DNA from: Anadara kagoshimensis
Taxonomy: Eukaryota; Mollusca; Bivalvia; Arcoida; Arcidae
Assembly: GCA_021292105.1 (NCBI GenBank)
Contig: CM037871.1
Span: 34,965,997-35,029,996, forward strand
Length of the DNA: 64,000 bases
Reading direction: 5' to 3'
The notes below the pieces were generated by a model. That model was given only the letters and a program-made list of their open reading frames with translations, searched no databases and had not been told where the DNA came from. The position numbers and the translations under genes are program-made. Positions 1-64,000 of the stretch are shown here, in pieces (position 1 is the first letter of the stretch; every line of letters starts with the position of its first letter).

Positions 1-314
1 TTGGGAAATTTCATGTGGCTAGTTATTTGCCCATCCCCTGATTTTTGGTGAGGCGAGTAAAGTATTCCAAGTTGATATTGGATGAGGTTTCACTGTACTG
101 CAATGAACGTCATATCTTTAGTAAATCACATTTGTTTTTCAGAAAAAATGGCTTTTTCTTATTCTTCCACAGCACCCAGTCTCACTTCCCTGGTGGAGGT
201 TCATTTGTTTAATTTAACTTGCCAGTTTTCAATGTTTTTAACTTTGCTTTCCAGATTGTGATTTGAATCCTGACCGATATGTTTGTGTCTGATTGTATTA
301 ATTCTATATTTCAG
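1..314 (+). other. TRPM intron, 3' part
   Basis: Non-coding sequence before the TRPM exon. It ends in a good acceptor (ctatatttcag) directly before position 315. A second pyrimidine-rich acceptor-like stretch ends near 172, but what follows does not resemble TRPM. Confidence 0.6.
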
Positions 315-1694
315 AGTTGAAAACATGACTATGAGAATGGATGATGTTAACCAAAAGGAAAATTCCATAAAGTTGTCACTTCAAACTGTGGACTATCGAT
401 TAACTAAGCTAGAAGAACTCTCCTTGCAATCTACAGACTTACTCAATGTAATGAAGGTTTATCTGTCCAGAGGGGTAAGGCACATCAGTGCCTCGAGCAC
501 GTCCAGTCATGGTCAAGTGGAGAGTCAAGAATCAATTATAGAGCAAGGGGATTTAGCCGCTTACGATGAGCCTGCTGTTTTAAAACCTGATGATGGATCT
601 GTGATGACTAAACGCAAGTCAACTGAAAGCTTAGACAAATCCAATACATCTGAACCTAGTTCCACCATGAGAAGCATTCCGTCACCCATACTGGTACATT
701 CCAAAAAGCCTGTCAAAGAAGAATACATACGTAAATACACAGATTTTACCAAATCTGGCAGTCCAAAAATCTCGTCACCAAGGAAACCGTTAGAACGAAG
801 CATTAGTCAGAGATCTAAACATTCACTGCCAAGGTTACCAGAATTAAGCTCTGAGGCCCTGCATGATTTGGGAAGAAACATGAAGATAATGAAGCAAGTT
901 TACATGACAGACGAAATGTTCCGGATGATCTGACCGTTGATGTCAATAAAGCAAATAAAACCAGTGGTATTACCATGGTTACAGAGGATACAGTTCTCCT
1001 TGATAAAAATCAGTCCTCTGTTTATTCAGCACCAAAGTTTTATATCGACGTTGCTGAAGCAGAAGATCACTCTAATAACGATAACGATACAACTCACAAT
1101 GAATATTTGTCCACCATTGCACCAGGATCACCATGTCGATCTAGATCTCAATCAACATCATCAGCTATTTTCACTGCTGCAGAAAATAATTCAGCATCGT
1201 CGTCTGCACTTGCACAACTGACCCCAATATTGACCTCTGTGAATTCTGAATACACAACTATAACAGACGAAATTGACACTTCCTGTATGGTTGACAGGAG
1301 TCCTCCAGGAAGCCCATCCTCAGCAGGCTCATTTTTCCCTATAAATTCTTTGATTCTAAAAGAAAAGGAAAGATTTCGCTACTAAGACTGAAAATGCAAG
1401 ACTAAGAAAAGCAGAAGAAGCAGAAAGTCGAAAATGGAAAAAGTAATACGCGAACGGTTAAGGCAGATTTCATTGGATGAAACTGATAGCATTAGTGATA
1501 TTGCTAAGTTGGTTGTAGATGATCTTAACCTAAATAAAGATGATCATTCTAGCCAGGAGGAAGAGGATGCAGAGGATGATATTCAAGGTTCAACAGAGAG
1601 TATAGCCGAGAAAGCAAAACCTTTTACAGACACAGTCGAAATTCGTATAAGACGACCCTCACAGGACAACGAAACCCAAACCTACAATGCTTAA
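315..1694 (+). CDS. TRPM: TRPM1/3-like channel, C-terminal exon (partial gene)
   Basis: Last coding exon of a TRP melastatin cation channel of the plasma membrane; the rest lies upstream of the window. The exon starts after ctatatttcag; its first base completes an Arg codon, followed by VENMTMRMDDVNQKE and SLQTVDYRLTKLEEL. This closely matches the TRPM1/TRPM3 C-terminal coiled coil (ENMSMRLEEVNE, SLQTVDIRLAQLE). Further on, SEYTTITDEID matches the vertebrate EYTSITDCID tail motif, then a Ser-rich tail and KTENARLRKAEEAESRK / MEKVIRERLRQ. There is no alpha-kinase domain, so it is not TRPM6/7-like. The reading frame changes three times: at an A-run near 875, in the purine stretch 1361-1372, and at the A-run 1431-1434. 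Sensible protein continues in a new frame each time. Either consensus homopolymer errors or a decaying tail would explain this. I favour sequence error because the whole length still looks coding. The stop is at 1692-1694. Confidence 0.85.
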
Positions 1695-1891
1695 TGGTGT
1701 GCAAACCTAGCTAATTGTAAATAATTGTAGACATAACTAACTGTATATAAATATGTGAAATGTCTCTGGTATCCAGAACGTATGGATTTTTTTCTGATAT
1801 TTAAATTTCATCTCCTACATTGACATGTGTAGAGATTCAGCCATAATTTGCAGCTAACTGTGAATAATGAATGTTGTCTTCAAAAAGGAAT

Positions 1892-1897
1892 AATAAA
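1892..1897 (+). promoter_or_regulatory. AATAAA poly(A) signal of TRPM
   Basis: First AATAAA after the TRPM stop, about 200 nt downstream. Further AATAAA hexamers follow (for example near 3150), so longer 3' ends are possible. Confidence 0.5.
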
Positions 1898-2740
1898 GCC
1901 AGTTTAGTTATCAGGCCTTCATAAAAACAGCCAGTACACCAGTTAACATTTTAACATTTCAGTTTTTTAAAGAATTTTTTTTCTTTTTCTTTTCTTTTTC
2001 TTTTTTTTGTACTCCTTTCCCCCTTCTATCTCTGAATTATTGACGATCCATACAGTATTATTTCAGTTTAACCCACATTACAGAACAATATTTACATGTT
2101 TAAATTTTTATTTTTAATTTGTTAATCCTATTAATGAAATGTTTTTGATAATTAAATTTGTTTAACATAGATTATTCATTATTGTTTTATAATGTGGGGT
2201 TGTTATTGTATGACAATATATACCGTAGCATAGTTTTGTTTGTTTTTGGGCTGCATGTTTGACCTTAAGTTAACTGATATTCTAAAGACATTTCCTGTCT
2301 AAAATTGAGGGAATTAAGGGACTTTTCTTAAAATTGATTGATTTTTAGCTCAAATGTCGCACCTCTTGCCACCTGCGTTCAAATCCAAGTATGGAAGATC
2401 CTAATGTGAGGAAGTTTGATGATTTATATACCGAAAGTCAATTATTTTATTATCTGGGTATTCCAGTTTCTTACACTTGAAAGAATTTTGATAGCAGCAT
2501 AAAACACCATTACTCAACTGAACGCTTGCCCTAAATCTAAGTTACTATTTTTGTTTGTACAAGGGTCATACAGGCCAGTATTATCAATGTATTGAACTAT
2601 TATTATGATTTATTTTTGTTTAACATTGTCTGAATCTCATTATGATGGTTATTTTGTTTATAGTGAATAGAAATAGAATTTGTAATGAGAGAGAGAGAGA
2701 GTTAATGTATTCTTTAATGAAGTTTACTATTATTTTTAAA

Positions 2741-2787
<47 letters not shown>

Positions 2788-5700
2788 ATGCTTCTTTATT
2801 AGTTTGAAATTTAAAACCTAATAGAGTGAATTTTAAGTTGTCATTATCAGAATTTTTAATATTTATGTTGATGAAATTATTAGATGATATAAACTTTTAT
2901 TTATAAACATATGGATATCTATATATAAGATGTTATTTTTTTTTATTTATGTGTTCGTTTGCCATTAGTTATAAGATTTATTTGGTTCCTAGATCTGTTT
3001 TAAGAAGTGCTATATATATGTTTAATACACCCTTATTACATTTGGTGCATACTGTAAACGTATTTAATTCCGCATGTATTTATTTTTGTGGTATGGGAAA
3101 TTTAAGCATATCTGCAAGTTAAATGTTCGCGTTTTTGAAAAATGCACTATAAGAAAATAAACATGAAATAATTTTTGCTTGGTATTATTTTCACCCAAAG
3201 CAAACAACGGGGAAATAAACGAAAATTAATACACCACAAAATTAAATATGTTTACAGTATTAAATTAGCTGTGAGGCAAGTGCTAACCAAACTTGTTTCA
3301 TGTATGTTACCTCAGTTCAATGACGTAAGATTGTACCACTATTACACAAAACACAACTTTAAATCGTTGGTGTTTATTTTAAACTGCAAATCTAATAAAA
3401 CTGTTTTCAGGCAATAAGTAATTATCAGGTAACAAGGTGATATTGTCTATATATTGTGGTCAGTTAATCAAATATGACCAGGTCCAGCCATTTTAAATAA
3501 TGCTTGTTAGCAGCCACCACAGGCCTCTGTACCCAATATAATAATTGAGTTCAGTGAAAGTTATCTCCCTTGCTTTGACTTGTTATATTTTAATAACCAA
3601 CATGTTTTTGGTGCATTTTTATTTGTAAATGACTAATTTTATACAAATAAACTGTCTGAATAGTTAAATGATTGTAATGGTTTTGGAAACCTGTGTTTAT
3701 TTGTTGATAATGTGTATGAAAAATGTTTTTTTGTGGTTTCAAATGACGGTTGATATGTACAAATGTATATAAATTTATTTTTTTGTCTCTTGTTATTATT
3801 AATGAATTAATTTTACATTTATTTGATTCATAAGTCTCTAAAATTTGACTTATTGTCCATAGTTGAATATGTTTAAGCCATTCGACTTACCCTATGTGTG
3901 GTTGATAGCCTGTTTAGCCCTCCGAGCAACACTGCTAAATAGTTGAAGCTGATTGTGATCTACGTAGTGTACACTGTGAAATCATAATTTTCATGGTGTC
4001 AAATTTTCTTGGTTCTAAAGAAATAAACCTTTTCTAGAGTGGTAAATTTGTGGTTTATATTTTCCGTTCAATCTACATTTGTAATAAATACTATTTCTCT
4101 TTCACATGTAAATTTGTAGGCCAGTGTATTCATGAAAACACTGAAAATTGGGACATCGTGAAAATTGTTAATTTCACACTACAGTACTTTTACCAATACA
4201 GTTTACAGTAAATATTGTCAGACACTAAGAGTACTTTGTAAAACATTTCCCATGTATTTCTTGTATATTATTATATATTTTTGATTGTATGTACAGGGGT
4301 GAATTTTTATTAAAAATTTGGTTTTACAAAAAATAAATTTTGCAAATGTATAATTTTTTGGTTACCGCATGTTCTTTCATCTTTATATTTTTATCTACAA
4401 TTTTTACTCAAATGAAGAAATACAATTGTTAATTTAATTATTGTTTAATGGTATTAAATTTCACTTTAACTCACTGACTCTCACTTATTACATATTTCCA
4501 TTAAATTTTAATTTCAATAAGAAATTTTCATGGGATTTTGTTTTGTTCATTGTAAATTTCCTTGGGTTTTTCCTTTCGTTATTTCTCAAATCAAAATGCA
4601 TGAAAAACTGCATGGTCTGTTTGTCATGTTTTATGTCAAAAACTCACTTCACACCCACATTTTGTACACTTACAAGTCCATCTTTCTGTATTGTTAAGCA
4701 CTCATTCCATATGCCCAATTCCTGTAAAATCTTGACAGGAAAGTGACATCCCATTAAATCAAAATAGTTATATCTATGATTTTATTTTTCTTTATATTTT
4801 TATATTTAGGTTCTCAAAGGAACAAAACATACTGTTAGATTGTAAATTTTTGTGGGTATTTAATTTTGCTATTTTAATTTTTTTGTGGCCATTTAATTTC
4901 GCTACAGCAATTTTCTCAGTGGAATCAAATGTGGTTTGTTTTGCCAAAAATAATGTCCAAATGCTATAGGTAAAATAATGTCAACTTGAAAGCTTCTTTT
5001 GTATTTATCACTTTGTCCTATATATTTTTACCTTGATGATCAAAACTGAAATTGAATGACCAAGAAGATAGATAAATAAATAGGTTGATGTTATTACCAC
5101 ATATTTTTTTATACATGTATTATACTTCATGTACATCGATCAATTAGGATTGAATAGTCTAATTTAGAATTAAATCCAAATTTTATTGATTAAAATATTT
5201 AATTTAAGTGAGATTTGTAAAAATAGCCTTCCAAAAATTGCTGTCTTAAGTGATAGATGATCTGACCGTAGGTTAAAAACAAAATGGCGGACCTAAACAC
5301 GTATTTACGTTTTTGATAAAAATGATGTAATATTTTAACCAATATGACAATTTTCTTTTGTTAAGCCTTTATTTATCACTAAATTGATGTTTTTAAGCCA
5401 TTTATAACGTATATATAGCCCATATATACGGTATATAAAAACATAATAATAAAATAAGTGGTAATAACGCATTAGTTGTTGCCACATATGGGGCAATAAC
5501 CATTTCGTAATAAATAACACATTGCATTGTAGTATTATTTATTTGTTTGTTTGTTTGTATTTATACACAATATAATTTATTTATGGATTATATTTTGTTA
5601 GTGATCAGCTGCAGTTATTTTTCTATGAATTGTTTTGGATTTTATTTTGTTGATCCATTGATCATTTTGTGTATTGCTTATTTTAATTCTATGTACTTAT

Positions 5701-7733
5701 TATGTTTAAAAGATTCAGTGGCATAGAGCTGATTAGCAAAAATGTTTGAACTTATCCCACAAAAAGCTTTGGCATGAAACAAGATCAGGAACTTTTATTT
5801 TCATGATACAGCTAAATTTTGCATTTTTTCCTGAAAAATGTTATGGTTGTTCAAGGACATTGTAACATGAAAAAGGAAATGTACATTTCTATGACAACAT
5901 GCTGATGCAAATACTAAATGACAGTCCTAGTCTGGTTTTCAAAATCACTTTTTAACTAAGTTTTTCCTCAAATTAAAATTAACAAATTTGAAATCTGAAA
6001 AAATTGTTGATTTCTGGATATTCAGAAATGTAAGATTACTTATTTGCTTATGACATCAGTTTTATAGTTTAGTTGAACCTTAGTACATTTAGTCTAAGAA
6101 ACTGCTAAAATCATAGATCACTTTAAGCTTTTAATACCAGTTCTCTAGTTTTGCCAAAACATTTGCATTGTATTACTATTTCAGACTGTTAAAATTGAGT
6201 TATTTAGAGAGCCAAGTTTTGAAATGTTTGTGCCATCTCTCTGTTTTGGCATTCATCATTAATTAATGCTAATTATGTTTTATGCCACTTGAACCTTGTG
6301 TTAATTAACTACGAAAGTAATAAATAGTGATGTTATGTGTGATCTCACTTTTAATGGAAGGTTGGTCTTTATCGTCAAAGTTAATGTCAAACACCCATAG
6401 ATTCACAGAGACAAATCTAGTCGTATCATGTGTCATGTACCGGTAGTTATCAACCAGGTCAATTGGAAAAAAAACAAATGCCCCAAAACATCAGAGGTTG
6501 AATTTAACTTTTATGTTAATTAGGCCTCCTACAGTGTTCAATCTAGAATTTTTCAGAAAAGGGGGGGGGGGGCATTTTCAAAAAGCTTGTCTAAAACAAT
6601 AATATCAATATTTTTTCATTCATGTAATGTTAAATATTGCCCACATAGACTTTAACAATGGGACATTTGGCAAAGTTAGGGGCCAATGCCCCTTCTAGAA
6701 TGAACACTGTTTCCAAGAGGTAAAGAAGAGCATGAATCTTGTCCGTTCCTGGTTTGAAGCTATATGTCAGTATTTAGCGTCTAGTAAGTCCTGTACTTGG
6801 TGTGAAGGCTTGATGGGCTCTCTCTTTCTCTGTGTGTCTGATCTCATTTATCTCTATATTGTTTATACCAGCCTCCATAATACATTACCAAATATGAGGA
6901 CAAATAATAAATATTTTTTAAAAGAAATGTTTGATCTCTTTGTTTTGTGTTGTGTTCATGATATGACAAAGTAATCCACGAAAACTGTGTTACTTGAAGC
7001 TATCTCAGCAGTTATGAATCATACGCAGATGAATAGTTTCATGTCCAGAACGAGTTTCAGCAAGTTGTAAAAAAGTTTTTTAAGTGTTTGTTGTCCAGAG
7101 AGGTTTGACTGTGTACAAACAAAAGTCGCCTATCTAGATCTCTTCATAGTTAGATAAAGCTGAAATGTCTTTCATATTACTACAAACAAGTATTAGATCT
7201 TAAATACCAAGATATTTATGTAAATATAATTTAATTCTTTATTTCAAGCTTTTTGATTGGTCAGACCTTTTCTATTATTTTTGCATGAATGAACTGGCAA
7301 ATGTATTTTGTGGTGCAAGAAAACATATATATTAAACCTCTGTTGGAGATATTAACTATCTGGCTCCTCTAGAAGTGATATCATAGATTTAATTATTCTT
7401 GCATCCCAGATAGAAAAATCCATAAATTTTCTAGTGACATAATTTTGCAATTTATTGATGATTGACTCTAAACTAAGCCATAAGGCACCTATTTTAAACT
7501 ACGCCATACGACACATAGTCCTGCGATTTGCCATGATGTACCTCTTTGTAAGATACCAGGTACATTGAATTGCCACACAAACCACAATACCTGTAATGAT
7601 GTGCAATTGGTTTTATATTTTAACAAGTACGGTATATACAGCAAATAATTGTGATGTGTTCAATATGTCTTATTTGCCAAGATAGATATGTTTGCAGTGT
7701 TGTTTTATAAGCAACATATTTATTGTTTGCTTG
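1898..7733. other. intergenic or long 3'UTR, no gene seen
   Basis: AT-rich sequence with no ORF resembling a known protein on either strand. It contains two GA microsatellites (2686-2702 and 2744-2783), a G10 run near 6561 and short T-runs. The short open frames are chance. Confidence 0.5.
2686..2783. repeat. (GA)n microsatellite, two tracts
   Basis: Perfect GA tracts at 2686-2702 and 2744-2783, separated by about 40 bp. Confidence 0.95.
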
Positions 7734-7984
7734 CCAGGCCCCGGTTTCACAATAATTTCTTAACTTAAGATTTTCCTTAACTTAAGTCCGACAAATTAAA
7801 AACCTTTATAATTTTGTTAATTGTTCTTTAAGATATTAAGAAATTTTAAAGATTATATCAAGCTTATGACATCTGCATTAGTTTTGACAAAATTAATGAT
7901 TCGTAGTTCCAAAAAGAGCTTGCCAAAATTTGCTAAATTTTGGAAATTCTTAGTTTAGGAATAATTGTGAAAACCCGGGCCAGG
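7734..7984. mobile_element. MITE, CCGGTTTCACAAT family, copy 1
   Basis: 251-bp element with terminal inverted repeats. Left begins ccaggccccggtttcacaat, right ends attgtgaaaacccgggccag. The subterminal motif ttcttaacttaag recurs inward. There is no coding sequence, so this is a non-autonomous DNA transposon. Confidence 0.75.
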
Positions 7985-8061
7985 ATTATTTTTATTGCCA
8001 GTCATATCATCATTATTATTTTTTTAAAGTATTTTGTTATTATAATCAGCATTATAGTTGG

Positions 8062-8473
8062 CCAAACTCCTTAAAATTTTACAATCATTTCTTAACTAAA
8101 AATTTTCTTAATTAAAATTCCGGTAACTTAAAGCAATATTTTAATGTTCTACAAATAAAAAGATTTAACAAAATTAGAATATAGATTCAATAACCTTAGG
8201 GTGATCTTTAGAATGTCACCTTATTTCCATGAATAGATTGAAAATTAACAAAATTCTTTTGATTTAACATCTGCCTTATTTAGGGAAAATATAAAAATAA
8301 ACCCAAATATTTTCTATTCTCTACAAAAAATCAAATTATCTAATAATTTATTTTTTGAGAAGGGCATAGAACGTATGTAATGATATAAGCAATTATATAA
8401 AAATAAACCTAAATATTTTATATAATTTCTTATATCATTACAGTTAAGGAATGATTGTGAAACTGGAACCAGG
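8062..8473. mobile_element. MITE, CCGGTTTCACAAT family, diverged copy 2
   Basis: Same family as the copy at 7734. Its ends read acaatcatttcttaact and aggaatgattgtgaaactgg. It is longer and more diverged, and AT-rich inside. Confidence 0.6.
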
Positions 8474-8549
8474 TCCTGCAGGTGAAGAACATTTTGCCAT
8501 ACATTTTAAAGTAAAATTTTCAACATGTTGGTTATATACCTGAAATATT

Positions 8550-8745
8550 GACGTATCACAGACCACACCCACAGTGTTCCCGGCAAAGGCCCGGCATGCT
8601 CGAATTACACACAAAAAGAATGAAAACTTTGTCTGAATTGTGCCATTTAATGATGTCACTGACACTAGTACGTCATTAGTTGTAGTGATGCTGCTTTGGT
8701 ACTGTGATGGCGACCAGTGTCGGAACATAAAGGGCATGGCCGGCG
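8550..8745. mobile_element. dispersed short element, copy 1 (pair with 13124)
   Basis: About 190 bp sharing long blocks with 13124-13284 in the same orientation, for example cacacaaaaagaatgaaaac and ggtactgtgatggc. The right end (ggcatggccggcga) is inverse to the left end of the other copy (tcgccggtcatgcc), so the parent was probably a TIR MITE. The open frame on the minus strand here lies wholly in the repeat. Confidence 0.6.
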
Positions 8746-9594
8746 ACATGTTAATTCAGTCTGTTCTAATGAGTATAAACATTGAATTAATAAATTATTT
8801 TTAAATAATTTGGTTAATTCTGTAAATTGAATTCTGGAAATTAATTTTCCAAAAATTTTTTTTTTTTTTTTTTTTTTTTTCATTATATGAATTAAATGTC
8901 TATTGTTAATGATTTTGCAAAATGCCTTAATTGTTACTTGTGAGTTACGGTACATGTATTTTGTTTCCTTGATTAATTTTTTAAGCTGAGCTTTTAATCT
9001 AGAAAATTTAGACATTTTGTTTCTATGATAAATTTTTTAACTTCAGCTTATAAGCTTGACATTTTATACTTTTAATTCTAACCAAAATCATGCCCATGAA
9101 CGCAAACAAAAAGGCAAATGTGTGATTTGAACAAGTATAGCAAAAATTTAAATACTGTTAGACTTTAAGTCACTGTTAGTTTATCTCTGTGTATACTTCC
9201 AGTATCAACCTGCATGTATATAACCATGTACTGATGCCCCTTTATTATTTACCCAGCCGTTGGTTGTTCAAGGTTCTGACTTTAGCTTCAAAAACAAACT
9301 TGTAAGAATGTTTTAATTGGTTTCAACAATCAAAAGATACTTTCAATTGATTTCACACCCGTAATAGTGGTGGGTTAAATTTTAATTTGCCTGGACAAAG
9401 ATGTATACAAGAGTTTGTATCTATCATTGTGATACTTATTGTGTGAAGTGAAGCTTCAATATCAGTGTCTGTTAAGATGTTTGTGAAAAAGTTTGTCTTG
9501 ATAAAAATATTTGATTTTTATTTATAACAGTTTTTTAAGTTAAACTTATTTTCAACTTCAGTGTTAAAAGTATTGCAATATTTTTACAACCAGA

Positions 9595-9816
9595 TATAGT
9601 CCGTCAGCGATATTGTGTCAGAGTGTTTATAAACATGGGCAAGTTTATTTTACATAAAAGGTATTAATACCGTGTTGTCGTATACATATATTCATGCCTA
9701 CGTGCGTTCATTTGTCAAACCCCCCCCCCTTTATATATCCCTATCTTAAGCTGTCTACATATATAAACTCTTCCATGTTTATAAACACTCTGCCACAATA
9801 TCGCTGACGGACTATA
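9595..9816. mobile_element. MITE, GTCAGCGATATTG family, copy 1
   Basis: 222 bp with inverted ends: tatagtccgtcagcgatatt on the left, and its complement ending ctgacggactata on the right. The arms continue through agagtgtttataaacatg. The TA at each edge suggests a TA target-site duplication (Tc1/mariner-like). Confidence 0.8.
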
Positions 9817-10020
9817 GTAAAGCTACCAGAACTAATGTCAACAACCCAGCATCATCAAGTCTTTAATTCGTTTCATTGGTTGATTTCAGAATATATTGTG
9901 ATATTTTGTTCATAGAATCAGGGAACATGTGTTTAGTTTTAGAATATGCAACTCACACACAAAATGCAAATATTTATTGTTACTGTTTGATTTTTGCCAT
10001 ATGATGTGTTAATGATAATT

Positions 10021-10743
10021 CATAGGCGTAGGAGCAGGGGGGGCCAGCGGGGGCCGGGCCCCCCAATGTCAGAGAAGGGGGGGCCAGGCCCCGCAATATA
10101 TTGTGTGAAATTTTGTATCATGCTAAAAAAAGAAAGAAAAAAAAACAAGATCTTTAACAGGAAATGTCCATCTAGTAACCAATCAATTATCAATTTCATC
10201 ATTATACTTGTAAAAGGGCGTCAAAATTTTCCGGGGTACCCCATATCCAGTGGCGGATTCAGCGGGGAGCGTAGGGGGAATACGCACCCCCTTTATGTCG
10301 CTAATAATACATATTGTTCAGCTCAGATTGCACCAGAATGCAGGACTTTTTCAAAATTTTCCGGGGGAGCATGCCCCCGAACCCCCCTAGAAGGTTCGAG
10401 CCTTCAAATCTTACATTATACGCCCCCTTTCTAAAATTCTGTATCAGCCTCTGATATCCATCTCCAATGAGGGTTGATTGTGGAACTTGTGTCATACAGT
10501 TATTTTTTATAATCTTGCCTTGATATCACAGCATTTTAAAACTATCAAAACGATGCACAATACATTGAAAATGCGTCTAGACAGGACTTAGTTTGGAAAA
10601 TTTTCCGGGGGAGGTCCCCCGGACCCCGACCTATGCGAGGGTTTAGCACCTCTCTCATACTCTCCCAGCTCGTGCCTGCGGCACAACATAAGACATAGCT
10701 TCGGTTTGGCCCCCCCAATATTAAAAACCCTCCTACGCCTATG
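10021..10743. mobile_element. GC-rich non-autonomous DNA transposon with 5-bp TSD
   Basis: 723-bp element with 14-bp inverted ends (cataggcgtaggag / ctcctacgcctatg) and a perfect 5-bp duplication TAATT at 10016-10020 and 10744-10748. The interior is strikingly rich in G-runs and C-runs compared with the AT-rich surroundings. It includes cagtggcggattcag near 10249, which looks like a hAT-type end and suggests an older nested element. No transposase is visible. A 5-bp duplication fits part of the hAT superfamily, but I do not assign it firmly. Confidence 0.8.
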
Positions 10744-10998
10744 TAATTACTTGATTTTCAATGTATTTATAACTTTTGTTTCTGTTATTAACAACTTAAG
10801 GTTTCTATAGCAACTATGAATGACTTAATTAATTTCAAATTTATGGGATTTTTTCGGTATTGTCATTCTTGAAAGAAAAACTGTTGTGTTTTTACCAAAT
10901 TGATCGAAAGTGCAAAATGCAAGAATTTATGTTTTTCTATTTGTGGAAATTTTATGGACAAATAATCTTAAAAAGGGTACATATCCCAGCACAAGTTG

Positions 10999-11197
10999 AT
11001 GGGGTTTGCTGCTGTACCACATGATACCTTCTAAAGTGTCTGCGAAACGCTTGTTTCCAATGGACATGGAATCGCACAATATGACAATTTCCCATAAAAA
11101 TGAGGTTATTCCGGTAATTTGTGGCGTTGACATTTTCCAAAATGTTCCGCACAAACGTTAAGAGGTATTGATCACATGGTACAGCGGCGAACCCCAT
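10999..11197. mobile_element. foldback MITE
   Basis: Inverted arms of about 35 bp: tggggtttgctgctgtacca on the left and its diverged complement tggtacagcggcgaacccca on the right, enclosing about 130 bp. The overlapping short open frames are not genes. Confidence 0.65.
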
Positions 11198-11738
11198 TTA
11201 GAAGTTTCTGTATTCAAAACCGTAATGAGAGATACCTGTGTACCATGAGGTCTAATTCATTGTGATTACTTAATAAATTACTACAGCATCATTTTATGCA
11301 TGCAGACCTATTTTGGTCAAAATAGTTTGAACATAATGTTCAGTGTATGAAAGAAGCTGGAATGCTAAGACTCTCCCAAGCAGGGAAAATAATATTATAT
11401 ATCACTGCCCCAAGGGTAATGGACTATTAGAACTTGATCGCCCAGGTATAAACATTGATGGCCATTTTCTAGATCAAATTTTAAACTTTTCACAAGAATA
11501 TAGAGATGTCAGCATTATACATATCATATTGTGTTAACAGAACCCCAAAATTTTCAGAAAAATATGCTGATTAACTGTAATAAATCAAAAATCTTTTTTG
11601 TTTTATTGTTTATTGTTTAAAAAAATCATAGAAATTTCTAAAGCTATCTGAAACCTTAAGTTTACATATTTCATTGGCCTAGTTGAAAGTCTAATGGTTT
11701 TGACCTCCAGCACCCCTGTAATGTGAATTCATATTTAG

Positions 11739-11977
11739 TATAGAGAGTCAAGTTTGACCTGGGCATTTGACCTTTATTTTGAATATTGAAACACCACATA
11801 TCCATCGAGTAATTTAGGAAATATAAAAAGTTGATATATAAGGATATATGGTAGTAATACCGGGTATCAGGTTTTATGATAATGAAACATACTGCCTTTT
11901 CCTAAATCACAGTCTATTAGCCCAATATAATATTCAAATTAAAGGTCAAATGGCCAGGTCAAACTTGATGCACTATA
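11739..11977. mobile_element. MITE with ~45-bp TIRs
   Basis: Left end tatagagagtcaagtttgac and right end gtcaaacttgatgcactata. The inverted repeats extend about 45 bp (ggtcaaatg and aatattcaaat are also matched). A TA at both edges suggests a TA duplication. Confidence 0.75.
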
Positions 11978-12587
11978 TTGGATCAAATAATGTTTTATAA
12001 ACCAATAGTATATGGATATGTTTCATTATATCTACAATTTTTAATGTGTTGTCAGTTTTTTATATCCTTAACTGGTATACATATTCATATGTTGAGTGGG
12101 TATACAGATTTTATGGTGAATATTTAACTTACCTATATTGCAAAAGAATCTCCTATATTTTTTTTGAAATTGAAATTCTCTTTTTTTCTGATAAAATAAT
12201 AAAGAACCTCTAAAAATATATTGTTGTTTTTGTTGTTAATTAAAAGAGCTTGAATTACTGGTACATGTATAGAAATGGATAAGAGATATACTTATGTGTT
12301 CCAATATTTCACCAATATTGAAATGTCACTCTTCAAAAGTTTTTGGAAGTGACAATGACAGACCTCAAAATACATGTGTATATAAAACTGTTAATTGGAA
12401 TATTGAGACGTGCATCCCTGGTATGCTATTAATATCCCAGTTAAAGTTCTTTAACTTAATCAAGACAATCCAATTCCTGAATGATTTAGGCCTGCTGCAG
12501 AAAATCAATGAGCAAAACAATGTTTCTTTCAATTTTTTCAAACCAAGACAACTTTCTCAAAATGTTCTTCCTAAGTGTGGTTTTAGT

Positions 12588-12916
12588 TGAGTTGAGTAAT
12601 GGTGTTTAACATCCCAATCAAGAATATTTCACTTATATCAAGATGTCACCAATGATAGGCTAAGGTTCAGAAATTTGGCCCGAGTGTTGCGCTGATGGCA
12701 TTATACAGCAGGGTTCTTTATCGTGCCAAGCCTACCTTGGCACGGGACCTCGTTTATTTTAAGTTCCCATCTGAAAGAACTATGACTTTCATTTCGAAAT
12801 GCCAAGTGATAGGCAAAAGAACAGTCACTACCCACTTTTAAGTCTTGGGTCGGCTTTAACCAACAACCTCCCACCTATGGAGCAAGCACTCTACCAACTG
12901 AGCTACCGCAGTGGTA
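12588..12916 (-). mobile_element. tRNA-derived SINE, family A, copy 1
   Basis: Read on the minus strand: a tRNA-like head with A-box GTAGCTCAGTTGG, then the body, ending at the tail module that reads gagttgagtaatggtgttta on the plus strand. The B-box is degraded here but clear in the copy at 37938. It shares its whole length with 20733, 37938 and 54206. Confidence 0.8.
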
Positions 12917-12919
12917 GGC

Positions 12920-13120
12920 CTGCTGAAGAAAACCACTAAGCAAAACATGTTTCAAACCAAGAAAACCACTTAGCAAAGCAAACAGACAAACTTTCTCAAA
13001 TGTTCTTCCTGAGTGTGATTCGAACTTTGGTGTTAAAAAGGTCATGTGATCCTTAAGGTTACACTTTAGACCACATCACTTAGTTCCAAGTCAAAAAGAG
13101 AAACGGGATGTAATTGATGG
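12920..13120. other. short duplicated sequence next to SINE
   Basis: The piece after the SINE repeats parts of what precedes it (ctgaagaaaacca, actttctcaaa, tgttcttcct), so the SINE separates two diverged copies of a short local duplication. Confidence 0.4.
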
Positions 13121-13123
13121 ATC

Positions 13124-13284
13124 GCCGGTCATGCCGACAATGTTCCGACAAAAGCCAGCATGATTGAATTGCACACAAAAAGAATGAAAACTCAGCTTGA
13201 ATTGTGCCGTTTAACGAAGTCAATGATAACTAGTTGTCGTGGTGTTGTTTTGGTACTGTGATGGCAGAACATAATAGGCATGAC
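13124..13284. mobile_element. dispersed short element, copy 2 (pair with 8550)
   Basis: Aligns to 8550-8745 in the same orientation. It starts tcgccggtcatgcc, and the partner copy ends in the complement of that sequence. Confidence 0.55.
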
Positions 13285-13680
13285 TTAATCCACAGCATCA
13301 GCAACAAGTTTCTTGAATTTTAAGTTTTGATTCAAGTTAATATGGTGGATCTTGAGATTTTTTTTTCAATCATAAACCAGAAACATTATTTCCAGGTCAT
13401 TTCGTGAAAATTTTCTTTATTATTCAAACTATATTGGTTCTTTGGATGTTTCTGAACATGACACAAAAAAAATCATATTCATGTTCTACCAGTATCAGCT
13501 GCAGTGCCAATCTATCCATCAGAAACCCATGTGCACTACATGTATTGCACTAAACATTGTAGAGATTTAACGGTGCAGTAATAATTCTATAAGTCATGTG
13601 AACCATATCACTTTAACTAGAAATAATCAGTTCTGCAATGATGTCTTTCTAGCTACCATCAACTTTTTTGATACATATTA

Positions 13681-13863
13681 CAGTAAAACCTCGTTATAAT
13701 GCCCCTCGATAACTTTGCCACTGCACTTATCACCACACTATTTTGAAGTCCCAAAATCCATTTTGTTTATTTTTTTTATCCGCCTTCCCTAATTTATGGC
13801 TGAACCCTTTATAATACCAAAATTTGAGTGAACAAATGGTGGTGATGAATCGAGGTTTTACTG
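13681..13863. mobile_element. pogo/Tigger-like MITE, copy 1
   Basis: Ends CAGTAAAACCTCGTTATAAT and GAATCGAGGTTTTACTG. CAG-starting ends in TA context are typical of the pogo branch of Tc1/mariner. TA is present on the left only. Confidence 0.75.
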
Positions 13864-14309
13864 AATTGTTTTAGGGTTGGCTGCAAACATTTGCAGGCCA
13901 TGTAATTTAGGCTGAAATCTACAGCAATCAGTCTTAAGTCAGTAGGATACATAACACTTGATAAGAGTAAAACAATATACAATGTACTGTGATAAAATTT
14001 GAACCTGCTTGTCTTTAAGCTTTCATTTTCTGCATTAATGTTTTCTGTACTCTGAATATTGTTATTAGAGTTATCTCCCTTCTTCCATAAGATTTGTTGT
14101 TTTATATCAAGATATTTTTTTCTACAGCTATTTGTTTAGCTCAAATGAATGTAACTCATTATGCACCCATGCAAATAAAGTACACTGCATACAGTGCATA
14201 TCTTTAACCTTGTATACTGCTTCACCCTTCACACTGGTTGGTATCTTTCCTCACAGTTCTAGCTTGGAATGTCAGGACTAAGTGTTGTAAAGTCCTTGTT
14301 TCAGCAAGT

Positions 14310-14428
14310 TTAAAACTTGTTAGGGTGATTCTTTAACTCTTCTCCAATTCTTTTCTCAATCAGTGGTTGAACTAGTTGGTTGTAAGGGAAGTCACAACTG
14401 ACAAAAACTTGTTTTCCAGTTTTCTTGG
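14310..14428 (-). CDS. PSMG4: PSMG4 exon 3 with stop
   Basis: 119 nt encoding the conserved KQVFVS beta strand and the C-terminal helix. The stop TAA is at 14310-14312. Confidence 0.9.
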
Positions 14429-16385
14429 CTACAATCAAAAATAAAGAAATGAAACATTACAAACAAAACTAATGGAAAAAAAATCTCATACATATAGTCT
14501 TTATCTAAGGCTAAGTGTTCCAAATATTGACAAACCCAAGTATTCGAATAAATGACATCCAAATGTTCTCATTATGGACTCATCAAAGTATTCCATTTAT
14601 TGACTTAACCAAGCATTCAAAGTACATGCATTGAAATACCCATGTGCTCCAAATACTGACATATCCAAGTGTTCCAATTATTGACTTATCTTAGCATTTC
14701 AGGCACATGCATTGAAATACCCATGTGATCCAAATACTGACGTATTCAAGTGTTCTAAATATTGACTTATCTAAACGTTCCAAGTATTGAAATACCTATG
14801 GGCTTCAAATACTGACATATCAAAGTGTTCCGATAATTGACTTATCAAAACGTTCCAAGTATTGAAATACCTATGGGCTTCAAATACTGACATATCAGTG
14901 TTCCGATAATTGACTTATCTAAACGTTCCAAGTATTGAATACCTACGGGCTTCAAATACATACTGACATATCAAAGTGTTCCATTTATTGACTTATCTGT
15001 TCCAGTTCTGACCATTGGTTCCAATTACATGTAATGAATACCAAAGAACAACAATATACAATTATTGACTTTTGATGAGGTAAACATAAGGATTTATCAA
15101 ACTCAAAAAATTATATTCACTGAGGCTGTAGGCCAATGTGAATACTATGTTTTTGAATCCTTATGTCTACCTCATCAAAAGTCAATAATTTTTTTATTAT
15201 TTGACCAATGGTTTTTGTCACCATATTTTATTATGTTTTAAAATACAAAACGTAATAAAGTTTCGTTATTAGAAGTGTCCCTTGCTTTTTTCAATGTTAC
15301 ATCACATATTGTCATGTGCCTTTTTGTGCGGTAGACATTGCCCATTGTTATGTCATATGAACATTGCCTACTTTACTGCGCAATGAACATATCGATTTAT
15401 TAGGCTCGCCAATTGCCTTCACAGCTAATCAGAAAAGGGCAAAATCATTGGCCATATAATATTTTATATTTGTAACACCATTGTATAAGCAATACCATAC
15501 TAACCAAGTCTCTGAGCCATACAAACACTAGGTGAATCTGTTCCTCCAATAATAGGTGATGCTGTGGGAACGGAACTCTACAATATTAACATAAAGTTAA
15601 GTAAATTAGTTAACAATCAAATTCTAAAGCTTTATTTTAGGGGTCAAATAATGGGTTTGTTGTACAGATGTATGGTTAAGAATTTTCTGGGTTAGAGTAA
15701 TGGTTTGGGAGACTTTCTAATGTCCTTAACATAGAAATTACAATATGAAAGAAAATACAAATCAAATTACCTAACTAAAATCTAATTTGACTTAATCAAC
15801 CTACTATTAACCCCCAAAAACTGGAAAAGACAAAAAGTCACATTGGGGTTGAGTGGACAGGTTAACCAGACCAGTTATAAAATAGTCGTGAATATTTCAC
15901 TTATATTGGGATGGCATAAAATAAAGGTGAAGTGGCTGCATCTATTTTGTGCTTTTGCAATGGGCTCAAGGGAATAACAGGGAGGGTTCTTTAGCGTGTC
16001 ATGTTTTGGTTATAAGGTCTCTTCCAATTAACTTTCATTTCTAAATGTTGGGTATTTTGGAAGAACAACAGTCAACTCTGGTCAGGTTCAAACATCAACC
16101 TTCAACACATGAAGCGAGCACTCTTCTATATAGGCTTTGAGAAATAAAACGAAAAGTGAAAGAAAGAAATACAGTCCACGATATAGGTATTAAAAAACTT
16201 ACAAACTTGGTATTCATTGCAACAGACATTTCTCCAAATTTACCAGATGTCTGCCCGATCCACACATGGAAACTGTCATCTAGTTTTATAACTTGAAAAT
16301 GCATCAAATTCTCCATTATCTTATCAGAAAATGTGTAAACACAAGGTCTACCACATCCCACATTTTCGCTGTCTCCTTTTTCCAT
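14310..16385 (-). CDS. PSMG4: PSMG4, proteasome assembly chaperone 4 (complete, 3 exons)
   Basis: Small chaperone that, with PSMG3, helps assemble the 20S proteasome alpha ring in cytosol and nucleus. Exons, in coding order: 16203-16385, 15505-15577 and 14310-14428. The joined CDS is 375 nt, 124 residues plus stop; the human protein has 123. Splice sites are TTT|gtaagt, tattgtag|AGT, CTTG|gttagt and gattgtag|CC; phases 0 and 1 fit. Residues 20-60 (DKIMENLMHFQVIKLDDSF, HVWIG, MSVAMNTKF) match the human start (ARLWEQLVHFHVMRLTDSL, LWVG, LAVAMCSRY). AKKTGKQVFVSCDF matches ARKTNKQVFVSYNL. The C-terminus IGEELKNHPNKF matches IKEEMEAFPEKF. Intron 2 carries a minisatellite and a foldback element. 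Strand is the same as CERT1, about 15 kb downstream of it, with no sign of co-transcription. Confidence 0.92.
14515..15010. repeat. imperfect minisatellite in PSMG4 intron 2
   Basis: About 70-bp units built from ttccaaatattgacatatc and related half-units, repeated about seven times with drift. It is non-coding. Confidence 0.8.
15060..15190. mobile_element. foldback MITE in PSMG4 intron 2
   Basis: Long inverted arms. Left begins aattattgacttttgatgag, right ends ctcatcaaaagtcaataatt, with a short centre. The whole element can fold into one hairpin. Confidence 0.8.
15505..15577 (-). CDS. PSMG4: PSMG4 exon 2
   Basis: 73 nt encoding SSVPTASPIIGGTDSPSVCM then AQRL, the variable loop followed by the conserved AQRL. 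Donor is gttagt, ending in phase 1. Confidence 0.9.
15885..16135 (-). mobile_element. tRNA SINE family A, degraded copy
   Basis: Diverged relative of the SINE at 12588. Recognisable blocks are gaatatttcacttatat, agggttctttagcgtg, aactttcattt and gaagcgagcactct. It lies in PSMG4 intron 1. Confidence 0.6.
16203..16385 (-). CDS. PSMG4: PSMG4 exon 1
   Basis: 61 codons from the ATG. The donor gtaagt follows TTT. Start chosen because the similarity to human PSMG4 begins about 18 residues in, and no better ATG exists. Confidence 0.9.
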
Positions 16386-16565
16386 GCCGTTGTGTCTTAC
16401 AAGTCTACTTTCACTTTAATAACTTCCGGTTCAACCGGTGACAAAAAAGTGTAGCAAAATCACAGAAAAAAGTGTACACTTAATTCATTGTTCTGTTTTA
16501 TTTTCAAGTCCGAGCAAATATCGACAGTTCCTTTTACAATTCATTAAAAAAATATTATGACTTTT

Positions 16566-16763
16566 TATTTTACTTATATCAAGGTGATCAGTTCTGGGAT
16601 GGTGGAGGAAACTGGAGTGCCAGGAGAAAACCACTGATCTGCAAGCATGCGAAGGGACTTTCTCGCACTAGGATCATTCCCAAATAAGATTTGAACAATT
16701 GGTAGTGTGAGGCACTGTGATCTATAAGTACACTCTTTAGACCACTCAGTCACTGAGGCCACA
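16566..16763 (-). mobile_element. tRNA SINE family B, copy 1
   Basis: On the minus strand the head reads GGCCTCAGTGACTGAGTGGT, resembling a Ser/Leu-type tRNA A-box region, followed by a B-box-like stretch. The distal end retains ttttacttatatcaaggtg, the tail module shared with family A. A short open frame inside is not a gene. Confidence 0.65.
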
Positions 16764-17048
16764 ACAAATTAACAAGTAGACTGAACATCATCACAATTTA
16801 TACCTTACGGGTGTTGGTATCCTTTTATTGTCAATAACAAATTTACAAGAAACTTAATTTATAAGCCTAATGCTGTATTTTTATCAAATGTCTAATTTTG
16901 TAAACAACAACATTAAGTACCCACAACTTACATACTTGTATTGCAGCGAGTATATGCATGGATCACACAGTGGTTTTGCTAGCAAACCACATTATTTTAT
17001 ATATAGCCATTACCATAAGCATTTATAAATTAATAAATAAAATATGTT

Positions 17049-17183
17049 ACTCAACATTTAGAAAAAGTTATGGTGTTGATTTATTTTGTCGACATGTTTC
17101 GACAGTCCTGATGATGGCAGCCTAGCTGTCGAAACATGTCAACAAAATAAATCAATACCATACTTATTCTAAATGTTGAGTAC
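17049..17183. mobile_element. hairpin element with hammerhead-like core
   Basis: Two ~57-bp arms, roughly 90% complementary (actcaacattta... / ...taaatgttgagt), around a 20-nt centre. At the apex, ttcgacag and ctgtcgaa pair perfectly. The centre and right arm contain ctgatga followed by cgaaac, the conserved core of hammerhead ribozymes known from the ends of Penelope-like elements. Stem I of a standard hammerhead does not form next to this core, so activity is doubtful. Confidence 0.55.
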
Positions 17184-18419
17184 CATATTTCATTTATTTA
17201 TTTATTTATAATTACTTGTGGAACTCTACTGAATACCAGCTAGGTATACGTTTAGAATAATAGTAGCCATAATTAGTACCTTTGTGGTGTTGGTTTCCTT
17301 GGTTTTTTAACATTATCATTTATGTGAAACATTTTGGAAAAAGTGCTCATTGCAAATTGCAACAGAACATTATTTTACAAGAAAATGCCATGTATCTGTA
17401 GGATATATCTTATAGGATTGCATATCCTATTTAAATGATAGCTTCATACAAACATTATAGGGTATCACATGGTTCACTGGTACATTAGTAGAGCATCAAG
17501 TTGGATCCCAGTTGACCATTTTTCTTCCTACTGTTACATAAACTAAATGGCCAATATGATTAATAATCTGATATCTTTTTTTCATTTAAAGTTCCAGTGG
17601 TAACAAAAAATCACTGTCAATCTAAACAAATCAGTATGCCAATAATGAAAGTCTTCTTACCAAACAAAGGATCCAGTTCAACCCTGCTCCTAAAGCGCAC
17701 TTGCTAATAAAGCCCACAAGAAATTCTTTTTACACTTCAATTACATGCGAGTAAGGACATCTGTTTGTTCATAATACCGGTATTAGGCTTTCATTTTCAG
17801 GTTCCTTTATAAAAAAAGAGCTAGTTTTGGCTATAGTTCCAATGTATACATGTATTCATTTTACATCAACTCAAAATTATCTCACTTATGTATAATATAT
17901 TGAAACATTTGATCTACTGGTATAGTCCAAACTGATTGCAAATGGTGGTTTGATCTCAAATGTGTTATGTATGCAATTCAGTTTCATAACATTGTTAAAA
18001 TGCTCTCTAGTTTTCTATCATAATTTGAGTTGAGAAAGGATCTTTGTTTGCTCACAATGATTCAAATACTTTTCAGAGTATAAAATATAGTGCTCTCTTT
18101 AGCAACTAAAGTGTTCTTTTTTCAAATTCCACAGAGGCTTCAAGCCACATTGAAAATGCAAATTAATCTGGTAACAACCTTTATCTCTAGTGTGGAAAGG
18201 AGATGAAGATATTTCAGGTTAATTAGGTCATGATCACAGGGAAGGTTTGAGCCCAGAGTCTTGGACTTTTTAGCATGTTAAGGGACAATTAAAATGGCAC
18301 CAAATGACCATTTTAGCACATTTTCCAATCGACCAGATCTCCATTTTTTTATCAATTCATGTACTATATTCACACAGCAACATTTTAATAAGACTCTATA
18401 GCTAATGTTGCCTTCCCAA

Positions 18420-18470
18420 TACTGAGATGCTCTACCAACTGAGCTACCCAGCCATCTATTAAGCCTGGTC
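18420..18470 (-). other. tRNA-like SINE head fragment
   Basis: The minus strand reads GCTGGGTAGCTCAGTTGG then TAGAGCATCTCAGTA, a tRNA D-arm/A-box fragment without a clear T-arm. Probably a SINE remnant. Confidence 0.5.
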
Positions 18471-18487
18471 CATCACAATTTAAAGTA

Positions 18488-18672
18488 CAGTAAAACCTCG
18501 TTATAATGCTCCTTGATAACTTTGCCATCTCGCTTATCGCCACACTCTTTTTAAGTCCCAAAACCCATTTTGTTTGTTTTTCTTTATGAGCCTCCCTCAA
18601 TTTATTGCCAACCCCCTTTACAACGCCAAAATTTGACTGAACAAATGATGGCGATGAATCAAGGTTATACTG
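18488..18672. mobile_element. pogo/Tigger-like MITE, copy 2
   Basis: Same family as 13681 with similar length. Ends CAGTAAAACC and GGTTATACTG, with TA duplications at 18486-18487 and 18673-18674. Confidence 0.85.
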
Positions 18673-18896
18673 TATTATTAATTTGGTAACTCAACTCTAG
18701 CATCATCTAAAACATTTCCAATTTGAACCTACTCATAAATAATGAACACTTAATAGCTTCAAAACATGTTTTATTTTGAAAATATGAACATATGTATGGG
18801 ATAAAAGAATACCCAATATATAGATATATTATGTTGTATATGAATAGTTTTACACATGTACATGCACTTCATATGTCAGAGAGTGAGGAAAATTAA

Positions 18897-18986
18897 CATC
18901 ACCATGGTCATGTGTGTATGTACAACATACAATACAAAGCGTCACCATGGTTACATGTGTGTGTATGTACAACATACAATACAAGA
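18897..18986. repeat. ~50-bp tandem duplication
   Basis: Two copies of tcaccatgg...tgtgtatgtacaacatacaatacaa lie side by side. Confidence 0.8.
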
Positions 18987-19667
18987 TCACATTACATACT
19001 GGTAATAACAGTATTCCATTAGTAAGCTGTGTTATTAGGATCGGATTTTGTGGTCACCTGCTTACAAAGACAAATCAAATTTAAGTTTGGTGGCAATTTA
19101 AATAAGATTGGATTGAAAAAAAATATCACCTAAAAAAAACCACAGAAAATCTAATAATCTATAAAACATGTTAATGTATACCACTCAAATTACATAGTTA
19201 GACTTTATTCAAAGTGTTTTATTAACTACAAAGACTGGACTTCTTCCAAGATTTATCTCCCTTTTCAAAACAAAAATCATTATACATTTTACATGCAACA
19301 CTAAATCCAATTAAATTATCCATACTCAAGTAAAATTCTATGTAGAGTTTACCTTTATTTCATCCCTACAGGTGTCTAGTTCAGAAGGAGTGTTTACTGA
19401 ACAGTAAACCCAGTGTATCATCAAATTTACCATAGGAAATCCAAATTTCATATCTGCTCATGAAAGTATGGGGGGAGTTGGTTACATGTACTGTAGTTTG
19501 TTGTTTTTTGGAACCAACTTACTTATAAACTGATAATACATTTTAGTATGTAAAAAATTAGAAATCTAAAAACCATAACAGTTCAATAAATTAAATTGAA
19601 CAATCATTTTCAAGTGAAAAGTTGGAAGGTTATCACCTCATAGTTGTCTCCCCTTGAATTGTGGCGC

Positions 19668-19878
19668 TATAATCTGTCAGTGATATTGTGGCAGAGTGTT
19701 TATAAGCATGGGTGAATCTATTATACACGAGTAGGTTTTAATAACGTGTTGTCGTATGTGTATTTTCACACCTTCATGCGTTTGTTTATCAAAATCACCT
19801 TTATATGATTCTCATTTACATTTTACAGACTCTTCCATGTTTATAAACACTCTGCCAAAATATCGCTGACTGACTATA
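19668..19878. mobile_element. MITE, GTCAGCGATATTG family, copy 2
   Basis: Second copy of the element at 9595, about 211 bp, with ends ataatctgtcagtgatattg and atatcgctgactgactata. Confidence 0.8.
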
Positions 19879-19879
19879 A

Positions 19880-20730
19880 TAGATTTGTACAGACAGGACT
19901 TTAAGAGATATAACAATAAGCAAGTACAGTACATATATTATTATAATATTAAAAAAGTAAAAACGTAATGGGGGACATTATAAGTATCACATAGTACACA
20001 AGATTCCCAATATGATTCCATAAAACATAAATGGGGTAATATTTATGGGTTGCTGGGTTCTTATGAGAATGGAGAAGGTTTTTAGAACAATACAGAAAGG
20101 ACTGTTATGAGAATAAAGAAACAAGATGATGTGATGAAGAAAAGATGAAATGATTTGATGATTAAATCAAAAACACCAGTATATTACAAAAATTGAAATA
20201 ATAATTTCTGTACATAAAAAATCAGTAAATTAAATAAATATGTACATCTATAACACTTACTGGACCCTGTCACTATGGTAACACACATTAAACACTAAAT
20301 AGCAACACTTGTTAACATGTATCCCGGCAACGGCAATAAAAATACATCAAACAAAATTGATGCTTCTACTACTGAGCAAGAATTTATACATACACTGGTT
20401 GATATTTCCCATGTTTGTTGTTTGAATAGGACTAATGCTCTGCTGGTTATGATGGAAAGCTATCATAATCAAATGAAAATATCTCAGCTGAACCTGGAAG
20501 AAAAATGACAAAAAAGAATCACAGTTCCTCCTTAATATGATGAGGTATCATATGAGAACTCATTTTATCTTAAGAATATAAATGAAATACCAGTAGTTAA
20601 AACAGCTGAATTTTATTTTTTTTTCCCTACAAATGGGAATCATGTTAATAGGATTATACCCTATATAACTGAACAGGGATACTAGTGATATATGGCATAT
20701 CTTTTACTAGTAGGTACAATAATAAGAATT
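19880..20730. other. intergenic, nothing recognised
   Basis: AT-rich; the only open frame of note (20317-20508, plus strand) resembles nothing I know and lacks convincing splice sites. Confidence 0.4.
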
Positions 20731-20732
20731 GA

Positions 20733-21054
20733 GTTGAGTAATAGTGTTTAACATCCCAGTCAATAATATTTTACTTATATCGTGATTTTGCCAGCTACAG
20801 GCGGTGTAGATATTTTGCCTGTGCATTGCACTGATGGCATTATACAGCAGGGTTCTTTATTGTGCCAAGCCTACCATGACATGGGACCTCGTTTATTTTA
20901 ACTTTCCATAATTTCGTAATGTCAAATGCTTGACAAAAGAACAGTCACTACCCACTTTTAAGTCTCGGGTCAGACCCGGTTTAGGTTCGAACTTCGAACC
21001 CAAGACCTCCCACTTACGGAGTGAACACTATCAACTGAGTTACCGCAGTGGTAG
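20733..21054 (-). mobile_element. tRNA SINE family A, copy 2
   Basis: Starts gagttgagtaatagtgttta and ends at the tRNA-like head (accgcagtggt on the plus strand). The B-box region reads GGTTCGAAG on the minus strand. Confidence 0.85.
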
Positions 21055-21193
21055 TAATAAAGAATCTGTAGTGATAGTGATAAAGAATCGAGTCAATTAA
21101 TGGTGTGTAATTTAGAAGTTCTGGTTATAGATTAACACCTGAGAACAGCTTTGGTTGGTATACATGTCAAGTACATCTTCCAGCCACCACATG

Positions 21194-21373
21194 CAGTGGC
21201 GTATCCAGGATTCTATATTAAGGGGGTCACACTGACAAATTTCTAATTTGTGTTTTGGGACAAAAGCTATATAGAGCAGTCCTTACCCCATGTTATAGTG
21301 TGGTGAAGAGGTTGCGAAAATTTTAAGGGGCGGGGCACAGGCCAGGTGTGCCCCCGTCTGGATCCGGGCATGA
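21194..21373. mobile_element. hAT-like MITE
   Basis: Left end CAGTGGCGTATCCAGG is typical of hAT termini; the right end (ctggatccgggcatg) is a decayed complement. ACATG flanks both sides (21189-21193 and 21374-21378), a 5-bp duplication. Confidence 0.6.
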
Positions 21374-21504
21374 CATGTACATCATAAAATTGTTATCCAC
21401 CATTTCCATAACATTTAAAAACCTTGAAATATGTTTACTCAAGCTTACGCTTACTTGCCTTTCTTCATGACTTGGGCATACACATGTACAACTTGGAAAT
21501 TGAC

Positions 21505-21840
21505 CTTTATTGACCTTCCTAGCTGTGTGACCTTGAACCAGACATCTACCCAATGACCTATATAGCTGTGTGACCTTGAACCAGACATCTATTCAACGAC
21601 CTACCTAGCTGTGTGATTTTGAACCAGACATCTATTCAACGACCTACCTAGCTGTGTGATTTTGAACCAGACATCTATTCAACGACCTACCTAGCTGTGT
21701 GACCTTGAACCAGACATCTATTCAACAACCTACCTAGCTGTGTGACCTTGAACCAGACATCTATTCAACGACCTACCTAGCTGTGTGACCTTGAACCAGA
21801 CATCTATTCAATGACGTATCTAGCTGTGTGATTTTGAACC
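21505..21840. repeat. 43-bp minisatellite
   Basis: About seven copies of a 43-bp unit (acctagctgtgtgaccttga + accagacatctattcaacg + acct) with few differences. Confidence 0.9.
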
Positions 21841-22044
21841 TTATATATTTATTTACCCCCAGGTGTGATATACCTGGTACAAGTAAATAAGAAAGTTTTT
21901 ATTAAATGATTGTCTGTACACTTCATACACATAAGTTAAGGGTGGAGGTAGTGTAGACCTACATGTGAATTTTAAAAGATGGAAAAACCAGCATCAGTTC
22001 ATCCAGAACTGATAATGGTAACAAGTTGGTGGTTTCAGTGATAT

Positions 22045-22200
22045 GAAAGGAGGTGTATGTCTCTTAGAAAGGAGTAAATGAAAAAGGTCAAATCTAGGTG
22101 TATGTCCCTCCCTTAGAGTAAATGAAAAAGGGACAAAATCTATGCATATGTCCCTCCCTTAGAGAAAATGAAAAAGGGTAAAATGTAGATGTACATCTCT
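22045..22200. repeat. ~57-bp tandem repeat, three units
   Basis: Units contain tgtccctcccttagag and aaatgaaaaaggg. The outer units are more diverged. Confidence 0.75.
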
Positions 22201-23324
22201 CACAGAGTCAATGTAAAACAGATAAATCTTCTCTTACTTCATGCTAGAAATGATGATTCAATAGTTCCTGCTGACTTAAAACATCCTAACTAAAAGCTGC
22301 TACAGAATATAACAATCAAATTATGTATAATAAATAACATCAGCATGTCAATTAACAAAGTAACAGAGGTGTGCTCAAAATAGTATTCACTTGCCACTAC
22401 GCTCACACTGGACCTTAGAAATACCAGATCAAACAAGTGTATAACTACCAAATTGACTCTAAAATCTGGAAAAAAAAGAAACTATTCAATTTCAACATAA
22501 ACTGGTAATTTAAATGAACTGTTAACATTATTTGCATCAAATATATTCCAAAAATTATAGTATCATTTAATATAACCTAAAACAAAGGCAGAACAAGTGC
22601 TTACTCTGTAATTACAAATCAGATCCATCTGGTATTTCTAAAGAGCGGTGTGAGTGTAGCGAAGTCTATCTTGAACATGCCTCAGATTTGATATCTAACG
22701 TGACTAGGATGAAGAAGATAATCACAGTGAATAAGTTCTAGATTGAAATTTTAATATTCATTTATTCTATAATGCAACCATGGAAACATTCAGTTAAATT
22801 AAAAAATGTTTAGAACACAGAATTATGACAAATGTTACTATTATAATTACAAGGTTTTACATGAAGCAAACCCTAAATGTATATACACTTTATCTAAGAT
22901 CTGATCTTACACTATTTTTGATAAATATTACCTCTAACCCATCTATTAACCCAACACAGGTGATAAGATTCTAAAATCAAAACGATTTGAGCATTTTATA
23001 ATTTCATAATTTAAGATGCTGTGGAATGGCAGACATATTGGTAGAAGTGTGTCTATATATTGTGATGTATGCATTTTTCCACAAAACATTGTCGTTTTAA
23101 AACAAAACAATGCCTAGAAAAGTTTTGAAGAATCAATCGTTACATGCAATTATTTGAAAATCAATTATTTAGAAAAAATAGCTCTAAATATGGATATGCA
23201 AATAATGAAAAGAACAAAACCCCATTATGGCTGTTGTATTTTGGTTTTCAGCGCGCAAAAACCTCGAACATTGAATGTTTGAATGCTGTATAAATTATGG
23301 TTATCAGCTATATAAATTAAACCA
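22201..23324. other. intergenic, nothing recognised
   Basis: AT-rich sequence with no protein similarity. The segments near 22370-22440 and 22610-22680 are inverse to each other (gtgctcaaaatagtattcac / agcgaagtctatcttgaaca), hinting at a decayed TIR element. Confidence 0.4.
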
Positions 23325-24475
23325 GAGGCTCAGTGTGGCTGAGCCTGTATCGCTCACCTGACTAAAATGCTTTTAAAGCAAATTTGTATATATGCTTTTC
23401 CCATAGGGTCCAATGTGAAACAATGTTCTCCGCTGGCAGCCATGTTTTATGGCAGATCAGAAAATTTTTGGCAATCTATGTAAAGGACCTTCTATACATC
23501 ATTCCTGTAAAGTTTGGTTCAATTTGCTTCAGTCATTTCTGAGGACATGGTCAAAAATGCGTTTTTCCCATAGTGTCCAATGTTAAACTATCTTATACAT
23601 CATTCCTGTAAAGTTTGGTTCAATTTGTTTCACTAGCTTCAGAGGAGATAGGGTCCAATGTGAAACTATGTTCTCTGCTGGCAGCCATGTTTTTTGGCAG
23701 ATCAGAAAAATTTTGGCAATCTATGTAAAGGACCTTCAATACATCATTCCTCTAAAGTTTGGTTAAGTTTGCTTCAGTAGTTTTAGAGGAGATAGCCAAA
23801 AAATGTGTTTTTCCCATAGGGTCCAATGTTAAAATATGTTCCCAGCTGGCAGCCATGTTTTTAGGCAGATCATAAAAATTTCAGCAATCTTTGCAAAAGA
23901 CCTTCCATACATCATTCCTGTAAAGTTTTATTGAATTCGCTTCAGTCGTTTCAGAGGAGATAGCCAAAATGTGCGTTTTCCCATAGGGCCCAATGTTAAA
24001 CTTTGTTTGGCCCTGGCGGCCATTTCTTTTGGCGGATCAGAAAAATTTGGGCAATCTAAGTAAAGGACCTTACATACATTATTCCTGTAAAGTTTGGTTT
24101 AAATTGGCTCAGTGGTTTTAAAGAAGATAGCAAATATATGTTTTTCCCATAGGGTCTAATGTTAAACTATCTTCATGTTTTTTGACAGATCCGAAAAATT
24201 TTGGCAATCTAAGTAAAGGACCTTCCTCACACCATTCCTGTAAAGTTTGGTTAAATTTGCTTCAGTCATTTTTGAGGAAATAGTCAAAAATGCATTTTTC
24301 CCATAGGGTCCAATGTTAAACAATCTTCTGCGCTGGCAGCCATGTTTTTTGGCGGATCAAAAAAATTTCGGCAATCTAAGTAAAGGACCTTCTATACATC
24401 ATTCCTCTAAAGTTTGGTTAAAATTGGTTCAGGGGTTTCAGAGGAGATAGTTAAAACGTGAAAAGTTTACAGACA

Positions 24476-24506
<31 letters not shown>

Positions 24507-24592
24507 AGACTGACGGACTGACGGACTGACGGACGACGGACGCCGAGTGATGGCAAAAGCTCACATGGCCTTTAGGCCAGGTGAGCTAAAAA
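23325..24592 (+). mobile_element. hairpin-ended element with ~165-bp tandem units, copy 1
   Basis: Starts with an 8-bp hairpin (AGGCTCAG / CTGAGCCT), then gtatcgctcacctg. About six 165-bp units follow; each carries cccatagggtccaatgt and gtaaagtttggttcaa. Next comes a GACT/GACGG simple repeat (about 24470-24545). It ends in a larger hairpin (AGCTCAC-TGGCC / GGCCA-GTGAGCT) directly before ctaaaa. The unit length is a multiple of 3, which creates spurious open frames. There is no transposase. The layout resembles the pearl elements of bivalves and non-autonomous Helentron (HINE) elements; that placement is an inference. Confidence 0.7.
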
Positions 24593-25607
24593 CAAACGTT
24601 GAGCATTTTTTTTGCTGTGCATTGTTTTATCATATTATGATTCATTTCTGAAATAATGATATACGCATATATACTTTACACTTAATGAGTATACATGTAT
24701 AATTTATAACTAAAGTATTCCAAACAATATTGACAGAACAAACTGGGACTAATAAAAGTGATAAGCTAAAAATAAGACCAACATATTAGTTTAAAATCAT
24801 ATTTTTAAGAAAGAAAATAATGATATTTTTATGAGAGAAAATTGCCAATCAATATGCCAAAATGGATTAATACAAGGACATCTGCACTAAATGATTTATC
24901 ATAAAAAATATCGATCAATTATTTATAGTGAGTATGTGAAATACTCTTTAAAGCGGCATCAGCATTATTGCAGCTATTCGCGGCTAAATAAGTAAATCCA
25001 TCATTTATACATGTTTGTACAGGTATGTCCAGTTTCAATTTACTTACATTTTCTGTAAACAGAGGGTTCTTTTTAGAAATTTTTTCAGGCTGTAAAATCA
25101 AACAAAGAATTATTTGGATGCTTTTTTCTGTTTCAATTTGATATAATTATATTTAACAAAAAAGAAATCATAGCAAAATCAGAAGAACTGTTAAATAAAA
25201 TGATTGTGCTAATAACTAATGTCATTCTCATGAGAATGACATACATATTTTACAAATAACTTTTTTTGGTTAAATTTCATGCAAGCAAAATTTCATACAA
25301 ATTAATTTTCATTCATACATATTTTAATTACTGTACAATGATTAGCAAAGGGACACACACACACATCAGAGATATTCAGAAACACACATGCAAATACATA
25401 TGCTGACACACATACACACACAGGCAAATAGAAGCACAGCAGCAGTATTATAGGGTTTTAAGCACATATCAAGCCGTCTACAAGCATTTTTGGTAAATTA
25501 CAAATGTACATGAACATCAGTTAACATTTTTCTTGGTAGCAAATGACGTCAAATTTTCAAAAAAAAGAAACATTAATGAAATATGATACTCCAGGAGTAA
25601 CATGTAT
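24593..25607. other. intergenic, possible micro-exon
   Basis: AT-rich. At 25048-25089 (minus) a 42-nt open stretch sits between attttacag and gtaagt, but no host gene is recognised around it. A perfect 20-bp palindrome (gtcattctcatgagaatgac) lies at 25221-25240 and a CA-rich patch at 25354-25425. Confidence 0.4.
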
Positions 25608-25668
25608 CAGGGTTTGTACAGACATTTGGACTCCATTTAAGGACTTTTCCAGGCCTGTGCGAACCCTG
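25608..25668. mobile_element. 61-bp hAT-like micro-MITE
   Basis: Ends CAGGGTTTGTACAGACATTT and GGCCTGTGCGAACCCTG, flanked by a perfect 5-bp duplication TGTAT (25603-25607 and 25669-25673). Same family as 36738-37167 but reduced almost to the two ends. Confidence 0.8.
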
Positions 25669-25673
25669 TGTAT

Positions 25674-27071
25674 ATATCACAGACCAAAAATAAATATACA
25701 ACAGTTTATCCATATATTATGAGTAATGTCCAGACTGATTCTGGACTTAAGTATTTGTTTTAAATCTATATCATTTATATAGAGATTAAAAATGTCCTGT
25801 GTTTACTGCTAGATGTGAATTGGTAAATATAACACAGATTAGACTGCATGTCATTTAAATAAATTAAAGTTTTATACAGATATATGTACGGTATCTGAAT
25901 CTTTGTATGCAAACAGATTCTACAAATAGTGAGGCTTACAGGTCAGGAATCGTAAAACAATTCTGTCAGTTATTAAGTAACACCTGGCAACCAAGACCCC
26001 GAATTAAAATTAAAGAAAATGACATATTATGAGTGAATGAATGATTCAAATGTTGAAAACAATTCTTCCCCAATTCATATATTCCTGATCATGGACAGAC
26101 ACAAAGTGATTCACTATAACAAAATAGAAATTTAACATATTTCATATATGAATTAAGCGTTCAATTGCAAAAAAAACTTAACTTTTTGACAAAAATGATG
26201 TCAATGACAATAACAGAAAAAAGAACTTCTAACAAAAAAGAGAAAATGCCAAGTCAACATATAAAAATTATGTATAAATAAATTACCAATATCTGAGAGG
26301 AATGCTAGTTGAATGAGCAACATTTTTATTTCAAGATAAAACCCGAAGAAAAGATAACAGTATTACTAAACAAATAACAAGAATGCTATAAACTGTTTTG
26401 TCTAATTTATAACAAAAGAAAAACCATTAAAATGATATTGCCATGGTAACCAGCCTAAGCACATAATGCAGTTTTAAAAACTTAAAAAGACACAAAAACT
26501 GACAAAATTCCCCACCACTTGAATTTTCCAAGTGCAGTGTCTTTTTTTGTGTACAGTATTATTTATATCAAAGTTACTATTTTGACAGTACAATGGTATG
26601 CCATTATAAAGTATGGAAAGGGGAATAAAATTAATCAGGAAAATTTAAAAGATCGTGTTCTGAATGTTATGTTGGTAAATGCTACATTATACACATACTG
26701 GTAAATACTGGTTAATGCATGTTTATTGAATATGACTTAGCTAACACTTGTGAGCTGTTGCTGATAAATATTTTACAATACAGTTTACACAGTGGTGTAT
26801 GTTCCACAATATTCATAACACTTTCTCATTTCATTTTCATACACAAAGGCAGAATTTTATATTTAATGACAACAAAACAATTAACATATATAAGCTCCAA
26901 CAATAAACATAAGTTGTAAGGCAGATCACTATCTGTTCATACTTGCATTTTGCCATAAATTCTTTCCACACAACAATAACATTAAATTTATATGTAATGA
27001 GGTTCATTCATCTACCACTTCTTAACTCTTAACACATAGCTATTATTCCCAATAGACTGCAATAACAACCA
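25674..27071. other. intergenic, nothing recognised
   Basis: AT-rich; the open frames at 26519-26919 (plus) have no recognisable motif and a composition like the surrounding non-coding DNA. Confidence 0.4.
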
Positions 27072-27324
27072 CCTGTATATAAAGGCCACCTGTTTATTAA
27101 AAGAAGTGTTTAAGGTCCTTCTGTTTCATATTTTAACCAACAAAAGCCTCTGTATAAAGACCAATAGTCTATATAGTTTATATTTCTTACCTGTATATAA
27201 AGGTCACCTGTTTATTAAAAGAAGTGTTTAAAGTCCTTCTTTTCACCAACAAAAGCCTCTGTATAAAGACCAGAAGTCTATATAGTTTATTTCTTACATC
27301 CTGTGGGTGGTCTTTATATACAGG
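27072..27324. mobile_element. MITE, CCTGTATATAAAGG family, internally duplicated
   Basis: Ends cctgtatataaaggccacct and gggtggtctttatatacagg. The left ~115 bp is tandemly duplicated (second copy begins at 27191). A related copy lies at 44096-44269. Confidence 0.75.
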
Positions 27325-27424
27325 TTTTATGTACATGTACCGTACTTTGAAGTTTTCTAAACAAATGACATTATTTTTGAATTATGTAATATCAACATTT
27401 TCTATATCTATTGGTTGACAAAGA

Positions 27425-27588
27425 TAAAATGGCACACTGTTTATAAACACTTGCGAGTCTAAACAAACTATACAGGTAACAATAGCATGTCAGTATTTGA
27501 ATTTACCACACCTTCTTGCTCTATATATTGTAGTAACCCTGTATACATTATTTAGACTTGTCTATGTTTATACACAGTGTGCCACTTT
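27425..27588. mobile_element. MITE with TGGCACACTG ends
   Basis: Inverted ends taaaatggcacactgtttat and atacacagtgtgccacttta; about 164 bp, non-coding. Confidence 0.75.
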
Positions 27589-29990
27589 AACTTTGTGGAC
27601 CTATAGTTCTGAAGAAATGCTGATTCTACACAAACATTATCACACCAAACACAATAATAGTTAGACCCATTAATAGGGTATTTATCCTCATCCACTTAGT
27701 GGTCAGATATTCTAGATTTATAATCATGTTACATCATAATTAATAATAGAGAATATCTATAAATAGTAACGAGCAATAGTCTTAAGTTTTAATGTTGTTT
27801 TTACTTGTCATTTACAGTTTTTCTCAAATTAACATAAATTTTTTAGCTGAATAATGGTTCTTTTAAAACTTTAACCAAGTGGCTTATTAAGTCAATTGCT
27901 GAATAGGAAAAAAATCATTTTTTCTGTAGTTAATGGTGTTACGTCAATATATTCAAGCTTGACTGAACAAGTTGTAGAAAACTGACTATTTGACATTAAT
28001 TTTTGTGAGCCCAAGGACCATAACAACCATTTTATTAAACTTGATCTTTAATTTTATATTTATATAACCATACGTATACCATATATCAAAACAATATCTT
28101 TAATCATAAAGTGTATAAAATGATATGCCAGATGAACATAGTGCAAACAAGTCCCTTTCAGCTTTGCAAGTAGGGGACTAAAATAATTTAAATGGCATGT
28201 TTCTGGCAATGAACTTCTAACAGACAGATGGCAAAGCAGGTATTGACTGTAAATCAATAATGGTATAAGATGCCAGACTCTCTAGAGCCAAAAGCCTTGG
28301 TGTATTTGTTCAACTAGACTAAGAACTTTCAAATGGGTTAACAGAGACACTGGTGTGACAGTCTCTCCATAGCTATGACCATTGATATGACAATTTGTAA
28401 GACCATTTTCCTGATTTAAAAATCTTAAGGTACAGAAATAGAGGTCTTATTCTGATGGTCTTTCCAGATTTAACAGCCATAATGTATGACACAACTCTCC
28501 CTATTATGAAGGATTTTCCCCCAAAGTTATGGCCCCTAGTTACGTAAACCACCATCGTCTTCAGTTACACTGTAACTATTAAGTAAAGGTACAATCACAG
28601 ATAGACTGACTGACAAGAAAAACACACATATATTATAACAATACTCTTAGTTAAAAATCAATCAGAAACAAATTACAGATACAATACATGGCATGTGTTT
28701 TAATTAAAAATATATAATTTTGTTTTCAAAATGAAATGTTGCATGAATTATACAACATTAGTTTTGCAGAGGGAGGACCTCATGAGGATTGCATTCTTCA
28801 CAGCTGATGTTTGTATAGCAGTACAGACCGAGTCAGTAAGTATACAATTAGATTTTCAAATTAAATCTTGATTCCACTTTTCCGGCCATCATCTTCTCAA
28901 TGGTTACGTACACTTGATAAGTTACATATTTCCTGGTTATAACTGGTATCACTCCCAATTATTTAAACCAATGAGGACACTATACATTGTACTCTCAGGA
29001 CCTGCCGTTCACAATTTCTTTCAAAATAATGCCACTTTTCCATATAAGATCTAAAATGTAGAAATTTAAAATAAGCATTAAAATCAAGACACTTCTTAGT
29101 GGGCGAATTACTGATGTACTAATTAACTGCATATAATCAGGTTGACATTTTGTACTTCAAACTTTTGTGTCCGGTTGACTGATTAATTGATTGATTGACT
29201 GATTGAATTTTACATACATGTAAACAAGAATACCAAGACTATTGTGCCAACACCAAGATGTCATCAACAATACAGGGCTACCGTTAAGTGTAGTTGCAGA
29301 AATATACATGTATGCCAAAATTATGCAATTTCCTTGTGTCACGTCAATGGCAAAGATGCATTCACTTTTTACTCTCATTCTAAATACCCAATATTTAAAA
29401 CATTTGAACGTTTTTCTTCTTTAAATGCTCAAAACTGTATTACATTAGTTTTATTGCTTTAATTATACAGTTTTGGAGATTTTGTCCATGTTTCAGGAAA
29501 AAGAACTGAGCCAATACAAACAATATGCTTTATCTCCCTGATCTAGTTAAGAGAAAATTCCATACCCAAACTCTTGGGTTCAAATTCTCAGGGTCCAAGG
29601 CCCTAGACCTACTGATTTTACATTGGGACCTTTATATTTCAGCTGTAAACACCTGATGTACTGTCTTTTTTTACCATGATAGTCCTTCTTCTAGATTATA
29701 ACATAACTGCACATCAGCCTAATTTCAATGTTGATATTGGACTTTCCAAACTTTATTTGGGACTTGCCAAAAATAAGGGCATATGGTCCTGGACTTTCCA
29801 TTACAAAACATAACTTTTAACCCCTACAACTTAAGTATCATTAACTATAAAAGTTAAAGTAATACCTACTTTCATTGCTACCATTTGATCGCTCAGATTA
29901 TGACATAATAACGGTGTTTGATAAATTTGAGAAAGACTTGTAATGAACAAGCAAATTCATTGAATTACAATCCCCGCCAGTGGGTACTAT
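27589..29990. other. intergenic, nothing recognised
   Basis: No coding similarity. The open frames at 28060-28555 and 29157-29462 lack motifs and overlap each other on both strands, as expected of chance. Confidence 0.4.
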
Positions 29991-30250
29991 TTGTGATGAG
30001 CACTTATGTTCAAAGGGCCTAACTCACAAGAAAATGAGTAAAGCAACTCGGGTGAATGATATGTGAATTTCCTATCAATGTTGACGCTTTGCATCAAGTT
30101 TCATAAAATAGTACATAAAAGTTTTGGAGAATTACTCTGGTTTCTATACGGACGGAAGGGCGGATGTTAAAATTTAATATCCCTCTTTTCTTCAAAACTA
30201 TAGGAAATAGACTTTTGGACAGTGGTGACAAGAGATGGGATAAAAATACT

Positions 30251-31707
30251 AGAGGCTCCCAGGAGCCTGTATAGCTCACCTTGGTAGAGTTGTTGCAGAA
30301 TGAAAATCAACAGATTGTCTAATGTTTAAATAAATGCTTGAAATTTATTACACAATATTTATTTCTATCACAAAATTTCAATATTATTTCCTTTCAAAAC
30401 TAAACCACTAAACCATATTTCAAAATTTTGAGACAATACATACCAAGTATCATCGACTTTTCATGTATAATACCTGAGAAATTTACCATATCCAAAAACT
30501 AGTCAATGGACCATGGAATTAAGGTCAAGGACAAAAGCCATAAGGCAGTCTGACTGATGTACTATGGTGGCCACCTTTGATTACGTGCGAACATGTCGGA
30601 CACAATATTTCAGGTAGACCACACAAGGACTATTGTCACAAAGTTTGGTTGCAATTGGCCACGTGGTTTCACAGGAGTTGATTTTTAAATGCAGATGTTA
30701 TTTTAAAATACCAAATGTAAAGACCCAATGACTATTGTGGCCGAGTTTGGTTCCAATTGACTCAGTAGTTTCAGAGAAAAACATGTTTGAACGTATTTTT
30801 CCATAGGGTCTAATGTTAAAATATGTTCTCCACTGACAGCCATCTTGGATTTTGTGTGGCCATCAAAAACACCAATGTTGTAAGGGGCCACCCAAAGACT
30901 ATTGTGGCCAAGTTTGGTTCCAATTGGCTTAGGGGTTTTAGAGAAAAAGATCTTTGAAATTGTTCCCATAGGGTCCAATGTTAACCAATGTTCCCCGTTG
31001 GTGGCCATCTTGGATCAGGTGCAGACTTTAAAAAACACGAGTTTCAGAAGGTACCATCTAAGGAATTCTATGACCAAGTTTGGTTCCGATTGGCTCAGTA
31101 GTTTCAGAGAAAAATATCTTTGAACGTATTTTCCCATAAGGTCCAATGTTAAAATATGTTCTCCGCTGGCGGCCATCTTGGATTTGGTGCGGCCCTCAAA
31201 AACCCCAATATTGAAAGGGGCCAATCAAAGACTATTGTGGCCAAGTTTGGTTCCCATTGACTAAAGGGTTTTAGAGAAAAAGATCTTTGATATTGTTCCC
31301 ATAGGGTCCAATGTTAACCTATGTTCCCTGCTGACCGCCATCTTGGATTAAGTGCAAACTTTAAAAACACTGGTTTCAGAAGGTACCATCTAAGGACTAC
31401 TGTGACCAAGTTTGGTTCCAATTGGCTCAGTAGTTTCAGAGAAAAATATCTTTAAACATATTTTCCCATAGGGTCCAATGTTAATCTATGGTCCTCGCTG
31501 GCGGCCATCTTGGATTAGGTGCGGACATGTCGGACACAATTTTTTAAAGTAGACCACCCAAGGACTATTGTGACAAAGTTTGGTTGCAAATGGCACAGCG
31601 GTTTCTGAGGAGTTGATCTTTAACGACGGACGGACGACGACGACGACGACGGACGCAAAGTGATGGCAAAAGCTCACATGCCTTTTAGGCCAGGTGAGCT
31701 AAAAAAA
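30251..31707 (+). mobile_element. hairpin-ended element with ~165-bp tandem units, copy 2
   Basis: Same architecture as 23325-24592. The 5' hairpin is AGGCTCC / GGAGCCT, then gtatagctcacct. Five to six ~165-bp units with aagtttggttccaattggct and cccatagggtccaatgt follow, then a GACG-type simple repeat (31622-31655). The end is agctcacatgcc...ggccaggtgagct followed by A's. It ends about 75 bp from the CERT1 stop, so it borders or overlaps the CERT1 3' end in antisense. Confidence 0.7.
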
Positions 31708-31726
31708 GGGGTATTATAACAAGATT

Positions 31727-31732
31727 TTTATT
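31727..31732 (-). promoter_or_regulatory. AATAAA poly(A) signal of CERT1
   Basis: The only AATAAA close after the CERT1 stop, about 51 nt downstream on the minus strand. It predicts a very short 3'UTR ending near the edge of the repeat at 31707. Confidence 0.6.
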
Positions 31733-31783
31733 GTACATTCAGCTGGCAGATGTAATGAATAAATAATCTTACCACTTAAAAAT

Positions 31784-31911
31784 TTAAAATAAAATGGGTT
31801 TGTTGGCTGTTGCGTCTTTAACATATGAAGTAAAGCGTTTAACAAATCTCGGATATTCACGCTTATATACTGCTCGTAGAACTGAAGCTGGGGCCCAGCC
31901 ACCAGGATTTA
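31784..31911 (-). CDS. CERT1: CERT1 exon 14 with stop
   Basis: 128 nt: [40 protein letters not shown] and LF then TAA. Near-identical to the human C-terminus. Confidence 0.95.
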
Positions 31912-34689
31912 CTGTAAAAAAAAAAAAACAAATAAATAAATAAATAAATATATCTCTATATATGTACCAATGGCTTACATGTATTACAGAAGTCACTAGG
32001 GCTGAAACGATTCACAGAGGTTTTGATTCTGTTCAATTAATTTTACTCGGTTCGGTATTCCGATTTTTTTCAGGTTCATTTCTGTTTTCTAGTCTGTTTT
32101 GCGTTTTTAACTTTAGTGTAAACAATATGGCATTGATAAATTACATTGATAATCTTGTTTATTAGTTGTTACATGTTATTGTTTAATGGCAATGTTTAAA
32201 ATTTTTGTTAAAAATAAAAATTACATGTACATGAAAGTATTAAAAATCTTGTGTTGACTCTTTTCATCTTTTAAATTGTATTCAGTGTATCATATCGAAA
32301 ATAACTGTATCGCCACCTTTGTTGTCACAATACATATAATATTGCGAGGGGTGTGTATCATTTCAGCCCTTAAAGTCAGACAGTTTGAGTTTTTTTTTTT
32401 TTTACACACAGCCCTATATTCAAGTATATTTAAATTGAAATTTCATACCAACTAGATAAATTCTGACTTATGTTTGCAGTACTTTAAAAGTAAAATTATC
32501 AAATTATAGTAATTTTCTCTATGAACACTGGTTGGAGCAGTATTTCTTTTCTCGAATATCTCAAACAGTCTGATAAATCAAGCTCAAAATTTTAATCATA
32601 TGCACATCAAGTTATCTGGCCCATCAGTGAATGAGCAATCTAAAGCACATGCCTATGGACCACAGAAACCCTCACAGACTATGTTCTAATCCCACTTGGG
32701 CAAATCTTAGTGTGACAAGGTTTGTCAATGTGCTTGCCAATATGCCAGTGGTATTCTCCATTCACTACATTTTGCTGTCACCATACATGAACTGACCACT
32801 TTGATAAAATTGAGAGTATCTTTACTTGTAAAAAACCATTACTTCACTCTATTACACTTTAAAATGATCTGGAGTTTGACTGTATCAAGATATTATGAAT
32901 AAGAAGGACAAAGTAGGCCATAGCTCCTAAATGTATCTAGATTTCTCTATGTAACACTAAATGTATCTAGATTTCTCTATGTAACACTACTACCCGCTTG
33001 GTGCAAACACACCTATAACACATACTGGATATTCTACAACGCACTAAGGCCGTGATTTATTACCGAGTACCCCTGAATTTTTTACTTTTACATTGTACCA
33101 CATAAATGACTGTGTTCTACCCAGTGCGTTGCCAAACTGACAAAAAACCTGTGCAATTACATTTTATAAACACCGTGAAAATACAACTACACCACCAAGT
33201 GGTATGCAGATAGAGAAATTTATTCTATACTTATTCCGTTGTCAAACATATAGAATAACATTTATATTGGGTACATACCATCAGCAGTGTAACTAATTTT
33301 ACATTTAATGTTGTCTCGTGTGATATTACCATCCTCGGGAGGCTCTATAATCGTCTGACAAATCATAGCTACATTCATTATAACACGCACATATTTATTA
33401 GTCTACAAATACAAAAATTACACTTATTTATTTCAAAGTGCCAACACGCACATATTTATTAGTCTACAAATACAAAAATTACACTTATTTATTTCAAAGT
33501 GCCAACACGCACATATTTATTAGTCTACAAATACAAAAATTACACTTATTTATTTCAAAGTGCCAACACGCACATATTTATTAGTCTACAAATACAAAAA
33601 TTACACTTATTTATTTCAAAGTGCCAACACGCACATATTTATTAGTCTACAAATACAAAAATTACACTTATTTATTTCAAAGTGCCAACACGCACATATT
33701 TATTAGTCTACAAATACAAAAATTACACTTATTTATTTCAAAGTGCCAACACGCACATATTTATTAGTCTACAAATACAAAAATTACACTTATTTATTTC
33801 AAAGTGCCAACACGCACATATTTATTAGTCTACAAATACAAAAATTGCACTTATTTATTTCAAAGTGCCAACACGCACATATTTATTAGTCTACAAATAC
33901 AAAAATTACACTTATTTATTTCAAAGTGCCAACACGCACATATTTATTAGTCTACAAATACAAAAATTACACTTATTTATTTCAAAGTGCCAACACGCAC
34001 ATATTTATTAGTCTACAAATACAAAAATTACACTTATTTATTTCAAAGTGCCAACACGCACATATTTATTAGTCTACAAATACAAAAATTACACTTATTT
34101 ATTTCAAAGTGCCAACACGCACATATTTATTAGTCTACAAATACAAAAATTACACTTATTTATTTCAAAGTGCCAAAAGTTTTTTTTATTGTAAATACAA
34201 CCCAAATTGCATTCAGGGGTCAGTTGTTCGAAGTGTGATTAGTTTAATCAACTAATTAGGTCAAAGTTTAAATAATGCATAATTTTGAATCTGTTGTGAA
34301 ATTAATGTTCAAAATGTCGTAATGAATATAATTTCATCAAACTGAAGCACATGGTTATACATCTATGGATTTAGTAATGGTATGTTGATTTTAATTGATG
34401 TTTTGAATTTGTGTGAATCATTGATTAAACAAATATAGTTTGGAACAACTGGGTTCTGATGTAGAAGACAATACTAAACAAGATGGAGCCAAAAACAGGA
34501 TTATTACCATTAACATGGCTCATGTCAGTAAATTACTTATTGATTTGTAACCAAAAATATTACTGCTATTTCCAACCTACTGACATACTCAAGTATGTTA
34601 TTAACAAAATGTTGACACACAATGCACAAGTTAGACAAAGAATGATCATGGTAGCTCATCTGAACACTTTGTGCTCACATTGTGAGAGA

Positions 34690-34720
<31 letters not shown>

Positions 34721-37700
34721 GGTGAGAGTACTTACTGGAATTTGTTCACTATCAGTTGAATAATTAACAACAATCCATCTATCTGGATCTTCATCTGTTT
34801 CTCCGTCTACATGTCTAATATGTGACCAGAACACAGCATCTCTTTGTGACGCTGGCCAAACACGTTTTATAATATTATGACTAATAAATGTATCTTCTGA
34901 CCACCATTCAATGGCTCTACTGCTCTCTAATGTTACTGAAATACAGAAGAAACATTAGTATTGGACATTTTCATACTGTTGACAAAATCCAGGAAAAAGT
35001 AAAGACTTCAAAAAATAATGTACAATCCTATAATATAGGTTGCTTTACAGCCCTCAATTTTGTCCACTAAATGACCAGCTTGTCCACTTTAAATTTGAAC
35101 TTTTGTGACTAGAGAACAGATTTTATTACTGTGTTACAGAATTTTCATGATAATGTTGCTATTTCAGGCAATATAATGGACACTCTACATCATCATTATT
35201 GTTATTAATAACACTGATGTATATAAGTGATTGTAAGTCAGTTTTAAAAATGTGCATTTTTGTTCTCCGTGCCTAAATTTTCCTTCATTTGGAAAAAAAA
35301 AGTTGCCTGGCCACTTGGATTTCCACTGGTCACCAGAAAATTTAATTTGGTGGCCAGCTGGCCACTTAAGTTTTAAAACCCACATTAAGGGCTGTTTATT
35401 TTCATGAAAAGAACATGTAGTGTCAAAGACAGTAGGAGGCTAAATTTGTGAAAACTTGAATTTACCAGCTTGAACTTTAAATGCATGTATTTGTGATTTT
35501 TCACACTTGCTTTGTTTTCTAACAACCTTTGTATTATATACTGGTATCTAAATAAAATGTGTAATAATTCTACCAGGTTAGTATGAAACTCTTTCAATAA
35601 GTGTCTTCACTCACTAATCTATTCAATAAATGACCCCAGGCTCTGCTCAGAATAAGAGCAATGTCTACCTTGATGACCCATTCATGTTGTATCAATGCAA
35701 AGTATCGGTAAGTACACCTCTGTAATTTTCAATTTATCATAGCTGCATAATAAATAACTTTGACTGATATAAATCTCCACAAAATTAGAATTTGAGACTC
35801 AATATAACAAAATCAACATAATCTACAGTATTACAACTTACAATATATTGTAGCTCCAAATTAATATGAAAGTATGTAAGACTATTACATGTATTAAGTA
35901 CATGTAAATAGATTTTTTTTGTCTTTTAATTTCTTTTACTTTGCAAAATGCTGACATATCCCATCTACCTGGTTTTTGTCACTTGATCTATGCACTACAT
36001 TCGGTATTGGTATATGACAAATTGTTTCATGTTGGTTCACATTTAACATTTTGTGCAAAGTTTGATCACAATTCATTCATAGACATGGAATTTGAAACAA
36101 TATTGGGATTGCCAGTCAGAAGGACAAACAGACAGATGGAAAGAATGATTTCTGTATATCCCTATATTCTGTTTGCAGAGGGTATAATTAATGTAGTTTC
36201 TAAGGTACTAACTAAATTAACATGATAATAAATGACTTGTTGAATGGCTAATGCCTAAATGTCATTCAATAATAAGATAACTGTAACTTACCATCCCAGT
36301 CAAGTCTAACATCAATATCCCAGAAATAATGACACACTTCATGACCTGTAATGCCCTGGAACAAAAAAAAACAAACAACTGTTCTCAATAGTTTCAGACG
36401 AGATGCATATATTCCCTCAATAAAAAGTTAATAAAAATAAGTTTAAAGTTTTAAGACTAAATAAACTGATATCACTAACTTACTGAAACTAAAATTGGTC
36501 TTTCCAGTCTAACATCGCTGGACAATCCAGATACTAGCCCCTCCCCCACCCCACCCCACCCCACCCCACCCCACCCCACAAGAAAACACTCATTTACAAG
36601 TTTAATTATTGCTGCATAAAAGAAAAAGGTAGTCAGATCTTAAGGAGCAGACTGGAGTGATGAAATGAGAGTTTTACACCCAACTTTCACTTATATAAAG
36701 GTGGTCAATTTAAGGATGGTGGAGGAAACTACAATATCAGGGTTCGTACAGACATTTTGGACTTCAAATTTAAGGACTTTTTAGGGTCTTTTCAGGGTCT
36801 CATTTGCAAATTTAAGGCCTAATCAGAGGGACAATTTTATAAGAAAAACAAAATCGTGCAAAGACAATTAAATCAATAAAACAATTACTTACATGTCCAT
36901 AGTAACGACACTTGAAGTAGGGGTTGAATTGGGTGTTCTGGAGGGCCAGTACCTTTAAATCACTCATTTCAATGTAACTTATTTATTTATTTATTTTGAT
37001 CAGTCTATTTACAACCATTTAATATCAACACCTATTTGGCAAAAGTCAAGGGCTTTTTGGGGCCTTTAGGATAAATTCAAGGGCTTTTTAGGGTCAGACT
37101 TGTTTTTAGGGTCTTTTTAGGGCAAACCTTAAAATTTAAAGACTTTTCGAGGCCTGTGCGAACCCTGAATATGGAAACCACCAGCCTGAAAAAAAGCAAA
37201 CTGACGAACTTTCTCACACTAGGATCTTAGGAAGTTGGAGAGGCCATGATCCAGAAGTGTGTGCTTTAGACCACTTGTTCACCAGGGTCCCTGCATATAC
37301 AAGGAGGAACAAGTTTATAACCTTTATTTACCTTAACAGTATGACAAGCCTTTAGTGGGTCCACCACCACACCATCAATTTCTAATTCACGTTTATAAAC
37401 TTTAAGATCCCCTTCTTCAGCTATACACTGCCAGAGATCATGTCCATCATCATTCCTGTGCTCCAAATTCTTCAAATGTGTCTCCACTAATTTATTTATC
37501 TATAAGAGAAAATAAACAGGCATACAAATTATCATTTGCTAAAGCTAGAGGAAAATTTGAACAGTAAATATTTCTAGTGGCAACTAATATGTTACACCTG
37601 TCCAAATTAAAATTTACAGCTTGAAATAGAGGATATAAATTTCAGAGAGATTTAAACATTCAGAAACTTTTTTTCATGAAGTAATTAAATTAACCTTTCA

Positions 37701-40700
37701 TGAAGAATTGAGTAATGGGGTTTAATGTTTCAGTCAAGAATATTTCATTTATATTGAGACATCGCCAACTGTAGGCTAAGGTGCAGAAATTTTGCCTGTG
37801 CATTGCACTGATGGCATTATACAGCAAGGTTCTTTAGCGTGCCAAACCTACCGTGGCACAGAACCTCCTTTATTTTAAGTTCCTTCTAAGCTACCACAGT
37901 GGTCCTTTCACAAAGAGGAAACTTATGAGGTGTTAAGAGTTGAGTTGAGTAATGGTGTTTCATGTCCCAGTCAAGAATATTTCACTTATATCGATACTTT
38001 GCAAGCTATAGCAAAGGTGCAAACATTTTGCCTATGCATTTATTGCATTGATGGCATTATTCAGCAGGGTTCTTCATAATGCCACGCCTACCATGAAACT
38101 GGACCATGTTTATTTTAAGTTTCCATCCGAAAGTACTGTGACTTTCATTTCATAATGCCCAGTGCTTTGGAAAAGAACAGTAACTACCCACTTTAAAGTT
38201 TTGGGCAAGACCTGGTCGGGATTAGAACCCACGACATCCAACTAACGAAGCAAGTACTCTACCAACTAAGCTAGCGCAGTGGTCAGGTGTCAAGAGAAGA
38301 ACCTTACACTTTATAATCTAAAACAATAAAGCACTTTGAAAATTCTACTATTGAGAATCTGAGTTGGTGACATGTTTGATATTTGGCACTAAATTTAAAT
38401 TTTATTTTCAGGGCTCAACAGTGTCTGAGAACCAGAGAATTGTTATATGACTTTGTAACTGAACTCTGGAGCTTTTTAAAAGCAAGCACGGTAAATTTTG
38501 CATTAAAAGACTTACCTCATCATATCTGGGATGTGATTGTGCAAGAGAAATCTTTGGTGGTTTTTCTTCTTTAACATACTTTCTTTTCTAAAAAAAAAAA
38601 ACAAGTGAAAAATATTGAAATCAATAATAAACATTTTCAATTTTAGTCAATACTATTAACACATTTAAGTTAAATAATGTATTGAAATTAGCAAACAAAT
38701 GAAGTATAAATTCTAACTCAAACTAAGAATTCCATACAGACATTTTTCCTGATACTTGGATTTCAGAGTATATGTCAATTTTCTCACCTGCTTAAAGCAG
38801 AAATATTCCAAATCTTCAGATTTTTCATGTGTGAAATATAGATTTCTTGAAGAGACTCTGAAATCATCTTTTAAAACAGTTTGTTTAGGTATATCTTTAT
38901 CTTCAATAATATTCCTGATTGTTAAGAAACTAAAAGTTGAGTAGAGTAATGGTGTTTAACATCCCATTCAAGATTCTATCACTTATATTAAAGCTGTTAG
39001 TTCAGGAATGGTGGAGAAAACCAGCCTGCCCAGAAAAAACTAATGACCTTCAGCAAGAGAACTGATATAGTTCCTCACACTAGGATGTATCCAGAGTGGG
39101 ATTTAAACCTAGCCAGTGAGAGACGCTGTTATCCGTAAGTTGGCACTTTAGACCACTTGGCCACTGAGGCCCTGTTAAGTCACTGAGAGAAAATTCCTTT
39201 AATTTTACTGTACCTTTTCTTCGTCTACTTTTTCTTCTAATTTATCCAGACTGGCGTCTATAGCATCATAAAATTCATCTTCTTTGATAGCACAATGTGG
39301 ACCTTCCTGTTATATATACACATGAATATAAAATTACTTTAAATGGAGACTTAAATTTATATTAAAACTGTTCTGATATATGTTGAAGATAATGTGTAAA
39401 ATCAAATCAGACTTCAAATCCTGACACAACTTCTCTAAAAAAGAAAAACAGCACAGCTCACTTAAACATCTACATCATCAAAGTACTTGAACCAAAAATC
39501 TATAACATTCGGCACAGCTGATGTGGTCAGAAGTAAGCTTTTCAGCATGTTTAGGCTAAGGAGTTGAAAGCACTAGAATTTAAAACCTTTAACTTTAGGC
39601 ATAGACAGACAACGTGAAAGAGCAAAATCAGTGCTTCAGATTGTTTTTACAGATAGTGGGCCACAAGGGCCCACCAGGTCAAATAAAAGTGGTCATTTTT
39701 TGTTATAGCGGGTCATGTTTTAACACGTAATTAAATGTTATTGAATCTGTAAATTGATGTACACGTATATAATATAACATTATAACCATGTATAAAACTT
39801 ACTTGTAATGTTTTACTGTGACATTTGATTGTACAATGATAATGAATAAAACATAACAATAAACATATAGTTTATATTTTTTATTCTTTGACACAGCTTC
39901 AAATCTTGTACAGAATGTTTTTCAATGACAATATACTGAACTTTCAATCATTTTCATTTAATACACAATATTGTCACTGTCATTCATCATGGACGTAACT
40001 GAAAGTGAAAGTCGGCACTTGACATCTTCATATGCCGATTTTGTACCTCATGTTTACGTTTTTATTCTATTATCTCGTTGTCTGTTATTTTTTCTTTTAA
40101 TAAGCTTTCCTGGGATCGCCCCAGGAGTATACTGAAGACAAAACATAGCAAAACTGCAATCCGGAAGTTATCGACAGTACAATAATTTCAAAACCAGAGT
40201 CATCATCGGTCATTCGGTCCGGATTGCTAGGATTTTTCAGCAGAACGACGACAATTTTACCGGACATGACCGACAGACCGGTGCTTTTCGCATTGTCTGC
40301 ATAATTAGAAGTAAACTTTTTCAGAATGTTTGTGATGAGGAGTTAAAAATTTATTTTATTTAATCCAAACAAAAATTCTGGGCTTCACTATAAGGCTAAA
40401 ACCTCAGTTTTAATAACTTCAACAAACAATCTCTACATTTTGACATAGAGAAAATGGAAAAGTATGACCTAACACATGCCTTTTGGCAAATATAAGGTGT
40501 GAAATATTGCTAAAAATGTCTAAATCAAGCCTTTTTTGACATCCTTATTAACAATAAAGTCATTCTATTTAGATGTTATTTTACTGTCTAATTAACTTCA
40601 GTCATTCTATTTTTTCCATGCTATTTTGCTGTATATGGTGAAATTTGAAATACTTAACCAATATTAACATTAATCCTTTGTATCTTCCAGGGGTAAGTTG

Positions 40701-43700
40701 TTCGAAGCTTGATTAATTTAATCAATTGATTAGTCAATATTTAAATTGGGTAAAATTTCAGATATATTGTGAAATAAAAGTTGAAACTATCGAAAAGGAA
40801 TAAAATTTCATCAAACTAAAGCACATTGTTATAGAACTATCAATTTCATAATGATATCTTGATTTTTGTTGATGTTGTTCATTTTTGTTAATCATTGATT
40901 AAACTAATCAAGCTTCGAACAACTGGGTCCAGATATCAAGTCAGTTAGAAAATTGTCAAATCTAATTATTAACATCACTTTTTAAAAGTTTCTTAAGTTT
41001 TTCATTAACAACTAAGTAGATGACTATGAAAAGATATAAAACTACTTCACTATGAATAAAGACTAGATGGAACCTTAAGAACTGTGTCACTGTCAAAATA
41101 GCATCACTTATTTAGTATTGCTTCAATAGTTTTTCAATGTTTAACCTCCCAATCAAAAATATTTCACTTATATCGAGACATCGTCAGCTTTAGGCGAAGG
41201 TTCAGAAATTTTGCCTGTGCATTGCACTGATGGGATTATACAGCAAGATTCTTTATTGTGCCAAGCCCACCGTGACACGGGACCACGTTTATTTTAAGGT
41301 TCCATACGAAAGAACTGTGACTTTCATTTCGTAAAGCTGAGTGCTTGGCGAAAGAACAGTCACTACCCACTTTTAAGTCTTGGGTCACTTAGTAGAAGTT
41401 AACTATTTACTTACCTCATAATCAGGTCCACCAATGATAAGTTTTGGTTTATTCTGGTCAGCTGTTGCAAACTTATAAGCTTCTTCTAATTTCTTCCTTC
41501 TTTCACATTCCTATAATAAGCATAGATAAGAGTCAGTATTGGCCACTATCATAAGTTATATTATCTTTTTATGGCAATTTTATTTATCTATGACAAAAAT
41601 TGCATCCTCAACAACCTAGTCCAATCTAGCTATGTCATTATATTTTTGTTTTATCCACAAGAGTGATTCACAAGAAAAACAAATTTCATTTTAGGTATAC
41701 ATGTATTGTGTGCTTTACCAACAAACTGCGTTTATGAAATGATTTGCTACAACAACAGTAATGGATATATATGCAAAACATGTGACAGTCTTTCAATATT
41801 TCTGTCCAAAAACAACATTCTAATGAAATTTTTAAAAGTGAAGTAAAACAATTATATGTGTATTAATAAATCACTGTTTAGAGGACTGGTTGAGGCTGGT
41901 AAAAGTGGAAAGTTCTTTGATTCGAATTATGGGTTTTGAATTTGGGTTGGTTATAGGAAAATTGTTATAATTTATAAACAACCATATTTTTTTTTTAAAA
42001 AAAAGGGTTGCTAGAATCTGTAATGTACTTATTATAGAACAAATTGCACACCTCTTAGGGTTTCTAGCTTATGTGAAAAAAAAACAACATTACCCTTTCA
42101 TGTCTCTTCCTCCATGCATCTTCTCTCTGTGACATAAGTTCTATACAGTGAGACATTGTTGCTATAATACCAGCTGTGGTAGCTTTAAATGTAAAAGCTT
42201 CGCCCTTAAAATCAACAGCATGTCCGCCATGTTGCTGTAGTATAGAGGCTAAAATATAACAAAATCTAGGTTTTAGAACTACAAGTAAAATGGACAAATC
42301 GTACAACAGTTAAACATGTTTATAACAAAGTCCTAGGGACTCTATTTTTAACTTCGTTATGCATATAGTGACTTGGTTACATTGTTATATATAGACTTAT
42401 ATATAGAGAAGCTGTCGGGCCAAATAATTGACTTTGTTCTATCCATGTATTCGTTTTAAGCGTGTTCGTTATATTTGTGTTTTACTGTACACTGGCATCA
42501 GAACTTACTGATCAGGTAAGACTAACTAGTAGTTACTACATGTACATACTTTCCTATCCTTTCTTGAGATTACTGTAGGAACCACTGTGACTGTGACAGT
42601 GAAATTCTCTTTATATCCATAGAAAATCAAATAAATTTGAATAAAGTTTGATATTTTTCACTTACTTGTACCTAGTCGTAACAGGAAATTTGTATGGGCA
42701 TCCGCGATTGTCATAAAGTATGTCTGTAAAAAGGAAAATGTTGGCGGTATGGGGATTTTACACATACAAAAATGACGATGTTTACACCGGAAGTGATGTC
42801 CTTAGTGACGTTTTACGTCATATGCGCAACAGAAGCCGCCATTTGCATGGTTTTTCAACATGTTAAATCTCCATAGCACCAACGTTTTTCCCTATGCAGA
42901 TATATTTTGGGCTAAATGCGGATGCGCATACAGATTTCCTGTTACGACTAGGTACAAGTAAGTGAAAAATATCAAACTTTATTCAAATTTATTTGATTTT
43001 CTATGGATATAAAGAGAATTTCACTGTCACAGTCACAGTGGTTCCTATAGTAGTAGTAAGTTTGGGTACATTTTGATCATAGGTTTTACAAAATCAGTCA
43101 TAAGGATCCCTGTATTTGCCTTGACAAAACATGGATATGCTGTATAATACTGGAGTTTAAATTTTTAATACCATTTTTTCTTTCCTCATTTTAACTTGCA
43201 GCTAAAGATCCTGAGTGGCAGCTAAAGATCATCTTTTTCATGCCCATGACGCTAGAAGCAATTTTTAAACAAAGTACAACACTGGATCCCCATCTTCCGC
43301 CCTTGGACAGAATTTACAAATTGCCTTTCACTCAAATTGAATTGGAGGAAGTTTGCACACGGACTAGAACAGTTCAACTCTAATTTTCAGAAATTATCCG
43401 ATTTTCGTTTTTAGTCTTAAGTTTAAATTGACAATTGTAAGGTTGTAATTTTAACCTCAAAATCGTACAACCTACGCCAAAATCATAAAGGAAGGAGAGT
43501 ATGCCATACCATACAGGGCATCAGAACTCATAAAATCATAGATCTCTAATCATAGATCTCCAAGTGTTCTCTTTTTCTATGACTCTAATCAAGATCTTCT
43601 TGTTTTTTTTTTAATTCAGGCATATGAAGTATGGATATATGAGCAAATACATGCACAAATATGAAATGAAGAATGAAACCATGTGGAAACAAGATATGAT

Positions 43701-46700
43701 GATAAGATGAGATCCCGTAATACATGTAGATGACATAACTTCCGCAAAATGGCAATGAACACATTAATAATTGCACATGAAACTGAAACTTTTCAACTCA
43801 CATATATACAAGTTTTCCTTAATAATTTCTATGTTTCCATTCCTGGTAACCAAAATCGTCATTGGCTACTAATTTCTGAGGAATTCTTTCAAAAAGTAAC
43901 CTATTTTAGCAAATTTGTAAAAAAAATACTTTAAAAAGGACTATATTTTTACAAATTTTGGAAATTTGGCTACTTATTATTTTAAATTTATGGAAACCTA
44001 GAATTTTGTTATAAAATCAAATACAAACACTATTTAAAGTAAAAGCTTGGCTATCATAGCTGCCACTATGTTCTCTATAATTTAAATAGTTCAACCTGCC
44101 TTAAAGGTCACCTCTATATAATTGGCACCTGCTTATAAAGGCCAGTAAAATTATATCTCAATTGTTCTTTATTCATTTTATTTGAACTTGTATATAAAGG
44201 TCACCTGCCCATAAAGGCCACTTTTACAAGTTCCCTTAGGTGGACTTTATAGACAGGTTTGACTGTAAAGTTGAAGTACATACCAAGATCTTTTCCTTTT
44301 GGTCCAGTAAACGGCCCCACATGATCATGATCAGAATCATGAAGATCATCTGGGTCCCCTATGTCATCTGATTCCACTACTGTTAAAATATAAAACAAAT
44401 CATGGGATTAATAATTATAACATATTATATATACATATAATATATAACATTGTACACAAATTAAAAGTTACATACATTTTTTTGTCTACATTTACAATCT
44501 CCAATAAGGCCTGCATGTTTCATCATGTATACATTATTATTTTGTTATTTTTCATTTCAAAACTAGCGTGAAACTTTAAACCATGGTTGAAGAACATGTC
44601 AATCAAAATTCAATAGTATAAGTAATAGCTTCCAGACAAGTACAGTTTTATATAACTATCAATCAGTATCTCTCGGAAGAGACAAATACTCTACTTCCCC
44701 AACATTGCCGAGATGGACGGACCAACAGACATTAAATTTGGTATGCAACACATTATCTTAATATGTAGGTTTACATTTTTTGTAAGTTTGATCAAATTTC
44801 ATCCATAGACCTGGAAGATATGGATCAGACACAAAATGGGATGGGTGGACAGATGGACATGGTGATTTCTATTTACACCCTAAACCTGGTTTGCGGGGGT
44901 ATAATAAACATGACTTACATTCTGTGACTGCACCATGAGCTACAGCTGAAGCACAGCTGTCAAAGTAACTCTGTAATGTGTCAACCTGTCGACACAAGAT
45001 TTCTCGGAATGTATCCATTTCAGCTAACTTTTCTTTCAAACCTCTCCCTCTCTGTGGAAATAAACAATAGATACAATCATAATTGTATAGAGTGAAGGAG
45101 AAATTGGTACAAAACAAAACTTATCATTATATAGTACAGTAAAACCTCGATTCATTGCCACCATTTGTTCCAGTCACATTTTGGTATTATAAAGTGGTCT
45201 GTCAATAAATTGGGGGAGGCAGATAAAGAAAAACATAAACAAAATGTATTTTGGGACTTCAAAATAGTGTGGCGATAAGCGAGGTAGCAAAGTTATCTAG
45301 GGGCATTATACGAGGTTTTACTGTACTATAATAAGTTTATAGTAAAAGGAAAATGATCAATATACTGAATTAAATATTCCTTAAGATTAAGTTTTTCTTA
45401 ATAGAAGCTGGATCAAAATGCACAAACTTGAATTTGTACTTTAATTTACCTAAACATATATATATATATATATATATATACAGTAAAAGTTTGATTTAGT
45501 GCCACCATTTGTTCAGTCTGATTTTTGCGATACATTGAGGGAGACTTAGTAATAAAGAAAAACATACAAGAAATAAGACTTTAGAACTTCAAAATACTGT
45601 GACGATAAGTTGAGCGGCATATACACATGTTCTGGTATGAAAACTATATTTAAAGTTGTTTAAGGACATCAAAAGGTATTGCTTGAAACCAAATTCTTGT
45701 CAAAGCTAGATGAGTGGATGGACAAAGATATACAAAAAGTGACCAATTAAAAACTTATACCACTGTCATGTACATGCAAAGGTATATACTGCCTCCCCTT
45801 GCGTGCCTGGTATATACAAGTCGCTTATGTACCATGGTATATACCTGTGCTGACATGCTAGGGTATATACCCTATCCTGTACATGCCAGGGACATATCCC
45901 CATTCAGGATGTTCCATGGTACAATTATACCTCTGCCTTATACATGTCAGGGTGTATACCCCTAACCTGGAATGTATCCCTGTCCCATATATGGACTTAC
46001 CTTAAAAGATGAGGTGGATGTTGTGGAGAGACTAGTCCCAGAAGTAAGAGATAACATTGAGCCATGTCTACGTAGATTGTTTTCACTGCCATAACCAGAT
46101 TCTGCTTGCTAGTATAAAATAACAAACTTAGTTAGCTTAATACAGATAACATGTAAAGTTCTATAAAAGGAAATTAAACCGTAAATCTCTTTAGTTTTTA
46201 ACTCGAGAATCAATTCTTCTCCAATCTTATAAAATATTACCAGTAAATAAAATCAACCTGAGAGAGAAATGTGCATGTTGATATTCTGACAAGTCTAAAG
46301 ATTTACAATAATTATCGTAATCATGAATGGAATATCTAACCTTGTCACATTGATCTTAGACCAGTAAAATCTTAAAATTATATGGTCTAGCTAGGACAAG
46401 TACGGTAACCTCTGAAGTCTACTGGACCAAGCAAAAATCTATCAGTCCAGAAGTGTAACTTCTGAAATCTACTGATGTAGTCCAGGACAAGAGACTACTG
46501 AAATTAACTGGACCAAACAACAATCCAGTGTCTCAGATCACTAAGTTATAAAACTTACTGGTCTAAAACTAAAATTGAATGAAATTTTTAACCTTAAATT
46601 GTAATGTATCAAGTAGAAACTGGTAAAAATATCCAGATTTATGCATAAAAAGTATGTCACTAGCATACCATGATCATTGTTCTAGAAGCACTCTACAAAG

Positions 46701-49700
46701 TGACAGAGATATCAGATTAAAAATATCTCCCCAACATAAATACTCCCATTCAGAAATCATCTATCATTATGAAGATATCATAAAAATTTCATGAGATTTT
46801 TACAAAAGTCCTACCTGTTACCAACATATCTTAACTATACCAAAAATGCAAAACTTGAACATATATATTATAAAACTGTAGATAAAATGATTAACTTATA
46901 CCAAAACATCAAACAAAATATATAACAAGCAATTTAAATCACACAGTTTTTAGTTCCATTAAAGAAAATTATCAAAGATTGCAGGTAAAGTAGAAATTAC
47001 AAGCAAAGTAGCAAACAAATTTAACCATATATAAATATTTTTAAAACTAGATTTGTCTGAAAGGGACAAATACCTCCTGCTCCTAAATGATCAAGGGGAC
47101 ATAACTCTGTAGGATTGTTTTATGTTGTACATTGTTTTTCAAGCAAAATTACTATACATATGTATTTTTAAAACTTGAATTGTCTTAAAGGGACAAATAC
47201 CTCCTGGCCATATACATCATCATTAGGGATGAAGCATAAATATTTTGAGTAAAGGGCCCAGCTTATTTCAGAAACAAAGTTATAATAGTAAATAGCTAAA
47301 ATGTTTAAATATTTAGGGGCCCAAACTGATTTTTAGGACCCATGGGCTACTGGGCCCCTGCTAATCTTCATCCCTGGTCAAGGAGACTTAACTCTGTAAA
47401 CACAGAATATTTTTTTTTTTTTTTTTTTTTGTATTTTACCTTCATATGGTGTACCAAATATGAAGATTGTACATGTATGTGACAAAGTGTCTTGGTGGAA
47501 GGACAAAATGACATAGTGATGGACAGGTGAAAAAAACGGTGATCCCTCTAAATCCTCAAAAAAATTTTGTTGCATGGTGTATAACAAATAAATGTGTAAG
47601 AATGAACAATTTATAATGGTGTTTTTTTTTGTTTTTTTTTGTAAGAAATACTATGGTATTATGTACTAAAGAAATGCATTTGAAATATATCAGACCACAA
47701 TTTGAACATCCATTATGGGGTATCTATGTCTTGAATAGAATTCTTCAAGCCCTGGACCTAATGGCAGAAAAAAACACTGCTGCATTCATATTTGTTCTAA
47801 GCAATTAGCATAGAACTGAGGTTTGAAATCAATATCAAGTTGAAGCTTACACTAATAGAATCAACTAATTAGTGAAGAGTCAATGAAAAAACCCACTAAT
47901 CCAAATTGATATCTTAAGTCCCTGTATCACATGATAAACATGTGACTGACAATAGTCACTAGAAAGTTAAAACCTGAGAAAAACTATGAAATATAACATT
48001 CTGTTGAAATAAGAACACCAAAAGAAAAGCCAAGAAGAACCACAGCAACATTGAAGCACAGAATGATAGCTAATTTCCAAAGTACATTACTGTAAAATAA
48101 TTACAGAAAGTGAGAAGAAATTCTACCGCAACATAATACTGTATATTGCTTTAATATTTTGTGTGCAGTGATTTTGTTACATTATTTAAAAACTACCTTC
48201 TGCCTTTTAAATTGGGAAAATTTTAAGTTCTGAAATACAGCAAACTGTATAATGGCATGCTTGCAATAGCTTAGGATCCTCAATTTAAAGACATTAAAAG
48301 TGATAAAATTGAACACTTTGTGGGTAAGGACAATAAGACCTAATTTGCTAGTATATTACTGTTGTTTCAGGAAATTTTGTGATCAAATTGGGAAATTTTA
48401 GTAATTATTTCCCAGGGCAAACTACCTTTATTTGGTAGTAATTTTAGGCAAACAAAATCACTGGTGTGAGATTTATGTTCGGGCAATTTTTATTGATGGA
48501 TTCAATCAAAATTTTATGTCTTACATAAAAAGATTTACTAATCACAGACCTGTGGTTTGCAGACCAATGGACACAATTCTATGGTCGATCACAGGTCAGA
48601 GGTCACACTTCAATGACCAATCAGACTAGTGATCACACTTAAATGACCGATTATAGATCAGCGATTGTTACACTTCATTAGTAAGTAGGGTGTTTGTTTT
48701 AAATTTGTGAACATTTACAAGAAAAATATCTATTAAATACTTAACTAAAGTTCAGGCACTCAGAAAATTGATAATTGCAAATGTGAGTACACATATTTAC
48801 TCGGCTCCAGCTTGTGGCTCTGACCATCTATTGTTAACATAGTCTAAGGTCTGACTGATGTTCAAAAATGTGACAGGAGTTACACAACATGATTTTAAAG
48901 AAAATTTAGTAGCACAATAAAATAAAACAAATATTAATTGTGAGTGGCTCAAACTCAAGTGAATGGTCTGTTTAAGAGTGTAACTATAAGCTTTAGATTA
49001 AATGCAGTATATAGACTATGGGCAAAAACAGTTAATGGTTATGTGAGAAACTAAACCTCACCAAGTGTCCATTCTTCTCAGAAATCTACAGATATATTTG
49101 TTTACATTTACACAAATAAACATAGAACAAAAATTCTAATAAAATCTTAGAATAAAAGCTGTGAATTTTAAAGCAAGAAATAAAACAAACTTAATCAGAG
49201 TTAAATTGTCACAGAAGGCTTATATTTCCAACCTTGTAACTGTAACCCAAAATCCTAAACACCATTTGCAACCTTGACCTTTAAAGCATGAACTTCGTTC
49301 ATGATCAACATACTTTACTTCCATGAAGGCCTTGACTTGACAGGTATGACCGGGTTACAAGGCCATGATATACACTTGGACTATGAGATCATTTATATGA
49401 AGTTTCACCAGTTTTGACACAATTTCCAAACATGCACCCCCTGCAGGCTTGGTTTTTATATATGACCTTGCTTCAAGGCCATGCCACACCTTTAAATCAT
49501 GGAGATCTCATTTGTGTGTTCATGAAATCCAAAGCAGCAATAAGTTTTGGCCAAAACAAGACTTTCAATCATACAGCCTTTTTTATCTTGACCTTAAAGA
49601 TATGGCCAAAATTCAAAGCTGTGACACACCCTTGGGCCATAGAAATAATTTGTGTGAACTTTCATCATGAAATTCTTTCAAGTAGCAATGAGTTATGGCT

Positions 49701-52700
49701 CAGACACAGACAGACATAGTGATTCCTATACACTTCTTTAAAGTTAAGTTTGCAAAGGGTATAAAAAAGTCAGAAATACAATGTATCTGACATTCTTGTT
49801 CCAGGTATAGCCTGTCATGTTCTGATAAAGACTAAGTCACCTAGACCTTATTTGAAGAAGATCATGGAGAGAGCTTCCACCAGAAAGATTGATTTACATG
49901 TAACTGTAACTGTGATTCGTTCTAATGAAAAGCATAGTGAACAAAAAAATACATATGTACTCAAAAAGCTATATGATTAGAGTCATTAGACACTACTAAA
50001 ACCATGCTACTAGCACTGATATACAAGTCTTAAACATGGCAGGTACTTCTCATGATCTCATGACAAATTTTGGTGATGTTGCTACCATACCGATTGCAAT
50101 TTTAATGAGACAAAGACTCTCAGTAAAAAGCAAAATCTCTGCTGAGACGATGAGGACAGTCAAAGATATTTCTCTTTCATTCTTAACAATAAAATCTATG
50201 TGTAAACGAATAATTAGTAAATCCAAACAGGCCAGCAAGATAACCACTTCATATGGACCATTTTCACAAAATTTCATAATAGCTCAAAGGACAGTAAAAG
50301 AATATTGGTCGGGGAAAAAATATAACAGAATATTTCAATCCAAAGGACCATAAATTTGTAAATAAAAAAAATCATTGCATTGAAACAGGTTGACAATATG
50401 CACATTATCACTTCCAAGTTCATGTTGATTATTTCCACCAAGTTTCATCAAAATACATTGAGAGGTTTAAAAGAGATGGTCCAGAACCTATAACTCTGTA
50501 AAGAAATCATTGAACCAGAACATTCTGATGGTCTATACATCATTCATATAATATGGACTATTGACACCATGTTTCATGAAAATCCAATAAGTGGTTCAAT
50601 AGAAATGACCTAGAACCCATGACTGAAAAATCTGTTGAACCAGAACAAACTGATACTTCCAAAAACTTTACAGAAATATCAACAACCTAATAGACTAGTG
50701 AGGATTCCATAGAGATAATACAATAACTACATAACTGGAGGATAAACAAAACAAGAGGCCCAATAGGGCCTGTACCGCTCACCTGGGCCATAAACAGCAC
50801 AAAAACACAAGAAATACTACATTTCAGCAGCAATAACTCTGATGTGGATATTTAAATAATAAAAACTAGAAAAACTTAAAACTCAAAGAACACTGTCTAG
50901 AAAAGAGTGCAATGAAAAGTGATGGTGGCCAAGAGTCAAAAAGATTACAAGAGAAAAGATAATTTGATAAAGCTTTACCTAACAGACAAAGCAGAATAAA
51001 GCAGTTAATATGTAAAACAGAAAGAAGACAGCTTAATTATATCAGAATAAGGTCTGTAAGTCATATTTTTCATCAGGGTATATGAACATTCTCTGCATAA
51101 GATTCTTTGGTTTTTAACAATTGTATCCAGAAAATGAAAATTTACTCTGGTCAGGACTTACAGTCCCTATACATGTGTATCAACACCACAAAAAATATAT
51201 GTTTCAAAACAACAGCTATCATCAATATATTAAATAGTGGTTTACTTTTTTTTTAAATTTATCATAGCACATGTATCATACTAAGACCGTTTTTAAAATT
51301 TTAAAACCAAATATTTTTCTGAAGGGTTTTTTTTTTTTTTTTTTTTTTTTTTAATAATTTTGATGAACAGCATAATCTTAGAAACAACTTAAATATATAT
51401 TTGAGGGACAAAAACATTGACTGACTGAACAGTTATATAATTCATGATTTTTTTCAAAAAATAAACTAAAATCTAGAAATTGTTTGCAACTATTTTGACT
51501 ATTTGGAAGTAGGAGTTTGCTTTGTAATATCTACCGCACCTGCAATGGATCAGTATTTTTAAATACCCTGTGTAATTCTATTGTAGTTATCCAGTTGTTA
51601 CGAGCATCTTCATTGGCTGCCCTCAGGTACCATACACAATCATTGACGCTGATATCAAATCTACACTCGTCAAACTGATGAGGCTGAAAATAAAGAAAAA
51701 CACATGCCATATTAACATTTTGTAAAATGTGATTCAGCTTCGTTATATTGTAAGCCTTGCTCAAAGTCAAAGAACAGATAAAAATCTGACATAATGGGTC
51801 ATTATCCCCTACTTTTACTCTAAAGGGTATCCTGTAATATCTTAAGAGTATAGCCACTGATCCATAAAAATGTAGAGTATTTTCAATTTTTAAAACCTTT
51901 TATTAAAAAAAGTATAACTTCTAACAATAATACAGTAACATCATCTTCATTGTGACAATGGCATTTCACAGGTACTTGGGGTCAGGAGTTCAACCCCCAT
52001 TTCAGGCTCAACTGTTATAAGAATTGTAAAGGGTAATGAGGATTTTCAAAGGGTTTTCATACCCTTATTTTACAATTTAAAAAGTATTTTAAAAAAAATT
52101 AAGGGTACCCGGTATTTACACAGATACTCCTCTTATCTGGAGCTCTGAAAGAGTACTTAATTTTTAGCCCTTTTGCATTGTAAGACTTAGTTCCAAGTAT
52201 CACCACATTGTTGCACTAATATGCCAGTTAAACCACTCATATATTCTCTGATATCTCCATGAATAGAATTAAATATGTGCATGTTACATACATGTATGTT
52301 ACATGTTCTCAATCCTATGTCAATTTTTGGCTAGCTCACAATGATAGCAGTTGCAGAGGTTGCTGTCTCGCTGGTCAATTATCCTGTAACCAGTTAAGTC
52401 AGTAACAAGGTCAACTGAGCTTATTGTACTTGCTTCAATTCAGGTCATCATAAGACTTACATGTCCTGGACTAAAATCAAATCAGTACCAATGTTTCTAT
52501 TCCTGGAGGTCAAATTGCCAAAGAGTACTTAATTTTTAGCCCTTTTGCATTGTAAGACTTAGTTCCAAGTATCACCACATTGTTGCACTAATTCCAGTTA
52601 AACCACTATCAAGAGTTATTCTCTGATATCGCCATGAATAGAATTAAATATGTGCATGTTACATACATGTATGTCACATGTTCTCAATCCTATGTCAATT

Positions 52701-55700
52701 TTTGGCTAGCTCACAATGATAGCAGTTGCAGAGGTTGCTGTCTCACTGGTCAATTATCCTGTAACCAGTTAAGTCAGTAACAATGTCAACTGAGGTTATT
52801 GTACTTGCTTCAATTCAGGTCATCATAAGACTTACATGTCCTAGTCTAAAATCAAATCACTACCTATGTTTCTATTCCTGGAGGTCAAATTGCCAGTGGC
52901 TACTTACATGTATTTCTTTAAAAGGACTATATTTACACAAGTTTTGGAAATTTGGCTATTAAAAAATTTCAAAGTGGAAGCTTAGAAGCACTGACACAAC
53001 CCTTGGGTGCAAGTCCAGAACTCTACCTCTACTAAGCCACATGTCATCACAGGAATTCAGAGAATGTCAAACCCTTTAGTCTTTCCTGGGCAACATACCG
53101 GGTAATTCTTTTCACTTAACTGGTAATTCTGAAATTCCTGACTATAAAGAACAGATTTCAAATTCAATGTATGTGTAACCGGAAAGAAAAACGCAGGGTC
53201 GAAGCGGGGATGGAACCTGGGGCCTCCCACACTATAGGTGAGTGCTCTACCACTGAGCTACCCAGACTGCTACCATCCTCCCTTTTTTTTTTTTTTTTTT
53301 TTTGATTCAACTCCCTTAAATTGAAACCACCAGGTTCCACCCTGGGACCAACCTATTGGTCGGCCACTTCCCAGGGTCGACAAGCCCAAAAATGTAACCG
53401 GAAAGAGAAAAATGCAGGGTCGGACCAGTGATCAAACCTGGGGCACTATAGGCCAGTGCTCTACCACTGAGCTACCCAGACCAATACATTCACAAATGCT
53501 CCAAATGAGGGAGGAATTCCCAATTCTAACTGTAAAAACTGTGAAGTTGGCAAAAGTCAAAGGTAAAAAAAAAGCAAAATCTGTTTATCAGATAAGTTCT
53601 AACATAAATATATTTTCTTTCACAATAAAGCAATAGTACGCAGATTACACATTTACAAGTAATAAGAGGGATGTTGTATGGTACCATTAACAGCGTATAC
53701 GGCAGATAACACAAGTGATATGTCTTGTTTCATAGATACACTATATAGAGTAGACAAGCCACTCATCTCACTGTCACTGACCCGACCTCTGGTCATTCAC
53801 ACATCTGGATAGTACAATAAAAGGGCATGTCTGAAAACATGGCTTGGGTCTATCTTCTTAAGCATCCAAAATTTTTAGAACATTTAATTCCAAAGATTTA
53901 TTTTGATTTGGCCTAGCAAATTTTGTCTTTATTGGCAGCTTATTCCATGACAAGCACTAGAGAGTGGTGTTTTTACTATTTACAGTGGCTTTTGAAATCA
54001 GGATTGGGGGTCCAACCGCACTCCCAACTTGGTAATCAACAGAACATTTTTATCTTCTGTTTAAAACAGCTGTATTGAGTTCATCAAAATGAATATTCAA
54101 GATGAGACTCCAAACAAGGATGATTGTCTGTGCATAATGCATACACCTCTGGTTCTGGAAAATTGAACAGAGTACCGATGTAGACAACTTGTAGCTTCTA
54201 CAAAAGAGTTGAGTTGAGTAATGGTGTTTAATGTCCCAGTCAAGAATATTTCCCTTATATCGAGACGTTGTCAGTTATGGGCGAAGGTGCAGGTTCTTTA
54301 GTGTGCCAAGCCCACCAAGACCTGGAACCTCGTTTATTTTAAGTTGCCATCTGAAAGAACATGACTTTAATTTTGTAATTTCGAGTGCTTGGCGAAAGAA
54401 CAGTCACTACCCACTTTTAAGTCTTGGATCAGACCCGGTTGGGGTCTCTACCAACTGAGCTACCACAGTGGTTGTCTACAAAAGATGCCTACTCCTAGAT
54501 TTCAATCAAAGAAATTGTTGGAGCACAATAAAACTTAGACATGTAAAGTAAAACCTTCTTTTATTACCACTAAGAGTCCAGTCAGAATTTTGCATTATAA
54601 AGCTGTTTGGTGATTAATTGCTGAACTTACAAAAAGACCATTAAAAATTTACCACCTTTACTTAGAGACTTCATAAGCAAGGTGTCAAAGTTATTAAGAG
54701 CATTATCACAAGACTTTACCACACATACACACACACACACACACGTATAAAAGTACACACAGTTACACACTAACCATCCCATGTTTTAGGTGATATCAAA
54801 TGTAACTGAACTTCGCACTTCAATTTAAAATAACATCATGTACTAATGTCCGATTATGTGCTCATTATCTCAAATTTAAATATTTGACGTCTGGAGATAT
54901 GACTTAGTAGTCTTTTTGTTTTCTTTACTCTCTATACAAATTTATAGATATATTAAATAAATGCAGATTTTTTTTTTTTTTTTAAAAAACATGAATATTA
55001 ATAATTTGACAGATATAAATAACAAATTATCTCTAACAATGTAGCAATTCTCCAATTTACATCAGATCTCTGCTGTTTTTGGATAAAATAAATTAAAAAC
55101 TTTCGGTAAACTTTAGTCCAATATTTATTGCTTCAGAATGCATACTTTTTTCCAAAGTGTGAAATAAGGCTACACCTAAAAATGAGGTGGTATAAGGTCA
55201 TAAATAGATATGAGATACTATTTATTTTAATTATGTAACATTTTTTTCTAAAATAAAGCATTACATAATATTAAATAATGCATTTAACATACTCAATTAT
55301 TCAGAATTCAAGAAAAAATTGTTCCAGAGACACCGTTACAAACTACAAATGAAAGTAAAAATTTTGCTTTATCAATATGAGTGTACAACTTGCATCTCCC
55401 AGACTCCCCTACACCTCTGATATTGCACAGAAAACAGCAATTTTTTTTTTCAAATATCAAAAGATTTTGATTATCAATAATATTAAAAAAACCATTATAA
55501 TTTCTATTAAAACCCCATTGCTATTAAATTTTATTAAACAAGTAACTTATTAAAGGGACACTGAAGTCTAGCCAATTTGACCAAAATATGAAAATTTATG
55601 TTAAATTATTATTATATTGAAAATTTCACCTTTTTATTCGCCGAAATAAAAAAGATATAGAAGTTTAAAAAATCAAAATTCGTAACCTCAGGCCATTTTG

Positions 55701-56207
55701 GAACTCTTCAATCGGGAGGTACGAAAACAAGTTGTGACGTCATGTGTGAACAACCACTCTTCCTAACTACTGTTTATATATACTGAAGTGTCGCATCTTA
55801 CGAGTTGTTACTTATCCATAATATTAGAAATGGCGCATTATCTTTTTGATTTTGAGTCAGAATATTAGGGAACTGAAAGTAAACCAGAGAATTTATTCAA
55901 ATCGGATTCATGCGAAGTTATAGATAATGATCATCGTTTGTAGGTTTGGGACATATAATGAAACTGCCGAGCAATGAACACTTAGAGGGAATGCATTTGC
56001 TGCACAGAAATCGTACAGATCAAAGACAAAATTAAAAATTGCAATTTATTTAAAAATGTATAATCGACAGCTTTGACCTTGAGATCGTGCATTTCAACCA
56101 AGAAGTTTTGCGATTAGCAACGATTGCAAGAAACAACATAAGACGAGGAGACATTACACCATGGCCAGTCATGAAAAAAAAAACATTTACGGTTGATGAG
56201 AATAAAG

Positions 56208-56248
<41 letters not shown>

Positions 56249-59200
56249 GTCACCTGTAATTAAACCCTCAATATTGACTGACTAGTTGTATATCGGAGTG
56301 TACCCAATCTACTTAACTAACGAGACAGGTACACCAACCCTTTAACTGCAACAGTAGTTGTGTATTTACACACCTTATTTTAAGATGTTGATAATCTCGT
56401 AATTCATAAATATCTATAATTTTTAGAGAATTTTTAAAAACATCATTTTTCACAATAATTATTTCAGACTTTTACTTATATTTATTTATAATAAATACGT
56501 ATATAGAATAAATAAATAAATAAATAGGTCCTTCCAGAAAATGATGCATTAAAATAATATTAATGATGATAATAATTATATATGAAAAAAGAATAACAAG
56601 CATTTGTAAATCAGAAGAGGGGATAGCTACTTTTGATGTACTAACAGGAAAGGGGAAAATGCAGCTGCTACACCGGGACTCGAGCCCGGGAGCTTCCTAA
56701 TACTAGCGGGACGTTCTACCGATTGAGCTACACGGACCGCCAAATTCCTCCCATCTTTTTTCTATTCAACTCCCTTGAATCGAAACCAGCGGGTTCCATC
56801 CCTGGGAACAACTTGTTGGTCAACCAATGCCCAGGGTCGGATGATTCCCCAAATGTAACAGCGGCGTAACCGAACTCGAACCCGGGACCTTCACAATACA
56901 TGTACTAACATACGCTCTACCGATTGGGCCACATGACCACCTATTGAGCCCTTTCCGCCACACAATTGTTATGAGCCAAGAATTTAATTTCACTTTTTTA
57001 TTTTAATTTTTAATGCGCTTCGTCATCAGATCACCTACTGGTTACACAATAAACAGGAGAGTTATTTCATCCTGTGTATAGTTTGGAAAATAAGAGATGC
57101 GTTTCTTTCAGAAGTTATAAGTTGTAATTGTTTCCCAATTTCTTTATATATGTGTACCATTGAAACCGGGAAATAAGCTGTCCTTTTAAATCTAATGAAA
57201 ATTGGACAATACATTCTCTTTAGTTTATACATGTATTAATTATTTGTAGTTACATTTAAGTATCTTCACATCTCACAATAATTTCACTTATATCAAGATG
57301 TCACCAGTCATGTCAATAATTATAACCTGGATTGTATTATATATCTCAAGATTATTTTATTTATATCAAGATGACGCTAGCTATAATTATTGCTTGAATT
57401 GTATAATCCATGTCCTGATAATTCCATTTATATCTGAATATGTTATAACTTGTAAGGCAAAATCGTAGTCAAGATAATTTCATTTATATCAAGATGTGAA
57501 ACAGACGAAGTAGCAGAAATTATGAAATGATATGGTGAACACAAACAGCAGTATAACATAGTAAATAATATACCGTGGATATTGTACTTTTTTTAGTTTT
57601 TTTAAGAGATTTTCATGAAATTTGCAGCCAAGTCTACTTAAAAACGCCATTGTATGGAAATTCATTTAAAAGTAAATTTATACAATTTTAAAGGACGGGC
57701 CTGTACGGACTCTCGCCGTCAGCATTCAAATTTGTCCTGAACTAGATCACACTGTTACAGACATAATTTTTCTCCGCATCAATGACATGAGAAGCGGGGG
57801 GGGGGGGGGGGGGGATTAATTATTTTTTTTAGAGTTTTTGATGTTTAAAATTGAACTTACGAATAGGAATATTTCATTAATTTAAATCATTTTAATTTCA
57901 TACCGCCAGTCACGACAGTCGACCCATCAATTTATATATACATTCGTAAATCAATATTGAAATATTTAATATGTTTTAATGCATCTTTCCAAAATTCCAA
58001 ATTAATTATACTTACATTTAATATGGGATATCGTGAAGACTTTATCACTTAATTTATTTAAACCTATCAATCTTCAGATCTATGTTGTATATTGTAAGGT
58101 AGATCTACCTCTTGGTTACCGGCGATGGAATGTCTAATAAACAGGATCTAAAGGTACTGTAGGTTACTGATAATCTCCTAATTACCTGTATGCGAGAAAG
58201 GGATGTAAATTCTACTTTTAAGAAATTGGGATCTTATTGATTTATCGTGAAAAAATAAAAGAATATTTTATCATTTTAGGTTAGTTGATGCATAGATCAT
58301 TGTGCACATGATTTAGCCAATATTGGTCATTATTAAATTTAAAATAAGTCTAAATAGAGACAGATTCTAAGTTATCATAATTTTTTAATTATTTTTACAA
58401 TCAACGGTCGCACACAAAACCATATTTAAACAATATTTTAACAACTTTTACACTATACTGTAACCACACTATTGATAGCATGGCGAGGTTTGTTCACACA
58501 TGACGTCACAGCGTGTTCTTCTCACCTCCAACACAGAAGAGCTGCGGCGATGATTTTCGGCAATTTTCAAATAGCGAAATATATATCTTAATGGAATAAT
58601 TTTTTATTTTTTTTAATTTTATTATTAATATTGTACTTATAACTATCGATTTTGGTCATAATCCCCTAGACTTCAGTGTCCCTTTAAAGTATTATGTTAC
58701 ATTCCATCAACCTTAACTAGTAAAAGGTTTCTCAATACCTTTAGGCCTAGCATGAAGTCATGATCACATCTGACATCAGAAGATAACAACCTTTAGGCCT
58801 AGCGTGAAGTCATGATCACATCTGACATCAGAAGATAACAATCTTTGAATTCCTTTTTTTCTGGAACTTGCATCATATTATTCTGGGTCTGTGTGTAGGG
58901 GTGTGCAATATTACTGGTATACTGATATATTTAAGGAATATTTTGTGTTTTTAACAAGTTTATTGAGTCATAACATGAAAAACGCTCTGCACATTTTTTC
59001 ATAACTTGTGTTTTTAACAAGTTTTTTGAGTCATAACATGAAAAACGCTCTGCACATTTTTTCATAACTTGTGTTTTTAACAAGTTTATTGAGTTATAAC
59101 ATGAAAAACGCTCTGCACATTTTTTCATAACGCACTACGTGCATTATGAAATTCATGTTATGACTCAATAAACTTGTTAAAAACACAAAATATTCCTTAT

Positions 59201-62176
59201 AATTTCATTATATTATTTACTCGGACTAAAACATAAAATGAAATTTTGTTTCAGTTGTATTTATTATGTTCTAAATGATAAAAGGGAAATTTGAATTCTT
59301 CAGCGTCAGACCTGTCATCAACTTGTCAAGCATCAACCAATCAAAACAGGTTGAGACACAAGCCACGCCTCTGTCACTGATGTCAACCGATCATCAAACG
59401 GAACATGTGCATGTAATACACAGCAGTACAGTGTTGAATCAAAGGTTGTGATCTGTCATCGAAGTGAAATGTACTGTTTTGAAAATGAGAGTTTGTAATA
59501 AACCCAGAAAACACAAAATTAAAATCAATATAGTTAGTTTCTTAAATTTTGATGCTCATGTCTGCCGGACATGTACACATGGAAGGCCTTCAAGTGCTTT
59601 GAATGCTGGCACCGATGGTAGTGACCATGTGTGGTGACACTTCAACTTAGGGCTGTCACGTTTAAACATGTACACGCTACCGTTTTATGTTAAGCTCGTT
59701 TACAAATTTTCAAGCCGTTTACACGATAAAGTAATTACTTCCCCTTAAATCACTTCCCAATTACATCCCTTTTAATTAATTTGGTGTTCTTTTAATTAAT
59801 TACAACTACAAGACTTGCATCTTTCAGGAAAAAACGAACAATTGGGCAGCAAACACTCACTGGTGACGAGTCATGAGCATTACAAAATCAATATGCCTGG
59901 ATGTATAAATATTGTTGCGGGGACGGTTCAAAATGTTTGTTTCTTCATAAACAGTGCCTACGAACTTCCCTGCAAAGCAACCATATCGAAATATGTAAAT
60001 AGAGCGTATGCAACGGAAAAAAAACAAACTGTCTCAAATTTTATAAAATCAAAATGATCTTGTTTGATTAAATGTTGAATAAAATTTTTTTTTTTTACAA
60101 ACTAGTACAAGATCTAGACTGTTCTTCAATGACCCCCGAAAGACACCATTTGGAAGTCATCGTATTTTGTCATATGATGATAATATGTGGAAATCCTCAA
60201 GTTTCGTCATATGATGATAACATGTTTGATACAATATTTAAAATCTGTTAGTAATTTGTACTTACTGGTAATTCTATATAATTTCAATACCATTTTAACA
60301 ACATTTTATTTTTAATTACAGTTAGCTTTTGTCAGTCTTGATGTTTGCATTCCCATATCTATTACTATGTACAAAACATTGATCACAAGACACAACAGTC
60401 CTTGATGACATTAGTCATTATGTTATGATTAAACGGTACCATTTAGATTACACTGGGCCATGTAAACATTACAGAATTTTGTAAACATAACAGCCCTACT
60501 TCAATCGAACCAAACTCATCTTGAAAAAGCTTTAAAGTTGATAGTTAAAATATATTCCATGTCATAGTCCTTTTGATTGAATATTGTTTCCACATCCCCA
60601 AGTTAATATCGACGATAGCGGACATATGCATGCTGATCAATATTGTTTTAATTTTAGGTGATCACCAATGTAAACAAAATATTTTTAAAAAAATGCTTTC
60701 GCAATTGTTTTCATTTTTTTTATCTATCTTGATTCATTTCATCTGTTTCCATTCCTGGTAGCCAAAATCGCCATTGGCTACTCATTTTTGTGATATTCTT
60801 TCAAAAAGTAACCTATTTTAACAAATTTGTGAAAAAATACTTTAAAAAGTACTATATTTTCACAAATTTTGGAAATTTGGCTACTAATAATTTTAAAATT
60901 GTGGAAACATAGATTTCATTGTGAAGAAACAAACTTTTAAAAAATAACACAGTGTGTGCCAAACTTCGTCGGACCGTCGGACAAGTCCAATAAAATTACC
61001 GCTGGTCCGATAAAAAATCAGATTTTTCCGGACCGTATGTCCGGTAACCAGTTCGGAAAATAGAGAGCGCCAAAAATTCGGATTTATAGTTCCGATCCAA
61101 TTCGAATTTTATTATTGCCATCCGACTTCCGTTATTACAAAAATATACGTTCCAGGAGCTATTCCAGGGAAACCAATAAAACGGAAAGCAACAGGAGGCG
61201 CAAATTATGAAGAAAACGTGAAAGAAAATTTAAGCAGCATTGGATGGAGGGGCGACCATGGTTGCAATTTGGCGAGGAGAAATGTGTAATGAAATGCACA
61301 CACTGCTTTGAATTTTACGGGTCGGGAGGCGCAGCACACAATAATAATTTAAAAGGCCAGAATACATTTATTTGTACTTCCATAAATAAATGTATTCTGA
61401 CCTTTTAAATTATTATTGTGTGCTACGCCTCCCTAACTCAACCCGACCCGACTCGTTTCTCCTTGTCAAATTGCAACCATGGTCGCCCCTCCATCCAATG
61501 TTTCTTAAATTTTCTTTCAAATTTTCTTCATAATTTGTGCCTCCCGTAGCGTTCCGTTTTAAAGGAGAAAATAAGTAAATATTTACAAAACCGAATAATT
61601 GTTTTCTTTTTATTGAAGAATTTTTGGTCCAGTAAAAAACTTTACGGTCTGGTAAAGTTTCTAGGTTTACCAGACCGAATGTCCATTAATCATTTTGAAA
61701 GTTTGGCACACACTGATAACATACCGGTTATATAAAATATTTGAGAAAATATTGCAATATGTTTTTCTTCCCAGTACCAACCCTATGCCAATGTCTTACA
61801 AAAGTATAATAAATAGATCAAAACAAATAAAAACTTCGATCTAATAAATGACCGTATAACCAATCCCTTGTTAATATTGTAAACATGTCAAAACAACAGT
61901 TTCGTCTGCTTCGGTGGAGTAGGCACCAAAACTTACCACGATGCTTGCTTTAGCCAAGCTAACAGCTCCCCTACAACCAAATGCTGTGTCATTTTCAGAC
62001 TTGTAATAGCTTAGTGTTCCATCTTTTAAAACAATGTAACGATCTTGCCAACCGTGTAAATAATTTGTCCATTTATTGAGTGTTCCATGAAGTTCTGGCA
62101 ACACCGGTTCATAATCGGAATCTTCGTTCTCTTCGTCATCTGTGAGACTTAGAGCGTCAGTTTTTTCGTCAGACAT
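31784..62176 (-). CDS. CERT1: CERT1 (COL4A3BP), ceramide transfer protein, complete, 14 exons
   Basis: Carries ceramide from ER to trans-Golgi for sphingomyelin synthesis. Exons in coding order: 61937-62176, 51540-51683, 46001-46108, 44919-45051, 44284-44379, 42094-42248, 41415-41510, 39214-39306, 38516-38587, 37332-37499, 36292-36355, 34736-34935, 33279-33402, 31784-31911. The total is 1821 nt, 606 residues plus stop; human forms have 598 and 624. All junctions are GT-AG and in phase. PH domain is at about 27-125 ([19 protein letters not shown]; binds Golgi PI4P), and the serine-repeat motif at 131-163 ([19 protein letters not shown]). The middle region ([21 protein letters not shown]) follows. 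The FFAT-like EFYDAID at 335-341 binds ER VAP. START is at about 385-606, with [18 protein letters not shown] and the ending [20 protein letters not shown]...KPILF. No equivalent of the vertebrate alternative Ser-rich exon is seen. Introns are full of transposons. Identification is secure. Confidence 0.95.
31997..32373. mobile_element. hAT-like MITE in CERT1 intron 13
   Basis: Left TAGGGCTGAAACGATTC, right end atcatttcagccctta. Flanks share AAGTCA, consistent with a decayed 8-bp hAT duplication. Confidence 0.65.
32374..33278. other. rest of CERT1 intron 13
   Basis: AT-rich intron. The only structure is a 30-bp tandem duplication at 32930-32989 (aaatgtatctagatttctct + atgtaacact). Confidence 0.6.
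33279..33402 (-). CDS. CERT1: CERT1 exon 13 (START), acceptor lies in a tandem array
   Basis: 124 nt: [20 protein letters not shown] and then [12 protein letters not shown], aligned with human [17 protein letters not shown] and DNILCKITYVAN. The first 21 nt and the acceptor (tttttgtatttgtag) belong to the first unit of a 13-unit array (33382-34174). The exon therefore has twelve further identical acceptors upstream. Ends in phase 1. Confidence 0.93.
33382..34174 (-). repeat. 61-bp x13 tandem array spanning a CERT1 3' splice site
   Basis: Exactly 13 units of 61 bp (793 bp); I see one substitution, a G at 33848. On the minus strand each unit reads ggcactttgaaataaataag + tgtaatttttgtatttgtag + ACTAATAAATATGTGCGTGT + T. 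That is a full acceptor with its pyrimidine tract followed by the first 21 nt of exon 13. Only the unit at the low-coordinate end is followed by the rest of the exon. Confidence 0.97.
34215..34456. mobile_element. MITE, GTTGTTCGAAG family, copy 1
   Basis: Ends ggggtcagttgttcgaagtg and tttggaacaactgggttct; about 242 bp in CERT1 intron 12. The internal inverted gattagtttaatca motif is repeated at both ends. Confidence 0.75.
34684..34720. repeat. (GA)n microsatellite beside the exon 12 donor
   Basis: GA tract with one ACAGAG interruption, ending about 15 bp from the donor of CERT1 exon 12. On the transcript it is a CU-rich stretch. Confidence 0.95.
34736..34935 (-). CDS. CERT1: CERT1 exon 12 (START core)
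   Basis: 200 nt with [20 protein letters not shown] and [18 protein letters not shown]. The donor cca|gtaagt is followed at once by a GA microsatellite (34684-34720). Confidence 0.95.
35220..36290. other. CERT1 intron 11, dispersed repeat at its left end
   Basis: AT-rich intron. At 36060-36195 it carries a fragment ending gatttctgtatatcccta and gtttgcagagggtataat, related to 44690-44905 and 49690-49765. Otherwise nothing is recognised. Confidence 0.5.
36060..36195 (+). repeat. dispersed repeat, gtttgc-gggtataa 3' end, copy 1
   Basis: Shares aagtttgatcac...catagacatgga and the 3' stretch gatttctgtatatccct...gtttgcagagggtataa with the copy at 44690. Looks like the 3' end of a retroposed family. 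Confidence 0.55.
36292..36355 (-). CDS. CERT1: CERT1 exon 11 (START)
   Basis: 64 nt encoding [20 protein letters not shown] and D; human has [20 protein letters not shown]. Ends in phase 1. Confidence 0.95.
36545..36580. repeat. (CCCCA)n microsatellite, G-quadruplex-prone
   Basis: About seven perfect CCCCA units in CERT1 intron 10. The transcribed strand product (minus) is (TGGGG)n, able to form a G-quadruplex in the pre-mRNA. Confidence 0.9.
36653..37292 (-). mobile_element. tRNA SINE family B, copy 2, split by a MITE
   Basis: Two halves, 36653-36737 and 37168-37292, together align with the copy at 38937 (cacttatat, ggtggaggaaac, ccaccagcctg, tctcacactaggat, tttagaccactt). The break is exactly the hAT-like MITE at 36738-37167. 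Confidence 0.75.
36738..37167. mobile_element. hAT-like MITE with 5-bp TSD, nested in a SINE
   Basis: Ends CAGGGTTCGTACAGACATTT and GGCCTGTGCGAACCCTG; perfect duplication AATAT at 36733-36737 and 37168-37172. Inner part repeats a tttagggtctttt motif. Confidence 0.85.
37332..37499 (-). CDS. CERT1: CERT1 exon 10 (START begins)
   Basis: 56 codons: [20 protein letters not shown] and [12 protein letters not shown] align with human [20 protein letters not shown] and VLDPLKATHAVK. Confidence 0.95.
37704..37903 (-). mobile_element. tRNA SINE family A, internally deleted copy
   Basis: Keeps the body from ttgagtaatggggtttaatg to ttattttaagttcc and the last bases of the head (gctaccacagtggtc). The central B-box part is missing. 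Confidence 0.8.
37938..38284 (-). mobile_element. tRNA SINE family A, copy 4
   Basis: Full-length copy, 35 bp after the previous one. The head shows a B-box-like GGGTTCTAATCCC and an A-box-like TAGCTTAGTTGG on the minus strand. Confidence 0.85.
38516..38587 (-). CDS. CERT1: CERT1 exon 9 (linker)
   Basis: 24 codons, [20 protein letters not shown] then RYDE. Poorly conserved, but it is open in the only frame that joins exons 8 and 10 and has acceptor ttttag and donor gtaagt. Confidence 0.85.
38937..39173 (-). mobile_element. tRNA SINE family B, copy 3
   Basis: Best copy of family B. On the minus strand it begins CAGGGCCTCAGTGGCCAAGT (Ser/Leu-type D-arm) with B-box GGTTTAAATCCC. It ends in the same tail module as family A (gagtaatggtgtttaacatc on the plus strand). 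Confidence 0.8.
39214..39306 (-). CDS. CERT1: CERT1 exon 8 (FFAT-like motif)
   Basis: 31 codons. [20 protein letters not shown] aligns with human [20 protein letters not shown]. The FFAT core is EFYDAID: Phe2 is kept, Tyr replaces the second Phe, and Asp replaces the final Glu. Confidence 0.93.
39310..40680. other. CERT1 intron 7, first part
   Basis: No exon seen. The stretch 40070-40300 is richer in CG (ccggaagttatcgaca, ccggacatgaccgacagacc) than its surroundings and may be an old transposon, but I find no clear ends. Confidence 0.4.
40687..40932. mobile_element. MITE, GTTGTTCGAAG family, copy 2
   Basis: Ends ggggtaagttgttcgaagct and agcttcgaacaactgggtcc; 246 bp. Less decayed at its inner inverted repeats than 34215. 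Confidence 0.8.
41136..41393 (-). mobile_element. tRNA SINE family A, head-less copy
   Basis: Body of family A from caatgtttaacctcccaatc to cacttttaagtcttgggtca. The tRNA-like head is absent and the copy ends 22 bp from CERT1 exon 7. Confidence 0.8.
41415..41510 (-). CDS. CERT1: CERT1 exon 7
   Basis: 32 codons ending IIGGPDYE, equal to human FGGPDYE; charged helix [14 protein letters not shown]. Acceptor attatag, donor gtaagt. Confidence 0.93.
42094..42248 (-). CDS. CERT1: CERT1 exon 6
   Basis: 155 nt. Encodes [20 protein letters not shown] and [20 protein letters not shown], strongly conserved with human ([20 protein letters not shown]). Confidence 0.95.
42576..43047. mobile_element. MITE with ~125-bp near-perfect TIRs
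   Basis: TA|GGAACCACTGTGACTGTGA on the left and its complement up to GGTTCC|TA on the right, so a TA duplication. Arms of ~125 bp differ at only a few bases; the ~220-bp centre is unique and contains two acgtca motifs. Lies in CERT1 intron 5. Confidence 0.9.
43830..44001. mobile_element. MITE, TTTCCATTCCTGG family, copy 1
   Basis: Ends ctatgtttccattcctgg and tatggaaacctag. Internal inverted blocks: attggctac and ggctactta; caaatttgtaaa and tttacaaattt. Confidence 0.75.
44096..44269. mobile_element. MITE, CCTGTATATAAAGG family, copy 2
   Basis: ccttaaaggtcacc at the left and aggtggactttatagacagg at the right, 15 bp from CERT1 exon 5. Two internal tataaaggtcacctg blocks, as in 27072. Confidence 0.65.
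44284..44379 (-). CDS. CERT1: CERT1 exon 5 (acidic linker)
   Basis: 96 nt encoding an Asp/His-rich linker ([20 protein letters not shown]) and GPKGKDLG; corresponds to the acidic EDDEDDF stretch in human. Confidence 0.9.
44690..44905 (+). repeat. dispersed repeat, gtttgc-gggtataa 3' end, copy 2
   Basis: Longest copy: agtttgatcaaatttcatcc, catagacctggaagatatgg, then gtgatttctatttacaccct and gtttgcgggggtataataaa. It ends 14 bp before CERT1 exon 4. Confidence 0.6.
44919..45051 (-). CDS. CERT1: CERT1 exon 4
   Basis: 133 nt encoding [20 protein letters not shown] and following helix; donor GAAT|gtaagt, phase 1. Confidence 0.93.
45137..45323. mobile_element. pogo/Tigger-like MITE, copy 3
   Basis: Same family as 13681 and 18488, reverse orientation. 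CAGTAAAACCTCGATTCATT to CGAGGTTTTACTG with TA at both flanks (45135-45136, 45324-45325). Confidence 0.88.
45455..45620. mobile_element. (TA)n tract and partial pogo-like MITE
   Basis: A TA microsatellite (about 45458-45480) runs straight into cagtaaaagtttgatttagt and gccaccatttgttcagtctg, a partial copy lacking its right end. Confidence 0.65.
45770..45995. repeat. imperfect ~40-bp tandem repeat next to exon 3 donor
   Basis: Degenerate units of acatgccagggtatatacc plus cctatcctgt repeat about five times and run up to the donor of CERT1 exon 3. Confidence 0.7.
46001..46108 (-). CDS. CERT1: CERT1 exon 3 (serine-repeat motif)
   Basis: 36 codons: [20 protein letters not shown] and then [15 protein letters not shown]. 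In vertebrates this Ser/Thr-rich motif is phosphorylated (PKD, then CK1) to switch CERT off. The register of the SxxS pattern is kept. Confidence 0.93.
49690..49765 (+). repeat. dispersed repeat, gtttgc-gggtataa 3' end, copy 3
   Basis: tggctcagacacagacagac, gtgattcctatacac and gtttgcaaagggtataaaaa match the 3' part of 44690-44905. The two open frames at 49414-49719 lie in the repeated sequence upstream and are not a gene. Confidence 0.5.
50754..50790 (+). mobile_element. 5' fragment of hairpin-ended element, copy 3
   Basis: Only the start is left: hairpin AGGCCC-aata-GGGCCT, then gtaccgctcacctgggcc, equivalent to the starts at 23325 and 30251. Confidence 0.65.
51540..51683 (-). CDS. CERT1: CERT1 exon 2 (PH domain second half)
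   Basis: 48 codons starting [20 protein letters not shown], nearly identical to the human block. The only donor that keeps frame is CAG|gtgcgg, which adds VFKNTDPLQ after the PH domain. The nearby CACAG|gtattt would break the frame into exon 3. Confidence 0.85.
52149..52892. repeat. 372-bp tandem duplication
   Basis: Two direct copies, 52149-52520 and 52521-52892, almost identical (agagtacttaatttttagcc ... ggaggtcaaattgcca). The second extends into a TTTCCATTCCTGG MITE remnant, so the duplication took part of that element. Confidence 0.93.
52864..52980. mobile_element. MITE, TTTCCATTCCTGG family, partial copy
   Basis: ctatgtttctattcctgg, ggctactta, aaaaggactatatttacaca and ttttggaaatttggcta match 43830-44001; the right end is decayed. 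Confidence 0.6.
53165..53490 (-). mobile_element. dimeric tRNA-derived SINE, copy 1
   Basis: Two tRNA-like units in the same orientation, 53165-53270 and 53396-53485, each reading CTGGGTAGCTCAGTGGTAGA (A-box) on the minus strand. The unit at 53165 has a clear B-box (GGTTCCATCCC). The spacer of about 105 bp holds a T-run and ccagggtcgac. Same layout as 56645-56945. Confidence 0.8.
54206..54474 (-). mobile_element. tRNA SINE family A, copy 6
   Basis: gagttgagtaatggtgttta to ctaccaactgagctaccaca + gtggt; a short deletion removes the gcattgcactgatgg block. Confidence 0.85.
54545..54760. mobile_element. decayed pogo-like MITE and (CA)n
   Basis: gtaaaaccttcttttattac and gcattataaagctgtttggt resemble the pogo-like family; a CA tract follows at 54721-54744. 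Confidence 0.45.
55829..56190 (+). pseudogene. P2X7-type zinc-domain remnant inside the TTAA element
   Basis: Starts at an ATG ([12 protein letters not shown]) and shows the Cys pattern ECICCTEI, then, in another frame, [15 protein letters not shown]. Known domains of this type carry a CxxC-like pair, the CCxE(I) block and CLNxxVLRxA in this order. Stops within and a frame change make it a remnant. Confidence 0.45.
56205..56247. repeat. (ATT)n microsatellite
   Basis: About 14 ATT units. On the minus strand it creates a poly-Ile open frame that is not a gene. Confidence 0.95.
56645..56945 (-). mobile_element. dimeric tRNA-derived SINE, copy 2
   Basis: Two tRNA-like units. One on the minus strand reads GTGTAGCTCAATCGGTAGAA with B-box GGGCTCGAGTCCC (56660-56745). 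The other reads ATGTGGCCCAATCGGTAGAG with B-box GGGTTCGAGTTCG (56865-56942). The spacer shares caactccctt-aat-gaaacca and gcccagggtcg with 53165-53490. Inserted inside the TTAA element, so younger than it. Confidence 0.8.
57270..57505. repeat. ~75-bp tandem repeat of a SINE tail motif
   Basis: Four units, each with aatttcacttatatcaagatg or a close variant, the same module found in the tails of SINE families A and B. Confidence 0.65.
57797..57814. repeat. G18 homopolymer
   Basis: Uninterrupted run of about 18 G inside the TTAA element. Confidence 0.9.
58736..58842. repeat. 52-bp tandem duplication
   Basis: Two copies of aacctttaggcctagc.tgaa + gtcatgatcacatctgacat + cagaagat. Confidence 0.9.
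58933..59199. mobile_element. foldback element with internal tandem repeat
   Basis: Perfect ~46-bp terminal inverted repeat (aaggaatattttgtgttttt ... aaaaacacaaaatattcctt). Three direct ~63-bp units stand on the left and one inverted end on the right. The unit length is a multiple of 3, so the minus strand stays open and repeats [20 protein letters not shown]; this is a by-product. Confidence 0.85.
59648..60498. mobile_element. hAT-type element with possible transposase remnant
   Basis: Ends TAGGGCTGTCACGTTTAAAC and GTAAACATAACAGCCCTA; flanks CTTCAACT and CTTCAATC form a slightly decayed 8-bp duplication, as expected for hAT. Inside, an 80-codon open frame (59815-60057, plus) contains [20 protein letters not shown], which may match the PSRKTISxxV...Y region upstream of the hAT catalytic core. 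That similarity is weak. Confidence 0.6.
60742..60913. mobile_element. MITE, TTTCCATTCCTGG family, copy 3
   Basis: tctgtttccattcctggtag to attgtggaaacataga. Internal ttgtgaaaaaatac and attttcacaaattttgg pair. Confidence 0.75.
60950..61715. mobile_element. hAT foldback element carrying a TTF-type zinc-finger fragment
   Basis: Ends CAGTGTGTGCCAAACTT and AAGTTTGGCACACACTG; perfect 6-bp duplication ATAACA at 60944-60949 and 61716-61721. The middle is a large inverted repeat (about 61170-61372 against 61375-61565) meeting at tacatttatttg / ataaatgta. The left arm is open from 61211 to 61408 and encodes a TTF-type zinc-finger fragment (entered separately). CAG ends and such zinc fingers both fit hAT transposons. 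Confidence 0.8.
61211..61408 (+). pseudogene. TTF-type zinc-finger fragment of a hAT transposase
   Basis: 65 codons between stops: [20 protein letters not shown], then [20 protein letters not shown] and [10 protein letters not shown]. It resembles the N-terminal TTF zinc finger of hAT transposases and their host-domesticated relatives (W...PWL...MxCxxC...NxFI). No downstream catalytic part exists here; the last residues read into the opposite arm. Confidence 0.6.
61937..62176 (-). CDS. CERT1: CERT1 exon 1 (start, PH domain first half)
   Basis: 80 codons. The acidic N-terminus [20 protein letters not shown] precedes the PH start. Donor GTG|gtaagt, phase 0. The ATG at 62174-62176 matches the human MSD start. 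Confidence 0.93.
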
Positions 62177-63106
62177 CGCAGTTTTGTCCTATTCTCACAT
62201 TTTAGACGACTTGTTTTGGAATAAACTTCTCACAACCAGTTGATTCAATTTAAAAACGAGAAGTGTTTGATTTTTCCAGTACAGTTTAACGCCATGATGT
62301 CATGTCGGAAGTGAAAACTGCAACGCCTTCTTTTTATGACCCAAGGGCGATAATCAAGACAAATTATTTTATAACCTTGTTCCCAAGTCTCACCGGGTCC
62401 GAAAACACAACTTTAATTTCTCAGCCTCCTTACAGTTTAATTAAAATAATCGTCTGTTCAAAAAGCCTCTAATATTTCCCTGTCATATAAAAAACTGCGG
62501 CGTTAATTTTCGGCTGTTTTTGCGCTATCATCAACTAGATCTACCTTCTCCAGTGTTCTCCCTCCTTACAGAGTACTCTGGATTGGGTCGACTGCAAAAA
62601 TGGTGTATAATGATCAGGCGGAATAACTCTTCCAGGTAAATTTCACAAACCTCGTTACCAAGAACTATCGATAACTGACCACTGGGTAACTGACAACGTG
62701 ACATGGTCATTATGAGATTAAAATGGACTGATGACGGTAAAAATGATTCTAAGAGATATTCCAAGCAAAACAGTATATTAATTTAAATGTTTACATGAAG
62801 AGGAAAATATACAAGTCGAGAGAAAGAAAAAGTAGATGGTTATTTAGAAGTAGAAGATATACTGTTTGTTAGGCAAAAAACAATGGGATATATAAAACGT
62901 TACACAAAAACAGTAACTTGATCCAGTCATGAATCAAATTGCATAAAAATACTATATGTTTGCGCAATACAAATATAAGTAAAAATGCTAATACACATTT
63001 TAATAAGTGTGATTATTCATGATACACTGCACCCATCCATCCCAATGCTAATGTTTAACTATCTTATCAAATTCATTAAACAAATATTTAATTGGTAAAT
63101 GCAAAA

Positions 63107-63153
<47 letters not shown>

Positions 63154-64000
63154 AATTTTGAATAATATTTCGGCCCATTATTAGAGAAAAAGAATGTATT
63201 ATTTATATCAATAGAATACATTTTTGCATCAGAAAATTTCTCATATTGCAATAAAAAACAAATAATATGTATAAAATCACTTTTACAAAGTTCACATAAT
63301 CCATGATGTCTTGGTTTTCTGGTATAATCTTCCCACGGCAAACTTCAATAGGTAGTTTCTGATTACTATAAATTCACAATAAATTAATATTGCTAAAAGT
63401 GGGATCTCACATACCAGTAATTAAAAGATTATCAATAAACATCCTGTTTATTAGTAGACCTTTATCACCTGCAATCAAAAGAACTTACCGTCCAATTTGC
63501 AAAAAATGATTGACACGTGTGTGTATAAATCATTAGATATGAAGTCTCTATGATACCCGGTAAATGTTATATTTCTGTAATTTTGAAAAGATATATTTGA
63601 CCAAATTAATAAAATAAATCCAACAAATTATTAAGATTAATTTGGATGGATATACTACTGATGGACCGATTTACTAGCCTAATGAAATTAATTTTGAAAT
63701 TTTAAAATTATTAAAATATATACTTTTTTCTTATTTGACTAAATTAATAATTTATAATTTTTTTATTGTCTTAAGAGATTATTTCACTTTCATCTCCTCA
63801 CTTTTCTCGTTATATTTATTTGAAAAAAATCCAGAACATTTATGAAGCTGACTGACAAATCTGTCTTTAATTTTTAATTTTTTAAAACTTTTAATAGTAT
63901 ATTCAAAGGTCGAGAAGTATACCACCTTTTGTTTGGTTATTATTATTATTATTATTATTATATAATTTTTTTACCGTTTTTTACTTACGGGGAAGTCGGT
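62177..64000. other. 5' flank of CERT1, no gene recognised
   Basis: Should hold the CERT1 5'UTR and promoter on the minus strand; I see no TATA box at a credible place. Simple repeats: (AAAT)n at 63104-63153 and (ATT)n at 63938-63961. The open frames at 62531-62764 and 63048-63341 (minus) have no motif. Confidence 0.5.
63104..63153. repeat. (AAAT)n microsatellite
   Basis: About 12 perfect AAAT units; source of the FLYLFIYLF-type open frame on the minus strand. Confidence 0.95.

What the first reader, a model, noticed from the sequence alone, without database searches (positions are those of the whole stretch)
33382..34174. A CERT1 3' splice site, with the first 21 nt of its exon, is tandemly repeated 13 times
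The 61-bp unit, read on the coding strand, is intron sequence, a good acceptor (aatttttgtatttgtag) and the first 21 nt of START-domain exon 13 (TNKYVRV). Thirteen copies end to end give 13 identical acceptors; only the last leads into the full exon. Using any earlier acceptor and reading on gives [11 protein letters not shown] and then a stop, truncating the START domain. Each unit's ACTAAT also looks like a branch point (yUnAy) about 57 nt before the next AG, so the array may supply its own branch sites. One difference in 793 bp implies recent expansion or ongoing homogenisation. Either the spliceosome reliably skips twelve perfect decoys, or the array acts as a splicing switch or length-variable modifier of CERT.
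Basis: partly seen in the sequence, partly recalled or inferred. Interest (0 to 1): 0.9.

Follow-up and report, generated by a model that had tools for sequence, protein, structure and literature searches.

The report
Repeated CERT1 splice acceptor, length-variable array
In one copy of a lipid-transfer gene (CERT1) of an unnamed animal, a 61-letter piece containing the start signal of an exon is repeated 13 times, while a near-identical second copy in the same assembly has it once, so this is probably a length-variable repeat that the cell splices past and a natural test of how splicing chooses among identical sites.

Summary
At 33382-34176 there are 13.03 copies of a 61-bp unit with one substitution. 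Each unit carries the acceptor of a CERT1 START-domain exon plus its first 21 nt. Earlier acceptors give [15 protein letters not shown].

The copies belong to head-to-tail blocks of about 0.8 Mb with a 1000-N run between them. They differ at 2.9% of gap-free columns; the aligned CERT coding (12 exons) shows no amino-acid difference. I read them as two unmerged haplotypes, so 13 versus 1 is most likely allelic. At least three other tandem arrays also differ between the copies.

Most likely this is a young minisatellite seeded across an intron-exon junction. The last acceptor, the only one with the whole exon and a near donor, is probably used; decoys are mostly skipped, with leakage going to NMD. 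The closest precedent is the ABCA7 VNTR, whose unit carries a splice donor. No RNA data were available. New variant of a known kind; not a demonstrated switch.

The parts
33382..34176 (-). 61-bp minisatellite, 13.03 copies; each unit on the coding strand = last 40 nt of the intron (with the AG acceptor) + first 21 nt of the exon
   Evidence: TRF; unit listing; the only other copy found within 3 mismatches in the assembly is C15:35832211-35832271
33382..33442 (-). last unit in transcript order; its acceptor (..tttgtag|ACT at 33403/33402) is the one that leads into the full exon
33279..33402 (-). CERT1 penultimate detected exon (START domain), 124 nt, [21 protein letters not shown]
   Evidence: tblastn to human CERT aa 516-556, 58.5% identity; exon ends and donor GTATGT; PDB CERT START E=6e-53 for joined exons
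33403..34735 (-). intron containing the array, 1333 nt here, 597 nt in the single-unit copy; donor GTAAGT at 34735-34730
34736..34935 (-). preceding CERT1 exon (..RVWPASQRD.. to EQIP), spliced in phase 0 to TNKYVRV
33809..33869 (-). the one variant unit (unit 8 on +), substitution at 33847 = acceptor position -18
31787..31911 (-). last CERT1 exon ([19 protein letters not shown], stop after); its junction makes decoy stops predicted NMD targets
31787..62161 (-). CERT1 gene, 12 exons detected (PH domain begins in the first, START in the last ones)
   Evidence: tblastn; Pfam PH E=3e-8 and START E=1.2e-16

Best explanation
A young minisatellite (VNTR). Shown: 13 near-perfect 61-bp units span the intron-exon junction of CERT1 here, and exactly one unit lies at the same place in a second, colinear copy of the locus. 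Inferred: the two copies are the two haplotypes of one diploid individual left unmerged in the assembly, so the locus is heterozygous 13/1. Inferred: the array arose by local tandem duplication with 2-bp (AA) homology at the breakpoints and grew by slippage or unequal exchange. Inferred: in the 13-unit pre-mRNA the acceptor nearest the exon is used almost always, because it alone joins the complete exon and lies 124 nt from a donor. The 12 upstream acceptors have 21 nt of exon, no good donor of their own, and would give exons of 185 to 856 nt. Rare use of a decoy, mainly the nearest ones, yields [15 protein letters not shown] 149 nt or more before the exon's end, an expected NMD target. So the array is a mostly tolerated decoy field with at most a small cost.
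For: Array and single-unit copy: (795 bp against 65 bp between the same flanks). Second CERT copy: in 1629 aligned bp (12 exon matches) 11 differences, 8 synonymous; the other 3 lie in intron letters at match ends. Haplotype reading: 16 probe pairs head to tail at offsets of 811-834 kb; a run of exactly 1000 N between the blocks; homology of the first block reaches 35559989 at 83% and goes on to the run at 66-80% in tandem repeats; 1388 mismatches in 47,175 gap-free columns, 2.9%. Purge_dups paper: in outbred species of high heterozygosity, with most insects and marine animals as its examples, overlaps between haplotypes are kept in assemblies (passages). General process: of 18 TRF rows with period >=20 in the window, 10 had both flanks placed in the second copy; 4 of 10 differ in length (61, 43, 375, 63 bp); 8 rows could not be placed. 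Skipping of decoys: with beta-globin 3' sites duplicated so that the upstream one had 14, 55 or 205 nt of exon, splicing in extract went only to the distal site (PMC5389562, section read). ABCA7: unit carries the exon-18 donor; one-unit retention was 2 +/- 1% of transcripts (PMC5954066, section read). Decoy product.
Against: No RNA was available; use of the last acceptor is inferred. Decoys share 40 intronic and 21 exonic bases with the true site, and the acceptors of all units but the transcript-first one have the same CTAAT at -57, so sequence alone does not mark the last one. The same extract study found that duplicated 3' sites spliced poorly overall and cites earlier work in which upstream exon length changed the choice. 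In ABCA7 other alternative transcripts are common: exon 19 skipping 12 to 45% by tissue, rising with VNTR length. The haplotype reading lacks read depth; withheld stretches also read N in this tool. Not every probe found a partner: 6 of 12, 0 of 4 (three of these lie outside the blocks as later bounded), 3 of 20 (list cut at 40), 7 of 8 complete pieces. The second block has no partner for its first 15 kb after the run (13-kb satellite plus 1.8 kb) in the 26 kb fetched, and the blocks diverge more near that end (89-90% at two probes; 83-93%).
Confidence: 0.62

Rival explanations
1. Length-dependent brake: many equal acceptors are bound at once by U2AF and U2 snRNP, which slows or blocks intron removal, so the 13-unit allele yields clearly less CERT mRNA (a hypomorph covered by the single-unit allele).
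For: Extract work: two strong 3' sites are occupied at once on about half of molecules, such RNA splices poorly, and a competitor oligo that lowers double occupancy raises splicing several-fold (PMC5389562, section read). Each unit has the acceptor, and the acceptors of all but the transcript-first unit have the CTAAT branch candidate. ABCA7 VNTR length correlates inversely with expression (abstract passage).
Against: No expression data here. Extract substrates are not cells. The 12 aligned coding exons of the array copy show no amino-acid change against the other copy, so no decay of this allele is visible.
Confidence: 0.2
2. Regulated poison switch: decoy use is controlled and sets CERT level through stop-containing transcripts and NMD.
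For: The decoys computed (1, 2, 3 and 12 units back) give the same early stop at nt 34 and at least 149 nt to the exon end.
Against: Decoys absent from the second copy; unit found only at these two loci; unit and double unit RNA fold no better than shuffles (z -0.55 and -0.08); no sign of conservation beyond recent copying, though no other species could be compared.
Confidence: 0.04
3. The two copies are true tandem paralogues from a ~0.8-Mb segmental duplication, not alleles; the array is then fixed or variable in one paralogue.
For: Both lie on one scaffold in the same orientation; a tandem duplication would give the same order. The second block does not begin at the N run but about 15 kb after it.
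Against: A 1000-N run lies between the blocks and homology of the first block runs up to it, weakly at the end; aligned CERT coding without amino-acid change; many insertion/absence differences and 2.9% mismatch fit alleles of an outbred animal.
Confidence: 0.12
4. Assembly artefact: the 13 copies do not exist.
For: Only that raw reads could not be seen.
Against: 795 bp is well within long reads; one unit differs inside the array; other arrays in the window differ between copies in the same way.
Confidence: 0.04

Closest known systems
ABCA7 intron-18 VNTR (human; PMC5954066, passages and one section seen)
   Same: Minisatellite that starts at an exon edge, with a splice site in the unit; length varies between alleles; a one-unit shift gives a frameshift and stop and is a minor product (2 +/- 1%).
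   Different: There the repeated signal is the donor (5' site), 25 bp, alleles from about 0.3 to 10.7 kb; here the acceptor plus 21 nt of exon, 61 bp, 13 against 1 copies, in CERT1 of an unnamed animal. Effect on splicing is measured there (including abundant skipping of the next exon), not here.
Laboratory duplicated 3' splice-site competition substrates (PMC5389562, two sections read)
   Same: Identical acceptors in tandem, upstream ones with a piece of exon (14, 55, 205 nt).
   Different: Two sites, man-made, in extract; here 13 natural ones.
Repeats that carry whole exons (EBV W repeats, passages; LPA KIV-2, listing)
   Same: Tandem units with splice signals.
   Different: Those units carry acceptor and donor (recalled), so units can be spliced in as exons; this unit has no good donor by eye, so units probably cannot.
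Intronic VNTR that changes splicing by length (TERT VNTR6-1; listing only)
   Same: Length-variable minisatellite in an intron.
   Different: No splice acceptor in the unit is mentioned in the part of the abstract that was shown.

Membership tests
Minisatellite / VNTR | Head-to-tail copies of a 10-100 bp unit | tested here: met
   13.03 x 61 bp, 99% match
Minisatellite / VNTR | Copy number varies between chromosomes | tested here: inconclusive
   13 against 1 between two copies of the locus in one assembly; allelic only if the copies are haplotypes
Splice-site-containing VNTR (ABCA7 type) | Each unit holds a splice-site sequence of the adjoining exon | tested here: met
   Each unit holds the acceptor and first 21 nt of the CERT1 exon
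Splice-site-containing VNTR (ABCA7 type) | Unit count or sites alter splicing | not testable with these tools
   No RNA data
Poison-exon / AS-NMD switch | Alternative site use introduces a stop more than ~55 nt before a junction | tested here: met
   Stop at nt 34, at least 149 nt to exon end
Poison-exon / AS-NMD switch | Element retained by selection | tested here: inconclusive
   Second copy lacks the decoys and has the same aligned CERT coding, which speaks against; other species were not available
Haplotypic duplication (unmerged alleles) | Colinear near-identical blocks meeting at an assembly gap | tested here: met
   Blocks ~34764538-35560853 and ~35576952-36375466 on C15, 1000 N and a satellite between; the first block's last ~0.9 kb matches only as repeats, and the second starts ~15 kb after the N run
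Haplotypic duplication (unmerged alleles) | Half read depth on each block | not testable with these tools
   No reads held

The most novel reading that the evidence does not exclude
A natural, length-variable brake on a lipid-transfer gene: 13 near-identical acceptors in cis titrate or trap early spliceosome factors, so unit number sets CERT output by slowed intron removal rather than by a protein change, and the animal is heterozygous 13/1, giving an internal control.
Probability: 0.12. Interest if true: 0.75.

Novelty: new variant of a known kind. Interest (0 to 1): 0.5.

Why it matters
How the spliceosome chooses among identical 3' sites has been tested with man-made two-site substrates (for example PMC5389562). 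Here nature offers 13 sites with the same 40 nt upstream and 21 nt downstream (one site differs at -18), differing only in position and wider context, next to a matched one-site copy with the same aligned coding. Allele-resolved RNA from one animal would say whether exon completeness, order of transcription or multiple occupancy decides. It also shows that an exon edge can be caught in a minisatellite without visible damage to the coding sequence, and that false duplications in assemblies can be used to read both alleles.

Tried and rejected
Donor sites inside the unit that could make each unit a small exon: by eye only weak matches (AA|GTGTAA, TAT|GTGCGT); not scored. RNA structure as a marker of the array: rejected, unit and double unit fold no better than shuffles. 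A mobile-element origin of the unit: rejected, 14 of 14 hits within 3 mismatches are at the two CERT loci. Chance of an array falling on a splice junction: summing unit lengths of the array loci by hand (about 1.2 kb) times 22 junctions (12 detected exons) over 64 kb gives roughly 0.4 expected per window if placement were random, so the position alone is not remarkable; this ignores selection and is a rough figure. Acceptor matrix from this gene: built from 10 of the 11 acceptors of the detected exons (that of the exon at 37511 was left out); the array acceptor comes 8th of 10 by left-out score (2.28; range -0.21 to 16.72), and 2 of 44 AG sites in the intron score above it; too small a matrix to say more. 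Paper searches for an acceptor-carrying VNTR: (15 of 78 papers listed; 15 of 1,825; 12 of 39; 7 of 7; 15 of 111; 1 of 1) showed none by title and start of abstract; that is not proof that none is in print. The organism was not identified, and no related species' genome was available.

Full report
Observation. The array is real in the assembly: 33382-34176, period 61, 13.0 copies, 99% match. The unit listing shows 13 units that are identical but for one base at 33847. The gene on the minus strand is CERT1. The joined peptides of the last three exons match solved CERT START domains at E=6e-53 and Pfam START at 1.2e-16; the first exon matches PH at 3e-8. The exon beside the array is 33402-33279, 124 nt, between an exon that ends at 34736 before a GTAAGT donor and the last exon. 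Each unit holds the 40 nt before this exon and its first 21 nt.

Decoy products. Extending the exon by 1, 2, 3 or 12 units gives exons of 185, 246, 307 and 856 nt, all reading [11 protein letters not shown] then stop at nt 34, with 149 to 820 nt left to the exon end. With a further exon downstream, these are expected NMD targets where the 50-55 nt rule holds (established knowledge). So truncated CERT protein is not the expected main outcome.

Branch points. The unit has one strict yUnAy, CTAAT, whose A is 57 nt before the next exon start. In the single-unit copy the nearest strict match is TTTAC at 60 nt; for the transcript-first acceptor here it is TTTAC at 58 nt. An AG (aataag) lies between this A and the acceptor in all three cases.

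A second copy of the locus. Searching the whole 1.115-Gb assembly with the unit, up to 3 mismatches, gives 14 places: 13 here and one, perfect, at C15:35832211 (the tool calls repeat counts lower bounds). A 221-bp query over the exon also finds only these two loci. The second place lies in a colinear copy of the window's region with the same 12 CERT exons found and one unit, 65 bp between flanks against 795 bp. In 1629 aligned bp there are 11 differences, 8 of them synonymous. The other 3 fall in intron letters at the ends of tblastn matches: two behind the AAG|GTAAAT donor of the exon at 37511 and one in the acceptor triplet of the exon at 36358. The two copies differ at 1388 of 47,175 gap-free columns over 29 matches kept after a length, E-value and colinearity filter.

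Alleles or paralogues. Probes taken along C15 pair up, 16 pairs in all, at offsets of 811-834 kb, from 34769763/35580530 to 35550030/36366436. Partners at this offset: 6 of 12 pieces (one piece is a dispersed repeat), 0 of 4, three of which lie outside the blocks as later bounded and one inside, 3 of 20 (list cut at 40), 7 of 8 complete pieces repeated. The two blocks are head to tail. Between them, at 35560854-35561853, is a run of exactly 1000 N. The first block matches the second at 83-93% to 35559989; its last 0.9 kb before the run matches only at 66-80% in tandem repeats. Homology of the second block begins at 35576952, after a 13-kb satellite of 1683-bp units that starts at the run and 1.8 kb more without a partner in the 26 kb fetched. 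Two contigs that carry the same region and meet at a gap is the pattern of a heterozygous overlap, which the purge_dups paper describes for outbred species of high heterozygosity (PMC7203741, passages). Withheld stretches also read N in this tool, so the run is not proof. I put haplotypes at about 0.85.

Expansion is local and general. Of 18 TRF rows with period 20 or more in the window, 10 could be placed by both flanks in the second copy. Four differ: 61 bp (795 against 65), 43 bp (329 against 114), 375 bp (748 against 370), 63 bp (189 against 63, one flank at 83% identity). Six agree to within 1 bp, but one of them (22072, 46 bp) has a weak flank and TRF gives it 122 bp here and 157 bp there. 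Eight rows could not be placed. So this region makes and loses tandem copies readily; the CERT array is the extreme one among those placed and happens to cover a splice junction.

How it probably works. Decoys and true site have the same 40 nt before and 21 nt after (one unit differs at -18); otherwise they differ only in wider context. The first acceptor in the transcript has the native upstream sequence but only 21 nt of exon; the last has the full exon and a donor 124 nt on; those between have neither. With duplicated globin 3' sites, the upstream one having 14, 55 or 205 nt of exon, splicing in extract was exclusively to the distal site but very inefficient (PMC5389562, section read). With two strong sites, about half of the molecules carried two U2AF/U2 sets, and the substrate spliced poorly (section read). 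In ABCA7 the VNTR unit carries a donor; retention of one unit was 2 +/- 1% and did not depend on length, while skipping of the next exon was 12 to 45% by tissue and rose with length (PMC5954066, section read). From these I infer mostly normal splicing from the last acceptor, a small leak into NMD, and perhaps slower removal of the intron. The matrix from ten acceptors of this gene gives the array acceptor 2.28, 8th of 10 and in the range of working ones (-0.21 to 16.72), and two other AGs in the same intron 6.94 and 2.34: look-alike sites that are ignored are ordinary.

Verdict. The feature is real, young and probably polymorphic. It is the acceptor-side counterpart of the ABCA7 VNTR. A switch is not supported; a length-dependent brake is open and testable.

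Noticed in passing
34684-34728: A (GA)22 tract, read as (TC)n on the coding strand, begins within a few bases of the GTAAGT donor (34735-34730) of the preceding CERT1 exon; it could bind pyrimidine-tract proteins (inference).
   Followed up: no
23648-24509 and 30730-31589: Two arrays of related 167-bp units (shared ATAGGGTCCAATGTTAAACTATGTTC.. core by eye), about 6 kb apart; neither could be placed by both flanks in the second copy, so they may be insertions absent there.
   Followed up: no
L011, L014 and L016 (joined-copy positions 22782-24186, 53160-54274, 77116-78454) and L057 (C15:35551715-35553260): Arrays of a 145-bp unit, alike by eye, occur three times in the second copy's region and once near the N run; TRF found none of that period in the window.
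   Followed up: no
L058-L059, C15:35561855-35575174: A 1683-bp unit, 7.9 copies, 98% alike, starts right after the 1000-N run; a 120-bp piece of it has identical matches on C19, C5 and C2.
   Followed up: partly
283-1385: ORFs on +, the first with a TRPM tetramerisation domain (Pfam PF16519, E=1.7e-16): probably the end of a TRPM channel gene. In the second copy the later ORF matches in two different frames and ends differently; not checked whether that part is coding.
   Followed up: partly
58943-59131 and 52148-52895: A 63-bp unit, 3 copies against about 1, and a 375-bp unit, 2 against about 1, between the two copies of the locus.
   Followed up: partly
C15:34764538-36375466 (outside the window): About 0.8 Mb of this assembly appears twice in tandem, probably a retained haplotype; gene counts here would be inflated.
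   Followed up: yes
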